A DNA stretch of 42,757 bases from a virus, in the IMG/VR virus record IMGVR_UViG_3300035210_000081, positions 1 through 42,757 of that record. One strand, given 5' to 3'. Positions 1-42,757 of this stretch are shown here, piece after piece. How positions within the stretch are numbered: the stretch's first letter is position 1; each line of letters opens with the position of its first letter. A program made the position numbers and the translations under genes. The notes under the pieces were generated by a model that made no database searches, was not told the origin of the DNA, and saw only the letters and a program-made list of their open reading frames with translations.

Positions 1-183
1 GGGTCGCCTGGCCATCCGTCCACAGCATCGATGGCCAGGCGACCGCGGCGGGCTGCTCACCCTCCTCCGCCCGCTATCCTTTTGCGACAGCCTTTTGCAA
101 CGCTGAAACCCGCGGAAACGCTGGACCGTTGCGGTGTTGCAGAAGGTTCACCTTGTGCAACGACGAGGCTGGCTAGTTTTGTT
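1..183. other. Left part of the terminal/junction intergenic region, with a hairpin
   Basis: No gene is supported here. Positions 3-15 (GTCGCCTGGCCAT) and 31-43 (ATGGCCAGGCGAC) form a perfect 13-bp inverted repeat with a 15-nt loop. With the right-end gap from 42543 it forms a gap of about 400 nt upstream of the 313-codon gene and downstream of the small terminase. The hairpin has no following T-run on either strand, so a terminator is possible but not shown. It could also be a packaging or recombination site. Confidence 0.5.
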
Positions 184-666
184 TCAGCTAGCCTCGCCCT
201 CGATATCTTCGGGACCGACAACACCCGTCACGAGGAGCACCGTGCCTGTCGTCTCTACGTCGTGCTTGACCCGGTCACCATATATAGAGGGTGCCAGCTT
301 GCCCGCAGCCCACCTGCGCTGGTCGAAACGGACGCGAGCGCGAGCCGGGTCTGTCTCGGTGTCGACTATCTCCCGCGTCTCGTCCGCAAACCTGTGAGCC
401 TGGGCAAGACGCGCGCGGGCGTAACCCTCGGAAAACTCATGATCTCTGTTCAGTGCAATCCAGGAATATATCGTATCCTGATTTGGCATTTCTGGATCAC
501 GGCATATCTGCAGGACGCTCTCGCCGTTCGCCATTCTGCAACAAATCTCGGCGCCCAACACCTTGGTGTATATCGACGGACGACCGCGTGGCCGCTTCGG
601 CCTCGCAACAACAACAGCCTTGCCGTTCGCCTTACGTGCCATCAGAAATGCCGGGAATTCAGCCAC
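184..666 (-). CDS. terS: Terminase small subunit (Sf6-type)
   Basis: Binds the packaging site and hands phage DNA to the large terminase. The 160-residue protein starts with a basic segment (RPKRPRGRPSIYTK), followed by the HTH-like part with ICRDPEMPNQDTIYSWI, and an acidic/helical C-terminal half with DPARARVRFDQRRWAAGKLAP and YGDR. This pattern is characteristic of Sf6-like small terminases. The start is taken as GTG at 666; an ATG at 642 is the alternative, and neither has a clear Shine-Dalgarno site. It is far from terL in these coordinates but directly upstream of the packaging genes if the ends are joined. In P22-like phages the pac site lies within this gene; I cannot locate it here. 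Confidence 0.85.
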   Translation of the reverse strand: MAEFPAFLMARKANGKAVVVARPKRPRGRPSIYTKVLGAEICCRMANGESVLQICRDPEMPNQDTIYSWIALNRDHEFSEGYARARLAQAHRFADETREIVDTETDPARARVRFDQRRWAAGKLAPSIYGDRVKHDVETTGTVLLVTGVVGPEDIEGEAS

Positions 667-682
667 ATATCTGGTGCTGTGG

Positions 683-704
683 CATAACTGTTATGGCTCA
701 TAAC
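683..704. promoter_or_regulatory. Triple CATAAC operator-like site upstream of terS
   Basis: Three half sites alternate in orientation: CATAAC at 683-688, GTTATG at 690-695 and CATAAC at 699-704. They give two overlapping perfect 6-bp inverted repeats with spacers of 1 and 3 nt. The site lies in the 68-nt AT-rich gap between terS and the gene ending at 735. Its position fits an operator or activator site for a promoter reading into terS; the binding protein is unknown. Confidence 0.5.
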
Positions 705-734
705 ATTTAAGGTGGGCAAAAACCGTGCCAAGTG

Positions 735-1193
735 TCAACGCGCCTCACTACACAATCCCGTTACTATGATCTGGATGCCCTGCGCGTGCCAATTTCGTGC
801 CGCCTGGTGACAGGCTCCGATCGACCGCCCGACACCGCGCCAGCTGTGCACGTGCCGTTCCGTCAGCGGATAGACCAGTGCCCTCGCTGCAACGATCCTG
901 CGCAACACGTAACGGTCAGTTGGGATCAGGCTAAGCCAGCCCCACGCCTCGTCCATCCGGTCGATGGCGGCCGCCGACGGCACTGCAGGCTGCACCGGCT
1001 CCGGCTCCCAGCCATAGGCCTCGTGCGCGTCGCGCACGGGCACGGGCAGCCCACAGTGATATCCGTTCGGCCGACCCGACCCGACACGCAGCGACATCAG
1101 CGACATGCCGGCCTCCTCCAGTCTGGCGATCACGCCCGCCGCATCCAGCGCACCGGGGGCCGCACAGGACGGCGCCAAGGCTGCGGGGGCCAT
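735..1193 (-). CDS. DUF6362-like putative HTH protein
   Basis: 152 residues. The C-terminal half contains AAIDRMDEAWGWLSLIPTD, followed by a segment that looks like a helix-turn-helix (HVHSWRGVGRSIGACHQAARNWHAQG). It resembles small phage proteins of the DUF6362 type, recalled from memory and not searched. The start ATG at 1193 overlaps the stop of the upstream gene by one base (TGATG), implying coupled translation. It is the last gene before terS, so it could regulate late transcription; that is inference. Confidence 0.6.
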   Translation of the reverse strand: MAPAALAPSCAAPGALDAAGVIARLEEAGMSLMSLRVGSGRPNGYHCGLPVPVRDAHEAYGWEPEPVQPAVPSAAAIDRMDEAWGWLSLIPTDRYVLRRIVAARALVYPLTERHVHSWRGVGRSIGACHQAARNWHAQGIQIIVTGLCSEAR

Positions 1194-1567
1194 CACCCTA
1201 CCTCCAGACCGCTGGGAGCCGCTGGCGGTGCCCCCGAAGATGGCGCCGGGGGTGATTTGCCGGCCTGGTGCGCGCCGTCCGGCATTGCGGTGAATTTGAC
1301 GAAGGACGCCCGGCCCCGGTCCGGCTCCACCACCGTCAGCCCCGCCCACCGGTGCAGGCTCCGGCCGCTCATCGCCCGGGTGCCGCCCTGCCAGGCCTCC
1401 CACGGCTGGTCGGGACAGCCCAGCTCAACGAGGAGGCGCGCCAGCTTGCACGATGGCTCGCCCCTGGTGGTGACGATGCGGGGGGCCCCGTCCCACACCG
1501 TGCCGGCCGAATAGGTCGGCGCACCGGTGCCGCGCGGCGGTATCTCCGCCAGCTCCATGCGGATCAT
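1193..1567 (-). CDS. Hypothetical protein
   Basis: 124 residues, no family recognised. It begins MIRMELAEIPPRGTG, has a central stretch with RGEPSCKLARLLVELGCPDQPWEAW, and ends in a Pro/Ala/Ser-rich tail. The ATG at 1567 overlaps the upstream stop as ATGA, and its own stop overlaps the next start as TGATG. Both junctions support it as a real gene in a translationally coupled chain. A longer open frame upstream of 1567 runs through the neighbour and has shadow-like composition. Confidence 0.6.
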   Translation of the reverse strand: MIRMELAEIPPRGTGAPTYSAGTVWDGAPRIVTTRGEPSCKLARLLVELGCPDQPWEAWQGGTRAMSGRSLHRWAGLTVVEPDRGRASFVKFTAMPDGAHQAGKSPPAPSSGAPPAAPSGLEVG

Positions 1568-1809
1568 CGCGCACCACCGACGCCGGCCAGCAACCGCCAC
1601 AGCCGCACCGGGCCGCGCTGCCGCTGCCCCGGTCGCCAGATCGCCGCACGGGTGCCGCGCGGCACACCGACCGCCACCAGCTGCCGCGCCAGGTGCTGCA
1701 GCACGTGCGCCAGCTGCTCGTGCGGCTCGGTGGCGCATGCCCACAGCCGCTGGCCGTGCAGGTGCGTCTCCGCCCGCGGCGGATCGAGCGAAACATGCAG
1801 GTTGATCAT
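1564..1809 (-). CDS. Hypothetical small protein
   Basis: 81 residues, unknown. Starts MINLHVSLDPPRAETH and contains a helical part EPHEQLAHVLQHLARQLV before a basic C-terminus. It overlaps both neighbours by ATGA junctions (1806-1809 upstream, 1564-1567 downstream), the main reason for calling it. Confidence 0.6.
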   Translation of the reverse strand: MINLHVSLDPPRAETHLHGQRLWACATEPHEQLAHVLQHLARQLVAVGVPRGTRAAIWRPGQRQRGPVRLWRLLAGVGGAR

Positions 1810-2099
1810 TTGAACGACACCACGCCGATGGCGAGGTTACCGACGGCACCGATCAGCTTCCGCACGAGCGTTTCAACCGCCCCCAGGACCTGCTCCTCGG
1901 ACACCTCGTCACGCCGCGCCATCTCGCGCAAACAAACCCCAACGAACAGCATTATGCCATCCAGCCGCACAAATTCGTTGATGTCTCGCAATACCTCGTC
2001 GTTCTGGATCGCCAAGCTAAGCCGCTCCGCCACCTGCACCAGCGCAATACCGTGCTCCGCCGCCGCGTTCAGCTCCGCCACCGTCTCGTCGCTCGTCAT
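1806..2099 (-). CDS. Hypothetical small acidic helical protein
   Basis: 97 residues, mostly helical by composition (ETVAELNAAAEHGIALVQVAERL; EEQVLGAVETLVRKLIGAVG). No family recognised and no membrane segment is convincing. ATGA overlap with the upstream gene at 2096-2099 and with the downstream gene at 1806-1809. Confidence 0.65.
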   Translation of the reverse strand: MTSDETVAELNAAAEHGIALVQVAERLSLAIQNDEVLRDINEFVRLDGIMLFVGVCLREMARRDEVSEEQVLGAVETLVRKLIGAVGNLAIGVVSFK

Positions 2100-2671
2100 G
2101 GTTCACCCTCCCCGTGGATTGGATCTGCACTCACCAGCGCATGCGCCGCCGCCTCGTCGCGCTGCGTGACACGGTCGATGCGCGCGCCCGGCCACATGCG
2201 AAGAAAATCCCCGACCATGCGCGGCAGGCACTGCGCCACCTCGGCGAGCGTCCACACCTCCCGCTCACGCCCGTCGCCTACCACCAGGCCCGCCTCCGCC
2301 CGCGTCCGGACGATGGCGACAACCGTGCCGTCGTCGCGCGCCACCTCCCACACATCCGGCACCAGGTGTTGATGCCCGGCCAGCCTGGCCTCCGCCTCCA
2401 TAGCGGCCAGCCCCTGCCGCAGCGGCGCGGCGAGCGCTTCGACAAGGCGCACGTTGCCCGCCGTAATGGCGTCCTGCCACCGGATCATGCCGCACCGCAT
2501 CGCGAGCCGCGTGCCATCCGACACGAGCATGGGCAGCCTGCCGCAGCCCCAGCGCCGTTCGACCTCGCGCCATGCGTGGTCGATGCCGGCCACCACCGCC
2601 GTGATGCGCTCTCGCGCGTCCGGCGATTGGGCACCCTTCGCCGCGGGTTGGGCTGATGCCGGGCGTGCCAT
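2096..2671 (-). CDS. Hypothetical protein of a phage-associated type
   Basis: 191 residues. The core ITAVVAGIDHAWREVERRWG, then LPMLVSDGTRLAMRCGMIRWQDAI, then VPDVWEVARDDGTVVAIVRTRAEA and EVWTLAEVAQCLP matches a conserved small protein I recall near terS in alphaproteobacterial prophages, function unknown. The ATG at 2671 follows a GGAGCG Shine-Dalgarno-like site. The frame stays open to 2740, but that extension runs into the repeat block and looks non-coding. First gene after the repeat region at 2.7-3.0 kb. Confidence 0.7.
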   Translation of the reverse strand: MARPASAQPAAKGAQSPDARERITAVVAGIDHAWREVERRWGCGRLPMLVSDGTRLAMRCGMIRWQDAITAGNVRLVEALAAPLRQGLAAMEAEARLAGHQHLVPDVWEVARDDGTVVAIVRTRAEAGLVVGDGREREVWTLAEVAQCLPRMVGDFLRMWPGARIDRVTQRDEAAAHALVSADPIHGEGEP

Positions 2672-2686
2672 GCCTAAAACCGCTCC

Positions 2687-3028
2687 AGCGACGGAGCGAC
2701 GCAAGGCGCCGCTGTACACAGCCCGGGACATACTGCGCATATGTGTGTGTGTGTGTGTACACGCGTGTACGCGTACGCGTGCAGGGGGTCCGCCCGTGGC
2801 TGTAGCGTCTCCTTGCGTCGCTCCGTCGCTGAGCGACGATAAGCGACGATAATTCGTGAACCAGAAACACCAGCGAGCGACGCAAGCGACGCTAAAACCG
2901 GACGCCGCAACACAGCGACGCTGAGCGACGCTAAAATCGGAACCTTTGGCAGCGACGCAAGCGACGCTAGACCGGAGCGGCGGAAAGCGAATTTCAGGCG
3001 CCGCAACACAGCGACGCTGAGCGACGCT
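2687..3028. repeat. AGCGACGC iteron-like repeat cluster (candidate origin or control region)
   Basis: The non-coding gap between the primase gene (ends 3041) and the gene starting at 2671 is packed with the octamer AGCGACGC and close variants. It occurs mostly as pairs 9-10 nt apart: 2876/2885, 2914/2924, 2951/2960 and 3010/3020. Single or diverged copies lie at 2687, 2695, 2832 and 2842, with inverted copies at 2815-2822 and 2824-2830. A 29-bp unit is repeated exactly at 2904-2932 and 3000-3028. The pairs alternate as two unit types (A at 2876 and 2951, B at 2904 and 3000). Such arrays usually bind a replication initiator or regulator; its place next to the primase-helicase favours an origin, but this is not proven. 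Confidence 0.75.
2734..2783. repeat. 50-bp perfect alternating purine-pyrimidine tract
   Basis: From T2734 to A2783 every step alternates pyrimidine and purine, including a TG/GT dinucleotide run (about 2741-2758) and several CGCGTACGCG-type stretches. Such tracts can flip to Z-DNA under negative supercoiling. It lies inside the repeat cluster beside the primase, 60 nt upstream of a small gene. It may help strand opening or topology control; alternatively it is just a microsatellite. Confidence 0.8.
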
Positions 3029-3040
3029 GATTTCCGCACG

Positions 3041-5569
3041 TCAGTCGACCACATGAAAATGGCTCCTTGTCTCAACCGTGGGTTTGACCCGCACGCCTAC
3101 GAAGCCCCGGCCGCGGAACAGGCCGCAGTCCTTGTCCCGTCGGTAACCGCGTCGCTCCATGGCCGGTGCAAACCACCGCATCGACCTCGCCGGCTCGCCG
3201 CGTGCCTCTGCCCACGCGGACCAGCTGGCGAACAGGACGCCCTGCGCGTCGCCCAGGTAGTCGGCTTCGTCGCAGCACTCCGCCACCCACTGGCCGAGCT
3301 GGTCTTGATCCGCGAAATATTCATCCGTCGCAGCGGTGACGACGCGCGGCCGCATCAGCCCCGACTGTTGCCACTTCAAACACCCTTCGATCAGCCATCG
3401 GAGGATGCCGGCCGCCTCGCCGAGCAGCCGGGCTGGCAATTCCTTGTCCACCACCGTCGGGACAAACAGGAACGTGGCCAGGTCGACGCGACGCCGTGCC
3501 GCGGCATCGACATTGCGCAGCACCGGCTTGTGGTTGCCCGACATCGTTATTTTGAATTCAGGAACGTAAGTAAAAAAATCCTTGCACATGAACCGAGCCG
3601 TTATCGGATCGCCTCCAGTCACTGCCTTGATTTTTGCCTCCTCCCAGCTTCTCCCCTCCTCCGTCTCCGTCGCCAGCACCAACCGCGCCCCGCGCAACAT
3701 CGCCAGGTCGGCCGGGTGCTTGCTGCCGAATGTCGACGCTGTGAACGTATCGAGTGAAGCCACTACGGAATACCCGCCAAAGATGGCATTCAGTAAGTTA
3801 AGCAACACCCCTTTGCCGTTTTTCCCAGGCCCATACAGGAACAAAAGACACTGCTCTGTCGTTATTCCGGTCAAACAATATCCGCCCCACCGCTGCAGAT
3901 ATTCCATTACCTCGCGGTCACCCATGGTCGCCTGCTCAAGGAACGCGAGAAAATGCGGGCAATCGGCGGTGTCGGCCGGGGTGACGCTGGTGCATTTGGT
4001 GATCAGGTCCGTGGGTCGTGCCGGCCCCAGCAGGCCGGTGCGCAGGTCGACGGTGCCACCTGGTGTGGCGAGCAGCCAGGGGTCGCGGTCGAACACGTTG
4101 ACGGCGACGGACACGGCGCGGTCGGCGCGTGACAGGCGTTCCACGGCGCCGATGAACCGGGCTGAGCCGACACTTACCGGGTCCGCGTCAGGCGTCCGCA
4201 CCGACGTGCCGCGCGCCAGGTCGAAAGCCAGCTCGGTGCGGTCCTCCGCCCATATGTAGCCGTTCCAGGCGTACCACCGCCCGGTTTCGTGGCAGTAGCG
4301 CAGGCGTTCGCCGTGCTCGACGACGAAGGCCTGTGCAACCTTGTGCTCTGCGGGCTTGGGCTTGGGTGGTGCTTTCTCCTTGGCCGGCTTGGGCGGGGGC
4401 TGGTTGACAGAAGCGTCGGTTTTTCGGGTTTGGTTGCCCTGCTCCTCGTCGCTCTGTTCGCCCTGCTCGCCGTCCCCGTCCACATCGGCCGACGGGATGC
4501 CGAACGGCTCCGGCCGCACCCAGCCGACCTGGCGCGCGTGAAAGAAGATGGTGCCGGCCCCGGCCGTGCGCGGTGGCGGCGCCGGTCCGCGCTGTGATGA
4601 ACAGATGCGCGCCCAGGCCGCCAGCGTCTCGTTGGCGTTGTATTTGCCTGACTTTTGGGACCAGGCGTCCCAGGCGTCAAAGCCCCGGGCAGATCCGCCC
4701 CAGGCGTGCCAGCAGGCATAGCCGCGGGCGATCCATGCCGCATACGAGGCATCATCATTTGCTGATGCCGCCATGGCTGATGCCAGCGCCACCGGGTTGG
4801 CCTGTGGCACGCCTGGCGCCCCTGCGTCGGTCGGGGGCGCCAGGTGCACGGACGCCAGCCCCTCCGCCTCCGCCGCGGCGCGTAGCTTGTCGAGCGCATC
4901 GGCCAGGTGCAGCTCCGTATCAGGGTTGTACTCCACGATGGTCGACAGCACCGGATTGGTCGGGTCTTTCAGGTTCCAGGAACCCGGCCACCTGTAAGGG
5001 TGCGCCACCGGCACGCCGGTGCGGTCGGAGCCGCACAGCTGCGCCATCAGCTGCCGCGCCTCCTGCAGCATGGCCAGCGCCTCCGCCCCCTCCGCCGCCT
5101 CCGATAAGCGCCAGTGGTGGTGACCTTTGCGCTGGAGCTCGCCCGTCTGCGGGTCGGCCCAGATCGAGCCGGACCGCGTGCCGACGGTCGGATGTCCCAA
5201 AATGCTGCACAGTTTGAGGCGGCTTGCGTCGGGGTGCTCGTCCATTTCCGCCGACAGCGTCAGCCCGGCCGCGACATCGGCCGACCGGGCCGACGTCGGG
5301 CTGTGGAACACGCAGACCGGCGGCGCGAACACCGCCGGCGCCGTCGCCATGGCGCAGTCCGCTGCTCCCGCGGCGGCGGCATCAACCACTACCGGCAGAC
5401 CGGCGCCGCCGAGCACGATGCCCCGGATGAACAGCGGCGCCTTGCTGCGGTCGACCTGGTCAAACCCCCGCAGCGACACATAGGCGCCGTCTGTTGCATA
5501 TCGGAATAAAGCCGATACGAAGCGCTCCAGCTCCGCACGATCACACGGAAACGGCAAATTGGTCGACAT
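3041..5569 (-). CDS. Primase-helicase (RepB-type primase region plus SF3/D5-like helicase)
   Basis: 842 residues. The N-terminal part (about 85-205) has LSAEMDEHPDASR and HPYRWPGSWNLKD, typical of plasmid/phage RepB-like primases. A PriCT-2-like region follows (about 272-325, SYAAWIARGYACWHAWGG). After an acidic and Lys/Pro-rich linker (360-408) comes a D5-type helicase. It has Walker A YGPGKNGKG (579-587), Walker B-like RLVLATETE (629-637), and SGNHKP plus an arginine cluster near 677-694. It should prime and unwind phage DNA during replication. It reads out into the iteron-like block downstream and follows the ssDNA-binding candidate by 24 nt. The same architecture occurs in phages and plasmids. 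Confidence 0.9.
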   Translation of the reverse strand: MSTNLPFPCDRAELERFVSALFRYATDGAYVSLRGFDQVDRSKAPLFIRGIVLGGAGLPVVVDAAAAGAADCAMATAPAVFAPPVCVFHSPTSARSADVAAGLTLSAEMDEHPDASRLKLCSILGHPTVGTRSGSIWADPQTGELQRKGHHHWRLSEAAEGAEALAMLQEARQLMAQLCGSDRTGVPVAHPYRWPGSWNLKDPTNPVLSTIVEYNPDTELHLADALDKLRAAAEAEGLASVHLAPPTDAGAPGVPQANPVALASAMAASANDDASYAAWIARGYACWHAWGGSARGFDAWDAWSQKSGKYNANETLAAWARICSSQRGPAPPPRTAGAGTIFFHARQVGWVRPEPFGIPSADVDGDGEQGEQSDEEQGNQTRKTDASVNQPPPKPAKEKAPPKPKPAEHKVAQAFVVEHGERLRYCHETGRWYAWNGYIWAEDRTELAFDLARGTSVRTPDADPVSVGSARFIGAVERLSRADRAVSVAVNVFDRDPWLLATPGGTVDLRTGLLGPARPTDLITKCTSVTPADTADCPHFLAFLEQATMGDREVMEYLQRWGGYCLTGITTEQCLLFLYGPGKNGKGVLLNLLNAIFGGYSVVASLDTFTASTFGSKHPADLAMLRGARLVLATETEEGRSWEEAKIKAVTGGDPITARFMCKDFFTYVPEFKITMSGNHKPVLRNVDAAARRRVDLATFLFVPTVVDKELPARLLGEAAGILRWLIEGCLKWQQSGLMRPRVVTAATDEYFADQDQLGQWVAECCDEADYLGDAQGVLFASWSAWAEARGEPARSMRWFAPAMERRGYRRDKDCGLFRGRGFVGVRVKPTVETRSHFHVVD

Positions 5570-5593
5570 CGACGTGATCCGGAACGAGACAGC

Positions 5594-6448
5594 CTAATAC
5601 GGGATGCGGTCGAAATCGGGCATTACGCCGGCCGCAGCCGGGTGGCCTGGCGGCGGACCAGCGGGAAGCGTCTGCTGTGGCGGCGGGTATTGGACGTGCT
5701 GGGCAAAGGCCGGTTGTGGGATGCCGGGCGCGGCGCTCGGTGCCGTGGTGTGGGCGCCTGGCTGATAGGCCGGGGGCGGCGGAGGAGGAGGAGGAGGAGG
5801 AGGGGCGGCCTGTGCGGTGACCCTGGCATCATATTGCCGTGGCGCCGGTGCCCCTACCGTGCGCTCTCCGAAGGCCTCCGTACGTTCCGCCCAATTGACA
5901 ATGCTGAACACCGGTCCCCAATACGTTGACGTGCCCTGCTTGGTTTTGATGACGGTAGCGGCGCTGCCATCGGACGCGACGACGGGCACCAGGCCGCGCG
6001 CCGCCTCTGGCCTCGACAGGAAATCGTCGAACAGCGCTTCGACCGAATTGCGCACGGTCTTGGATGTGGCGGCAAAATAGTGCGCGTCGCCATTGCCGAA
6101 TGTGCGCGGGCTGGCAACCTTGATCCGGAACCCCGGCAAGAAGGATCGGCGCGCCGCCTCGCCTGGCTTGACCGGCGCCATTTCCTCCGGCTGCGGCGGC
6201 AGCTGGTGGCCCAGCGGGACCAGCAGGAACGACGGCGGGCTGCTGAAACGTATATAGCCAATCTCGATACTTCCGAAATCCACCAGCATGGAAATCTGTT
6301 TGAACGGCTCGCTTTTCTCGTCCTCCCAGGCGCCGTCCTTCTGTACGCGGCGCGCTATCTGCCAGAACCCGACGCGCGCGTCATACTGCACGCGGTCGAG
6401 GTATTCACCCGTTCCGCCTCCGGAACCATCGGGGATGTTGAAAGGCAC
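5594..6448 (-). CDS. Putative single-stranded DNA-binding protein
   Basis: 284 residues, GTG start with a strong GAGGAGG site 5-6 nt upstream. The N-terminal two thirds (EYLDRVQYDARVGFWQIARRV, then YFAATSKTVRNSVEALFDDFLSR) resemble a replication-associated phage protein I recall without a firm name. The C-terminal third is disordered with a run of about 11 prolines (near 216-226) and Pro/Gln/Ala-rich sequence. It ends in PDFDRIPY, very like the acidic-aromatic DFDDDIPF tip of bacterial SSB. This layout of core, Pro/Gln linker and tip, and its place just upstream of the primase-helicase, support an SSB-like role. The core is not a recognisable canonical OB-fold SSB sequence. Confidence 0.6.
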   Translation of the reverse strand: MPFNIPDGSGGGTGEYLDRVQYDARVGFWQIARRVQKDGAWEDEKSEPFKQISMLVDFGSIEIGYIRFSSPPSFLLVPLGHQLPPQPEEMAPVKPGEAARRSFLPGFRIKVASPRTFGNGDAHYFAATSKTVRNSVEALFDDFLSRPEAARGLVPVVASDGSAATVIKTKQGTSTYWGPVFSIVNWAERTEAFGERTVGAPAPRQYDARVTAQAAPPPPPPPPPPPAYQPGAHTTAPSAAPGIPQPAFAQHVQYPPPQQTLPAGPPPGHPAAAGVMPDFDRIPY

Positions 6449-6478
6449 TGTGTCCTCCTCAGACTTTCGGGTGGATTG

Positions 6479-6793
6479 CTACGCGTACCAGTTGGACGGT
6501 CGGCCGACCTGTGGAAAGCAGAACAGCCTGCTAGACCGTTTCATCATCGCTTCAACATACGTCGCGGCGTCGACGCGTACGCCCCAGTGCCAGACCTCGA
6601 ACAGGCGCGACACGTGCACCGGGTCGGCATTTGATGGCCCCGTGCTGGCGCCATCGATCTCGCATGACCACTGCCCGTGGACGAGGCTGATGCGGGCGGG
6701 CACGAGCACGCGCGCCGGCATCGTATCAAACAGGAAGTGCCCAGCCTCCGGCAGGTCGACGCGCCGCGACGGCTCGGCCTGCCGGTCCGTCAT
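6479..6793 (-). CDS. Hypothetical protein
   Basis: 104 residues starting MTDRQAEPSRRVDLPEAG, with FLFDTMPARVLVPARISLVHGQWSCEIDG and a C-terminal FCFPQVGRPSNWYA. No family recognised. The ATG at 6793 overlaps the Gp157-like stop as ATGA, tying it to the replication/recombination operon. Confidence 0.65.
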   Translation of the reverse strand: MTDRQAEPSRRVDLPEAGHFLFDTMPARVLVPARISLVHGQWSCEIDGASTGPSNADPVHVSRLFEVWHWGVRVDAATYVEAMMKRSSRLFCFPQVGRPSNWYA

Positions 6794-7299
6794 TTGGCGT
6801 GCACCATCAGGCTGGGCGCGCAATTCGTCGTCTCGGTGCCTGGCACCGGGCCCAGCTTTGCTGCCTTGTTGATTTCCGCCATGTTCGGCGCCCGGGTGAC
6901 GCGCACCAGCTCAGGCGGCAGGGCGTCAATGTCGGTCACCAGGTAGCGCGGTCGGCCCCGTGTGATCGCTACGGTGAATTCCGGAAACTCCCAGCCGTCC
7001 AGGTCGAGCGCCGTCATCATCGACAGCGCCAGGGCGCGCAATCTGTCGTACCTGACCTTGTATCTTGCCTTGCGTTCGGACAGCTCGGCGATGCGTTCGT
7101 CGCAGCCGTCGCCGGACCTTTCGGCCTCCTTGCTCGCGCGGACCACGGCGCACAGCAGGTCAAGCACCGGCGTCTCGGTATCGAGCGCCATCATCAGTGC
7201 CTGATGGTCGCTGGTGATGTCGGCCGACAGGGTTTCGACGAAGGTTTTGGCCTGCGACATGGCCGCGGCGATCTGGTAGCCGGATGGCGGCTTGGCCAT
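6790..7299 (-). CDS. Gp157-like (siphovirus Gp157 family) protein
   Basis: 169 residues. A helical N-terminal region (AEVDRI-like heptads: ERIAELSERKARYKVRYDRLRALALSMMTAL) is followed by DGWEFPEFTVAITRGRPRYLVTDIDALPPELVRV and then INKAAKLG...PGTETTNCAPSLMV. This is the family pattern. Gp157-type proteins are usually found beside phage recombination and nuclease genes; their biochemical role is poorly defined. Start ATG at 7299 overlaps the VRR-NUC stop (TGATG). Longer upstream frame is a shadow of the nuclease gene. Confidence 0.8.
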   Translation of the reverse strand: MAKPPSGYQIAAAMSQAKTFVETLSADITSDHQALMMALDTETPVLDLLCAVVRASKEAERSGDGCDERIAELSERKARYKVRYDRLRALALSMMTALDLDGWEFPEFTVAITRGRPRYLVTDIDALPPELVRVTRAPNMAEINKAAKLGPVPGTETTNCAPSLMVHAK

Positions 7300-7796
7300 C
7301 AATACATGACCCGCGCGCGCAGGGCGGCGACCCGCGCCAGTGCCTGCGCCGTCGGCCGCTCGGCGCGCGGTTTGCTGGTTTTCTTTGGCGGCGGTGCGGT
7401 CAGCCTGGCGAGTAGCCTGGCGTCGCGTTCGCTCGGCAGCATCGTTACCGACCGTAGCGGGATGCCCCAGCCGATCAGTGCGCGCTCTACCTCGGCGACG
7501 GAGTTGGCGCACAGCCAGCCGCCACCGGCCGCCACGATCTGCGCCCCCATCGCGCGCTGGCCCGGTCGCGGTGTTGCGCGGCCTACTTTCAGCTCGATTG
7601 TTCGGAACCGGCTGTCCCACAGTAGGATGATGTCCGGCACGTCAGCCTTGACGCCGCGCTCCTTGCGCCTGGCGCCCGCCCTGATGCCCATCTTGCCCTG
7701 CCCGGCATCGACACTCGTCCACCAGCTGTCGACAGGCATGGCTTGCGAGAGGTAAACCGCTACCGCTGTTTGCAGGGTGTGCTCGCCGTGTCTCAT
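7299..7796 (-). CDS. VRR-NUC domain endonuclease
   Basis: 165 residues. HGEHTLQTAVAVYL at the start, then VKADVPDIILLWDSRFRTIELKVG with the PD-(D/E)xK catalytic pattern (PD, then ELK) and GQRAMGAQIVAAGGGWLCANSVAEVERAL. These match phage VRR-NUC (Holliday-junction/flap-type) nucleases. The ATG at 7796 is preferred because a GAGGA site lies 9 nt upstream. ATGs at 7805 and 7901 are alternatives. The C-terminal third is basic (PPPKKTSKPRAERP), likely DNA-contacting. It probably processes replication or recombination intermediates with the Gp157-like partner. Confidence 0.85.
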   Translation of the reverse strand: MRHGEHTLQTAVAVYLSQAMPVDSWWTSVDAGQGKMGIRAGARRKERGVKADVPDIILLWDSRFRTIELKVGRATPRPGQRAMGAQIVAAGGGWLCANSVAEVERALIGWGIPLRSVTMLPSERDARLLARLTAPPPKKTSKPRAERPTAQALARVAALRARVMY

Positions 7797-7972
7797 TACG
7801 CGCATTCCTCGAATAGCGGCGGCGGGGAAATCTGTTAGACCGTTGGCGGGTATCGGTGATTTTTCGACGGTCGGGAACAATGGCCACAAGCTTGCGCACA
7901 TGCCCCCTTGTCGTTCCGTTGGGGCATTACTCTATTACCGTATGGCATGACTGTGCCGACTAGGCCGGGGGT

Positions 7973-8170
7973 CTATTCTTTCCGTTCAAGGACGGAAAAG
8001 GTGATTTCCCGCATGCCACGTAGCTGCGCTAACGAAACGATTTTATGCCAGTATCTCGGCGGTATTCCACGCTTCGGCCAGTGCAGGCACCGGCCGGCTG
8101 ATGAAAAGCCCAGATGTCTGCACAGCTTTGTCGGTCCTCCGAGCCGATTGACGATTTCGCCGTGTTTCAT
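7973..8170 (-). CDS. Cro-like HTH regulator
   Basis: 65 residues: VNRLGGPTKLCRHLGFSSAGRCLHWPKRGIPPRYWHKIVSLAQ. This is the Cro-type helix-turn-helix pattern in which 'GIPxRYW' follows the recognition helix. It is the first gene of the leftward early operon and is divergent from the CI-like gene at 8244. By analogy it would favour the lytic programme by binding the operators between them. A gap of about 175 nt separates it from the nuclease start. Confidence 0.8.
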   Translation of the reverse strand: MKHGEIVNRLGGPTKLCRHLGFSSAGRCLHWPKRGIPPRYWHKIVSLAQLRGMREITFSVLERKE

Positions 8171-8181
8171 CCTGGTGACTT

Positions 8182-8198
8182 AATGCCAACCTGGCATT
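8182..8198. promoter_or_regulatory. Operator-like inverted repeat between cro-like and cI-like genes
   Basis: AATGCCA (8182-8188), spacer ACC, TGGCATT (8192-8198): a perfect 7-bp dyad 12 nt upstream of the Cro-like start and 46 nt upstream of the CI-like start. A dyad in this divergent promoter region is the expected target for the two regulators. Only one perfect copy is visible; weaker copies were not found by eye. Confidence 0.65.
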
Positions 8199-8243
8199 GC
8201 GTGCAACCGGGAATTTCTATTGTTACGTGTGGAGGTGCTACTG

Positions 8244-8600
8244 GTGGTTGACCAAAACGAACGAAGGGTTTTGATGAAAGCAACGGGAAGAAGATTGTAC
8301 ATGCTTCGTAGTATTTTCAGACTATCGCAATCACGTGCTGCATCTATGTGTAATCTAAGTCAATCAGGCTGGGCGAAATTTGAAAATGGAGATCGTTCCC
8401 TAGATTGGATGTATGCTATAGAAATTTCGTATGTTTTCCGGGTTTCGCTTGATTTCCCTTACCTTGGGCGGCCGGGCGGCTGCGACCCGGATTTGCTCGT
8501 GAACCTCTGCAAACTCGCTCCTGATCTGGTGTCGCCGGCGCCTGTCGCGGGTCCCGGACCCGAGCGGCAGGAAACCATGGAATGTCAACCTGCAGTCTAA
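8244..8600 (+). CDS. CI-like XRE-family repressor (short)
   Basis: About 118 residues. GRRLYMLRSIFRLSQSRAASMCNLSQSGWAKFENGDRSLDWMYAIEISYVFRVSLDF is an XRE-type HTH with the usual 'S...W.KFENG' turn. There is no C-terminal peptidase/LexA-like domain with a Ser-Lys pair, so it is not a RecA-cleaved repressor of the lambda type. Start options: GTG at 8244 with GGAGG 8 nt upstream (chosen), or ATG at 8274 with GAAGGG. The gene is AT-richer than its neighbours. It is divergent from the Cro-like gene, suggesting a lysogeny switch. Confidence 0.75.
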   Translation: MVDQNERRVLMKATGRRLYMLRSIFRLSQSRAASMCNLSQSGWAKFENGDRSLDWMYAIEISYVFRVSLDFPYLGRPGGCDPDLLVNLCKLAPDLVSPAPVAGPGPERQETMECQPAV

Positions 8601-8891
8601 AAAACCTACGATCCACCTAATACCTCCGGTTACATTTGGCGATATAGTTGTCGACGTACCCGGGTTTGTTCGGACCGGATTGCAGCGAATTCAAGTACAA
8701 TCTGGGCTGATTTGATTTTTATACCGCGGATCGTGTCGATGCGGTGCGTCTCGGCTGGTGCGACACGTCCCGATTTGCGCAGGCGCGCGTTGCCGGTTTG
8801 CCCTATTTCGGAGCGAAGTTAACCGGAGGGCAAGCCGGTTAAACCAGCTTGACACCATATGCGCAAAACGCGCATATGGATCGGACGGGCA
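8601..8891. promoter_or_regulatory. Intergenic control region with two perfect dyads
   Basis: No gene is supported in these 291 nt. Near the right end are two perfect inverted repeats. TTAACCGG (8819-8826) and CCGGTTAA (8835-8842) are separated by 8 nt. CCATATGCGC (8855-8864) and GCGCATATGG (8870-8879) are separated by 5 nt. Between them is TTGACA-like sequence (8849-8854). The second dyad ends 12 nt before the start at 8892. These look like operators controlling the plus-strand operon at 8892-10290; the first could also be a hairpin ending repressor transcription. Confidence 0.6.
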
Positions 8892-9542
8892 ATGACGCCC
8901 GACAGGACCATGCAAGCCATGCCTCCGATTGTAACCGTCGACATCGTCAAGACCACCGCCGGCCAGCAGGTGCGCGTGGTGTGCCCGTACAACGAGTTAT
9001 GGGCGGCCCGCGCCAGGCAGCTGGGCGGCGAGTGGGACGGCGCGGGCCGCGCCTGGCGCTTCGATGTGCGCGACCTAGACCGCGTGCGTGTGGCGGCCAT
9101 GGAGCATTATGGCAGCGACGGCGTGACAGACGACGTGGTGACGCTGCGCGTGGAATTCGCCAACAACGCCGCATCGAAGGATCGCGCCTCGTTCTCGGTG
9201 TTCGGTCGACCGATTGCCCGCGCTTATGGCCGCGACAGCGGCGCTAGGCCGGAGGCCGGCGTTGTTTTCCTGACGGGCGGCTCGCGGTCCGGGGGGTCGG
9301 TGAAAAACTGGTGCACGATCATCGACGCGGATACCATCGTCCTGGTGCGTGACTTCCCCAGGATCGAGGCGGAACGCCGCGTAGCTGAGCAGCCGAACGC
9401 GGGGCGCGGCATCCTCTATGCCATCGAGCCGGAGGCGGTGCCCGTGGACGTTGACGCCCTGGCGGCTGAGCGTGCCAGGCTGGTGGCCAGGCTGGCCGAG
9501 ATTGACGGGCAGCTTGTCGCCAACGCCGCGGTGTCGTCATGA
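8892..9542 (+). CDS. Hypothetical phage/plasmid protein
   Basis: 216 residues. The N-terminal part has VRVVCPYNELWAARARQLGG and WDGAGRAWRFDVRDLDRVR, a repeat-like 'LGGxWDxxxxAWxFDxRD' motif I recall in proteins of plasmids and phages without known function. It ends in a coiled-coil-like segment (DVDALAAERARLVARLAEIDGQL). The ATG at 8892 follows GGACGG; an ATG at 8859 would overlap the 8855-8879 dyad and is less likely. First gene of a three-gene plus-strand operon coupled by ATGA overlaps. Confidence 0.7.
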   Translation: MTPDRTMQAMPPIVTVDIVKTTAGQQVRVVCPYNELWAARARQLGGEWDGAGRAWRFDVRDLDRVRVAAMEHYGSDGVTDDVVTLRVEFANNAASKDRASFSVFGRPIARAYGRDSGARPEAGVVFLTGGSRSGGSVKNWCTIIDADTIVLVRDFPRIEAERRVAEQPNAGRGILYAIEPEAVPVDVDALAAERARLVARLAEIDGQLVANAAVSS

Positions 9543-10039
9543 CCCCCGACCGTCTGCGCCAGTGCCTGAACCTGATGGGCTGGTCCAACCGTCACCTTGC
9601 GCTCATGCTCGACCGGCCGGAGAGCACCGTGCGGCAGTGGCTCGCCGGCGCCGTGCAGGTGCCGGTCGACACGGCGGAGTGGCTGGAAGCGCGCGCCTGC
9701 CAGGCCGCGACGACGCAGCCGCCTGGTGTCGACATCAGCGCCGCCGCGGCGACCCTGCGTGACCTGATGCACGCCGGCCTGGTCGGCCCCACCGGCCACG
9801 CCCCAGCCCGGGAATACAACAACGTCATGGCGGCGGCTGCGCCTGGCGAGCGCCTGGCCATCGTGGAAACGGACGCCGCGGGCTACCCGCTTATGGACGA
9901 GCCGTGGAACGCCGTCCGGTATCCGGACGGGTCCGCCTTGATCGTCACGCACGTCCGCGGGCGCGATACGGTGGATTTTTGGAAGGCTGTCGACACGCTG
10001 CGCGGCTTCGACGTCGTGCGGGCTGGGGTGGCGTCATGA
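9539..10039 (+). CDS. Hypothetical HTH-containing protein
   Basis: 166 residues, ATGA overlap with the upstream gene. The N-terminus (LRQCLNLMGWSNRHLALMLDRPESTVRQWLAG) is a clear helix-turn-helix of the XRE/CopG-like DNA-binding kind. The C-terminal half (RLAIVETDAAGYPLMDEPWNAVRYPDGSALIVTH) is of unknown fold. Possibly a transcription regulator of this operon or of the neighbouring switch; inference from the HTH only. Confidence 0.7.
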   Translation: MTPDRLRQCLNLMGWSNRHLALMLDRPESTVRQWLAGAVQVPVDTAEWLEARACQAATTQPPGVDISAAAATLRDLMHAGLVGPTGHAPAREYNNVMAAAAPGERLAIVETDAAGYPLMDEPWNAVRYPDGSALIVTHVRGRDTVDFWKAVDTLRGFDVVRAGVAS

Positions 10040-10290
10040 GCGCTACACCAGAGGGCGCCCCGGCCATCGGGTCGCTTGTGACCGTTCCGTTTGGCTCACG
10101 TGCCACGCAGCTCGCCCTGGTGTGCGGCTATGGCGTCGACCGCCGCGGCAAGGTGTTGATCAAGGTGCGGGCCTGGAACGCGACGCAGGGAAAGTGGATG
10201 CCCAACCCACGGCCGGTGCCCTACTCGGCTGAGTGGATAAAGACCGCCCCAGGCACTCGGCGCCCGGGACCGGTGCCGCCGTCGGCGTGA
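10036..10290 (+). CDS. Hypothetical small protein
   Basis: 84 residues starting MSATPEGAPAIGSLVTVPFGS, with ATQLALVCGYGVDRRGKVLIKVRAWN. The beginning looks like a small beta-barrel (SH3/KOW-like) but I do not recognise a family. The ATG overlaps the previous stop as ATGA. Last gene before the terminator at 10310. Confidence 0.65.
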   Translation: MSATPEGAPAIGSLVTVPFGSRATQLALVCGYGVDRRGKVLIKVRAWNATQGKWMPNPRPVPYSAEWIKTAPGTRRPGPVPPSA

Positions 10291-10309
10291 CCGCCACCGC
10301 CTGAAACAA

Positions 10310-10336
10310 AAAGCCGCCCTAGAACGGGGCGGCTTT
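10310..10336 (+). terminator. Intrinsic terminator, probably bidirectional
   Basis: AAAGCCGCCC (10310-10319) pairs with GGGCGGCTTT (10327-10336) around a 7-nt loop. It lies 19 nt after the stop of the plus-strand operon. An A-run precedes and a short T-run ends the stem, so it can work on both strands, also insulating the operon from the minus-strand gene ending at 10468. Confidence 0.8.
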
Positions 10337-10341
10337 GTCGT

Positions 10342-10419
10342 ATCCCCGCGCTGGCGGGGAACATAACCGGGCGTGTCGTACGTCCGAAGTCGGATCATCC
10401 CCGCGTTGGCGGGGAATGT
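10342..10419. repeat. Two CRISPR-repeat-like hairpins (type I-E-like)
   Basis: Two copies of a hairpin element, ATCCCCGCGCTGGCGGGGAA at 10342-10361 and the same with one change (C to T) at 10397-10416, start 55 nt apart. The stem CCCCGC/GCGGGG with a 4-nt loop and an AT dinucleotide before it resembles type I-E CRISPR repeats. The second has CGGATC upstream, as in I-E repeats that start CGGTT. There is no third copy, no cas gene and no leader. It may be a phage-borne solitary repeat or mini-array, or simply duplicated terminator-like hairpins following the terminator at 10310. Confidence 0.5.
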
Positions 10420-10467
10420 AGGCACGTCGGATTACGTTGCACAACGATCCGGACGCCGTCAAGCCGG

Positions 10468-10680
10468 TCACCACCGCTCGTCGTCGACCCGGTCGTGGAT
10501 CACCCATTTTCGGCTGATGCCAACCCACGTTGCGTGGAAGTATCCCTTTAGGTCAAGCTGTAGAGCTTCATCCGCGTGTTCTGGTATTGACTGCACAGAT
10601 ACACGTACACGGCTTCTGTCATACACAAGATATGCGCTATGCTCCCCGACTATAGGGACCTGCACCTTGACGACTTCCAT
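10468..10680 (-). CDS. Hypothetical small protein
   Basis: 70 residues, MEVVKVQVPIVGEHSAYLVYDRSRVRVSVQ..., ending HATWVGISRKWVIHDRVDDERW. No family recognised. A GAGGG site lies 6-7 nt upstream of the ATG at 10680, and the gene closes the minus-strand block that starts at 12965. AT-richer than neighbours. Confidence 0.6.
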   Translation of the reverse strand: MEVVKVQVPIVGEHSAYLVYDRSRVRVSVQSIPEHADEALQLDLKGYFHATWVGISRKWVIHDRVDDERW

Positions 10681-10689
10681 GACACACCC

Positions 10690-11130
10690 TCACTCCCACG
10701 GCTCCACGCGGTCTGCGTAACGGATGTGATGCCCGGCCTGCATCAACTCGATATCTTCGAGCCGGACGGGCAGCTCCGGCAGGGCGTGGCTGCCCGGCAG
10801 GGCGGTGCAGCAGATGTCGAGTGCCACAGCCCGGCTGTAGCGCCCCGCCTGTGACAGGCGCCTGACGTAGCCGTTGCGGCCGGGCCCCCACCATGCCGAA
10901 TGTTCGTGGGACCACACTAGATAGGTGTCAGCGCTCATCGCGCCCCCCCTTTCTTCCTCGGCGTGCACCAGGCGCGCCAGATCGCACAGGGCCCGGCTCG
11001 TGGCGTCATCGGCGCCGGTGAGCACCCGCCACGTGTGCCGGCGGTGCTCTGTCCATGGGCCGGCGGTGTGGAACAGCAGCACCGCGCGCGCCAGGCGTTC
11101 GGCCGGTGAGATAGAGGCGCCGGCGCTCAT
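10690..11130 (-). CDS. Hypothetical protein, apparent in-frame fusion of two small phage proteins
   Basis: 146 residues. The first part (MSAGASISPAERLARAVLLFHTAGPWTEHRRHTWRVLTG...RALCDLARLVHAEEERGGA) and the second (MSADTYLVWSHEHSAWWGPGRNGYVRRLSQAGRYSRAVALDIC...) each read like a complete small phage protein. The second begins with an internal ATG at 10938 preceded by a 7-G run that doubles as a strong ribosome binding site. So either one fused protein, or two products from two starts (the short one 82 residues). The ATG at 11130 overlaps the upstream stop (ATGA). Confidence 0.65.
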   Translation of the reverse strand: MSAGASISPAERLARAVLLFHTAGPWTEHRRHTWRVLTGADDATSRALCDLARLVHAEEERGGAMSADTYLVWSHEHSAWWGPGRNGYVRRLSQAGRYSRAVALDICCTALPGSHALPELPVRLEDIELMQAGHHIRYADRVEPWE

Positions 11131-11591
11131 TGGGTCGCCTCGCCATTCTCCAGTGCAGGCCTATCGGTTTGCCCCAAAACCTCGGCGGTTTGCTTTCTGG
11201 TAAATCCGGTTTTCCTGGGCGGCTTGACCGTCAGCCCGCGGCAGGTGCGCAGGTGCACATCAAGCGTCGCGTTGCCGGCTCCCCGCAGGTATGCCGGCAG
11301 GTTGGCCGATGCCGCCGCCCATGCCGCGCCGGCCTGCAGCAGGGCCGCCGCGTCGGCCGTCGATGCGAGCTCGTGGCCGCGGACAAAAACTCCGGGGGGT
11401 TTTTTGTCCGTCGCATCCGGCGGCAAAATCTGGGTGCCGGCATCCTTGGCGATGCGGTCCGCCGCGGCCAGCTCCAGCCAGTCGGCGATGGACAGGTCAG
11501 CCATCCGCGCCGCGGTGCCGATCGCCTTGCGCACCGACGTCTTGACGCCCTTGATGGTCATCGGCGCTCGCTCGTTGTCATCGTCAGACAT
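11127..11591 (-). CDS. Hypothetical protein with RHH-like N-terminus
   Basis: 154 residues. APMTIKGVKTSVRKAIGTAARMADLSIADWLELAAADRI resembles a ribbon-helix-helix or accessory DNA-binding protein; the middle and C-terminal parts (LTVKPPRKTGFTRKQTAEVLGQTDRP) are unassigned. The ATG at 11591 has AAGGGGAG 9-10 nt upstream. Translationally coupled to the next gene by an ATGA overlap. Confidence 0.65.
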   Translation of the reverse strand: MSDDDNERAPMTIKGVKTSVRKAIGTAARMADLSIADWLELAAADRIAKDAGTQILPPDATDKKPPGVFVRGHELASTADAAALLQAGAAWAAASANLPAYLRGAGNATLDVHLRTCRGLTVKPPRKTGFTRKQTAEVLGQTDRPALENGEATQ

Positions 11592-11633
11592 CGCGCTGTC
11601 TCCCCTTGATACGGGAGCGGTTATACCGGGGGT

Positions 11634-11840
11634 TTATCCGGTTTGCCCAGCCGGTGCGCCGTCCAGGGCGTCCGCCAGGTCGCGCAGCGCGGTGGCCAGG
11701 CTGCGCGTATCGAGCCGGCCCAGCGTCAACGTCATCCGCAACTCGTGCACCTGCGCACCTGGCGCGCCGATGCCAACGACGAGGGTGCGCTCATCGGTCG
11801 GGCCATACAGCAGTTGCAGGCTCGAAATGGGCCCTCTCAC
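11634..11840 (-). CDS. Hypothetical small protein
   Basis: 68 residues from GTG at 11840 that overlaps the upstream stop (GTGA): VRGPISSLQLLYGPTDERTLVVGIG...LRMTLTLGRLDTRSLATALRDLADALDG. A beta-rich start and helical end, unknown. A longer frame to 12077 exists but would run through three coupled small genes, so the short form is preferred. Confidence 0.55.
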   Translation of the reverse strand: MRGPISSLQLLYGPTDERTLVVGIGAPGAQVHELRMTLTLGRLDTRSLATALRDLADALDGAPAGQTG

Positions 11841-11983
11841 AGCCCCGACATCCCGCGCAGGACCCAGCCCAGCGCGATGCCGCTCGTCCACGCAATCGCC
11901 AGCGGCAGCCAGCGCAGGACCAGATCCAGCCGCGACGGGCGCGACGGTGGTGGCGAGTATGACCACGCAGGAACCTGGTTCAC
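11837..11983 (-). CDS. Small single-pass membrane protein
   Basis: 48 residues. VNQVPAWSYSPPPSRPSRLDL, then a hydrophobic segment VLRWLPLAIAWTSGIALGWVL forming one transmembrane helix. GTG at 11983 overlaps the upstream stop, and its stop overlaps the next GTG. Role unknown; it could be an exclusion or membrane-anchor peptide, but nothing in the sequence shows this. Confidence 0.5.
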   Translation of the reverse strand: MNQVPAWSYSPPPSRPSRLDLVLRWLPLAIAWTSGIALGWVLRGMSGL

Positions 11984-12096
11984 AGGCGCCCCCTGTGGCC
12001 CGCCTGGGGGCCTCCGGCACCTGCCCTGGTAGGGTGGTAGCCCCCAGACCACGAAAACCGCCTGGCGACCCCTCCACGGCGATTTTTCCGGGTCAT
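11980..12096 (-). CDS. Very small basic protein
   Basis: 38 residues, MTRKNRRGGVARRFSWSGGYHPTRAGAGG..., rich in Arg and Gly. It is supported only by its ATGA overlap upstream and GTGA overlap downstream within a chain of coupled genes. Could be a leader-like spacer that keeps ribosomes moving rather than a functional protein. Confidence 0.35.
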   Translation of the reverse strand: MTRKNRRGGVARRFSWSGGYHPTRAGAGGPQAGHRGRL

Positions 12097-12269
12097 GGCG
12101 CCACCACCGCGCAGGCGAAGGAACAATACCGGGCCGGGCCGCGGTAAGGCAGGCCGCACCCCGCGCACCGGCGCAGGGCGGCCAGGTGTTCAAACGGCGC
12201 ACACCGTCGGCAAGCGCGCTGCGTCAACCGGTGGTGCTTCCGCTTCGGTCGCTTCGCTGCTTTCGCCAT
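12093..12269 (-). CDS. Small zinc-ribbon protein
   Basis: 58 residues: basic N-terminus MAKAAKRPKRKHHRLTQRA, then CRRC, CAGC, and YCSFAC, four Cys pairs of a double zinc-knuckle type. Strong GAGGAGG site upstream of the ATG at 12269. Probably binds nucleic acid; target unknown. Confidence 0.6.
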   Translation of the reverse strand: MAKAAKRPKRKHHRLTQRACRRCAPFEHLAALRRCAGCGLPYRGPARYCSFACAVVAP

Positions 12270-12273
12270 CGGC

Positions 12274-12627
12274 TTACCTCCTCGCCCGCCTGATGACGGG
12301 CGATAACCGCCAGATCGCCGAATAGGACAAGTAATAGAACGCCGCTGAACGTGTTTCTTTGCCACCTACGCGGCGCAGAAAGATATCATCAGTCAAATGC
12401 CTGACGCTTTCCACGTCGCGCGAAGTATAGCGGGCGTTTTTTTGGTCGCGTGGCGGGGCAAATGCTGATGCAATCCGGAACACTTGCCACAGCGAATACG
12501 GGTCTGTTCTTCCCATATACACCAGAACAGTGCCAACCTCGACTTGCGCCCGGTGAAAAAACACTTCGTCGTCGATCGGCTCCGGCTTGACCTCTGGCCG
12601 CTCGCGGGCCTGCAGGGCGGCGCTCAT
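12274..12627 (-). CDS. Hypothetical protein
   Basis: 117 residues beginning MSAALQARERPEVKPEP, with VFFHRAQVEVGTVLVYMGRTDPYSLWQVFRIAS and a C-terminal ETRSAAFYYLSYSAIWRL. Possibly a small barrel-like domain; no family recognised. ATG at 12627 overlaps the upstream stop (ATGA). Confidence 0.6.
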   Translation of the reverse strand: MSAALQARERPEVKPEPIDDEVFFHRAQVEVGTVLVYMGRTDPYSLWQVFRIASAFAPPRDQKNARYTSRDVESVRHLTDDIFLRRVGGKETRSAAFYYLSYSAIWRLSPVIRRARR

Positions 12628-12965
12628 GACAGTCCCACCATGGCCGGCGGTGGCAGCACGAGCGGCCGGACCTGGTCGCGCCATAGGTGCAGGCAAAATG
12701 GGTGGAAGTTGATGTGCTGGGCTGTTGGCACGTGCAGCTGTATCGCCGTCTCCTCATTGCGAAAAAACAGCCGTTTGATAGTTTCCATTTCATGCCAATT
12801 AGGACAACGATTAGCACGCGAAACAGAAACATGATCCCAGCCAAGCCCCGTTGACGCTATTACCTTCAGTCCGCGCCCATCTACCGGAGACGGGACGATG
12901 AACACGCCACCGTCTATTGCTTCAATAGCCAGTCGAAACCGCGTCAACTTCGCCATGTCGTCCAT
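12624..12965 (-). CDS. DUF7694-like protein
   Basis: 113 residues: MDDMAKLTRFRLAIEAIDGG, VPSPVDGRGLKVIASTGLGWDHVSVS, and NWHEMETIKRLFFRNEETAIQLHVPTAQHINFHPFCLHLWR. This matches the DUF7694 pattern (a phage protein of unknown function with a conserved HINxHPFCLHLWRP end). Start ATG with AAGGA upstream. First gene of the minus-strand block, divergent from the RepL-like gene. Confidence 0.75.
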   Translation of the reverse strand: MDDMAKLTRFRLAIEAIDGGVFIVPSPVDGRGLKVIASTGLGWDHVSVSRANRCPNWHEMETIKRLFFRNEETAIQLHVPTAQHINFHPFCLHLWRDQVRPLVLPPPAMVGLS

Positions 12966-13043
12966 TGCGCTGTCCTTTTATGACAGATTGGCATACGGGT
13001 TGTGACACGACTACCGGCGATTGTGAAGGGTTGGTTTGCGGTG

Positions 13044-13129
13044 GGGTGGCCGCATCGGTGCGGGATTTCTCGGCATCGGTGCGGGATTTCTCGGCATCGG
13101 TGCGGCCACCCTGCCGCACGAGTTTTCCA
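13044..13129. other. Iteron-like array with flanking dyad and DnaA-box-like site (candidate replication origin)
   Basis: Three copies of GCATCGGTGCGG start at 13052, 13073 and 13094, exactly 21 bp apart (two turns of DNA). The array is enclosed by a perfect 11-bp inverted repeat, GGGTGGCCGCA (13044-13054) and TGCGGCCACCC (13101-13111). A TTTTCCACA sequence (13122-13130 region), one change from the DnaA box TTATCCACA, follows. It lies 160 nt upstream of the replication initiator gene, between divergent transcription units. This is the layout of a plasmid-type origin. Confidence 0.65.
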
Positions 13130-13286
13130 CAGAAACCGCCCACAAGAGGGGTAAGGGGAGATATCTAAATAATCTTTCTCGCGCGCGCGTACGCCCCCGC
13201 ATTATGCGCGCGGCCGCGAGGCGGCTTGATTTATAGCATCAAGGGTGTTGTCATTATCCATCAAGCCATATGGAGGATATCCACAC

Positions 13287-13856
13287 ATGGTGATGGGCCA
13301 AAAAAAGCGCCCCTGCGCTACCCTTAGTAGGCAGGCCGCAACCGCACTTTGTAATTTTCTGGAGGCTATGGAAGGGGTGCCGCCGGCAGCTAAATTAGAG
13401 CTGGCTTGTGCCATAGAAAGCCGCGTGGGGCCGGATGCGTGGAAGGGGAATTGGTTCTTCATGATGGTGGATATGTTTCGCGTCCAGAAAATACAGGAAT
13501 GGATAGCAACAAACTCCCAGCGTCCAATGAAAGGGGTGCTGGTGTGGACGCGGTGCATGAAAAGTGCCGACATGAACGACGGAGAAGCAAAAATAGATCG
13601 GGGCGCATGGGCTGATGAACTCAGAATTGCGCCAAGCGATGTCAGCCGCGCCCTCGGGGAACTCGTAAAATGCAACGCACTTATACGTATTCGTGACGGC
13701 AACAAGTACCGATACTTCGTTAACCCCCGTGTGGCGACAAATATAGCGGGAGAGGACGAGCGCACCGCCAAGCAGATCGCCGCCCCCGAAGTCGCAGGGA
13801 TAACTGGCCGTTTCCCGGGTCCGCAAATCCGTGTGGTGGGCGGCACCGCGGCGTGA
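13287..13856 (+). CDS. RepL-like winged-helix replication initiator
   Basis: About 189 residues. The central part PMKGVLVWTRCMKSADMNDGEAKIDRGAWADELRIAPSDVSRALGELVKCNALIRIRDGNKYRYFVNPRVA is a winged-helix of the plasmid RepL/initiator kind: recognition helix 'SDVSRALGELVKCNALIR', then the wing 'GNKYRYFVNP'. The ATG at 13287 has GGAGG 9 nt upstream. The iteron array upstream is the natural binding site for such a protein, either for origin firing or autorepression. A plain transcription regulator is the alternative. Confidence 0.7.
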   Translation: MVMGQKKRPCATLSRQAATALCNFLEAMEGVPPAAKLELACAIESRVGPDAWKGNWFFMMVDMFRVQKIQEWIATNSQRPMKGVLVWTRCMKSADMNDGEAKIDRGAWADELRIAPSDVSRALGELVKCNALIRIRDGNKYRYFVNPRVATNIAGEDERTAKQIAAPEVAGITGRFPGPQIRVVGGTAA

Positions 13857-14143
13857 CCGCCCCCACCCCCGCCCCCGACCCTCTCCCGCATTGGACGGAC
13901 CAGGTGCGCGACGACGGGGTGTACGTGACCTGCGTGCCGTTTCAGAACGCCGCGGGCGATGAAGCATGGGTTGCCGTGCGGCCTGGCCGGCTCCCCGTGC
14001 TGCTCTGCCCGTGCTGCGGCCGGGCGATGACCACCCTGCGCGCCGCCCAGCTGGTGGCCGATGCCGTGTTCCCGCGCCAGGCGGTCGACGACGGCCAGCC
14101 AGACGAGGCCCAGGAATGGCGAGACTTCGACCCCGAGTGCTGA
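13853..14143 (+). CDS. Small Cys-motif protein
   Basis: 96 residues. Contains LLCPCCGRAMTTLRAAQLVADAVFP, a CPCCG knuckle typical of small phage proteins of unknown function. GTG at 13853 overlaps the initiator stop (GTGA), so the two are co-translated. No other domain is seen. Confidence 0.6.
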   Translation: MTAPTPAPDPLPHWTDQVRDDGVYVTCVPFQNAAGDEAWVAVRPGRLPVLLCPCCGRAMTTLRAAQLVADAVFPRQAVDDGQPDEAQEWRDFDPEC

Positions 14144-14157
14144 GAGGCTGGCCCCGC

Positions 14158-14171
14158 TCACGATTTCGTGA
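14158..14171. terminator. Short hairpin between convergent operons
   Basis: TCACGA (14158-14163), loop TT, TCGTGA (14166-14171), then TCTTTCGATT. It lies in the 118-nt gap where the plus-strand initiator operon meets the end of the late operon. It is short and weakly T-rich, so termination is only likely. Confidence 0.35.
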
Positions 14172-14261
14172 TCTTTCGATTGACACCACCCCCCGTGGCG
14201 GGCGATCAGGGGGCATTCCAGCCACGCCGCATTGCGACTTCCCGGGACATCGACGCCGACG

Positions 14262-14453
14262 CTACGGACACCTGGCGCGCCGCAGGGCGTACTCCGCGTC
14301 AGCCAGCACGTACTCCGCATCAGCGAGGTCGCGCTGCAGCGCCGCCACGCGCAGCCCGGCCGCCAGCACGTCGGCCTCCAGGCCACCGCACGGCGTCGGC
14401 CGGACATCGTCCGACACGGTGAAAATCTGATGCAGCCTCTGCAGCAGGGTCAC
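14262..14453 (-). CDS. Small coiled-coil protein at the end of the late operon
   Basis: 63 residues from GTG at 14453 that overlaps the o-spanin stop. MTLLQRLHQIFTVSDDV..., then LRVAALQRDLADAEYVLADAEYALRRA with a repeated LADAEY motif forming a helix/coiled coil. Unknown role; its coupling to the spanins suggests a lysis-related accessory. Confidence 0.5.
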   Translation of the reverse strand: MTLLQRLHQIFTVSDDVRPTPCGGLEADVLAAGLRVAALQRDLADAEYVLADAEYALRRARCP

Positions 14454-14848
14454 AGCACAGGCTCCCCTCGGTCCAGCTTCGCCAGGTAGGCCGACAGGGC
14501 CGCCACCGCGTCGCGCGCGGCCGCCAGGCGGTCCGTGTAGCGCGGCCCGCGCGCCGTGCGCTGCAGCGCCGCCATGGCCGCCTGGGCCTCGCGGGCGAAG
14601 AAGCGCAGCCGCTGCAGCTCGCCGGCCTCGGAGCTGGCGCCGGCCGCGCGCACGGACCGGGCGGCTGCGTCGTCGTAGGCGCGCACCAGGGCGGGCGGCG
14701 GCGGCGGCACGACGGGCGGTGCCACCGCGGGCCGCACCGCCCGCGGCGGGGCTGCAGGGGGCGGGGCGGCATCAACCGGCGTCGCCTCCGGCAGCGCGCA
14801 CGCCGCCATCATCAGGGTCAGCGCCAGCCATGCCCCTCGCTGCGTCAT
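14450..14848 (-). CDS. Outer-membrane spanin subunit (Rz1-like lipoprotein)
   Basis: 132 residues. The N-terminus MTQRGAWLALTLMMAACALP is a lipoprotein signal with lipobox MAA-C (Cys at about residue 17). A long Pro/Ala-rich segment (about 24-53) follows, typical of Rz1, and then a helical C-terminal half. It should bridge the outer membrane to the Rz-like partner and fuse membranes at lysis. Its ATG overlaps the i-spanin stop (ATGA): adjacent rather than nested as in lambda. Confidence 0.7.
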   Translation of the reverse strand: MTQRGAWLALTLMMAACALPEATPVDAAPPPAAPPRAVRPAVAPPVVPPPPPALVRAYDDAAARSVRAAGASSEAGELQRLRFFAREAQAAMAALQRTARGPRYTDRLAAARDAVAALSAYLAKLDRGEPVL

Positions 14849-15303
14849 CGCTTCACCTGCACTGGCCTGTTGGTTGCGCGGTCATACAGAAACCCCAGCC
14901 GCTCGCGCTCTACCGCCAGGCTTTCGCGGATGGCTGATGCGGCGTCGCGCGCGGCGTCCTGCTGCCCCGTCAGGGCGCGCAACACGCCTTCGATCCTGGC
15001 GAAGTGCTCTTCCGCGGTCGCGCGGTGCACCAGGTTGTCGCGTGACGCGTCGCCCAGCGCATCGACCCGCGCCGACAACCGCACCACCGCGTCGTGCGCC
15101 GCCACAGCCTCGGCGATCAGATTGGCGTTGGCGCTCTGGTGGTTCGCCAGCAGCGTCGCGGTGGTTGCGATCAGGCTGGCGACGCCACAGATGGTCGCCG
15201 CCACCCACCAATAGCGGCGCAGCATTTCAAAATTCGCCACGGTGAGCAGGCGCGGGCCGTCGCGCGTCCCGTCGTGCGCGTCCTCGTTCCGATCGTCGCT
15301 CAC
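14845..15303 (-). CDS. Inner-membrane spanin subunit (Rz-like)
   Basis: 152 residues from GTG at 15303 (GTGA overlap with the holin). The sequence is VSDDRNEDAHDGTRDG, then one membrane segment YWWVAATICGVASLIATTATLLA (about 36-58). A long periplasmic helix follows (ANLIAEAVAAHDAVVRLSARVDALG...EEHFARIEGVLRAL). An N-terminal anchor followed by coiled coil, next to an Rz1-like gene, is the i-spanin pattern. Identification rests on topology and context, not on sequence identity. Confidence 0.65.
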   Translation of the reverse strand: MSDDRNEDAHDGTRDGPRLLTVANFEMLRRYWWVAATICGVASLIATTATLLANHQSANANLIAEAVAAHDAVVRLSARVDALGDASRDNLVHRATAEEHFARIEGVLRALTGQQDAARDAASAIRESLAVERERLGFLYDRATNRPVQVKR

Positions 15304-15662
15304 GAGGGGCCGCTTTTCAGCGATGCCAGCGCCTCGTCCTTGCGCGCGCTGCCAGCGCTGGAGCCGACCCAAAAGCCTATGACCTGGCTTGCGTTGGCTG
15401 ATGCCGCACCCAAAACCAGCGACAAGATGGCGACGGTTGATGCAGGCAGGTCGCCGCGCATCGTCAGTGCCAGCGCGATGCCGGACAGCACGGCGTAGGT
15501 CAGGATGGTAATCACGCTCACCACCGGCGCACCCCACGTCAGGATCGAGCGGGCCACCGGCTCGCGTAAGGCGAGGGCCGCGCGCAGCCGGAGCACGGCA
15601 GCCGGGTCCGTCACGCCCGCGGCTTCGCACGCCGCGACGATCGGGTCTGATGTGTCTGTCAT
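15300..15662 (-). CDS. Holin-like membrane protein
   Basis: 120 residues. Soluble N-terminus (TDTSDPIVAACEAAGVTDPAAVLRLRAAL), then two hydrophobic segments (VVSVITILTYAVLSGIALALT and TVAILSLVLGAASANASQVIGFWV) and a short basic tail. This is like phage holins of the 3TM-holin type. It lies between the endolysin side of the cassette and the spanins. ATG at 15662 is chosen; a GTG at 15728 would add 22 residues and overlap the upstream gene. Confidence 0.6.
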   Translation of the reverse strand: MTDTSDPIVAACEAAGVTDPAAVLRLRAALALREPVARSILTWGAPVVSVITILTYAVLSGIALALTMRGDLPASTVAILSLVLGAASANASQVIGFWVGSSAGSARKDEALASLKSGPS

Positions 15663-15705
15663 TGTTCGCTCAAAATAAAACGGTGGTGGTGCTAAAATGT
15701 CGGCG

Positions 15706-15927
15706 TCACTTATACCATCGTCCGGCACGATCCTTGACCCATTTCGTCAGCAATCTTTCAAGCATCAAAACGGTGGGCGCCTTCGGGGAATTCGCCAGGT
15801 ACGTGATGGGCGTGCCTGGCGCGGCGTCGGCCACCTGATGCGCAATAAGAATGACATCATTCGGGAAGGCCGCCCGCAGCTCCGCGAACGCCGCGGCCGC
15901 CCGTGCAGACGGGACCTGGTTCGTCAT
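15706..15927 (-). CDS. Hypothetical small protein
   Basis: 73 residues, MTNQVPSARAAAAFAELRAAFPNDVILIAHQVADAAPGTPITYLANSPKAP..., ending KWVKDRAGRWYK. The ATG overlaps the preceding stop (ATGA). Function unknown; part of the lysis-region chain. Confidence 0.6.
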   Translation of the reverse strand: MTNQVPSARAAAAFAELRAAFPNDVILIAHQVADAAPGTPITYLANSPKAPTVLMLERLLTKWVKDRAGRWYK

Positions 15928-16124
15928 GGGGTCCTCCGGTTGGATGATGCGGCATAGCCCAGGATGCCGGCGCAGCGGCGGCAATGGCTCGTCACGCCGC
16001 GCGCCAGGTTCTGCGGCCGGACGGCGCGCACCGCGCCGCACCGGCATCGACAGACCCAGTACCCGGACACCAGGCGATGAAGGACGGTCCAGCCGCCCAC
16101 CCGCACGCCTGGTGCGAGGATCAC
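15924..16124 (-). CDS. Small zinc-ribbon protein
   Basis: 66 residues: WVCRCRCGAVRAVRPQNLARGVTSHCRRCAG, two Cys pairs spaced as a zinc ribbon, a recurrent small phage protein of unknown function. The ATG overlaps the YkgJ-like stop (ATGA). Confidence 0.6.
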   Translation of the reverse strand: MILAPGVRVGGWTVLHRLVSGYWVCRCRCGAVRAVRPQNLARGVTSHCRRCAGILGYAASSNRRTP

Positions 16125-16870
16125 CCCTCGGCCGGGTTGGTCAGCATCCTGCGCATAACTGCCAATGCCTCTTCCCGGGTCGGCTCGCGACCGCCGCCCA
16201 GCTTGCGCAGGATTTCTGTCTTGATGTGGTCCGGGGCTGTTTTGAGCAGGTGCACAGCCCCCATTTTCTTGGGGAACTCAGGATCGTTCAAAACCTCTAG
16301 CAGCACGTCGCTGGCAGAAAAGCCCTCGTTGCTCGCCCTGCGGCGCGCAACCGCGACCATGGACCCAAACTGCGCGGCCGCCAGGAACGCATCAGAGCGT
16401 TCGCTGTCCGGCTGGAACAGCCAGACAGGCTGCACGTGGTCGCCGTCGTATTTGTCCCGCATGTTGACGAGGGAAAACGCGCGGCAGTCATAGGTTCGGC
16501 ACGCGCTCGGCCGGTGCTCGTGGATGGTGCAGCCGTCCGGCCCCAGGTGGACGCATGCGCCGTCCTCGCGCTTGCGCAGCATCAGCACGCCATCCCGCGG
16601 CACCAGGTCCATGTGCATCAGGTCAATGGCCGTTTCCTTCGCCGGGTCGACGTCCACCCCGGCGTGGTAGCAGCACTGCGTGCACCCGCGGCACGGTACG
16701 TCGAGCTGAAGGCGCGTACCGGCGCGCTCTGCAGCGATGGCGTTTTGCCACGCGGTCAAAACCCTAATCGGGTCGCCGCCGATCCTGGCTGGCTTCACCT
16801 GGTCATCAAGCAAGTCGCGATATTCGGTATCGCCCCCTACTCGCCCCTGTCGTCGCTTCGCTTCACCCAT
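16121..16870 (-). CDS. YkgJ-family zinc/iron-chelating protein
   Basis: 249 residues. Start at ATG 16870 (MGEAKRRQGR) with AGGGGAAGG upstream. The Cys-rich core is CRGCTQCCYHAG, CVHLGPDGCTIHEHRPSACRTYDCR: the CxxCxxCC...CxxxxxxxCxIxxxRPxxCRxYxC pattern of YkgJ (PF03692-type) metal-binding proteins. In bacteria these bind zinc or an Fe-S cluster; the role is poorly known. It lies between endolysin and holin genes, an odd place for a metal-binding enzyme, so it may modify a virion or lysis protein. Longer frames upstream overlap the endolysin. Confidence 0.8.
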   Translation of the reverse strand: MGEAKRRQGRVGGDTEYRDLLDDQVKPARIGGDPIRVLTAWQNAIAAERAGTRLQLDVPCRGCTQCCYHAGVDVDPAKETAIDLMHMDLVPRDGVLMLRKREDGACVHLGPDGCTIHEHRPSACRTYDCRAFSLVNMRDKYDGDHVQPVWLFQPDSERSDAFLAAAQFGSMVAVARRRASNEGFSASDVLLEVLNDPEFPKKMGAVHLLKTAPDHIKTEILRKLGGGREPTREEALAVMRRMLTNPAEG

Positions 16871-16910
16871 AGCCTTCCCCTCTATGTTCACCCGCGATAA
16901 CATATCCTTA

Positions 16911-17525
16911 TCACGTGTGAGGCGGGGGTGCCGCAATCGCCTCGCCCAGCTCCTGCTCGATACGGACGGCATCCAGGCACATCGCGAACAGGCGGCGCGA
17001 CCAGCCGTGCGGCTGGCCATAGGACGCGCCGAAAGCCTGCCACTTGCCGCCCAGGCTCGACAGGTAAGCCAGGTGCCAGGCTTGGTATTCGCCGGCCGCC
17101 TCTATGATCTGGTCAGCGGTGCGCAGCCTGGCGACCGCGGCCAGCGTGACTTTGCCAACCACGCCATCAGCCGCGACGCCGACGGCATGCTGCAGCCACC
17201 GCCGTGGGTCGCCGCCATTCACCGCGCCATCAAACGTCAGCAGGGCCGCCCACGGTGGCAGCAGGTGGCAGCCCCACCACCGCCAATAGCCCCAGAAATA
17301 GGCTTCGACGCTCAGTGCCCGGTCGAGGTCGCGCACGTCGCGCGGCATGCGGCGGCGGACATCATCAGGCAGCCGCGCCAGCGTCGCCGGCCAGCTCTGC
17401 GTATCGTGCCCGTATTTTGTTATGCCTCCGGTGTCCTGCTTGTCGTCAGACAGAACACCCTCCGCGACAAGCACCCAATCAACCACGCGGGTGAAAACTT
17501 CGTTGTATGTGATTGGATCGTTCAC
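16911..17525 (-). CDS. Endolysin, GH108-type N-acetylmuramidase
   Basis: 204 residues, GTG start with an AGGGGGG site. TRVVDWVLVAEGVLSDDKQDTGGITKYGHD carries the family signature, with Glu22 the expected catalytic residue, and the C-terminal part (VGVAADGVVGKVTLAAV...AAGEYQAWHLAYLSS) is a PG-binding_3-like domain. It degrades peptidoglycan at lysis. There is no signal peptide, so release depends on the holin. Confidence 0.85.
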   Translation of the reverse strand: MNDPITYNEVFTRVVDWVLVAEGVLSDDKQDTGGITKYGHDTQSWPATLARLPDDVRRRMPRDVRDLDRALSVEAYFWGYWRWWGCHLLPPWAALLTFDGAVNGGDPRRWLQHAVGVAADGVVGKVTLAAVARLRTADQIIEAAGEYQAWHLAYLSSLGGKWQAFGASYGQPHGWSRRLFAMCLDAVRIEQELGEAIAAPPPHT

Positions 17526-17528
17526 GAC

Positions 17529-20477
17529 TTAGCCCCCCTGGTCCAGTGCATTGCGTGGCCGCAGTGTCGATGGGTCGGGGTGCAGCAAATTCATCCCGCG
17601 GTCCCGGTCGATGCCGGCCTGTTTGCCTGCCTTCATCGACCCGATTGCGGCCCGTCCGATGGTCACCGCGGCGCTGCCCAACGGGCCCAGCGCGGCATTT
17701 GCCGCCACGTGCGCCACGGTGCTGCCCGCCATGCCGCCGGCCAAACCCTTTACGGTGTCCCAAGTATTTTGCACGGTATCGCTCCCGGGCACGCTCGCCA
17801 GCTCCTTGGTTGTGGCGGAGCGCCGCAGATCATCGCGCAGCGCCCACAGCTTATCGAGCACGTCCGGCGGTATGTGCTTGTAACCGTTCTGCACATGGCC
17901 GGGCATGTCGCGCCCTTCTACGATGTCCTTCATGACACGCTGGACGCGCGAAAACTGGATGCGGTTTTGGCTGTCGTAGAAATCGCTCTCGTGGCCTCGC
18001 AGCGTTTCCATGGCGTCACGCTTTGCCAAACTTGCAGCCGTGTTCTGCATGTAATTTCGATATCCAGGCGCACCGGTTTCTATGGCGGCGTCTAATGTCT
18101 TGATGACGCCACCCAGCTCGCCCTGCACGTGGACAAGGTTGCGATCCTGGCTCTGCGACTGCTTCGACCGCATGCGGTTCAGATCTTCGCGCAGCCCATA
18201 CAGCGCCTCTGGATCGGATTTGAAATTTCCGTCGGCGTCGCGCAGCCTGTCGAGCAACGGCTTGATGTAGCTCTGCAGGTGCGTGTTTTCGGAGCCGCGC
18301 GCATCGCTGAGCGTCCCCTTGATTTGGTCCTCTACCGCTTGCATGGCCGGCGCACCCACGGGCTGCTTGCCATCGAACGCCGCAGGGTAGTCCTGGGCAA
18401 TCTGCGCCTTGGTCGCTTCCTCCTGCCGATACAGCTGCACTTTCGATGGGATGATTTCGTTTTGCAGAAAGGCCTGTCGCTTCTCGTTGTTGCTCGTAAC
18501 GATGTCGCGCGCCTCTTGGCTGACTTCCTGGCTCCGGATGCCAAGCGCCTTCAACTCGCGCGCAACCGCAACGCTTTGCTCTGCCTCTGCACTGGTAGGG
18601 TGGATGCCCTCTATATGTATGGTGCGGTCAGGTCCGCTTGGCTGCGTCTCGTTCAACCTGGCCCGCTCCGCCACGGACCGGTGCGCCAGGTCCTCCGCCA
18701 GCGGCACGGCCGTGTCGCCCTCCGTCGCCGCGGCGCCGGCGCTGCGCGGCACGGGCGCGTCCCATCCCCGGTTTTCGTTGGCCGGCGTCCGCGGCGCCGT
18801 GACGGGCGGGGCTGGTGGCGCGGCTGGCTTGGGCGTGTCGGCCCCTTCTACGAAGGCCTGCAGGGCGTTGGCACCGCCGCGCGCCACAGCCCGCGTCCCG
18901 GCTCCCGCCAGGCCTGCGGCGCCACCGGCCAAAATGCTGCCGCCGATCTCCGCCGCCGGCTTGGCCCAATCGGGCGCAGCCGCGGCAGCTGCATCGCCAC
19001 CGATGGCGCCACCGGCGCCGACCAGGGCGGGGCCCGCCAGGCTGCCGGGCCCCAGCGCCATGACAGTGCCGGCGCCACCAACGCCGAGCCGCGTCAACCG
19101 CTCCGCTTCTGAGCTCGGCACGAACGCCGGCGCGCCGATCGCCTGGCCCAGGGCGTTGACGGCCCGCGTCCCGGGCTGTGCGACCTCGTCATCAAGCAAG
19201 CTGTGCCGCTGCGCGTCAGTGAACCGCTGGCCGCCCAGCAGCGGCGCCACCGCGTCGTGCGCGAACACGCCGCCGGTGAGCGCCATCTTGCCCAGGTTGC
19301 CGACGGGGTCCGACAGGAAATTGCCGACGCTCGCCCCAACGTCCGTCAGCCCAGCCGCCGCGGCCCGCGCCAGGCCTGTCGCCGTCGTGCCGCCTGGTGC
19401 CGCCGGCGCCGCAGCTGGAGCTGATGCGGCCGCCGCCGGGACCGGGGCCGGCTGCATCAGCGAACGTACCAGCGCCTCGCCTGCCGCGTGGTCCGGGTCA
19501 ACGGACGGCGACGAGCCGCCCGGCTGCGCCACCGGTGACGCCGCGCCGGCGAGGGGCGCTGACCGGGCAGCGGGCGCCCGCTGTCCGGTCAACGAGCGCA
19601 CCAGCGCCGCGCCCGCCAGCGTGTCGGGATCGGACAAAGCGGGGAGGGGGGCGGCCGCCACTGGTGTGTCTCCTGGTTTGGCAAACCTGACCTGTTGCCC
19701 GATTTTCAGATTTGCGATCGGATAGGCGCCGCCCTCGTTCTGCGCGGGGCTGAAGTGCATGGGGTCGCTTTTCGGGCCGGTCCATGCGCCGCCCCAGCCA
19801 AGCCCCCACTTCTGCGCCATGTCATAGATGTCGGCCGGCAAGTCGTTCTTCCCGCCCCGCCCGTTGACGGGGTTGGCGTCCGGGTTGATGTCGATGGCGG
19901 CGCCGCTGCCGTGGTGCGATCTGATGTGCGTGCCGGCAATAAATTTGTCGTGGTAGCCTTGCACGTCCGTGAATTTGTAGCCGGTTCCGCCAAGGTCGTT
20001 GAGAAAACCTGTAAAGTTGTCGCGGTATCTTTGGTTGATCGTAAACTTGTTGCCACCGACTGTGATTTGCGCCAGCGTCGGGATGTCATCGGGCGGCTGT
20101 GGTGCAGACAGTCCGCCAACGATACCAACCATTGACGCCAGCGTGTCGGCGTAGCGCGGATTTTCCGAGTTGTAGCCCATCGCCGTCAGCGCCCTGGCCT
20201 GTCTTACCGGGTCTGGGATCGCAGAAGCGCCGGAGTAGCGGGGCGAATTCATCAGGTCGACGTAGGCCTGTGCCGCCGCCGGGACATCCGGATAGCTTGC
20301 CGGCTGCCCGCCTGGCGATATTCCGAACAGGTTGTTGTTTCTGTGACGCTTGCCCCAGCCGCTTTCGTAGGCTGCATGCCCCAGCACCAGGTGAGGATGC
20401 AGCCCGGTGGCCTGCGAGATGTCATCGCCCAGCGGGCCATACGTCGACAGGAAATCAGTCTGGTCCTGCGTTGGCAT
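17529..20477 (-). CDS. Large ejection (internal virion) protein with two peptidoglycan-hydrolase domains
   Basis: 982 residues. Residues 5-125 are a glucosaminidase (FlgJ/Flg-type: HPHLVLGHAAYESGWGK with Glu38, then NNLFGI). Residues about 150-245 are an M15-type peptidase with HxxGxAxD (H189, D196) and the DPMHF histidine (H241). Pro/Ala-rich linkers (about 270-370 and 560-600) follow, then long helical regions and a Gly/Ala-rich part that may insert in membranes. This fits an ejected tail/internal protein that opens the cell wall during DNA entry. It lies just upstream of the endolysin, separate from it. Two cell-wall domains in one protein is less usual. Confidence 0.85.
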   Translation of the reverse strand: MPTQDQTDFLSTYGPLGDDISQATGLHPHLVLGHAAYESGWGKRHRNNNLFGISPGGQPASYPDVPAAAQAYVDLMNSPRYSGASAIPDPVRQARALTAMGYNSENPRYADTLASMVGIVGGLSAPQPPDDIPTLAQITVGGNKFTINQRYRDNFTGFLNDLGGTGYKFTDVQGYHDKFIAGTHIRSHHGSGAAIDINPDANPVNGRGGKNDLPADIYDMAQKWGLGWGGAWTGPKSDPMHFSPAQNEGGAYPIANLKIGQQVRFAKPGDTPVAAAPLPALSDPDTLAGAALVRSLTGQRAPAARSAPLAGAASPVAQPGGSSPSVDPDHAAGEALVRSLMQPAPVPAAAASAPAAAPAAPGGTTATGLARAAAAGLTDVGASVGNFLSDPVGNLGKMALTGGVFAHDAVAPLLGGQRFTDAQRHSLLDDEVAQPGTRAVNALGQAIGAPAFVPSSEAERLTRLGVGGAGTVMALGPGSLAGPALVGAGGAIGGDAAAAAAPDWAKPAAEIGGSILAGGAAGLAGAGTRAVARGGANALQAFVEGADTPKPAAPPAPPVTAPRTPANENRGWDAPVPRSAGAAATEGDTAVPLAEDLAHRSVAERARLNETQPSGPDRTIHIEGIHPTSAEAEQSVAVARELKALGIRSQEVSQEARDIVTSNNEKRQAFLQNEIIPSKVQLYRQEEATKAQIAQDYPAAFDGKQPVGAPAMQAVEDQIKGTLSDARGSENTHLQSYIKPLLDRLRDADGNFKSDPEALYGLREDLNRMRSKQSQSQDRNLVHVQGELGGVIKTLDAAIETGAPGYRNYMQNTAASLAKRDAMETLRGHESDFYDSQNRIQFSRVQRVMKDIVEGRDMPGHVQNGYKHIPPDVLDKLWALRDDLRRSATTKELASVPGSDTVQNTWDTVKGLAGGMAGSTVAHVAANAALGPLGSAAVTIGRAAIGSMKAGKQAGIDRDRGMNLLHPDPSTLRPRNALDQGG

Positions 20478-20478
20478 T

Positions 20479-21975
20479 TTACGGTGCCGCGCCTGGCAGG
20501 TTCAGCATACCGCTACGATGCGCGATGGCCGCGGCCTTGAAGAACCGCGCGCGCTCGGCCGGTGTCATTTTTCCAAGCATTGATTTTGGATCGTTAACAT
20601 TCAACTCCGCCGGGGTGAACATATCGGCGGCGAAACCGCGCTGGTCTACTGCGCCGCTGAATTCTGCGGAGTGCCGGCCGTAGCCCAATCCGGATTGGTC
20701 CTTGTGCTCGCTCACCTGCGCGATCTGCTGCCGCTGCCGTCCGATTTCGTTGCGTAGAACCTCGAAATTTGCGGGCGTGCTGATCGAGGTTCCGGCATTC
20801 GACGCCACAGCCATCGCCCGGCCTGCGTCGGTGCCGCTCGCCGCGCCCTGATCGCCCGCATATTTCTCTGTGTATTTGCGGAACAAATCGTAGTTCTTGA
20901 CGTCGTCGACAAGGCCCCGCGGCAGCAGCCCCTGAGCCGCCAGGAACGAATACATGGCGTGCGTTGTCTCGGTCGACTTGCCCGAGTTGGTCAGCCGCAA
21001 GGCCTCGTATGCGTGTTGCAGGTTCTGGATGGACGCGTTTCCGGTAGCCACCGCGGCCTGTGCGGTTTTGAAGTTCGCCACGTCCGCCGCATTGTCGGCC
21101 GTCGACGTCGGCGACAGGCCGGTGACCACGGACCCGGCCGGAGGACCGCCGGGGACGGGCAAGCGCGGCTGATTGGTGGGGCTCGGCGGTGGTGCACGAC
21201 CCGCCGGGCCGGTAAGGTCGCCACGGCCCTGGTTGGCCGCCTGGCCTGCCAACGGCGTAGCGGTAGGGGCGCCGGTCGACGTCACGCCAGGCTGCTGCGT
21301 CAGCAACTCCGACCGGCTCGGGTATGTCTGCACCGGCGCGCCACCGGGCCGGAACCCGCCGCCTTGGATCGGCGGTGCGATCACGCCAGGCTGGACCTGC
21401 TGCCCGTTGTTGACGCTGCCCGGCGACCCGTACGTCTGTTCTAGCTGCTGCTGCGTCGACGCCGCTGTCATCTGGTGCTCACGCAGCCACCGCTCGCGGC
21501 CTTGCGGATCGGCCGGCATCGTCGACATCTGCCGCTGTACCTCGGCCATCGTCAGCATGCCGCCGGCCAGGCCTCGCTGCAAAATGCTCATCATGGACGC
21601 GTCGCTGAAATCACCAGACTGCAGCACGGCCCCGGCCGTGGCGTTGACCCACGCCAGCTTTTTTTCGACCTGCGCAAGCTGCGCGTCCGATATCGTCTGC
21701 GTCGCACCAAGCCCAGACTGTGCCGACAGCGCGGCGACCGGCCCGGCCTGCTGCAGGTTTTTGCGGAACAGCTCCGGGCTGAATTCGCCCGTCTTTGGAT
21801 CAATCGCGGCCTGCTGCGCTTCGCCAACGGCCTGCTTTGCCTGCCACTCGCGATTGCCCCACATCTTGCCCGCGATATCCTGGCCGGCGCCGTAGGCGGA
21901 CAGCAAATTAGGCGACAGGCCCTGCGGGTGCGCGATGCTGTTGAGCAGGCCACCGCTAAGCGGATTATCAGACAT
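20479..21975 (-). CDS. Ejection / internal virion protein
   Basis: 498 residues. Helical N-terminal part (AYGAGQDIAGKMWGNREWQAKQAVGEAQQAAI), a Gly/Pro/Gln-rich centre and a helical C-terminus. There is no catalytic motif. Its place between two other ejection-type proteins, and its composition, fit a P22 gp7/gp16/gp20-like internal protein. GGGTGAGG site precedes the ATG. Confidence 0.65.
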   Translation of the reverse strand: MSDNPLSGGLLNSIAHPQGLSPNLLSAYGAGQDIAGKMWGNREWQAKQAVGEAQQAAIDPKTGEFSPELFRKNLQQAGPVAALSAQSGLGATQTISDAQLAQVEKKLAWVNATAGAVLQSGDFSDASMMSILQRGLAGGMLTMAEVQRQMSTMPADPQGRERWLREHQMTAASTQQQLEQTYGSPGSVNNGQQVQPGVIAPPIQGGGFRPGGAPVQTYPSRSELLTQQPGVTSTGAPTATPLAGQAANQGRGDLTGPAGRAPPPSPTNQPRLPVPGGPPAGSVVTGLSPTSTADNAADVANFKTAQAAVATGNASIQNLQHAYEALRLTNSGKSTETTHAMYSFLAAQGLLPRGLVDDVKNYDLFRKYTEKYAGDQGAASGTDAGRAMAVASNAGTSISTPANFEVLRNEIGRQRQQIAQVSEHKDQSGLGYGRHSAEFSGAVDQRGFAADMFTPAELNVNDPKSMLGKMTPAERARFFKAAAIAHRSGMLNLPGAAP

Positions 21976-21980
21976 CTACC

Positions 21981-22781
21981 TCACCCCGTCGCTGTGCTGC
22001 TCATATCCCGCGGCGCCGTGTAGCCAATCGTTTTGCCGCTGCTCAAACCGTTCTGCATGCCGGAGTACTGCAGATAATTGCTGATGCCGCTGTTAACGGT
22101 CCCGGAGACGGAATTGTTGACGCCCATCGTCCCGGCCGCCGTCGCCTGCCCGGCTTGGTTCAGATAGTTGCTGCCCGCAGCGGAGGAGTATGTCCCGGCC
22201 TGTCCTGTCTGCGCTGCGGCATTCTCGCCAACGCCGGCCGTACCGGACAGGCGCGTGTAAAGGTTCTGCGCGTTGGCCTGCTGGCCTGTATTAAGATTTA
22301 TGAAATCCTGAGATCTGGTCTGGGCATTTGAGAATTGTTGCTGATACGTGCTGTCGGACAGGCCGGTGGCGAACGTCGCCGCGCCTCGCATGGCGGCCCC
22401 GGACACGCCAAGCCCGCGCGCCGCGGCCGCGCTCTGTGTGCTCTGCAGGCCGGTACGCAGGTTGAAGCGATAGCCCGGCGTTTTCTCCAGCTCGCTCTGC
22501 GTCATCGTGCCGGGCATGGCGTCCTGCGACATCTGCAGGTAATTCGGCTGACCCGTCGTGAAGCCGCTTTCGTTCAGACCTTGCAGCTGGTCTGCGGCGG
22601 CCTGGCCAGCCTTGTTGTAGGGCGCCAAGTCGCCGCGCGTGATGCCGTATTGTTTTTCTTGCAGGGCCGCGGCGGCGTTGGCGCCTTTCGCCGCCTGGCC
22701 CGCCGCCTTGCTTGACGAGTAGGCGCCGATGCCGGCGCTGACGACGCTGGCCCCCGCCGCTACCATTGCGCCAGCGCCCAT
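21981..22781 (-). CDS. DNA ejection/transfer protein (p32-like)
   Basis: 266 residues. N-terminal Ala/Gly-rich hydrophobic segment (MGAGAMVAAGASVVSAGIGAYSSSKAAGQAAKG), then GITRGDLAPYNKAGQAAADQLQGL and a repeat-like Ala/Gly/Gln/Asn/Ser-rich C-terminal region. This is the pattern of phage DNA transfer proteins such as 'p32'. It would be ejected with the genome to help form the channel. Confidence 0.7.
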   Translation of the reverse strand: MGAGAMVAAGASVVSAGIGAYSSSKAAGQAAKGANAAAALQEKQYGITRGDLAPYNKAGQAAADQLQGLNESGFTTGQPNYLQMSQDAMPGTMTQSELEKTPGYRFNLRTGLQSTQSAAAARGLGVSGAAMRGAATFATGLSDSTYQQQFSNAQTRSQDFINLNTGQQANAQNLYTRLSGTAGVGENAAAQTGQAGTYSSAAGSNYLNQAGQATAAGTMGVNNSVSGTVNSGISNYLQYSGMQNGLSSGKTIGYTAPRDMSSTATG

Positions 22782-22783
22782 GA

Positions 22784-23851
22784 CTATGCCTCCGCTTGGA
22801 TGTTGAGCCGGTACAGCTCGCCGTCTGGCTGCGCGCCGAGCCGTCGGTAAATGGTGCCCATCCGCGGTCCGGAGCCGCGCGGACCGGCCCGCAGGAACAA
22901 CTCGTTGATGCCGCGCGATTTGAGCGCAGCCAGCGCAGACCGTTGCAATTTCATTCCAAGCCCCGGCGCGTCCGGAGACGCATAAAAAAACGTGTGAACT
23001 GACGACATGCGTGTTGTGTGCTCAATCGTTGGCGAAAGCACAGTCACGAGGTAGCCGAACATGCGGCCGTTTGCCCGCGCCGTCATGACCTGCAGCGCAC
23101 CCAAGTCGTCCAGCGCTTCCAGCAGCGGAATGTTTTTCGTGCCCGCATCATCCGGCGCCTCGCCGACCTCGACCAGGTGCTGCCGGAACAGATGCTGACC
23201 ATCCTGATAGAACTGCCTGAACGTCTCGGCTGCGATCGTCATGCCGTCGGTGCTGACCACCTGGCGCGCCGCCATCGCGGCCCGGGTCTGCTGTGCAAGG
23301 GTTGATGCCAGCCGCTCCAGCTGCGGCCGGTAGGCCTGGCAATACCGCGTCATGGCAGCCAGGTTGACCTGCAGGTTCACAGACGACACCTGCGACCACC
23401 AGGCCGGATCGTGGCGATAGGGCAGGCAGTGCTCAAACACCGCGGCGCACGTCGCCTCGGTGGCCAGCTCGGCGAACGTCACGGACAGCGCGCCAGGCCA
23501 GCGGCGCGCAATCTGCACCAGCTTGGCATCAAGCCGATACATTTCCGCCACCAGCAGCGGCACGTCGTAGTTGATGCCCAGCGCGAGCAGGCTGCGCACG
23601 ACGTCCTGCACCGGACGCCGCACGACCACGACGCGCGTGGACGGGGCCAGCCTCTGCAGGGTGCGCCACCATGGCGCTGCCGATGTCTCGACCGTGCCCG
23701 TCATGGGCAGCGTCAGCCACGTCTCGATATCGGCCGGCGTGCGCAGGTGGCGCGCCTCTTCATGCGTGCACGTCCAATCGCGATACGAAAGATAGAGCGA
23801 CAGCCAATACGATCGGCAGCGCGGCAAGGTGAAGATGACGAACGGGCTCAC
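22784..23851 (-). CDS. Sulfotransferase-like plus GNAT acetyltransferase fusion
   Basis: 355 residues. The N-terminus FVIFTLPRCRSYWLSLYLSY (5'-phosphosulfate loop variant LPRCRSYW) and the region VVVVRRPVQDVVRSLLALG (73-92, 3'-phosphosulfate-type motif) match a P-loop sulfotransferase fold. The C-terminal about 110 residues (VMTARANGRMFGYLV...PGLGMKLQRSALAALKSRGI) match a GNAT N-acetyltransferase, with acetyl-CoA loop like GLGMKL. GTG start overlaps the upstream stop. It lies between tail and ejection genes. It may decorate virion or host surface groups. I cannot say which substrate; no secretion signal. Confidence 0.7.
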   Translation of the reverse strand: MSPFVIFTLPRCRSYWLSLYLSYRDWTCTHEEARHLRTPADIETWLTLPMTGTVETSAAPWWRTLQRLAPSTRVVVVRRPVQDVVRSLLALGINYDVPLLVAEMYRLDAKLVQIARRWPGALSVTFAELATEATCAAVFEHCLPYRHDPAWWSQVSSVNLQVNLAAMTRYCQAYRPQLERLASTLAQQTRAAMAARQVVSTDGMTIAAETFRQFYQDGQHLFRQHLVEVGEAPDDAGTKNIPLLEALDDLGALQVMTARANGRMFGYLVTVLSPTIEHTTRMSSVHTFFYASPDAPGLGMKLQRSALAALKSRGINELFLRAGPRGSGPRMGTIYRRLGAQPDGELYRLNIQAEA

Positions 23852-24582
23852 GCCAGCACCAGCACCATACCTGGCGTGGCAGCTGGTGGCGGGCTGCCTG
23901 CATCGGCCGTCAGGGCGTCAAGGAACCCCTGCAGGGAACCGGACGTCCTGTCTAACCACGACCCGGCAGAGGCGTAAGTGTCGGAGACGGGTGCCGAAAC
24001 AATCTTGTACCCGACATTCATATATGAATAGTAATACCCGCCGGCGTTGTTCGATGGTCCTAAGCCCGTGAACCCGTCGGGCACAGGGGTGGTACTACCA
24101 ACGGATGTACCAGCCGCCCATATCAAAATGTCGTTTGACAGAGCCGTGCTGGCGTCGATGGTGACAATTCCACCCCCCGTGCCTGCGGCGGGCGTCACCG
24201 TCGCGGGCAGCGATGCGTCGGGGTCAAACGGCGCCGCCGTGTTGCAGCCGCCGACACCAAACGCGATGCCCGACAGGTCATCAAAGGCAATATCGAACGT
24301 TGCCGTTATGACCGCGCTCGTAAGCGCATCCGGAGCGACAGCGCACCACATTTCAAGGTTGCTCGACTGGCTCCCGTGCGAACGAACGCGCCTCGTGAAC
24401 GTCAGCCCGTCGCTGGTAACCCCCGTAACGACCGGCGGGGCATTCTCCGGATATAAAGTTGCAGGGCGCTCCGTGTAGAGAACCACACATATAACCGCCG
24501 GCGCTGTGGTCGTGAGCGCTACGCTCGCCGTGGTGTTGCTGGATGCAGCGTGGATTGCGGAACCAACAATGCTGAGCGTCAT
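23848..24582 (-). CDS. Tail-associated beta-rich protein
   Basis: 244 residues, [44 protein letters not shown]..., Ser/Thr/Gly-rich and beta-strand-like throughout with several SNTTASV-type segments. It resembles phage tail/baseplate decoration proteins. The start overlaps the collagen-like gene (TGATG). Function in adsorption is inferred from context. Confidence 0.55.
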   Translation of the reverse strand: MTLSIVGSAIHAASSNTTASVALTTTAPAVICVVLYTERPATLYPENAPPVVTGVTSDGLTFTRRVRSHGSQSSNLEMWCAVAPDALTSAVITATFDIAFDDLSGIAFGVGGCNTAAPFDPDASLPATVTPAAGTGGGIVTIDASTALSNDILIWAAGTSVGSTTPVPDGFTGLGPSNNAGGYYYSYMNVGYKIVSAPVSDTYASAGSWLDRTSGSLQGFLDALTADAGSPPPAATPGMVLVLA

Positions 24583-25238
24583 CAGGCGCGCGCCGCAAGG
24601 ATGGTTATGCCGATGTCGGCCAACGTCGCGTCCTGTGTCGGCGCCACCAGCTGCAGCACGTCGCCGGCCGCCAGCGATCCGCCGGCCCCCGCCAGCGTCG
24701 CGGCAAAGTGGGTGCCGCTGGTGATCGTCACCGTGCCCAGCGCCGTGATGGTGTTGCCGCTGGTGATCTTGTTGAGCGTGAACACGGCCGATGCCGTCGG
24801 CAATGTCGTGTCGTAGACCGTCGCCCCCGCCAATCCGGCGGGGATCGTCAGCGCCACCGGCACGGCGCAGTTGAACACCGCCCCCGTGGCGGGCTTGCCA
24901 GGCAGCACGAACGCCACGGGTACAGACCCAGCTGCCCCCGTCGCCCCCGTCGCTCCTGTGGCTCCAGCTGGCCCCGTGGCGCCTGTTGCACCCGTCCCAC
25001 CGGCACCCGTCCCACCACCGGACGGACCCGTGGCGCCTGTGGCTCCAGCTGCCCCCGTCGCTCCCGCCGCGCCGGTCGCTCCCGTTGCCCCCGTCGGCCC
25101 GAACGCCGCGGCAAAAGCGGCAATCTGCGTCAGCGTGGCAGCCAGCGCCGTCGTCACGCCGACCCGCGCAAGAGGTACCATGTCCGTCCCCGCCAGCGCG
25201 CCGGCGTTGATCGCCGCGGAAATTTTCACATCAGCCAT
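24582..25238 (-). CDS. Collagen-like tail protein
   Basis: 218 residues (ATG at 25238; a frame to 25268 overlaps the neighbour). Residues about 46-106 are Gly-X-Y collagen repeats made almost only of Gly, Ala, Thr and Pro ([16 protein letters not shown]...). The C-terminal part ([29 protein letters not shown]) looks like a trimeric beta-structured tail-tip domain. Collagen helices trimerise phage fibres. Confidence 0.7.
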
Positions 25239-25239
25239 G

Positions 25240-25815
25240 TCAACCAGTCCCCCAATTTGTGGCGCCATCCTCGGTCAGCCACGCACCGGTGCCATCCTCG
25301 AGGCCCAGCGTCCGCGCCGGCGACCCGACCATCAGCACGCCGTCGTTGACCCACAGCACGTTGCCGCCCGGGTCCACTGTCGGCAGGCCGGCCCAGGCCA
25401 AGGCGACGATGTGCGCCAGCGTGTCGCCAGTCACCCGCGCGCTGACCTCCGCGGCCAGGCTGAGCGTAAGCGTGGCGACCGCTTCGCCTACAGCACCGGT
25501 GCCGGTGGTGCGGTCGTGCCGCCGCGCTGCCGCTTCATCGGCGATCGCCTGGGCAAGCGCCGTATCAGCCGCCACCCGGGCCGCCGCTTCCGCGCCGTCG
25601 CCGTTCTGCCGTGCGGCCGCTTCCGCCGCATCAGCTGCCGCGCGCAGCGCCATCTCCGCGGTCACTTGCGACGATGCGGCGGGCAAAGTCGCCCCGGTCG
25701 GGCCGCCCGTGCGCGCGTAGAGCGCCAGCAGGAACGAGCGCCACACGGGGTTGATGCCGCCCCCCTCGTCGACTAGGGCCGCCGACGGAACGCCGGCGCT
25801 CAGCTTCCCGGCCAT
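25240..25815 (-). CDS. Tail-fibre-related protein with Ala-rich coiled coil
   Basis: 191 residues. N-terminus [19 protein letters not shown] is a phage tail motif. A long Ala/Glu-rich helix ([32 protein letters not shown]...) follows, shared in style with the next gene, and a short C-terminal domain ([20 protein letters not shown]). Likely forms a trimeric stalk. Confidence 0.6.
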
Positions 25816-25817
25816 CG

Positions 25818-26579
25818 TCAGTTGCCAACCGCGATCCAGTGAAATCCATATCCGGCGACCGGGGTCGCCGATCCATTGTTTTCTCGCACCGTCATGTGGA
25901 CCTCGCCGCTAGTCGTCGTCGACGAAGTCAGGATCATGAACGCCATAAACCCCGTACCCCCGACTGATGCCACGATGGTGGGTGGCGTGGCGAAAGCCGT
26001 CGCAAACGTAACGATGGCTATCCCGTCGCCGTTCGTGATGCCAAACCCGTGCTCGATCCTGGCCGGCGTCCCGCCCGCCCCTTCGGCCAACACGGCGCGG
26101 TCGTGCTCCGCCACGATGGCGGCCGACAGAGCTGTGTCCGCGGACAGCCTGGCCGATGCCTCGGCACTGTCGGCCGCCGCCCTGGCAGCCGCCTCGGCAG
26201 CGTCGCCCGCCACGCGCAAGCCGGCTTCCGCCGACACGAGGCCGCCCATGCCGAGCAGCCCCGCCGCCGTCGCGATGTCGGGGGCGAGGCATACCGGCGC
26301 CATCGCCGCAGACACGGCGGTGCTGCTGACCTGGTCATAGATCAGAGTGCCGGCCGCATCCTTGAGGATGAAGCGGTATTGCCCGTCTCCCCACACGACG
26401 CAGCGCCCGGCTGCGTCAAGCACGATCGGGTTGGTGTTGAGCGCTGATGCAGCGGCATCCTGCCAGGTCGCTTTCAGCGTCAACGTCCCTGGTATCAATG
26501 TCTGCAACGAACCGCCCGAATACGGGTGCCCGTTGCCATCAAGGAATTGCAGCTCTGCAGATGGGAGCGGTGCGGCCAT
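25818..26579 (-). CDS. Tail fibre / tailspike-like protein
   Basis: 253 residues. N-terminal virion-attachment-like domain (AELQFLDGNGHPYSGGSL...NPIVLDAAGRCVVWG), a central Ala-rich coiled coil (AAEAAARAAADSAEASARLSAD) and a C-terminal beta domain (FATPPTIVASVGG...AGYGFHWIAVGN) like gp53-type fibre ends. Candidate host-recognition protein. Confidence 0.65.
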   Translation of the reverse strand: MAAPLPSAELQFLDGNGHPYSGGSLQTLIPGTLTLKATWQDAAASALNTNPIVLDAAGRCVVWGDGQYRFILKDAAGTLIYDQVSSTAVSAAMAPVCLAPDIATAAGLLGMGGLVSAEAGLRVAGDAAEAAARAAADSAEASARLSADTALSAAIVAEHDRAVLAEGAGGTPARIEHGFGITNGDGIAIVTFATAFATPPTIVASVGGTGFMAFMILTSSTTTSGEVHMTVRENNGSATPVAGYGFHWIAVGN

Positions 26580-26588
26580 GTGTGCGTC

Positions 26589-26825
26589 CTACGATCCGGC
26601 GGGGTTGATGGTCAGCCACGCGCCCTGCAGGGCGGTGCGATAGGGCGAGCTCCACGTCAGGACAAACACCCGGTCCCGGGCCATGCCGAGACGACGAAAT
26701 TGCACGCTTACCAGCGTTTCACCGACCGCCCCCATGCTCTGCAGGACGGGGCTGCCGTAGGTGTGGCCGCGGTCGTCGGACCACGACAGGCCTATCCGCG
26801 GCGGCGCGTCGCCGACCTGCACCAT
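26589..26825 (-). CDS. Stand-alone gp10-type C-terminal domain (copy 2)
   Basis: 78 residues: LSWSDDRGHTYGSPVLQSMG...QFRRLGMARDRVFVLTWSSPYRTALQGAWLTINP. This is the signature normally found at the C-terminus of P22 gp10-like proteins, here as a separate gene. It is clearly paralogous to the C-terminal half of the next gene upstream (same SDDRG.. RLGMARDRVFVLTWS.. LQGAW). Starts by a TAATG overlap. Confidence 0.7.
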   Translation of the reverse strand: MVQVGDAPPRIGLSWSDDRGHTYGSPVLQSMGAVGETLVSVQFRRLGMARDRVFVLTWSSPYRTALQGAWLTINPAGS

Positions 26826-27286
26826 TACGTTGCCCCTGGTTCATAGGTGATCCACGCGCCCTGCAGCACCACCTGGTGCGCCTCGCTCCAGGTCAGGACG
26901 AACACGCGATCCCTGGCCATGCCGAGACGCGTCCACTTCATGGAGACGGCATATTCCCCGCTCAGCCCCACGGATTTCACGACCGGGTTGCCGTAGCTGG
27001 CGCCGCGGTCATCGGACCACGCCAGGCTGCAGCCGATGGACGTCCCCGCCACGCTGACGGGCGGGATGGCTTCCCGCCATAGGACCTCGGCGAGCATCTG
27101 CAGACCACCGAGAGGCGGCGCGGGGTTCTTTTCAGCGCTCTCCGCCAGCGTCTGTGCCGCGGCACCAGGCGGGACGGACCCAGCCCACCAGATGACTTCG
27201 GCGCAGACGTGTGCGGACGCTACGCCAGGCGCAGCCGGCGCGCCGACAGCCTCCGCGCCAACCTGGCCCGCCCGCAGATCGGTCAC
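26825..27286 (-). CDS. Tail protein with gp10-type C-terminal domain (copy 1)
   Basis: 153 residues from GTG at 27286. N-terminal half with a repeated VSAHVCAEVIWW / LQMLAEVLW motif (RxSQxxVEVL-like domain of phage tail proteins), then the same SDDRG...RLGMARDRVFVLTW...LQGAWITY domain as in 26589-26825. GTG overlaps the upstream stop. Confidence 0.7.
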   Translation of the reverse strand: MTDLRAGQVGAEAVGAPAAPGVASAHVCAEVIWWAGSVPPGAAAQTLAESAEKNPAPPLGGLQMLAEVLWREAIPPVSVAGTSIGCSLAWSDDRGASYGNPVVKSVGLSGEYAVSMKWTRLGMARDRVFVLTWSEAHQVVLQGAWITYEPGAT

Positions 27287-28380
27287 GCCGTGACCCGGTA
27301 TCCGGCCTTGATGGCATTGACGCCGGCGACCGTCCACTGCACGCCGGTGGCCGGATCGACCTCATAGACCTTGCGCAGCTGCGCCGCCGTCATGCTCAAG
27401 ACGGTGGACGCGCCGACGTCGACAGACCCGCCGGATTTCAGCACCGACGCGCCGGACCGCTCGCCCGCGTCTGATTTGAAGATCAGCGGCTTGACGTGCA
27501 CGCCGTAGACGATGCCCAGCGTTGCTGGGATGTCGCCCATCTCGAATGTGTCCTGTGCCCCCACATCCGTGGCGGAGTTGTAGTCTGTGAACGGCACCGG
27601 CGGAACCTGGCCACCGTTCAGCCAATTTGCACCGTTGCCGTGCGGCGTGAACGCCACCGCATCATCCGCGGTCGGGAAGAGGCTTTGCACGCGCACGTCG
27701 CCAAGGAAGCCGTTCCACGGCGCCGCCCCGGTGCCGTCGCAAAAATACCAATGCGCCGTCCCGAAAATGTTCTGGTTTGCGCCACCGGCAAGCATGCCAT
27801 AACGGCGCACCGTCGCGGATGACGACGCGCCCCTGGTCTTTACCCCCGACACCGACAGCACCACGACCCCGTTAACCTTGACGACGACAGACCCTGCAGT
27901 CGCATGGATTACCGCGCCTATCTCGATATATTGCCAGCCCGACATGAGGACCGACAGAGGCGGCGAGGCTCCGACCGTCGTGCCGCCCTGGAAGTTGTAC
28001 GCCGGGGAAGTCTGCACCTGATCTGAAACGACGCTGATGGAGCCGGTCGCGTGGAACCGCACGCTAAACTGGTGATTAAACGAGGCATCCGTGAACACAT
28101 AGCCGAAATCTTCAAACCCGTAGCCGCTTGGTTCACCTGCTGCCCCGCCGGGGCTGGTGCGGGCGCCAAAGAAAAATGACCCGACCTCAACCGGCAAGGT
28201 GCGCAAAATTGGAAGATAGCTGCCGCCACCACGCATATAATTGTCGCCGTATATGCCGCCCGTTTGTATCGCAAACCCACTCAAATTTCCGGCCGGGGGC
28301 GGGGTGATGAATAGCCCGTACGTGATATAATCAGCAATATTCGTCGAAAATCCAAACCCCTCGCTGTCGATGAGCGCCAT
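27283..28380 (-). CDS. Tail/particle protein, lectin-like fold likely
   Basis: 365 residues: ALIDSEGFGFSTNIADYITYGLF..., followed by beta-rich sequence with IHATAGSVVVKVNGVVVLSVSG and GNAHWYFCDG-type segments of concanavalin-like jelly rolls. The C-terminus ends with TAAQLRKVYEVDPATGVQWTVAG. The real start is ATG at 28380, 1 nt after the gp10-like stop. Similar proteins occur among phage tail genes; precise role unknown. Confidence 0.6.
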   Translation of the reverse strand: MALIDSEGFGFSTNIADYITYGLFITPPPAGNLSGFAIQTGGIYGDNYMRGGGSYLPILRTLPVEVGSFFFGARTSPGGAAGEPSGYGFEDFGYVFTDASFNHQFSVRFHATGSISVVSDQVQTSPAYNFQGGTTVGASPPLSVLMSGWQYIEIGAVIHATAGSVVVKVNGVVVLSVSGVKTRGASSSATVRRYGMLAGGANQNIFGTAHWYFCDGTGAAPWNGFLGDVRVQSLFPTADDAVAFTPHGNGANWLNGGQVPPVPFTDYNSATDVGAQDTFEMGDIPATLGIVYGVHVKPLIFKSDAGERSGASVLKSGGSVDVGASTVLSMTAAQLRKVYEVDPATGVQWTVAGVNAIKAGYRVTA

Positions 28381-28381
28381 G

Positions 28382-30010
28382 CTAACCGCCTGCCCCCGTC
28401 TCGATATCAGCAATAAACTGCGAGTAGAACACGCGCTTGCCATCATCCAGGATGTGCGGATATGCGCGCTGCCTCTTGATCGCCGCGCCGTTGTCTGTGT
28501 AGCAGGTCAGGTCAAGAGCGTAGAGCATGCCCGTTTGCCAGTCGCCACAGACCACCGTGTCATAGGCCCGCACAGCGCAGTTGGCGCGGTGCCGGTGCTC
28601 GGCACCATCGCCGTCAAGCCATGCCAGCTCGTGCCACAGCTGCGTTGTGATGTCATAGGCCCAGCTCTTGTCGGCCGTCGGGAAATTCATAACGTAAAAC
28701 GAATGCCCAGCAATCTGGTAGGTGTATCCTACACAATCTGAAATCTTGGCATACGTGGCGAATTCAGCTTCGATAGCGTATGTCGAAATTCGTTTCGCCT
28801 GATAGCCGGCCCCCTCCAGCACAATGCCCTGGCCGCGCCGGTCCTGCGACAAAAAATAGACCGCATTGTCGGTGGACGCGATTGAGTATTGCGCGCCGGA
28901 CCCCTTGTCTATGAAAACGCCAGCCATCGCCTGGAAAGGAAAATCAGCCGCGCCGGTATTATACCATATTTCGGTTGTCGCCTCTCCGATCAACCAGACT
29001 TCCCGCTTGGCGACGACGAGCGATACCAGCAGGTCATTATAACTTTGCTTGTTCGCAAACCACAACGGATCGAACTCGACAGACAGGGACTGAGACACCT
29101 GAAATTGCGGAGTGCCTGGCTTGTTCACAAGGAAATAGGTATCGAGATAGTCAACGCGCGTCGCGCCGGTGAAAATGCTCTGATATCCCGGCACCGTGGT
29201 CGCGAACGCCTTGACCTCACTGTCGCCCCACGCCTGCCGTATCTGCGTCGACACCGTTGACCAGTTGGTGCCGTCGTTAGAGCACTGGATGACAAAATCA
29301 CGCGGCGCCTGGTTCTGATAGACAGAGCGCGCCTTGACGTAAACCGTGTCTACGGCACGGAAAGTGCCGGGCCCGAAGTCGTATTGCCACCATGCGGCTT
29401 TGCCCGTGCTGGCCCAATACTGCCAGCTGCCGTCCACCGCGGCGGAGGCCGGGCAGCCCGGCAACTCATCGGAGGCTGATGCAGTGCCTGACCCGCATTG
29501 GTTGACGCCACCGTGCGACAGGCTGACCTCGTCGAAGGCGATGTGGAAGCCCTCGGCGCTGGCCGACGCGTCAATGCGCCAATACCGATACGCCTGCGGG
29601 TCCGCCGACAAAACCGACGTAAGCTGATTGTCTGACAGCCTCACCTGCCAGCCGCCCGGCGTGCCATCGACGATCATCATGACAAGCCCGTTGTCGGCCA
29701 TGCTCACGGGGGTGTTGATGCCGCCGGCGATGGTGCCCAGCTCGATGGCTCCCCATCCCCTGTAGACGGCGTACACACCGGCGCCTGACACGACGTAAAG
29801 CGTCCCGTTGGACGCCGTGTAGACGCCGCGCACGGGCGCCCGCGGCAGAAGGACGAGGGGCCGCAGGCCTGGCGTGGGATAGAGCGTCACGGTTGGCTTT
29901 TCGCCGGTCGATGATGGAACGCTTTCAGAATATAAGTTAAGCTGGCGTTGCGCGCTGGCGATCACGCTGCGCGCCTCATAGGCGCCGCCCGTCAGGCGGA
30001 CCGACGGCAT
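28382..30010 (-). CDS. gp10-like packaged-DNA stabilisation protein with inserted carbohydrate-binding-like domain
   Basis: 542 residues. N-terminal part (MPSVRLTGGAYEARSVIASAQRQLNLYSE...PGLRPL) and the middle (GATRVDYLDTYFLVNKPGTPQFQVS, then ATTEIWYNTGAADFPFQ, GIVLEGAGYQAKRIST) match P22 gp10 homologues. Residues about 140-272 are an insertion with F5/8-type C (discoidin-like) character (AVDGSWQYWASTG..WWQYDFG..DTVYVKARSV). The protein stops at DIETGAGG, where relatives continue into an SDDGGHTW domain; that domain is in separate genes downstream. Start ATG at 30010 follows the upstream stop by 1 nt. Confidence 0.8.
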   Translation of the reverse strand: MPSVRLTGGAYEARSVIASAQRQLNLYSESVPSSTGEKPTVTLYPTPGLRPLVLLPRAPVRGVYTASNGTLYVVSGAGVYAVYRGWGAIELGTIAGGINTPVSMADNGLVMMIVDGTPGGWQVRLSDNQLTSVLSADPQAYRYWRIDASASAEGFHIAFDEVSLSHGGVNQCGSGTASASDELPGCPASAAVDGSWQYWASTGKAAWWQYDFGPGTFRAVDTVYVKARSVYQNQAPRDFVIQCSNDGTNWSTVSTQIRQAWGDSEVKAFATTVPGYQSIFTGATRVDYLDTYFLVNKPGTPQFQVSQSLSVEFDPLWFANKQSYNDLLVSLVVAKREVWLIGEATTEIWYNTGAADFPFQAMAGVFIDKGSGAQYSIASTDNAVYFLSQDRRGQGIVLEGAGYQAKRISTYAIEAEFATYAKISDCVGYTYQIAGHSFYVMNFPTADKSWAYDITTQLWHELAWLDGDGAEHRHRANCAVRAYDTVVCGDWQTGMLYALDLTCYTDNGAAIKRQRAYPHILDDGKRVFYSQFIADIETGAGG

Positions 30011-30011
30011 C

Positions 30012-30749
30012 TCACCACTGCCCCGACTGGAACGAACCGGAGGAACCTGCCGCCATGCCGGAGCCGCGCCTGCCGGACGCCCCCGCCGGCATGCCGAGCC
30101 GCGGCATCTGCGTGTTCGCCACAAAGATGGTGTTGCGGGCCGCCCTGGCGCTCGCCAATAGCCCCTGATCCGGCGGCAGGGCGTAGGCCTGGCGCAGATA
30201 GACAGCCAGGCTGTACGTCAACGCCAGCTCATACTCCGGCGGAAAAGCCAAATCAGCCTGCAGCCCAACGGCTGATGGCAGCTTGGCCTTCGTGACGATG
30301 TGGATCTCATATTGCGCAGCCGGCGCGATCGGCCAGACGTGCAGCACCCCGCCCGGGTATGCGCTCTCGTAGTAAACGGCCGATGGGAACGTCGACAGGT
30401 TCTTGATGGCGACGACGGCCCAATCCTCCGCCGCGTCGATGATGGCCAACGGCGTGTCCATGGTGGTGGGGCCAGGCGTGTTCAGCATCCGGACGAAAGC
30501 CGCCTCTAGCTTGTCCGGCCTGGCGATGTCGAAATCCCCGCCCGGCATGACGGTATAGGTGGCGGCCCCGGTGGAAATCAGCGGCGTGTCGACGTCGGTC
30601 CAGACCAGCCACCTTTTGCGCTGCCACTGCGCCAGCAGGGCGTTCAGCGTGCCCAGGCCTAAATACAGGTCCTCCGCATAGATGGTTTGCACCAGCGACA
30701 CGGCACCGGCGTTGATCAGCGCCGTCCGGATCAGATCGGCGGCAATCAT
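30012..30749 (-). CDS. P22 gp4-like tail accessory factor (copy 2)
   Basis: 245 residues: helical N-terminus IAADLIRTALINAGAV..., LGTLNALLAQWQRKRWLVWTDVDTPL, and the family end with a Ser/Gly-rich tail. It closes the portal hole and links to the tail. Start overlaps the upstream stop (TGATG); paralogue of the next gene. Confidence 0.75.
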   Translation of the reverse strand: MIAADLIRTALINAGAVSLVQTIYAEDLYLGLGTLNALLAQWQRKRWLVWTDVDTPLISTGAATYTVMPGGDFDIARPDKLEAAFVRMLNTPGPTTMDTPLAIIDAAEDWAVVAIKNLSTFPSAVYYESAYPGGVLHVWPIAPAAQYEIHIVTKAKLPSAVGLQADLAFPPEYELALTYSLAVYLRQAYALPPDQGLLASARAARNTIFVANTQMPRLGMPAGASGRRGSGMAAGSSGSFQSGQW

Positions 30750-31480
30750 CAGCCCTCACCTTTCGGCGGTGCTGACATCGCCGAGAAGATACCGCCGCGC
30801 CTGGTGGCCTGCGGCTGCACCGCCTGCGCCAGCTGCGTCACGCTGTTGATGATAGACTGCAGCGACCCCTGTGCCCGCGCCGTCACTGACGGGTCATCGC
30901 CGAGCGCATAGAGGGGCCGCAGGTTGGCTGCCAGGTTCCAAATCAGCGCCGTCACGTATTGGAGGGGCAGACCAAGCACATCAGTCAGGTGTGCGTACTG
31001 GCCCAGGCTGGCCTTGGCGGCAACATGCAATTCATAGAGCGCAGAGGGCGGAGGGTAGAAGTAGATGGTGCCCGTCGCCCCTGACTGCGCATCGTAGAAA
31101 TAGCTCTCCGGCAGCCCGGCCAGGCTTTTCGCCGGCATCCTGCTGTAACCCTCGCGGCTCATGAACGGATACAGCGGTGTGTCGACGCCCGTACTGATCA
31201 GCCGCGCGAAAGCGGCGTCGACCTTGTCTGGGCGCTGGCCCGCAAAATTCAGCGTGAACGCGCCACCGATGCCAACCGTATAGCTGACCGCGGCGGTGGA
31301 CGCTGCCACCGCCTCGACAAGGTCGAATACCAGCCATCGATTTACCTGCCACTCTGCAAGTATGCTGTTCAACACTGTAAGAGCGTCGTTTGCATCCTCG
31401 GCCATCGGGGTCTGACCGACGCCGGTTATCCCCGCTATGCGCAAGCCGAATGTGACCAGATCACCAACCGTGTTGATCAT
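30749..31480 (-). CDS. P22 gp4-like tail accessory factor (copy 1)
   Basis: 243 residues: INTVGDLVTFGLRIAGITGVGQTPMAEDANDALTVLNSILAEWQVNRWLVFD is the P22 gp4 / head-closure pattern. The following RPDKVDAAFARL and YVTALIWNLAANLRPLYALGDDPSVTARAQGSLQS match too. Tandem paralogue of 30012-30749, giving two related head-tail connectors. Confidence 0.8.
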   Translation of the reverse strand: MINTVGDLVTFGLRIAGITGVGQTPMAEDANDALTVLNSILAEWQVNRWLVFDLVEAVAASTAAVSYTVGIGGAFTLNFAGQRPDKVDAAFARLISTGVDTPLYPFMSREGYSRMPAKSLAGLPESYFYDAQSGATGTIYFYPPPSALYELHVAAKASLGQYAHLTDVLGLPLQYVTALIWNLAANLRPLYALGDDPSVTARAQGSLQSIINSVTQLAQAVQPQATRRGGIFSAMSAPPKGEG

Positions 31481-31501
31481 AGCGGGGGTTCCTCGTCGAC
31501 G

Positions 31502-32689
31502 TCAGTTGGCCGCCAGACGCACGGCAAGCTGCGGTCGGACCGCTGCGTAGCCGTAAAGAATATCGAGGCGGCAAGGCAGTACGTCATAGTTGATGTCGTA
31601 CTGACGCACGACGCGGATTGCCAGGCCGTCCTTGCTGGCGCGGCTCGCCATATCAACGCCGCGCGGCATGACCAGGTCAGCCGTTGCGAACGTGAAAGCG
31701 TCGGGATGGTATGCCAGGCTGGTGCCGGCGGCGGTGCTGGCAGTGCCGGCGAACGTCACTGCAGCGGCATCGGCGGGCGCTGCGCTGACGTTTTTGTAGG
31801 CCCCGGTAGCGACGATGGCGGGAGAGATTGCCAGCGTGCCGGCGCCGCCAGCGTGTGCCGCGGTGAGCACGAATTGCTGAAGGGTCGACGTCGTCACTTT
31901 TGTTTCTGGGTGCACTCTGTAGACGCCGGCGATGGTGAACACATCGCCAATGTTTCCGACGCCTGTGCCGGTCTTGACAAGCAGACCAGCGCCGATCTGC
32001 GACGCTCCGTCGACGACATAGGCGGCTTCTGCGCCTCTGGTGAATTGTGACAGGTGCGTATTTTCCGCAAATTCAAATCCTGCGGTGGTGCCCATGACGC
32101 CGTCCGTGTACTGGGCAGCGATCTTCTGGGAGCTCTGGAACAGGCCTTTCAGGCTGTCGACCAAATCCACGTTGTCCTGGGTGTTGAGCCTGATCTGCCA
32201 CTGCTTGGACTGCGGCGTCAGGTTGTCGAGGAGCAGCTTGCGCGCGGTCAGTATGTTTTTGAAGGTCTGCGCGGCGGTGTGTCCATTGACCTGGTTATAT
32301 ACCGAAGTCAGCATGGACAAAGCGTCAGCCTCGATACTTGCCGCAAGGACGGCAACGGCAGGTTCAATAAATCGTTCGCTGAAATCATCGATTTTCAGCG
32401 TCAGCTCTGCCGTGCTGAACGAGAAATCAACGTGCTTCTGAGTGTTGACCACCAACGTGGTGTTGGTTTCGACGCTGTTCTGCACTGCAAGCGTCGGCCC
32501 GGTGGACACCGTGTATTGCGCAGGGTTCCTGATGCGGAGCGTCGTGCCGATTTTAGCGCCGGCAACCGCAAAGGAGCTGTCGTATTCCCTATTGATGGAG
32601 CCTATGAAGTTCAGCTTCTGATGAAGGATCACCAGCGCCTTGGCGGTGATCATATCGATGGTGAGAAGGGTATTTGTGGCCGCGGCCAT
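31502..32689 (-). CDS. Major capsid protein (P22 coat-type)
   Basis: 395 residues from ATG 32689 (GAAAGG site 8 nt upstream; a longer frame to 32728 looks non-coding). AAATNTLLTIDMITAKALVILHQKLNFIGSINREYDSSFAVAGAKIGTTLRIRNPAQYTV and VDFSFSTAELTLKIDDFSERFIEPAVAVLAASIE match P22 gp5 coat proteins, including the late Ala/Gly-rich insertion region. It builds the icosahedral head with scaffold help. Confidence 0.9.
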   Translation of the reverse strand: MAAATNTLLTIDMITAKALVILHQKLNFIGSINREYDSSFAVAGAKIGTTLRIRNPAQYTVSTGPTLAVQNSVETNTTLVVNTQKHVDFSFSTAELTLKIDDFSERFIEPAVAVLAASIEADALSMLTSVYNQVNGHTAAQTFKNILTARKLLLDNLTPQSKQWQIRLNTQDNVDLVDSLKGLFQSSQKIAAQYTDGVMGTTAGFEFAENTHLSQFTRGAEAAYVVDGASQIGAGLLVKTGTGVGNIGDVFTIAGVYRVHPETKVTTSTLQQFVLTAAHAGGAGTLAISPAIVATGAYKNVSAAPADAAAVTFAGTASTAAGTSLAYHPDAFTFATADLVMPRGVDMASRASKDGLAIRVVRQYDINYDVLPCRLDILYGYAAVRPQLAVRLAAN

Positions 32690-32793
32690 GGCTTGACCTT
32701 TCGCGAAATCTGCGGGCTGGCCCCTCACTCGATGAGATATCGGGGCGTATCATCCGCCGGTCGCGAAAGTCTGAAGCCGCAACGATCCGGTAT

Positions 32794-32879
32794 GGGGCAC
32801 GACACACAGAGGTTAGCCACCGCCTCCGGTTCGGTCAGGGGGCACGACACACAGAGGTTAGCCACCGCCTCCGGTTCGG
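32794..32879. repeat. 41-bp tandem direct repeat before the capsid gene
   Basis: GGGGCACGACACACAGAGGT... to ...CCGGTTCGG at 32794-32834 is repeated at 32839-32879 with only a 4-nt spacer. The two copies look identical by eye. It lies 115-200 nt upstream of the capsid start. Confidence 0.85.
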
Positions 32880-32927
32880 GTTTTTAGAAGTGACGACGGT
32901 ATGCTTGTCGTCTCGTCTCCTTGCATT

Positions 32928-32952
32928 AAAGCTAGTGGGCGCCTCTAGCTTT
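32928..32952 (-). terminator. Stem-loop between scaffold and capsid genes
   Basis: AAAGCTAG (32928-32935), 9-nt loop, CTAGCTTT (32945-32952). No convincing T-run follows on the minus strand, so it is listed as a possible processing or partial termination site only. Confidence 0.35.
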
Positions 32953-33027
32953 CGCCGCGGTGACGAAGCACCAGGGACAGCGGCAGGGAAGGACCGCCCG
33001 GCGCCCGTGTCCGCATTCAGTGTAGCG

Positions 33028-33780
33028 CTACAGCCCGCGCCGCGCCATTGCTTCGCGCTGATACATGTCGACAAGCTGATCCGTCGTCATCCGCGTCGGG
33101 TCGACTGTCGGCTGCACGCGACCATTGCCGACCGTCCGTGGTGGCGGTGGCGCGCGCGACACGTTGCGCAAGGTCGGCAACGGCTCGTCCTGCTCCGCGC
33201 CGACGCTCGCAGCGAACCTGCCAAGCGCCAGGGCGCGACCGGCCGCGGTGCGCGTCTCGGCGATCTTTCGCAGCTCTGCTGGATCATCCGCCAGCGCGGC
33301 CGCAACGCGCGCGCCGCCAGGCGTTTCAACCAGCAATTCCGCAATCTGAGGATCAGCGCCCATGGACATCAGGCTTGCGCACCTGGCAGCCCAGTCCGGA
33401 TAAGCCGCGCGGCCGGCGCTGTGGAAATCCTCCACACGCACCGCCACACGCTCGCGCGCCCGCTCCTCCGCGACACGCCGGTCGACGATGGCCTGCATTT
33501 CCGGCGTCAGCTGGATGTCTGGCGGCTCCGGCGGCGCGCGGCGCCGCATGTCCTCCAGCTGCTGCGCCAGGCGATCGCGCTCTGCGTCGCCGGCCGCCAG
33601 CTTGGCGGACAGCGTCGCCCAGCGTCGCTCGTCGCGCGCCGACCTGGCCGCGTCGGTGTCCTCTGCCCTGGCGTCGGCCTCCGTCGTGGTGTCGGCGGGG
33701 GTTGATGCCGGCGCCGGGGCAGGCTGTGGCGCCGGGTCCTCCGTTGGTCCGGCGCCTGCCTGTTCGGTCGTCTCGCTCAT
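33028..33780 (-). CDS. Scaffold protein
   Basis: 250 residues. Acidic, Pro/Ala-rich N-terminus (ETTEQAGAGPTEDPAPQPAPAP), helical middle (LAAGDAERDRLAQQLEDMRRRAPPEPPDIQLTPEMQAIVDRRVAEERARERVAV) and a basic C-terminus ending EAMARRGL. This matches scaffold proteins located just upstream of P22-type capsid genes. It would direct procapsid assembly and then leave. Confidence 0.7.
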   Translation of the reverse strand: MSETTEQAGAGPTEDPAPQPAPAPASTPADTTTEADARAEDTDAARSARDERRWATLSAKLAAGDAERDRLAQQLEDMRRRAPPEPPDIQLTPEMQAIVDRRVAEERARERVAVRVEDFHSAGRAAYPDWAARCASLMSMGADPQIAELLVETPGGARVAAALADDPAELRKIAETRTAAGRALALGRFAASVGAEQDEPLPTLRNVSRAPPPPRTVGNGRVQPTVDPTRMTTDQLVDMYQREAMARRGL

Positions 33781-33792
33781 GTGGGTCCCTCG

Positions 33793-34218
33793 TTATGCCG
33801 CGGGCGGCTCATCAACGGGGGCCGGCTCGTCGACAGGCGGCGTATCGACAGGCACCGGCACCGGCGTTGTCGTGGTGGCGCTGCCGATGGCGCTTGGTGT
33901 GTTGGCCAGCACCGCGTCACTCAGCTGCTTGGTGTTCGTGGTGAGCAGTCCCAGCAGGTCCTGCAGTGCCGCCGGGTCCGCCGACTTGATCGCCTCGGCC
34001 AGCCGCGCGCTCAGCAGCTGGAGCAGGGCAACAACGCCCTGTTCAACGGTGCGCTGTTCCTGGATCGCAAGCGAAATGTCTGTGAGTGTTGCCATGATTT
34101 TTTCCTGGTAGACGTTGATGCGTTGCAGGCACGCCAGTACCGCCGCGCTGATGTCGGACGGTCCGCCACCCGGCGGAGCCGGTGCCGGGTGGTGATGGTG
34201 GTGCAGGTCGATGCGCAA
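33793..34218 (-). CDS. Hypothetical virion-cluster protein
   Basis: 141 residues from TTG at 34218 (MRIDLHHHHHPAPAPPGG), which has GGAGCG upstream; ATG 34095 (AGGAAAA upstream) would give 100 residues. Helical segments follow: ATLTDISLAIQEQRTVEQGVVALLQLLSARLAEAI and ALQDLLGLLTTNTKQL. A Thr/Pro/Val repeat tail (TPVPVPVDTPPVDEPAPVDEP) follows. Small phage proteins starting with a 'IDLHHHHH' stretch and a helix occur beside capsids; function unknown. Confidence 0.55.
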   Translation of the reverse strand: MRIDLHHHHHPAPAPPGGGPSDISAAVLACLQRINVYQEKIMATLTDISLAIQEQRTVEQGVVALLQLLSARLAEAIKSADPAALQDLLGLLTTNTKQLSDAVLANTPSAIGSATTTTPVPVPVDTPPVDEPAPVDEPPAA

Positions 34219-34243
34219 AGCTGGCGCTCCGGTGATGGGCAAC

Positions 34244-34277
34244 AAAAAACGCCGCCAGGCTGATGCCGGGCGGCGTT
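34244..34277 (-). terminator. Intrinsic terminator on the minus strand inside the late operon
   Basis: On the minus strand, AACGCCGCC/GGCGGCGTT forms a 9-bp stem (34248-34256 and 34269-34277) with a 12-nt loop, followed by six T (complement of A34244-34249). This is a strong intrinsic terminator 16 nt after the stop at 34294. It separates the packaging/portal genes from the scaffold/capsid genes, so the latter need their own promoter or readthrough. Confidence 0.8.
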
Positions 34278-34293
34278 GTGTGGGGGCGGTGGC

Positions 34294-34530
34294 CTACTCG
34301 TCGTCTGGAGGACCAACCGCATTCGGGTCCTGGAACGGCCGCGGCAACTGGCCCTCGTGCTCGTGCGTCCAGGGGTCCGGCGTGTTCGGTCCGTAGTTGA
34401 GGGCCATGTAAACTTCGCGGTTCAACGGCAAGCCCCTATCGAGCATCCGCCGCAATACGGGATGGGTGCCAATCAGGCTTGTCAATTCCGCCCGCAATTG
34501 CGGTGATCCTGGATCGGGCCTCGTCGCCAT
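34294..34530 (-). CDS. Hypothetical small protein before the terminator
   Basis: 78 residues: MATRPDPGSPQLRAELTSLIGTHPVLRRMLDRGLPLNREVYMALNYG...PWTHEHEGQLPRPF. AAGGGAACC precedes the ATG at 34530. It overlaps the end of the 652-residue gene by 95 nt in another frame. Function unknown. Confidence 0.6.
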   Translation of the reverse strand: MATRPDPGSPQLRAELTSLIGTHPVLRRMLDRGLPLNREVYMALNYGPNTPDPWTHEHEGQLPRPFQDPNAVGPPDDE

Positions 34531-36394
34531 GAATGGTTCCCTTTTGGTAATCGTCCCACACCTGCTTGACGCGGGCAGCGAAACCAACATTGCGCTTGTC
34601 CCCAGCTGAAAACAAGCCTCGCCCAGCTTCCCAGGTTATCGACTGCATTTCACGCGGAAGTATTCCGCGCTCCGCTGCCGCTTGCCTGTAAGCATCGGCA
34701 TACAGGCCATATAGCCCCCTACTGCCTGTCCCTGATGCGTCGGACGCGCCTCCTGTCCCAAGCCCCTGCTTGACCTCGATATGCTTCCCGGACAGCGGAC
34801 GCAGCAAACCGGCCGCAATGGCGTGTGTATCAATCGTCACGTCACCAAAACGGGAATTGGGCGAAATGATGTTATTATAGAAATTCCTAACCTTGTGGTT
34901 GCCGCCCATGCTCCGCGATATGTTCTCAAGGCTATCGTCCTTGATTGACGATATGGCCTTGCCGATCTCATCGAAACCTGACCAGCCTATTTTTTCCGGG
35001 ACGCCTTTCCCCGTCAAGGAATAGCCCGCCATGTTCCCTTCTGGCGTGACGATCCGGTATTGCCTCGGGTTGTGCGCCTCGTCATAGAGCCGCGTCCATA
35101 TCGCGCGCTGGCCCTGGTCGCGTATCTGCGACAGTGGGCGGCCCTGCAGTTGCCGTATCTGCTCCTGCAGGTCATCCGCCGCAGCAATCTGGTTTTCAGG
35201 GTTCTTCGGCTTGGATTTGGTGCCCCTGTCGTTCCTTACGCTTTCAATATACTTTTCTGCATAGTCTTTCATGCCAGACGTCATTGACGAATTGCCCTGG
35301 CGTTGGTCGATGTCGAGCACGCGCCGCGCCAGGCCTACGTTCTTGAACCAGTCCATTTGGGGGCTTAGGGCCGCCAGCGCGCCCGCTATGGCGCGCGGGT
35401 TCATGCCGTATTCAGCAGCCCAATCGTGGGCGATCCGGAAGGCGCCGTCGTACCACAACTTGCTGCGCTTCGCGATTTCGGGGTCAACCGCATCATGCAG
35501 GCCAAGGATATTGTCTTTCAGGTGCGAAACAAAAGCGTGTGACACGTCCTCCGCCGACGCGCCAGGCTCCGGCATCCTCACGCCATGGTACTCTTGCAGC
35601 AACGTGGCGTTTTTTGCATAGGCCGCGTGCGACATTCTGGAGCTGTCGCGCCCCACGATGTAATCCGCGCTCTGGTGGGCGATGCTGCCATCCTGCCCGC
35701 CCATCGGGACAGACCACGGTACCCTGGTGCTGATGCGCTCATCCTCACCGGCCGCCCCTGTCGACGCGTAGCGCCTGGCGCTGGCCAAGGCGCGCGGCGA
35801 CATATCGACGCCCGCCAGCGGGTTGGTGGGGTCCGCCGGGATCGGCGGCCGCGCTGCCGCCGGCACCGTATCCGGTAGCCCATCCTCCAGGGCGTTGGAC
35901 GGCGCCTTCGCCTTCCGAGACCGCGCCCCCAGCGCGCCGAAGGACGCTTCACTGTCGCCGACCCCGGCGAGCAGGTTGCGCCCTGTGAGCATCGACAGCG
36001 CACCGGCAGCGTCGCGCGACACTTCGCCGGTGGCCGGTCCGTCCGCCAGGTCAACGCCGCCCTGCAGCATGCTGCGCGCCATGTTCGGCATGGCCCAGCG
36101 CAGCGCGCCGCTGGCGTTGTCGCGGGCATAGGGCAGCACGTCACCGTACGTCGTGCCAGGCGCCGGCTGCAGGGCACGACCCACCGCCGTGCTGCCGACC
36201 GGGCCGACCGGCGCGGCCGGCGGTATCATCGTGTCGACGTCGTTAACGACGCTGTTGCCGCGGTAGTCGTTGGCGCCCGCCCACACCAGCTTGCCCGTGC
36301 GCCGGTCCCGCGCGTAAGGCAGCAGCCCGGCGTATGGGTCACCCAGCTGCGAGGCCTGGCCGAACGGGTCCGGCGCCGACGTCGTGGAGCTCAT
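34436..36394 (-). CDS. Large virion-cluster protein (DUF7178-like)
   Basis: 652 residues. The N-terminus has a two-fold repeat LPYARDRRTGKLVWAG and LPYARDNASGALRWAMPN. The middle and C-terminal part (AIAGALAALSPQMDWFKNVGLARRVLDI, SRFGDVTIDTHAIAAGLLRPLSG, REMQSITWEAGRGLF) matches a phage protein type I know only as DUF7178. The ALAALSP...NV..A and VTIDTHAIA segments recall HhH-GPD glycosylase folds; weak. It may be an internal protein or a packaged nuclease-like effector. ATGA overlap with the next upstream gene. Confidence 0.55.
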   Translation of the reverse strand: MSSTTSAPDPFGQASQLGDPYAGLLPYARDRRTGKLVWAGANDYRGNSVVNDVDTMIPPAAPVGPVGSTAVGRALQPAPGTTYGDVLPYARDNASGALRWAMPNMARSMLQGGVDLADGPATGEVSRDAAGALSMLTGRNLLAGVGDSEASFGALGARSRKAKAPSNALEDGLPDTVPAAARPPIPADPTNPLAGVDMSPRALASARRYASTGAAGEDERISTRVPWSVPMGGQDGSIAHQSADYIVGRDSSRMSHAAYAKNATLLQEYHGVRMPEPGASAEDVSHAFVSHLKDNILGLHDAVDPEIAKRSKLWYDGAFRIAHDWAAEYGMNPRAIAGALAALSPQMDWFKNVGLARRVLDIDQRQGNSSMTSGMKDYAEKYIESVRNDRGTKSKPKNPENQIAAADDLQEQIRQLQGRPLSQIRDQGQRAIWTRLYDEAHNPRQYRIVTPEGNMAGYSLTGKGVPEKIGWSGFDEIGKAISSIKDDSLENISRSMGGNHKVRNFYNNIISPNSRFGDVTIDTHAIAAGLLRPLSGKHIEVKQGLGTGGASDASGTGSRGLYGLYADAYRQAAAERGILPREMQSITWEAGRGLFSAGDKRNVGFAARVKQVWDDYQKGTIHGDEARSRITAIAGGIDKPDWHPSRIAADAR

Positions 36395-36864
36395 CCAGGT
36401 GTCCAGGGTGTGCCATCAGGATTGGCGGAGTAGCGCGTGCCATCCGGCCTGGTCCCGTAATGCGGCGCGCCGTCCTGACGAAAATACAAGGGCCCGCCCG
36501 GCCAGCCTTCCGGCAGGAAGGAACCGACAGCGTAACCACCGCCTGCACCATCGTGGAACATGGCGCCGGCGCCGTCCTCGCCGCTCGGTAGCCGCGTCAT
36601 CCACCCGCCAGGTGGCGCGCCTGGTGGTGCGTTGCCGGTGTTCCCAGCGCCACCGTGCGATGCGAGGTAAGCCAGGCCCGCCTTTGTCGGCAGACCGGTC
36701 GCCGGGTCGACCATGCCGGCCGCCACGTGCTCGCCGTGGTGCTGCATCAAGTAGGCCTGCAGCGGATTATCGACCGGGGCCGGGCGCTGCCCGCCCTGCG
36801 CAATCAGCTGGCGGAGGGCGGCGCCGCGGTCGCCGTCCTGGTCAAGGGGGTTGCTCCCGCTCAT
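36391..36864 (-). CDS. Hypothetical structural-cluster protein
   Basis: 157 residues, MSGSNPLDQDGDRGAALRQLIAQGGQRPAPVDNPLQAYLMQHHGEH..., Gly/Pro-rich (GNAPPGAPPGGWMTRLPSG) and ending with GTRPDGTRYSANPDGTPWTPG. ATGA overlaps on both sides, so it is translated with the portal. No family recognised. Confidence 0.6.
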   Translation of the reverse strand: MSGSNPLDQDGDRGAALRQLIAQGGQRPAPVDNPLQAYLMQHHGEHVAAGMVDPATGLPTKAGLAYLASHGGAGNTGNAPPGAPPGGWMTRLPSGEDGAGAMFHDGAGGGYAVGSFLPEGWPGGPLYFRQDGAPHYGTRPDGTRYSANPDGTPWTPG

Positions 36865-39173
36865 TGTGCCCTTACCTCCGTTGCGTGTCGTCTCGGCTGT
36901 CCGTAGATCGGGTGCATCATCGGCGCCGGTGGCGGGGCCGGTCCGTCAGGCTCCGGCCCGCCGGCGTCGTCACCAGGCGGCCCGGCGCCCTCCGGCTCCG
37001 GCCCTCCGGCGTCGTCTTGCTCACCATCAGGTGGCGCCCCGATGCTCTGTTGATGCGCGGCGTCGGCCGCCTCGTGCTCGTGCATGATGGGCAGCGCCGG
37101 CATGCCCAGCATTTCGCTCAGCATGCTGCGGACAAGCACCTTGAAGGCCGCCGGATCGCCGGCGCTGATGGCGGCCAACCGCCGCGTCTCGGCGTCGTAA
37201 TCCTTGATTATGTGGTCGTTGCCCTTGTCCTGCAGGTCGGCAGACAGCCCCGCCACTTTCTGCTGCGCGGCCTGCATCAACTCGTGGAATTTGCCCTGCA
37301 TTTCCTGCATTTGCTGCTGCAGCTGGGCGACCTCCGGAGGCGGGCCATTTTTGTATTGCGGCGGTAGCCCCTTCCTGAGCCGTTCGGCCAGCTCCTCGGC
37401 GCCCGGGAAATCGCTGTTCTGCGCCCAAAAGTCTCCGACAATCTGGAAAGCCGCAGGGTTCTGCTTCATGATTTCGGAGAACGCGTTGCTGGCTTCCTGC
37501 CGCTGCGTGCCGTAGGACGGCCCGACATCCGCTTCGATGCCGTAACTTCCGATTGTCGGGTTGAAGATGACCTTCGGATTGGGGCTATCGGGGTCTGACT
37601 GCAGGGCGTCGGCCTCGCCTGGCGATACCGGCTGCGGTCCCTCCGGCCCCAGCGCCACGTGCTGGTGCGCCTGCGGTGCGCTCGGGATCATGTGGATGTC
37701 GCTTTCGCTGCCATCCTCTCCCATTACTTTCATTACGCGCGCGACGTCATAGACCCTTGGGATAAGATCGAGTATTATTCTACCGACTTGGCGAATACCT
37801 TTCGCCTGGTTATCGATATAATGATAGGTCGCATTGTCGCCCTGGCGCTGCCTGGCGTTGATGGCCGACCCGGACCGCTCGTTGCCAGGCTGGCCCATTT
37901 CGGCTTGATACTGTCCCGAAACCATCATCATATCGTCGCGCGCGATGCTCATGCCCTGCACGTAGGCCTGCGCCATGGTCGGCGGCTGCGAGCGCTGCGG
38001 CGGCGGGATTGGCCGCCCCTCTTCGTCGATACCGTTATAGACCAGCACTGCATGATTTTCGACGTTGGCGGTTTTCCAGTCCTCCATATAGCCGGCCAGC
38101 GCTTGCACCGTCCCGACGTAAGGCGCCTTGCTCTGCAACGCGACGTGTTCAACGGCGGAGGAGGACCAATAATTGTACATCCTCTGTGCATCAATGAGCG
38201 CCCTTGTATGGCCCTTGCGGTCCATTTCGTCGCCCGAAATGATCTCTTCACCGATAAACGGAACGATTGGGATGTATCTTCCCAGCCATTTGCCGCGGTG
38301 CGTGATCTTGTCTCCGGAAATCCGGAACCATTCGACCGAATGAAGCGATATTTCGCGCTCCTGGACGATGTATGGCTCTATCGCCTTGCGCTCTTTCGGC
38401 TTCAGGCTGGATTTCCGCCTTGTCGACCCGTCCGACAGCAGCAGCAGCGTGTCGCCGCTCTCATTCCGGCGCCAATACTCGGCCTCCCGAACGTGGTCTA
38501 TGTTGTGCCAGTCGTCAGCAGGGCCAAAACCGACCGATGATGGCGGTTTTGATCCGTCCGCGTCGTCATAACGGTCTTTTGGGATGTCGTTGAACACAAA
38601 GCCGAAATTCATATCAGATTTGTCGTATTCCCGCGCGTCCGGGTCGAGGTAGACGGTCCGCGGGTTGGCAATCCTGCGGACGAAAATTTCCTGGTCAAAA
38701 CTATCATCGTCCGCGTAGTCAGTAACTACCCTGACGTAGCCTATACCGGTTTCTACCTGATGATAGATGGCTGTCGAGTAGGCGTCCGCCGCCTTGCTCT
38801 GGTATTCGATGCGTCGGATCAAGCCGCTGAACACCTGCGCCGCGGCATAGGTGGCGCCGCCACCGGTTGGCGTGACCTTGATGGCGGCTTTGTGCTGCTT
38901 CGCGTCGTTGACGATCTGCAAATTGTGCTGGCGACACCGGTTGTGCGTCAGGCAAGGCCGATCACCCCTCGCCCTCAACACGGCCTGGTCCCACTGTGCG
39001 CTGTTGTAAGCATCGCCGTTCGCGAACCTGGCATCCAATAGAGCGTTGGCGCGCGCCTTCGCCTCCCACTTGTCGCACCTGGTGAAACGCGCCTTCGCTT
39101 CGGCGATGATGCCGGCGTCGTCGTCAACCGGGTCCGGCGCGTCGGTCCGCTCGATCAGGTCCAGGCCCATCAT
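36861..39173 (-). CDS. Portal protein (P22-type)
   Basis: 770 residues from ATG 39173 (ATGA overlap with terL stop; ATG 39185 is an alternative). CDKWEAKARANALLDARFANGDAYNSAQWDQAVLRARGDRPCLTHNRCRQHNLQIVNDAKQHKAAIKVTP followed by VETGIGYVRVVTDY and RRIANPRTVYLDPDARE is the P22-like portal pattern. It forms the dodecamer at the head vertex. The C-terminal about 100 residues are Gly/Pro-rich. Coiled segment (LQQQMQEMQGKFHELMQAAQQKV) near 560. Confidence 0.9.
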   Translation of the reverse strand: MMGLDLIERTDAPDPVDDDAGIIAEAKARFTRCDKWEAKARANALLDARFANGDAYNSAQWDQAVLRARGDRPCLTHNRCRQHNLQIVNDAKQHKAAIKVTPTGGGATYAAAQVFSGLIRRIEYQSKAADAYSTAIYHQVETGIGYVRVVTDYADDDSFDQEIFVRRIANPRTVYLDPDAREYDKSDMNFGFVFNDIPKDRYDDADGSKPPSSVGFGPADDWHNIDHVREAEYWRRNESGDTLLLLSDGSTRRKSSLKPKERKAIEPYIVQEREISLHSVEWFRISGDKITHRGKWLGRYIPIVPFIGEEIISGDEMDRKGHTRALIDAQRMYNYWSSSAVEHVALQSKAPYVGTVQALAGYMEDWKTANVENHAVLVYNGIDEEGRPIPPPQRSQPPTMAQAYVQGMSIARDDMMMVSGQYQAEMGQPGNERSGSAINARQRQGDNATYHYIDNQAKGIRQVGRIILDLIPRVYDVARVMKVMGEDGSESDIHMIPSAPQAHQHVALGPEGPQPVSPGEADALQSDPDSPNPKVIFNPTIGSYGIEADVGPSYGTQRQEASNAFSEIMKQNPAAFQIVGDFWAQNSDFPGAEELAERLRKGLPPQYKNGPPPEVAQLQQQMQEMQGKFHELMQAAQQKVAGLSADLQDKGNDHIIKDYDAETRRLAAISAGDPAAFKVLVRSMLSEMLGMPALPIMHEHEAADAAHQQSIGAPPDGEQDDAGGPEPEGAGPPGDDAGGPEPDGPAPPPAPMMHPIYGQPRRHATEVRAQ

Positions 39174-41317
39174 GCCCCCATCCATCCGGTCGATGCGCCG
39201 ACACCAGCCACCAGGCGCGGTCTGTAGCTGTCGATTTTGACGACCTCTGCCGTCGTCTCACGCAGCCCCATGGCCAATGTTCTGAATGCGTCAGCGCTGT
39301 TGTGGACGATGGCGCCATTTTCGAGGGCGAAGTACTCGACGCCCGGGACTGTTATGTCCCAGGCGTCGGCGCGTTCAGCCAAGCGCTCGACGCGCTCGAT
39401 ACGAAGCGGCCTTGCAGTTTGCAGTGCAGTACTTGCCTTGGTTACCAGACTTACGAATAACGGCATCAAACGGCTTACCGCAGAAAGCGCACGGGATGGT
39501 TGCCCGCTTCCACTTAGTCCAAGACTTAGACTTTTCAGCTTGCCTACTGTGCCAAAGACGCCCCTCATCTGACCCGTGCCACTCGGCAGCCTTGGCTCTG
39601 GCGGCGTCGCTGAAGTGCTCTCCAGGCGCAAGCGTGGCTCTTTTCCCGGCGCGCCACGTGAGGGAAAGATGTTCTGTAGAAGGAATGCATTCCAGGTTAG
39701 CAATGCCGTTGTTTGCGATGACATCATCCCTATGGTGGATGTGGCACCCCTTTGGAATGGGACCAAAAGCAAGGGTCCAAGCATCCCGATGAAGCCTTTT
39801 GCCGCCCTTCGCAAAATACCTCTCACCAGGCCACAGCCTGTAGAGGCCGCCATCAAAGTACTGCGTAAGGGGGTCAAGGTAGATTGGATCACTGTACCCG
39901 TCTGCAGGTCGCTTGCGGATGTCCACCCGCTTTCCGTCAGAAATAAATGATCCGGCGTGCATCTCACCGTGTAGCCGCCGGTGAACACCACCCCCACAAG
40001 ATGGGCATTTCTCAGCGTGATCCTTGGGTTTCGATAATGCTTCCAGCCACATAACGTAAGAACCTCTCCAAAATCAGGAAGGTCCATCATACGACACATT
40101 CCGTGACGTGTCAGCACTTTTGTTTCACCAGCGAAGCAATGTGACGACCAATCGTGCTTTGGCGTGTCGCGAAAGATACCGGCCTTGTCGTTATATTCCC
40201 GGTGGTAATGCGCCAGGCACTCGCGGCCGCGGCGCGTCGTCACACGGTCGAACCAGCACCGCGCCATCAGCATTTTCGCGGCGTTTATGCCATCGTCCAC
40301 CGCCTGGCGCGGCAGCACGCGCACGCGGCGCCCGTTGGCGCGCAGCATTTCCTCGCGCGTCTTGCCGGTGCCCAGCTCGCGCGCGCCGGCGTCGTGCGGC
40401 AAAAGGTCAAGGTGGTATCTGTATGGTTTCCGATCGAGGTATTGCAGATAATGGGCCAGCGGCTCGCCGCTGTTTTCGTAATAGTCGATGATGTGCACTT
40501 CCTTGCCGACCAGCTGCGCGCACCAGACCGCCGTGGCGTCACCTATGCCAAGGTCCCAGCCGGTCCACACCGGCACGCTGGGGTCGTAGGGCACACCACA
40601 GACCCGGCCGCTGCTCTCCAGCTCCGCCAGCTCGGCGCGGTAGATCGCACCCTTTATTGCGGCGTCAAAACTGCACTCCAGCTCTTGCTCGTATTGGTCG
40701 GCGGTGAGCATCCGCCGCATGTCCGCCAGCTCGCCCGGCGGCAGCAGGCCTGACTGTGAGGCTTTCAGAACTAGGCTGTACCACTCTGCACTTTCCACCG
40801 CCTCGGTGTAGATGCGGTGAAAATCATTTCGTCCTTTTGGTGTTCCGATAAAGGTTGCTCGGCCGTTCCTGTCGGCCAGGCTCGGCCTTAATACCTCCGG
40901 CCAGGCGCGTGGGTCGATGTCGCCGTATTCGTCCAACACGATCGCATCGTTATAGCCGCCTCGCAAACGGTCGTAGTTGTCAGCTCCATACAATCGGACG
41001 CGGGCCGCGTTCGGGAAAACCACCATCAGGTCGCTTTCCCGTTGTTCTATTCCCGGAATGTTGGCGGTGAACCGTTTTAGGTAGGACCACGCTGTGTCTT
41101 TTGATTGCGCGTAGGTCGGCGACAGATAACTGAAGCGCCCTTCCGGCAGCTTGCACCTGGCCGCCCCGTCAATCAGATCCATTACACAGCTGACCGTCTT
41201 TCCGGCGCGCCGATGCACCACCAGGCACGCCCACCGCTGCTTGCGCGCGTGGAACGGCACAAACGCCGGCCGCGCGACATAGCCCAAGTCGATGCGGCGC
41301 CGAGGGGCTTGTGCCAT
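39170..41317 (-). CDS. terL: Terminase large subunit interrupted by an intein
   Basis: 715 codons encode N-extein 1-393, intein 394-673 and C-extein 674-715. Spliced terminase would be 435 residues, a usual size. N-terminal ATPase: VVHRRAGKT (Walker A, 33-41), IVLDEY (Walker B, 126-131), TFIGTP (155-160). C-terminal RNase H-like nuclease: WDLGIGDAT (Asp255), LLPHDA, and HDWSSH + SADAFR when spliced. The Asp of that last motif is in the C-extein, so the uncut protein lacks a complete nuclease site. The 89 nt upstream of the start contains another short open frame (GTG 41399). Splicing is inferred, not shown. Confidence 0.9.
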   Translation of the reverse strand: MAQAPRRRIDLGYVARPAFVPFHARKQRWACLVVHRRAGKTVSCVMDLIDGAARCKLPEGRFSYLSPTYAQSKDTAWSYLKRFTANIPGIEQRESDLMVVFPNAARVRLYGADNYDRLRGGYNDAIVLDEYGDIDPRAWPEVLRPSLADRNGRATFIGTPKGRNDFHRIYTEAVESAEWYSLVLKASQSGLLPPGELADMRRMLTADQYEQELECSFDAAIKGAIYRAELAELESSGRVCGVPYDPSVPVWTGWDLGIGDATAVWCAQLVGKEVHIIDYYENSGEPLAHYLQYLDRKPYRYHLDLLPHDAGARELGTGKTREEMLRANGRRVRVLPRQAVDDGINAAKMLMARCWFDRVTTRRGRECLAHYHREYNDKAGIFRDTPKHDWSSHCFAGETKVLTRHGMCRMMDLPDFGEVLTLCGWKHYRNPRITLRNAHLVGVVFTGGYTVRCTPDHLFLTESGWTSASDLQTGTVIQSTLTPLRSTLMAASTGCGLVRGILRRAAKGFIGMLGPLLLVPFQRGATSTIGMMSSQTTALLTWNAFLLQNIFPSRGAPGKEPRLRLESTSATPPEPRLPSGTGQMRGVFGTVGKLKSLSLGLSGSGQPSRALSAVSRLMPLFVSLVTKASTALQTARPLRIERVERLAERADAWDITVPGVEYFALENGAIVHNSADAFRTLAMGLRETTAEVVKIDSYRPRLVAGVGASTGWMGA
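39299..40138 (-). other. Intein in terL (280 residues, splicing domains only in frame)
   Basis: Starts with Cys394 (CFAGETKVLT, block A) right after HDWSSH. It has a block B region YTVRCTPDHLFLTESGW with the T-x-x-H-type motif. It ends with block F/G DAWDITVPGVEYFALENG and the C-terminal His-Asn (IVHN), then Ser as the +1 residue (SADAFR). These are the residues needed for protein splicing. Between block B and block F about 160 codons of the terL frame show no LAGLIDADG or HNH motif and no domain-like composition. They are the alternate-frame reading of the HNH gene 39375-40052. Confidence 0.85.
39375..40052 (-). CDS. HNH homing endonuclease, nested out of frame inside the terL intein
   Basis: 225 residues in the -1 frame relative to terL on the same strand. 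ATG 40052 has GGAGAGG 10 nt upstream. Residues about 75-135 are the HNH core: GLYRLWPGERYFAKGGKRLHRDAWTLAFGPIPKGCHIHHRDDVIANNGIANLECI. The C-terminus is a zinc finger CAFCGKPF...KYCTANCKAASYRARR. A CPSC pair is near the start. It overlaps the block B region at its start and reaches into the block F lead-in with its last codons. Its codons look less GC-rich than those of terL, suggesting transfer. Expected role: copy the intein into intein-less terL alleles. Confidence 0.85.
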   Translation of the reverse strand: MWLEALSKPKDHAEKCPSCGGGVHRRLHGEMHAGSFISDGKRVDIRKRPADGYSDPIYLDPLTQYFDGGLYRLWPGERYFAKGGKRLHRDAWTLAFGPIPKGCHIHHRDDVIANNGIANLECIPSTEHLSLTWRAGKRATLAPGEHFSDAARAKAAEWHGSDEGRLWHSRQAEKSKSWTKWKRATIPCAFCGKPFDAVIRKSGNQGKYCTANCKAASYRARRALG

Positions 41318-41406
41318 GTCGGTGCTGTGGGTCCTCGGTGTTGGTTGATGCCAGCCACGCCACCAGGTCGACCTGGCGCGGGTCGTCGATCAGGTTCACG
41401 GGCTGG

Positions 41407-41604
41407 TCACGGGGCGGTCAGGTGGATGCCGGCGGCCCGCAGCAGGTCCAGGGCGTCGTCCAGCTCGATGCAGTGCTCCAGACCCTCGCGCCGGTCAGCC
41501 GCCACGTCGTGCCTGGCCAGCGCACGCAGCACCACAAGCAGGCGCCTGGCGCTGGGCCACTTGTGCCCGGGGCGCAGCTCCAGCAGGTCGGTGGCGTCAC
41601 TCAT
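41407..41604 (-). CDS. Hypothetical small protein upstream of terL
   Basis: 65 residues, MSDATDLLELRPGHKWPSARRLLVVLRALARHDVAADRREGLEHCIELDDALDLLRAAG. Helical, charged, no family. ATG overlaps the stop of the 313-codon gene (ATGA). A terminase accessory is possible from the position only. Confidence 0.6.
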   Translation of the reverse strand: MSDATDLLELRPGHKWPSARRLLVVLRALARHDVAADRREGLEHCIELDDALDLLRAAGIHLTAP

Positions 41605-42542
41605 AGCGCCGCGACCAGCTCCGGCCGCCTGGCGCGCTCGGCGTCATAGGTCGACGGCTCTATCTGACACCGCAGCCCGTTCCAGTTGTAGGACACGGCT
41701 CCGCGCAGATACTCGCGCACCGCCGCCAGATCATCCGCGCCCGCCTTGCGGCGTTTGCGCCAGTGCTGGCGGACCCAATGCAGCAGAGCGTCGCGCCGCT
41801 GCTTGCCGGGCGGCAGGTCACGCAGGCGGAATACCTCACGGACGCCAATCGGGTCGGTGATGAACCGCACGCGCGGACCGGTGCCCTCGCCTAGCAGGAC
41901 GCTCCAGAGATACCGCCGACGCAGCGCCAGACCGGCCGCCATGCGGCACCGCTCCGTTACGTTAGCCATGAATTCCACGTCTTTCTGCTCGTCGCCGAAC
42001 CACCCGGGGTTTGGTGCCATAACCCAATCACCAGGAACATCCAGGCGCATTCCGGTAAGCAAGCATGGCGCCGCAACGGCTCCAGTTGGGAACAACAGAT
42101 ACGGCTGCACGACGGGAAGCTGGACACCATCAGGCTTTGAAAAAATGTGGTGTATTTCCATCATGCGCGGTGTGAACTTCCGCAACCGGCCGCGCCACTC
42201 CGATGGCACCAGCGTTTTCATGCGCATGAACGACCACGTGCCGGCAGGCCATCCGTCCTCCTCCCGTGCCCTCGTGACCATGCGCACATCGAGCGGCCAC
42301 ACAGGCTGGTCGGTTGGGTCGGCCGCCTTCAGAATATACGTGGTGGCGTCGTCCTCATCGAAATCCTCCGCCACGCCGTCGATTATCTCAAAGCCGTCGA
42401 AGTCACGCGTTGCCCTGGCGTGCCACTTCCTGGCGCCGCGATCCACGCCGCCCCAAACCTCGGAAAAATCCGGCCCGCCGCAGCTGGCATGCGCCAGCAC
42501 GGTTAGAACCGTATCGAAGTCGAAAGATGACTTATTGAGCAT
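41601..42542 (-). CDS. Hypothetical protein at the head of the packaging genes
   Basis: 313 residues, MLNKSSFDFDTVLTVLAHASCGGPDFSEVWGGVDRGARKWHARATRDFDGFEIIDG, then MEIHHIFSKPDGVQL and a C-terminal RYLWSVLLGEGTGPRVRFITDPIGVREVFRLRDLPPGKQRRDALLHWVRQHWRKRRKAG. The basic end and WNGLRCQIEPSTY tail suggest nucleic-acid contact; family unknown. Start ATG with GGGAAGG upstream. If the ends join, terS is the gene upstream. Confidence 0.65.
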   Translation of the reverse strand: MLNKSSFDFDTVLTVLAHASCGGPDFSEVWGGVDRGARKWHARATRDFDGFEIIDGVAEDFDEDDATTYILKAADPTDQPVWPLDVRMVTRAREEDGWPAGTWSFMRMKTLVPSEWRGRLRKFTPRMMEIHHIFSKPDGVQLPVVQPYLLFPTGAVAAPCLLTGMRLDVPGDWVMAPNPGWFGDEQKDVEFMANVTERCRMAAGLALRRRYLWSVLLGEGTGPRVRFITDPIGVREVFRLRDLPPGKQRRDALLHWVRQHWRKRRKAGADDLAAVREYLRGAVSYNWNGLRCQIEPSTYDAERARRPELVAAL

Positions 42543-42757
42543 CCGGGCTTCCCTTCCCGTTTGTTACGTTACGAAAGACCCACCAGGATAACCGCCGCCT
42601 GGTGTGGCGGGTCGTTGCGTGGTTGACGGTTTTGCCTGGTCGACCGGCGTGTGGGGGTGTGATCTCATGCACGAGGCCGGACGGTCGGCCTTGCCCATGC
42701 CCGGGGTGGGGGGTGGGGGTCGCCAGGCCCACCCTCCACACCAAAAAATTCCAAGCG
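42543..42757. other. Right part of the terminal/junction intergenic region, G-rich
   Basis: No gene is supported. 42703-42719 carries runs GGGG-T-GGGGGG-T-GGGGG, with a further GGGGG at 42653-42657, so a G-quadruplex is possible on the plus strand. A frame of 70 codons here (42532-42744) starts at TTG and overlaps the next gene, and is judged spurious. The gap holds the promoter for the packaging genes if the genome is circular. The first and last bases show no terminal repeat. Confidence 0.5.

Follow-up and report, generated by a model that had tools for sequence, protein, structure and literature searches.

Known phage-plasmids and small-plasmid replicons

Recognition of a phage-plasmid usually depends on partition genes or on a Rep of a known family. 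Among cluster A mycobacteriophages, the integrase can be replaced by a parABS system, with or without repA (PMC7157519), and metagenomic phage genomes of 37-38 kb from cryoconite have been proposed as phage-plasmids from their plasmid genes (PMC4490671). Small plasmids offer a second point of reference: the Paracoccus pMOS7/pMARC1 origin is reported to comprise three 16-bp iterons with 5-bp spacers (a 21-bp period), an adjoining DnaA box and an inverted repeat over the rep promoter, while the pMARC2/pAPA01-060 Rep proteins form a separate group (PMC3832669).

Here we describe a locus within an IMG/VR record of 42,757 bases, a whole virus record classed as linear and hereafter called the window. 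The best reading, to which we assign a probability of about three in four, is that of a phage-plasmid in which the rep gene and origin of a cryptic plasmid take the place of the integration cassette, and whose prophage would be extrachromosomal. This reading is preferred because of the Rep homology, the origin layout, the absence of an integrase and the occupation of the integrase position.

The locus resembles each described system in part. As in cluster A mycobacteriophages, a plasmid cassette appears where an integration cassette would be, and the initiator gene runs opposite to the virion genes (PMC7157519); those phages differ in possessing parABS and in their initiator, morphology and host group. 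With P1 and the classical phage-plasmids, the window shares virion genes, a plasmid-type initiator with iteron-like sites and what appears to be a further replication module for the lytic cycle; unlike P1, it has no partition genes that we could find, belongs to a P22-type podovirus and encodes an initiator that has been placed in no P1 family. The cryoconite phage-plasmids were assigned by ParA/ParB and toxin-antitoxin genes (PMC4490671), whereas the present assignment uses an initiator and an origin. The likeness to pMOS7/pMARC1 concerns the origin layout described in PMC3832669.

Closer still are small cryptic plasmids from Acetobacteraceae and their relatives (pAPA01-050, p5317, pTF4.1, p1318-9 and pCP157_22), which encode homologous Rep proteins, at only 26-34% identity, and present the same order of elements, from the DnaA-like box through a G-rich block and an AT-rich block with ATCTA to the doubled promoter repeat, most clearly in pAPA01-050 and p1318-9. 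In the window this element lies inside a 42.8-kb phage genome and has, in addition, the 21-bp repeats and the long hairpin, neither of them seen in the small plasmids examined. On the phage side, phiAX1, PAE2 and Acetobacteraceae prophages resemble the window in their P22-type portals (39.7-44% identical) and in their coat and tail-accessory genes, but where the window carries rep, after the lysis end and before the early genes, they have an integrase.

A plasmid-type initiator gene

The rep gene (13287-13856, plus strand) lies in an open frame of 13245-13856, with the ATG at 13287, preceded by GGAGG, as the likelier start; a small gene without a family match (13853-14143, plus strand) overlaps its end. 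The rep protein matches 19 plasmid records, most of them shorter than 6 kb. Among 50,697 phage records it has no match, and querying with a plasmid relative likewise gave no phage. These relatives, annotated as hypothetical or helix-turn-helix proteins, include those of Paracoccus pCP157_22 (1,211 bp, with rep as its one annotated gene), Acetobacter pAPA01-050 (3,035 bp), Komagataeibacter p5317, Acidithiobacillus pTF4.1 and Roseomonas p1318-9. A profile built from plasmid Reps alone recovered the window protein as its single match in six frames (E 3e-25, 84.6 bits). Of 397 Acetobacteraceae genomes, 26 carry homologues, for the most part on 3-13 kb contigs, and the family is present in 3 of 385 members of a wider Alphaproteobacteria sample. 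To judge from these relatives, the gene is a genuine plasmid-type initiator.

The protein has no curated family match in Pfam or NCBIfam and matches PHROGs weakly (e.g. DnaD-like loader, replication initiator). Its predicted structure, reliable for residues ~62-145 only and poor in the remainder, is a winged helix, the fold being assigned to residues ~60-150. Foldseek returned nothing at E <= 0.001, and fold searches gave generic winged-helix proteins, so an initiator family is neither claimed nor excluded from them. An earlier sequence-only reading of the window had proposed a winged-helix initiator gene of RepL type; plasmid Rep homology and the predicted fold agree with the former, but the RepL name is not supported, as the PF05732 profile gave no match at E <= 1 to the window protein or to four plasmid relatives. 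Membership of the pAES4/pMARC2/pAPA01-060 Rep group was also rejected, the pAPA01-060 protein being unmatched by the plasmid-Rep profile at E <= 10.

Single-sequence and alignment queries of IMG/VR revealed no relatives of rep. A 41.9-kb contig with a distant rep (G271:C422) was considered as a second phage-plasmid and dismissed, with no other window protein matched in the 39.5 kb of it that were compared; the contig bearing the nearest rep in the tree (L097) is of plasmid size (4.8 kb) and not a phage. Two of the plasmid relatives show features of their own: Roseomonas p1318-9 (3.5 kb, same Rep family) additionally encodes a ParB-like protein and a recombinase, and Komagataeibacter p5317 has two rep homologues adjacent in tandem, at 3391-3945 and 3942-4355.

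Origin layout upstream of rep

The region before rep contains three iteron-like copies of the 12-bp unit GCATCGGTGCGG on the plus strand (13052-13105), at 13052-13063, 13073-13084 and 13094-13105, with spacings of 21 and 21 bp; the first two repeats are perfect 21-mers. The exact self-match at offset 21 spans 33 nt; 500 dinucleotide-shuffled versions of the intergenic region gave at most 10. Around the repeats lies an 82-nt imperfect inverted repeat (13037-13118), recognised from arm matching and folding, whose 25-nt arms (13037-13061 and 13094-13118) are 84% matched; it is predicted to fold into one long hairpin of -32.6 kcal/mol, against -16.6 for shuffles (z -7.7). The three 21-bp-spaced iterons of the sequence-only reading are thereby confirmed, and its enclosing 11-bp dyad proves to have longer arms than claimed. 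The exact 21-bp repeat does not occur in IMG/VR, and an Rfam search gave no match.

Downstream, the near-DnaA box of that reading is present as TTTTCCACA (13123-13131, plus strand). Ten one-mismatch DnaA boxes were observed against 10.0 expected, so that a lone match is at chance level and unremarkable; it sits, however, where related plasmid origins have their DnaA box. Next comes AGAGGGGTAAGGGGAGATATCTAAATAATCT (13145-13175, plus strand), a candidate unwinding element identified by eye as the counterpart of the plasmid block GAGGGACTACAGGGAG together with the AT-rich ATCTA block. A candidate rep promoter/operator follows at 13225-13265 (plus strand), consisting of a CTTGAT...ATCAAG palindrome and two CATCAAG copies at 13237 and 13259. 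The region thus combines direct repeats spaced by about two helical turns, a DnaA box and an AT-rich region, all before rep, as in iteron-type origins, an assignment based on just three repeat copies that are putative Rep sites.

The related plasmids share a fixed order before rep: T(T/A)TCCAC, then a block such as GAGGGACTACAGGGAG, then an AT-rich block with ATCTA. Many of them also carry two tandem palindromes, 23 bp apart, immediately before the rep start codon. The counterparts in the window follow the same order, with the DnaA-like box beginning at 13123, the candidate unwinding element, and two CATCAAG copies 22 bp apart, the window having one palindrome. A profile from 12 plasmid origins, run on both strands, produced a single match in the window, at 13123-13151, with an 8-bp insertion; it takes in only the TTTTCCAC-to-AGGGG part of the 13145-13175 counterpart. 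Its E-value of 2.7 is weak alone, and the match carries weight because it is the sole one and falls on the expected strand and in the expected place. None of the plasmid relatives checked has the 21-bp repeats or the long hairpin, a difference that weighs against the preferred reading; a conserved hairpin upstream of the plasmid origins was looked for and not found. Overall, the homology to small plasmids and the common origin layout strongly support a plasmid-type replicon, as the sequence-only reading had suggested.

A probably near-complete P22-type phage genome with rep at the integrase position

Apart from the rep region, the virus is a P22-type podovirus. Its recognised late genes encode the portal (36861-39185, minus strand, the anchor for our prophage comparison), coat, scaffold, head closure and a GH108 endolysin, so that with the terminases the genome has the virion and packaging genes expected of a phage-plasmid. 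Among annotated portals, that of Pseudomonas phage PAE2 is closest (44%), followed by that of Acetobacter phage phiAX1 (39.7%); in the plasmid collection the portal had distant matches only, mostly enterobacterial. The relatives of Rep and of the structural proteins suggest a host in the Acetobacteraceae or a related group.

Terminase subunit genes are usually adjacent. Here, the small subunit gene (184-666, minus strand; Sf6 type, PF20901, 6e-33) and the large subunit gene (39170-41317, minus strand) are neighbours only through the record ends, and a circularly permuted genome is therefore likely. The record is probably a near-complete genome of this kind, cut near the terminase genes; its ends have no exact overlap, so a small gap is possible.

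Neither a tyrosine integrase (PF00589) nor a serine recombinase (PF00239) was matched within the record, in agreement with the sequence-only reading. Measured through the ends, rep lies 3,572 + 13,245 = 16.8 kb from where the portal gene starts, on the opposite strand. Of ten related Acetobacteraceae prophages with enough flanking sequence, seven encode a tyrosine integrase, likewise on the opposite strand, at 12.9-17.7 kb from the portal start (G055, 12.9 kb; G085, 15.4; G174, 16.1; G376, 16.2; G338, 16.7; G011, 17.1; G286, 17.7). The other three (G071, G378 and G327) have no integrase near the expected place, and in G378 and G327 the portal gene is interrupted. In phiAX1 the integrase lies 15.0 kb from the portal, and in PAE2 it directly follows the tail/lysis end. 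In the window, rep adjoins the lysis end of the late region (14450-17525, minus strand), which comprises the GH108 endolysin gene (16911-17525) and short unassigned genes. Like the prophage integrases, rep is transcribed in the direction of the CI-like genes and counter to that of the late and recognised replication genes.

Random placement would put rep in the fitting interval and strand with a chance of ~6%, and the positional match is therefore supporting rather than conclusive. An integration cassette appears to have been replaced by the rep gene and origin of a cryptic plasmid; since we know of no related phage that carries this rep, a single genome underlies the proposed exchange. Support for the phage-plasmid reading comes from three observations: the integrase is absent, rep occupies the position of the relatives' integrases and the genome is near-complete. 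In these respects, and in its plasmid initiator, the phage-plasmid proposed by the sequence-only reading is supported in part; no partition genes were found.

Candidate lytic and lysogenic modules

The phage encodes its own replication protein, a D5_N/PriCT_2 primase-helicase (3041-5569, minus strand). Adjacent to this gene, at 2687-3030 on the plus strand, is an array of 12 AGCGACG copies, mostly in pairs 8-10 bp apart, against two copies elsewhere on that strand of the genome; shuffled windows had at most 2 in any 350 bp. Its position makes it a likely lytic origin, with a partition site as an alternative. The array also holds an inverted pair with an alternating TG/CG tract between. A search for the array in IMG/VR found one contig (L100), which tblastn showed to be unrelated to the window.

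A candidate lysogeny module occupies 8220-10039 (plus strand), with an XRE-type helix-turn-helix gene (8220-8600), a phrog_18108 protein (8892-9542) and a second helix-turn-helix protein (9539-10039). The sequence-only reading took CI/Cro-like genes as a sign of lysogeny. The helix-turn-helix genes are recognised by HTH_31/XRE-like matches that are weak and lie below family cut-offs.

Proposed mechanism and persistence

The acquired segment would be the complete replication module of a small cryptic plasmid of a type found mainly in Acetobacteraceae, with a winged-helix Rep and an upstream origin. In the lysogen, Rep may bind the 21-bp repeats and, with host DnaA at TTTTCCACA, open the downstream AT-rich block; it would then load host replication proteins, so that the prophage is copied as a circular plasmid. 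Rep is probably self-regulated at the repeats over the rep promoter. Upon induction, the phage primase-helicase would take over, perhaps from the AGCGACG array. DNA binding by Rep, replication and the switch between two origins are all inferred here. The more specific scenario, in which an integrase was exchanged for a ~0.9-kb rep/ori segment in one step, separate origins serve lysogeny and lysis, and the element persists without a recognisable partition system, for instance by multicopy replication, is given slightly less than even odds. Multicopy replication is typical of small plasmids.

Partition is the gap in the phage-plasmid hypothesis, as the sequence-only reading had already noted. 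Within the record there is no match to ParA (PF13614, AAA_31), window frames of at least 80 aa contain no ParA-type Walker motif, and no resolution or toxin-antitoxin gene appeared in family scans. The lack of partition genes leaves stable inheritance unexplained, and a novel partition system in the window is possible. In phage-plasmids, a partition system is usual but not universal. The repA gene of cluster A mycobacteriophages, with its flanking intergenic regions, replicates without parABS (PMC7157519), and the missing par genes are therefore compatible with replication.

Should it be confirmed, the locus would show a minimal plasmid replicon of <1 kb taking over from an integrase and altering the mode of phage persistence. 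It would also give a replication function to a gene that is common, but unannotated, on plasmids of acetic acid bacteria. Elements of this type would escape notice, since the Rep family has no match among curated Pfam/NCBIfam families or phage records.

Alternative explanations

The most plausible competing account, though an unlikely one, is that rep and its origin serve the lytic cycle, with Rep marking the start and the primase-helicase doing the remainder, the prophage state being absent or otherwise maintained. The phage does encode a D5-type primase-helicase without any other recognised initiator, and the neighbours of rep are phage genes. However, ~7.7 kb separate rep from the primase gene, and rep is on the other strand, with the CI-like genes; the primase gene has a separate array beside it, and relatives of Rep support plasmids without a phage helicase. 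That the regulator-like fold means a transcription regulator only, with the repeats as its operators, is scarcely credible. The predicted fold does resemble ArsR/MarR/Fur regulators, but initiators are commonly winged-helix proteins and also autoregulate; moreover, several tiny plasmids, one of which has no second annotated gene, encode no plausible initiator other than the homologue, and a conserved DnaA-box and AT-rich origin lies upstream of the plasmid homologues.

Two further accounts concern the record itself. An integrase might lie in an unsequenced junction, leaving rep as an extra; the linear classification and lack of terminal overlap would allow this, yet we regard it as improbable, given that the junction falls between terS and terL while the integrases of relatives lie 12.9-17.7 kb from the portal, that the portal-rep distance already fits this range, and that 42.8 kb exceeds the genome of PAE2 (35.8 kb). 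Less probable again is an assembly chimera joining a small plasmid into a phage contig. This is a single metagenomic contig, no second copy was present in the viral contigs searched, and rep has a GC content of 55.6% and GC3 of 59%, under the phage means of 65.8% and 75.6%. Low GC is, however, also consistent with recent acquisition; phage genes flank rep on both sides (a divergent DUF7694 gene starting at 12965 and lysis-end genes at 14450), no plasmid backbone gene was recognised, and no repeat was found at the edges of the rep region. A plasmid prophage remains the preferred reading.

Additional features of the genome

Several other features were observed in the window. The large terminase (715 aa) has an intein-like C-terminal part, with an intein-splicing-like match at residues 438-673, just under the Pfam cut-off. 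Directly after the plus-strand lysogeny genes, 10342-10416 holds two 20-nt copies of ATCCCCGCG(C/T)TGGCGGGGAA. With their 55-nt separation they look like two type I-E CRISPR repeats around a single spacer. A search for a host by this pair in 397 Acetobacteraceae genomes gave no match, a weak negative because the pattern allowed a period of 58-63 nt against 55 nt in the window. A perfect direct repeat of 41 nt (32794-32879), with copy starts 45 nt apart, lies between the genes for coat and scaffold. Finally, a neighbouring gene pair at 30012-31480, both members of which match phrog_12985 and the head-tail adaptor Ad3 family, is probably a duplication.
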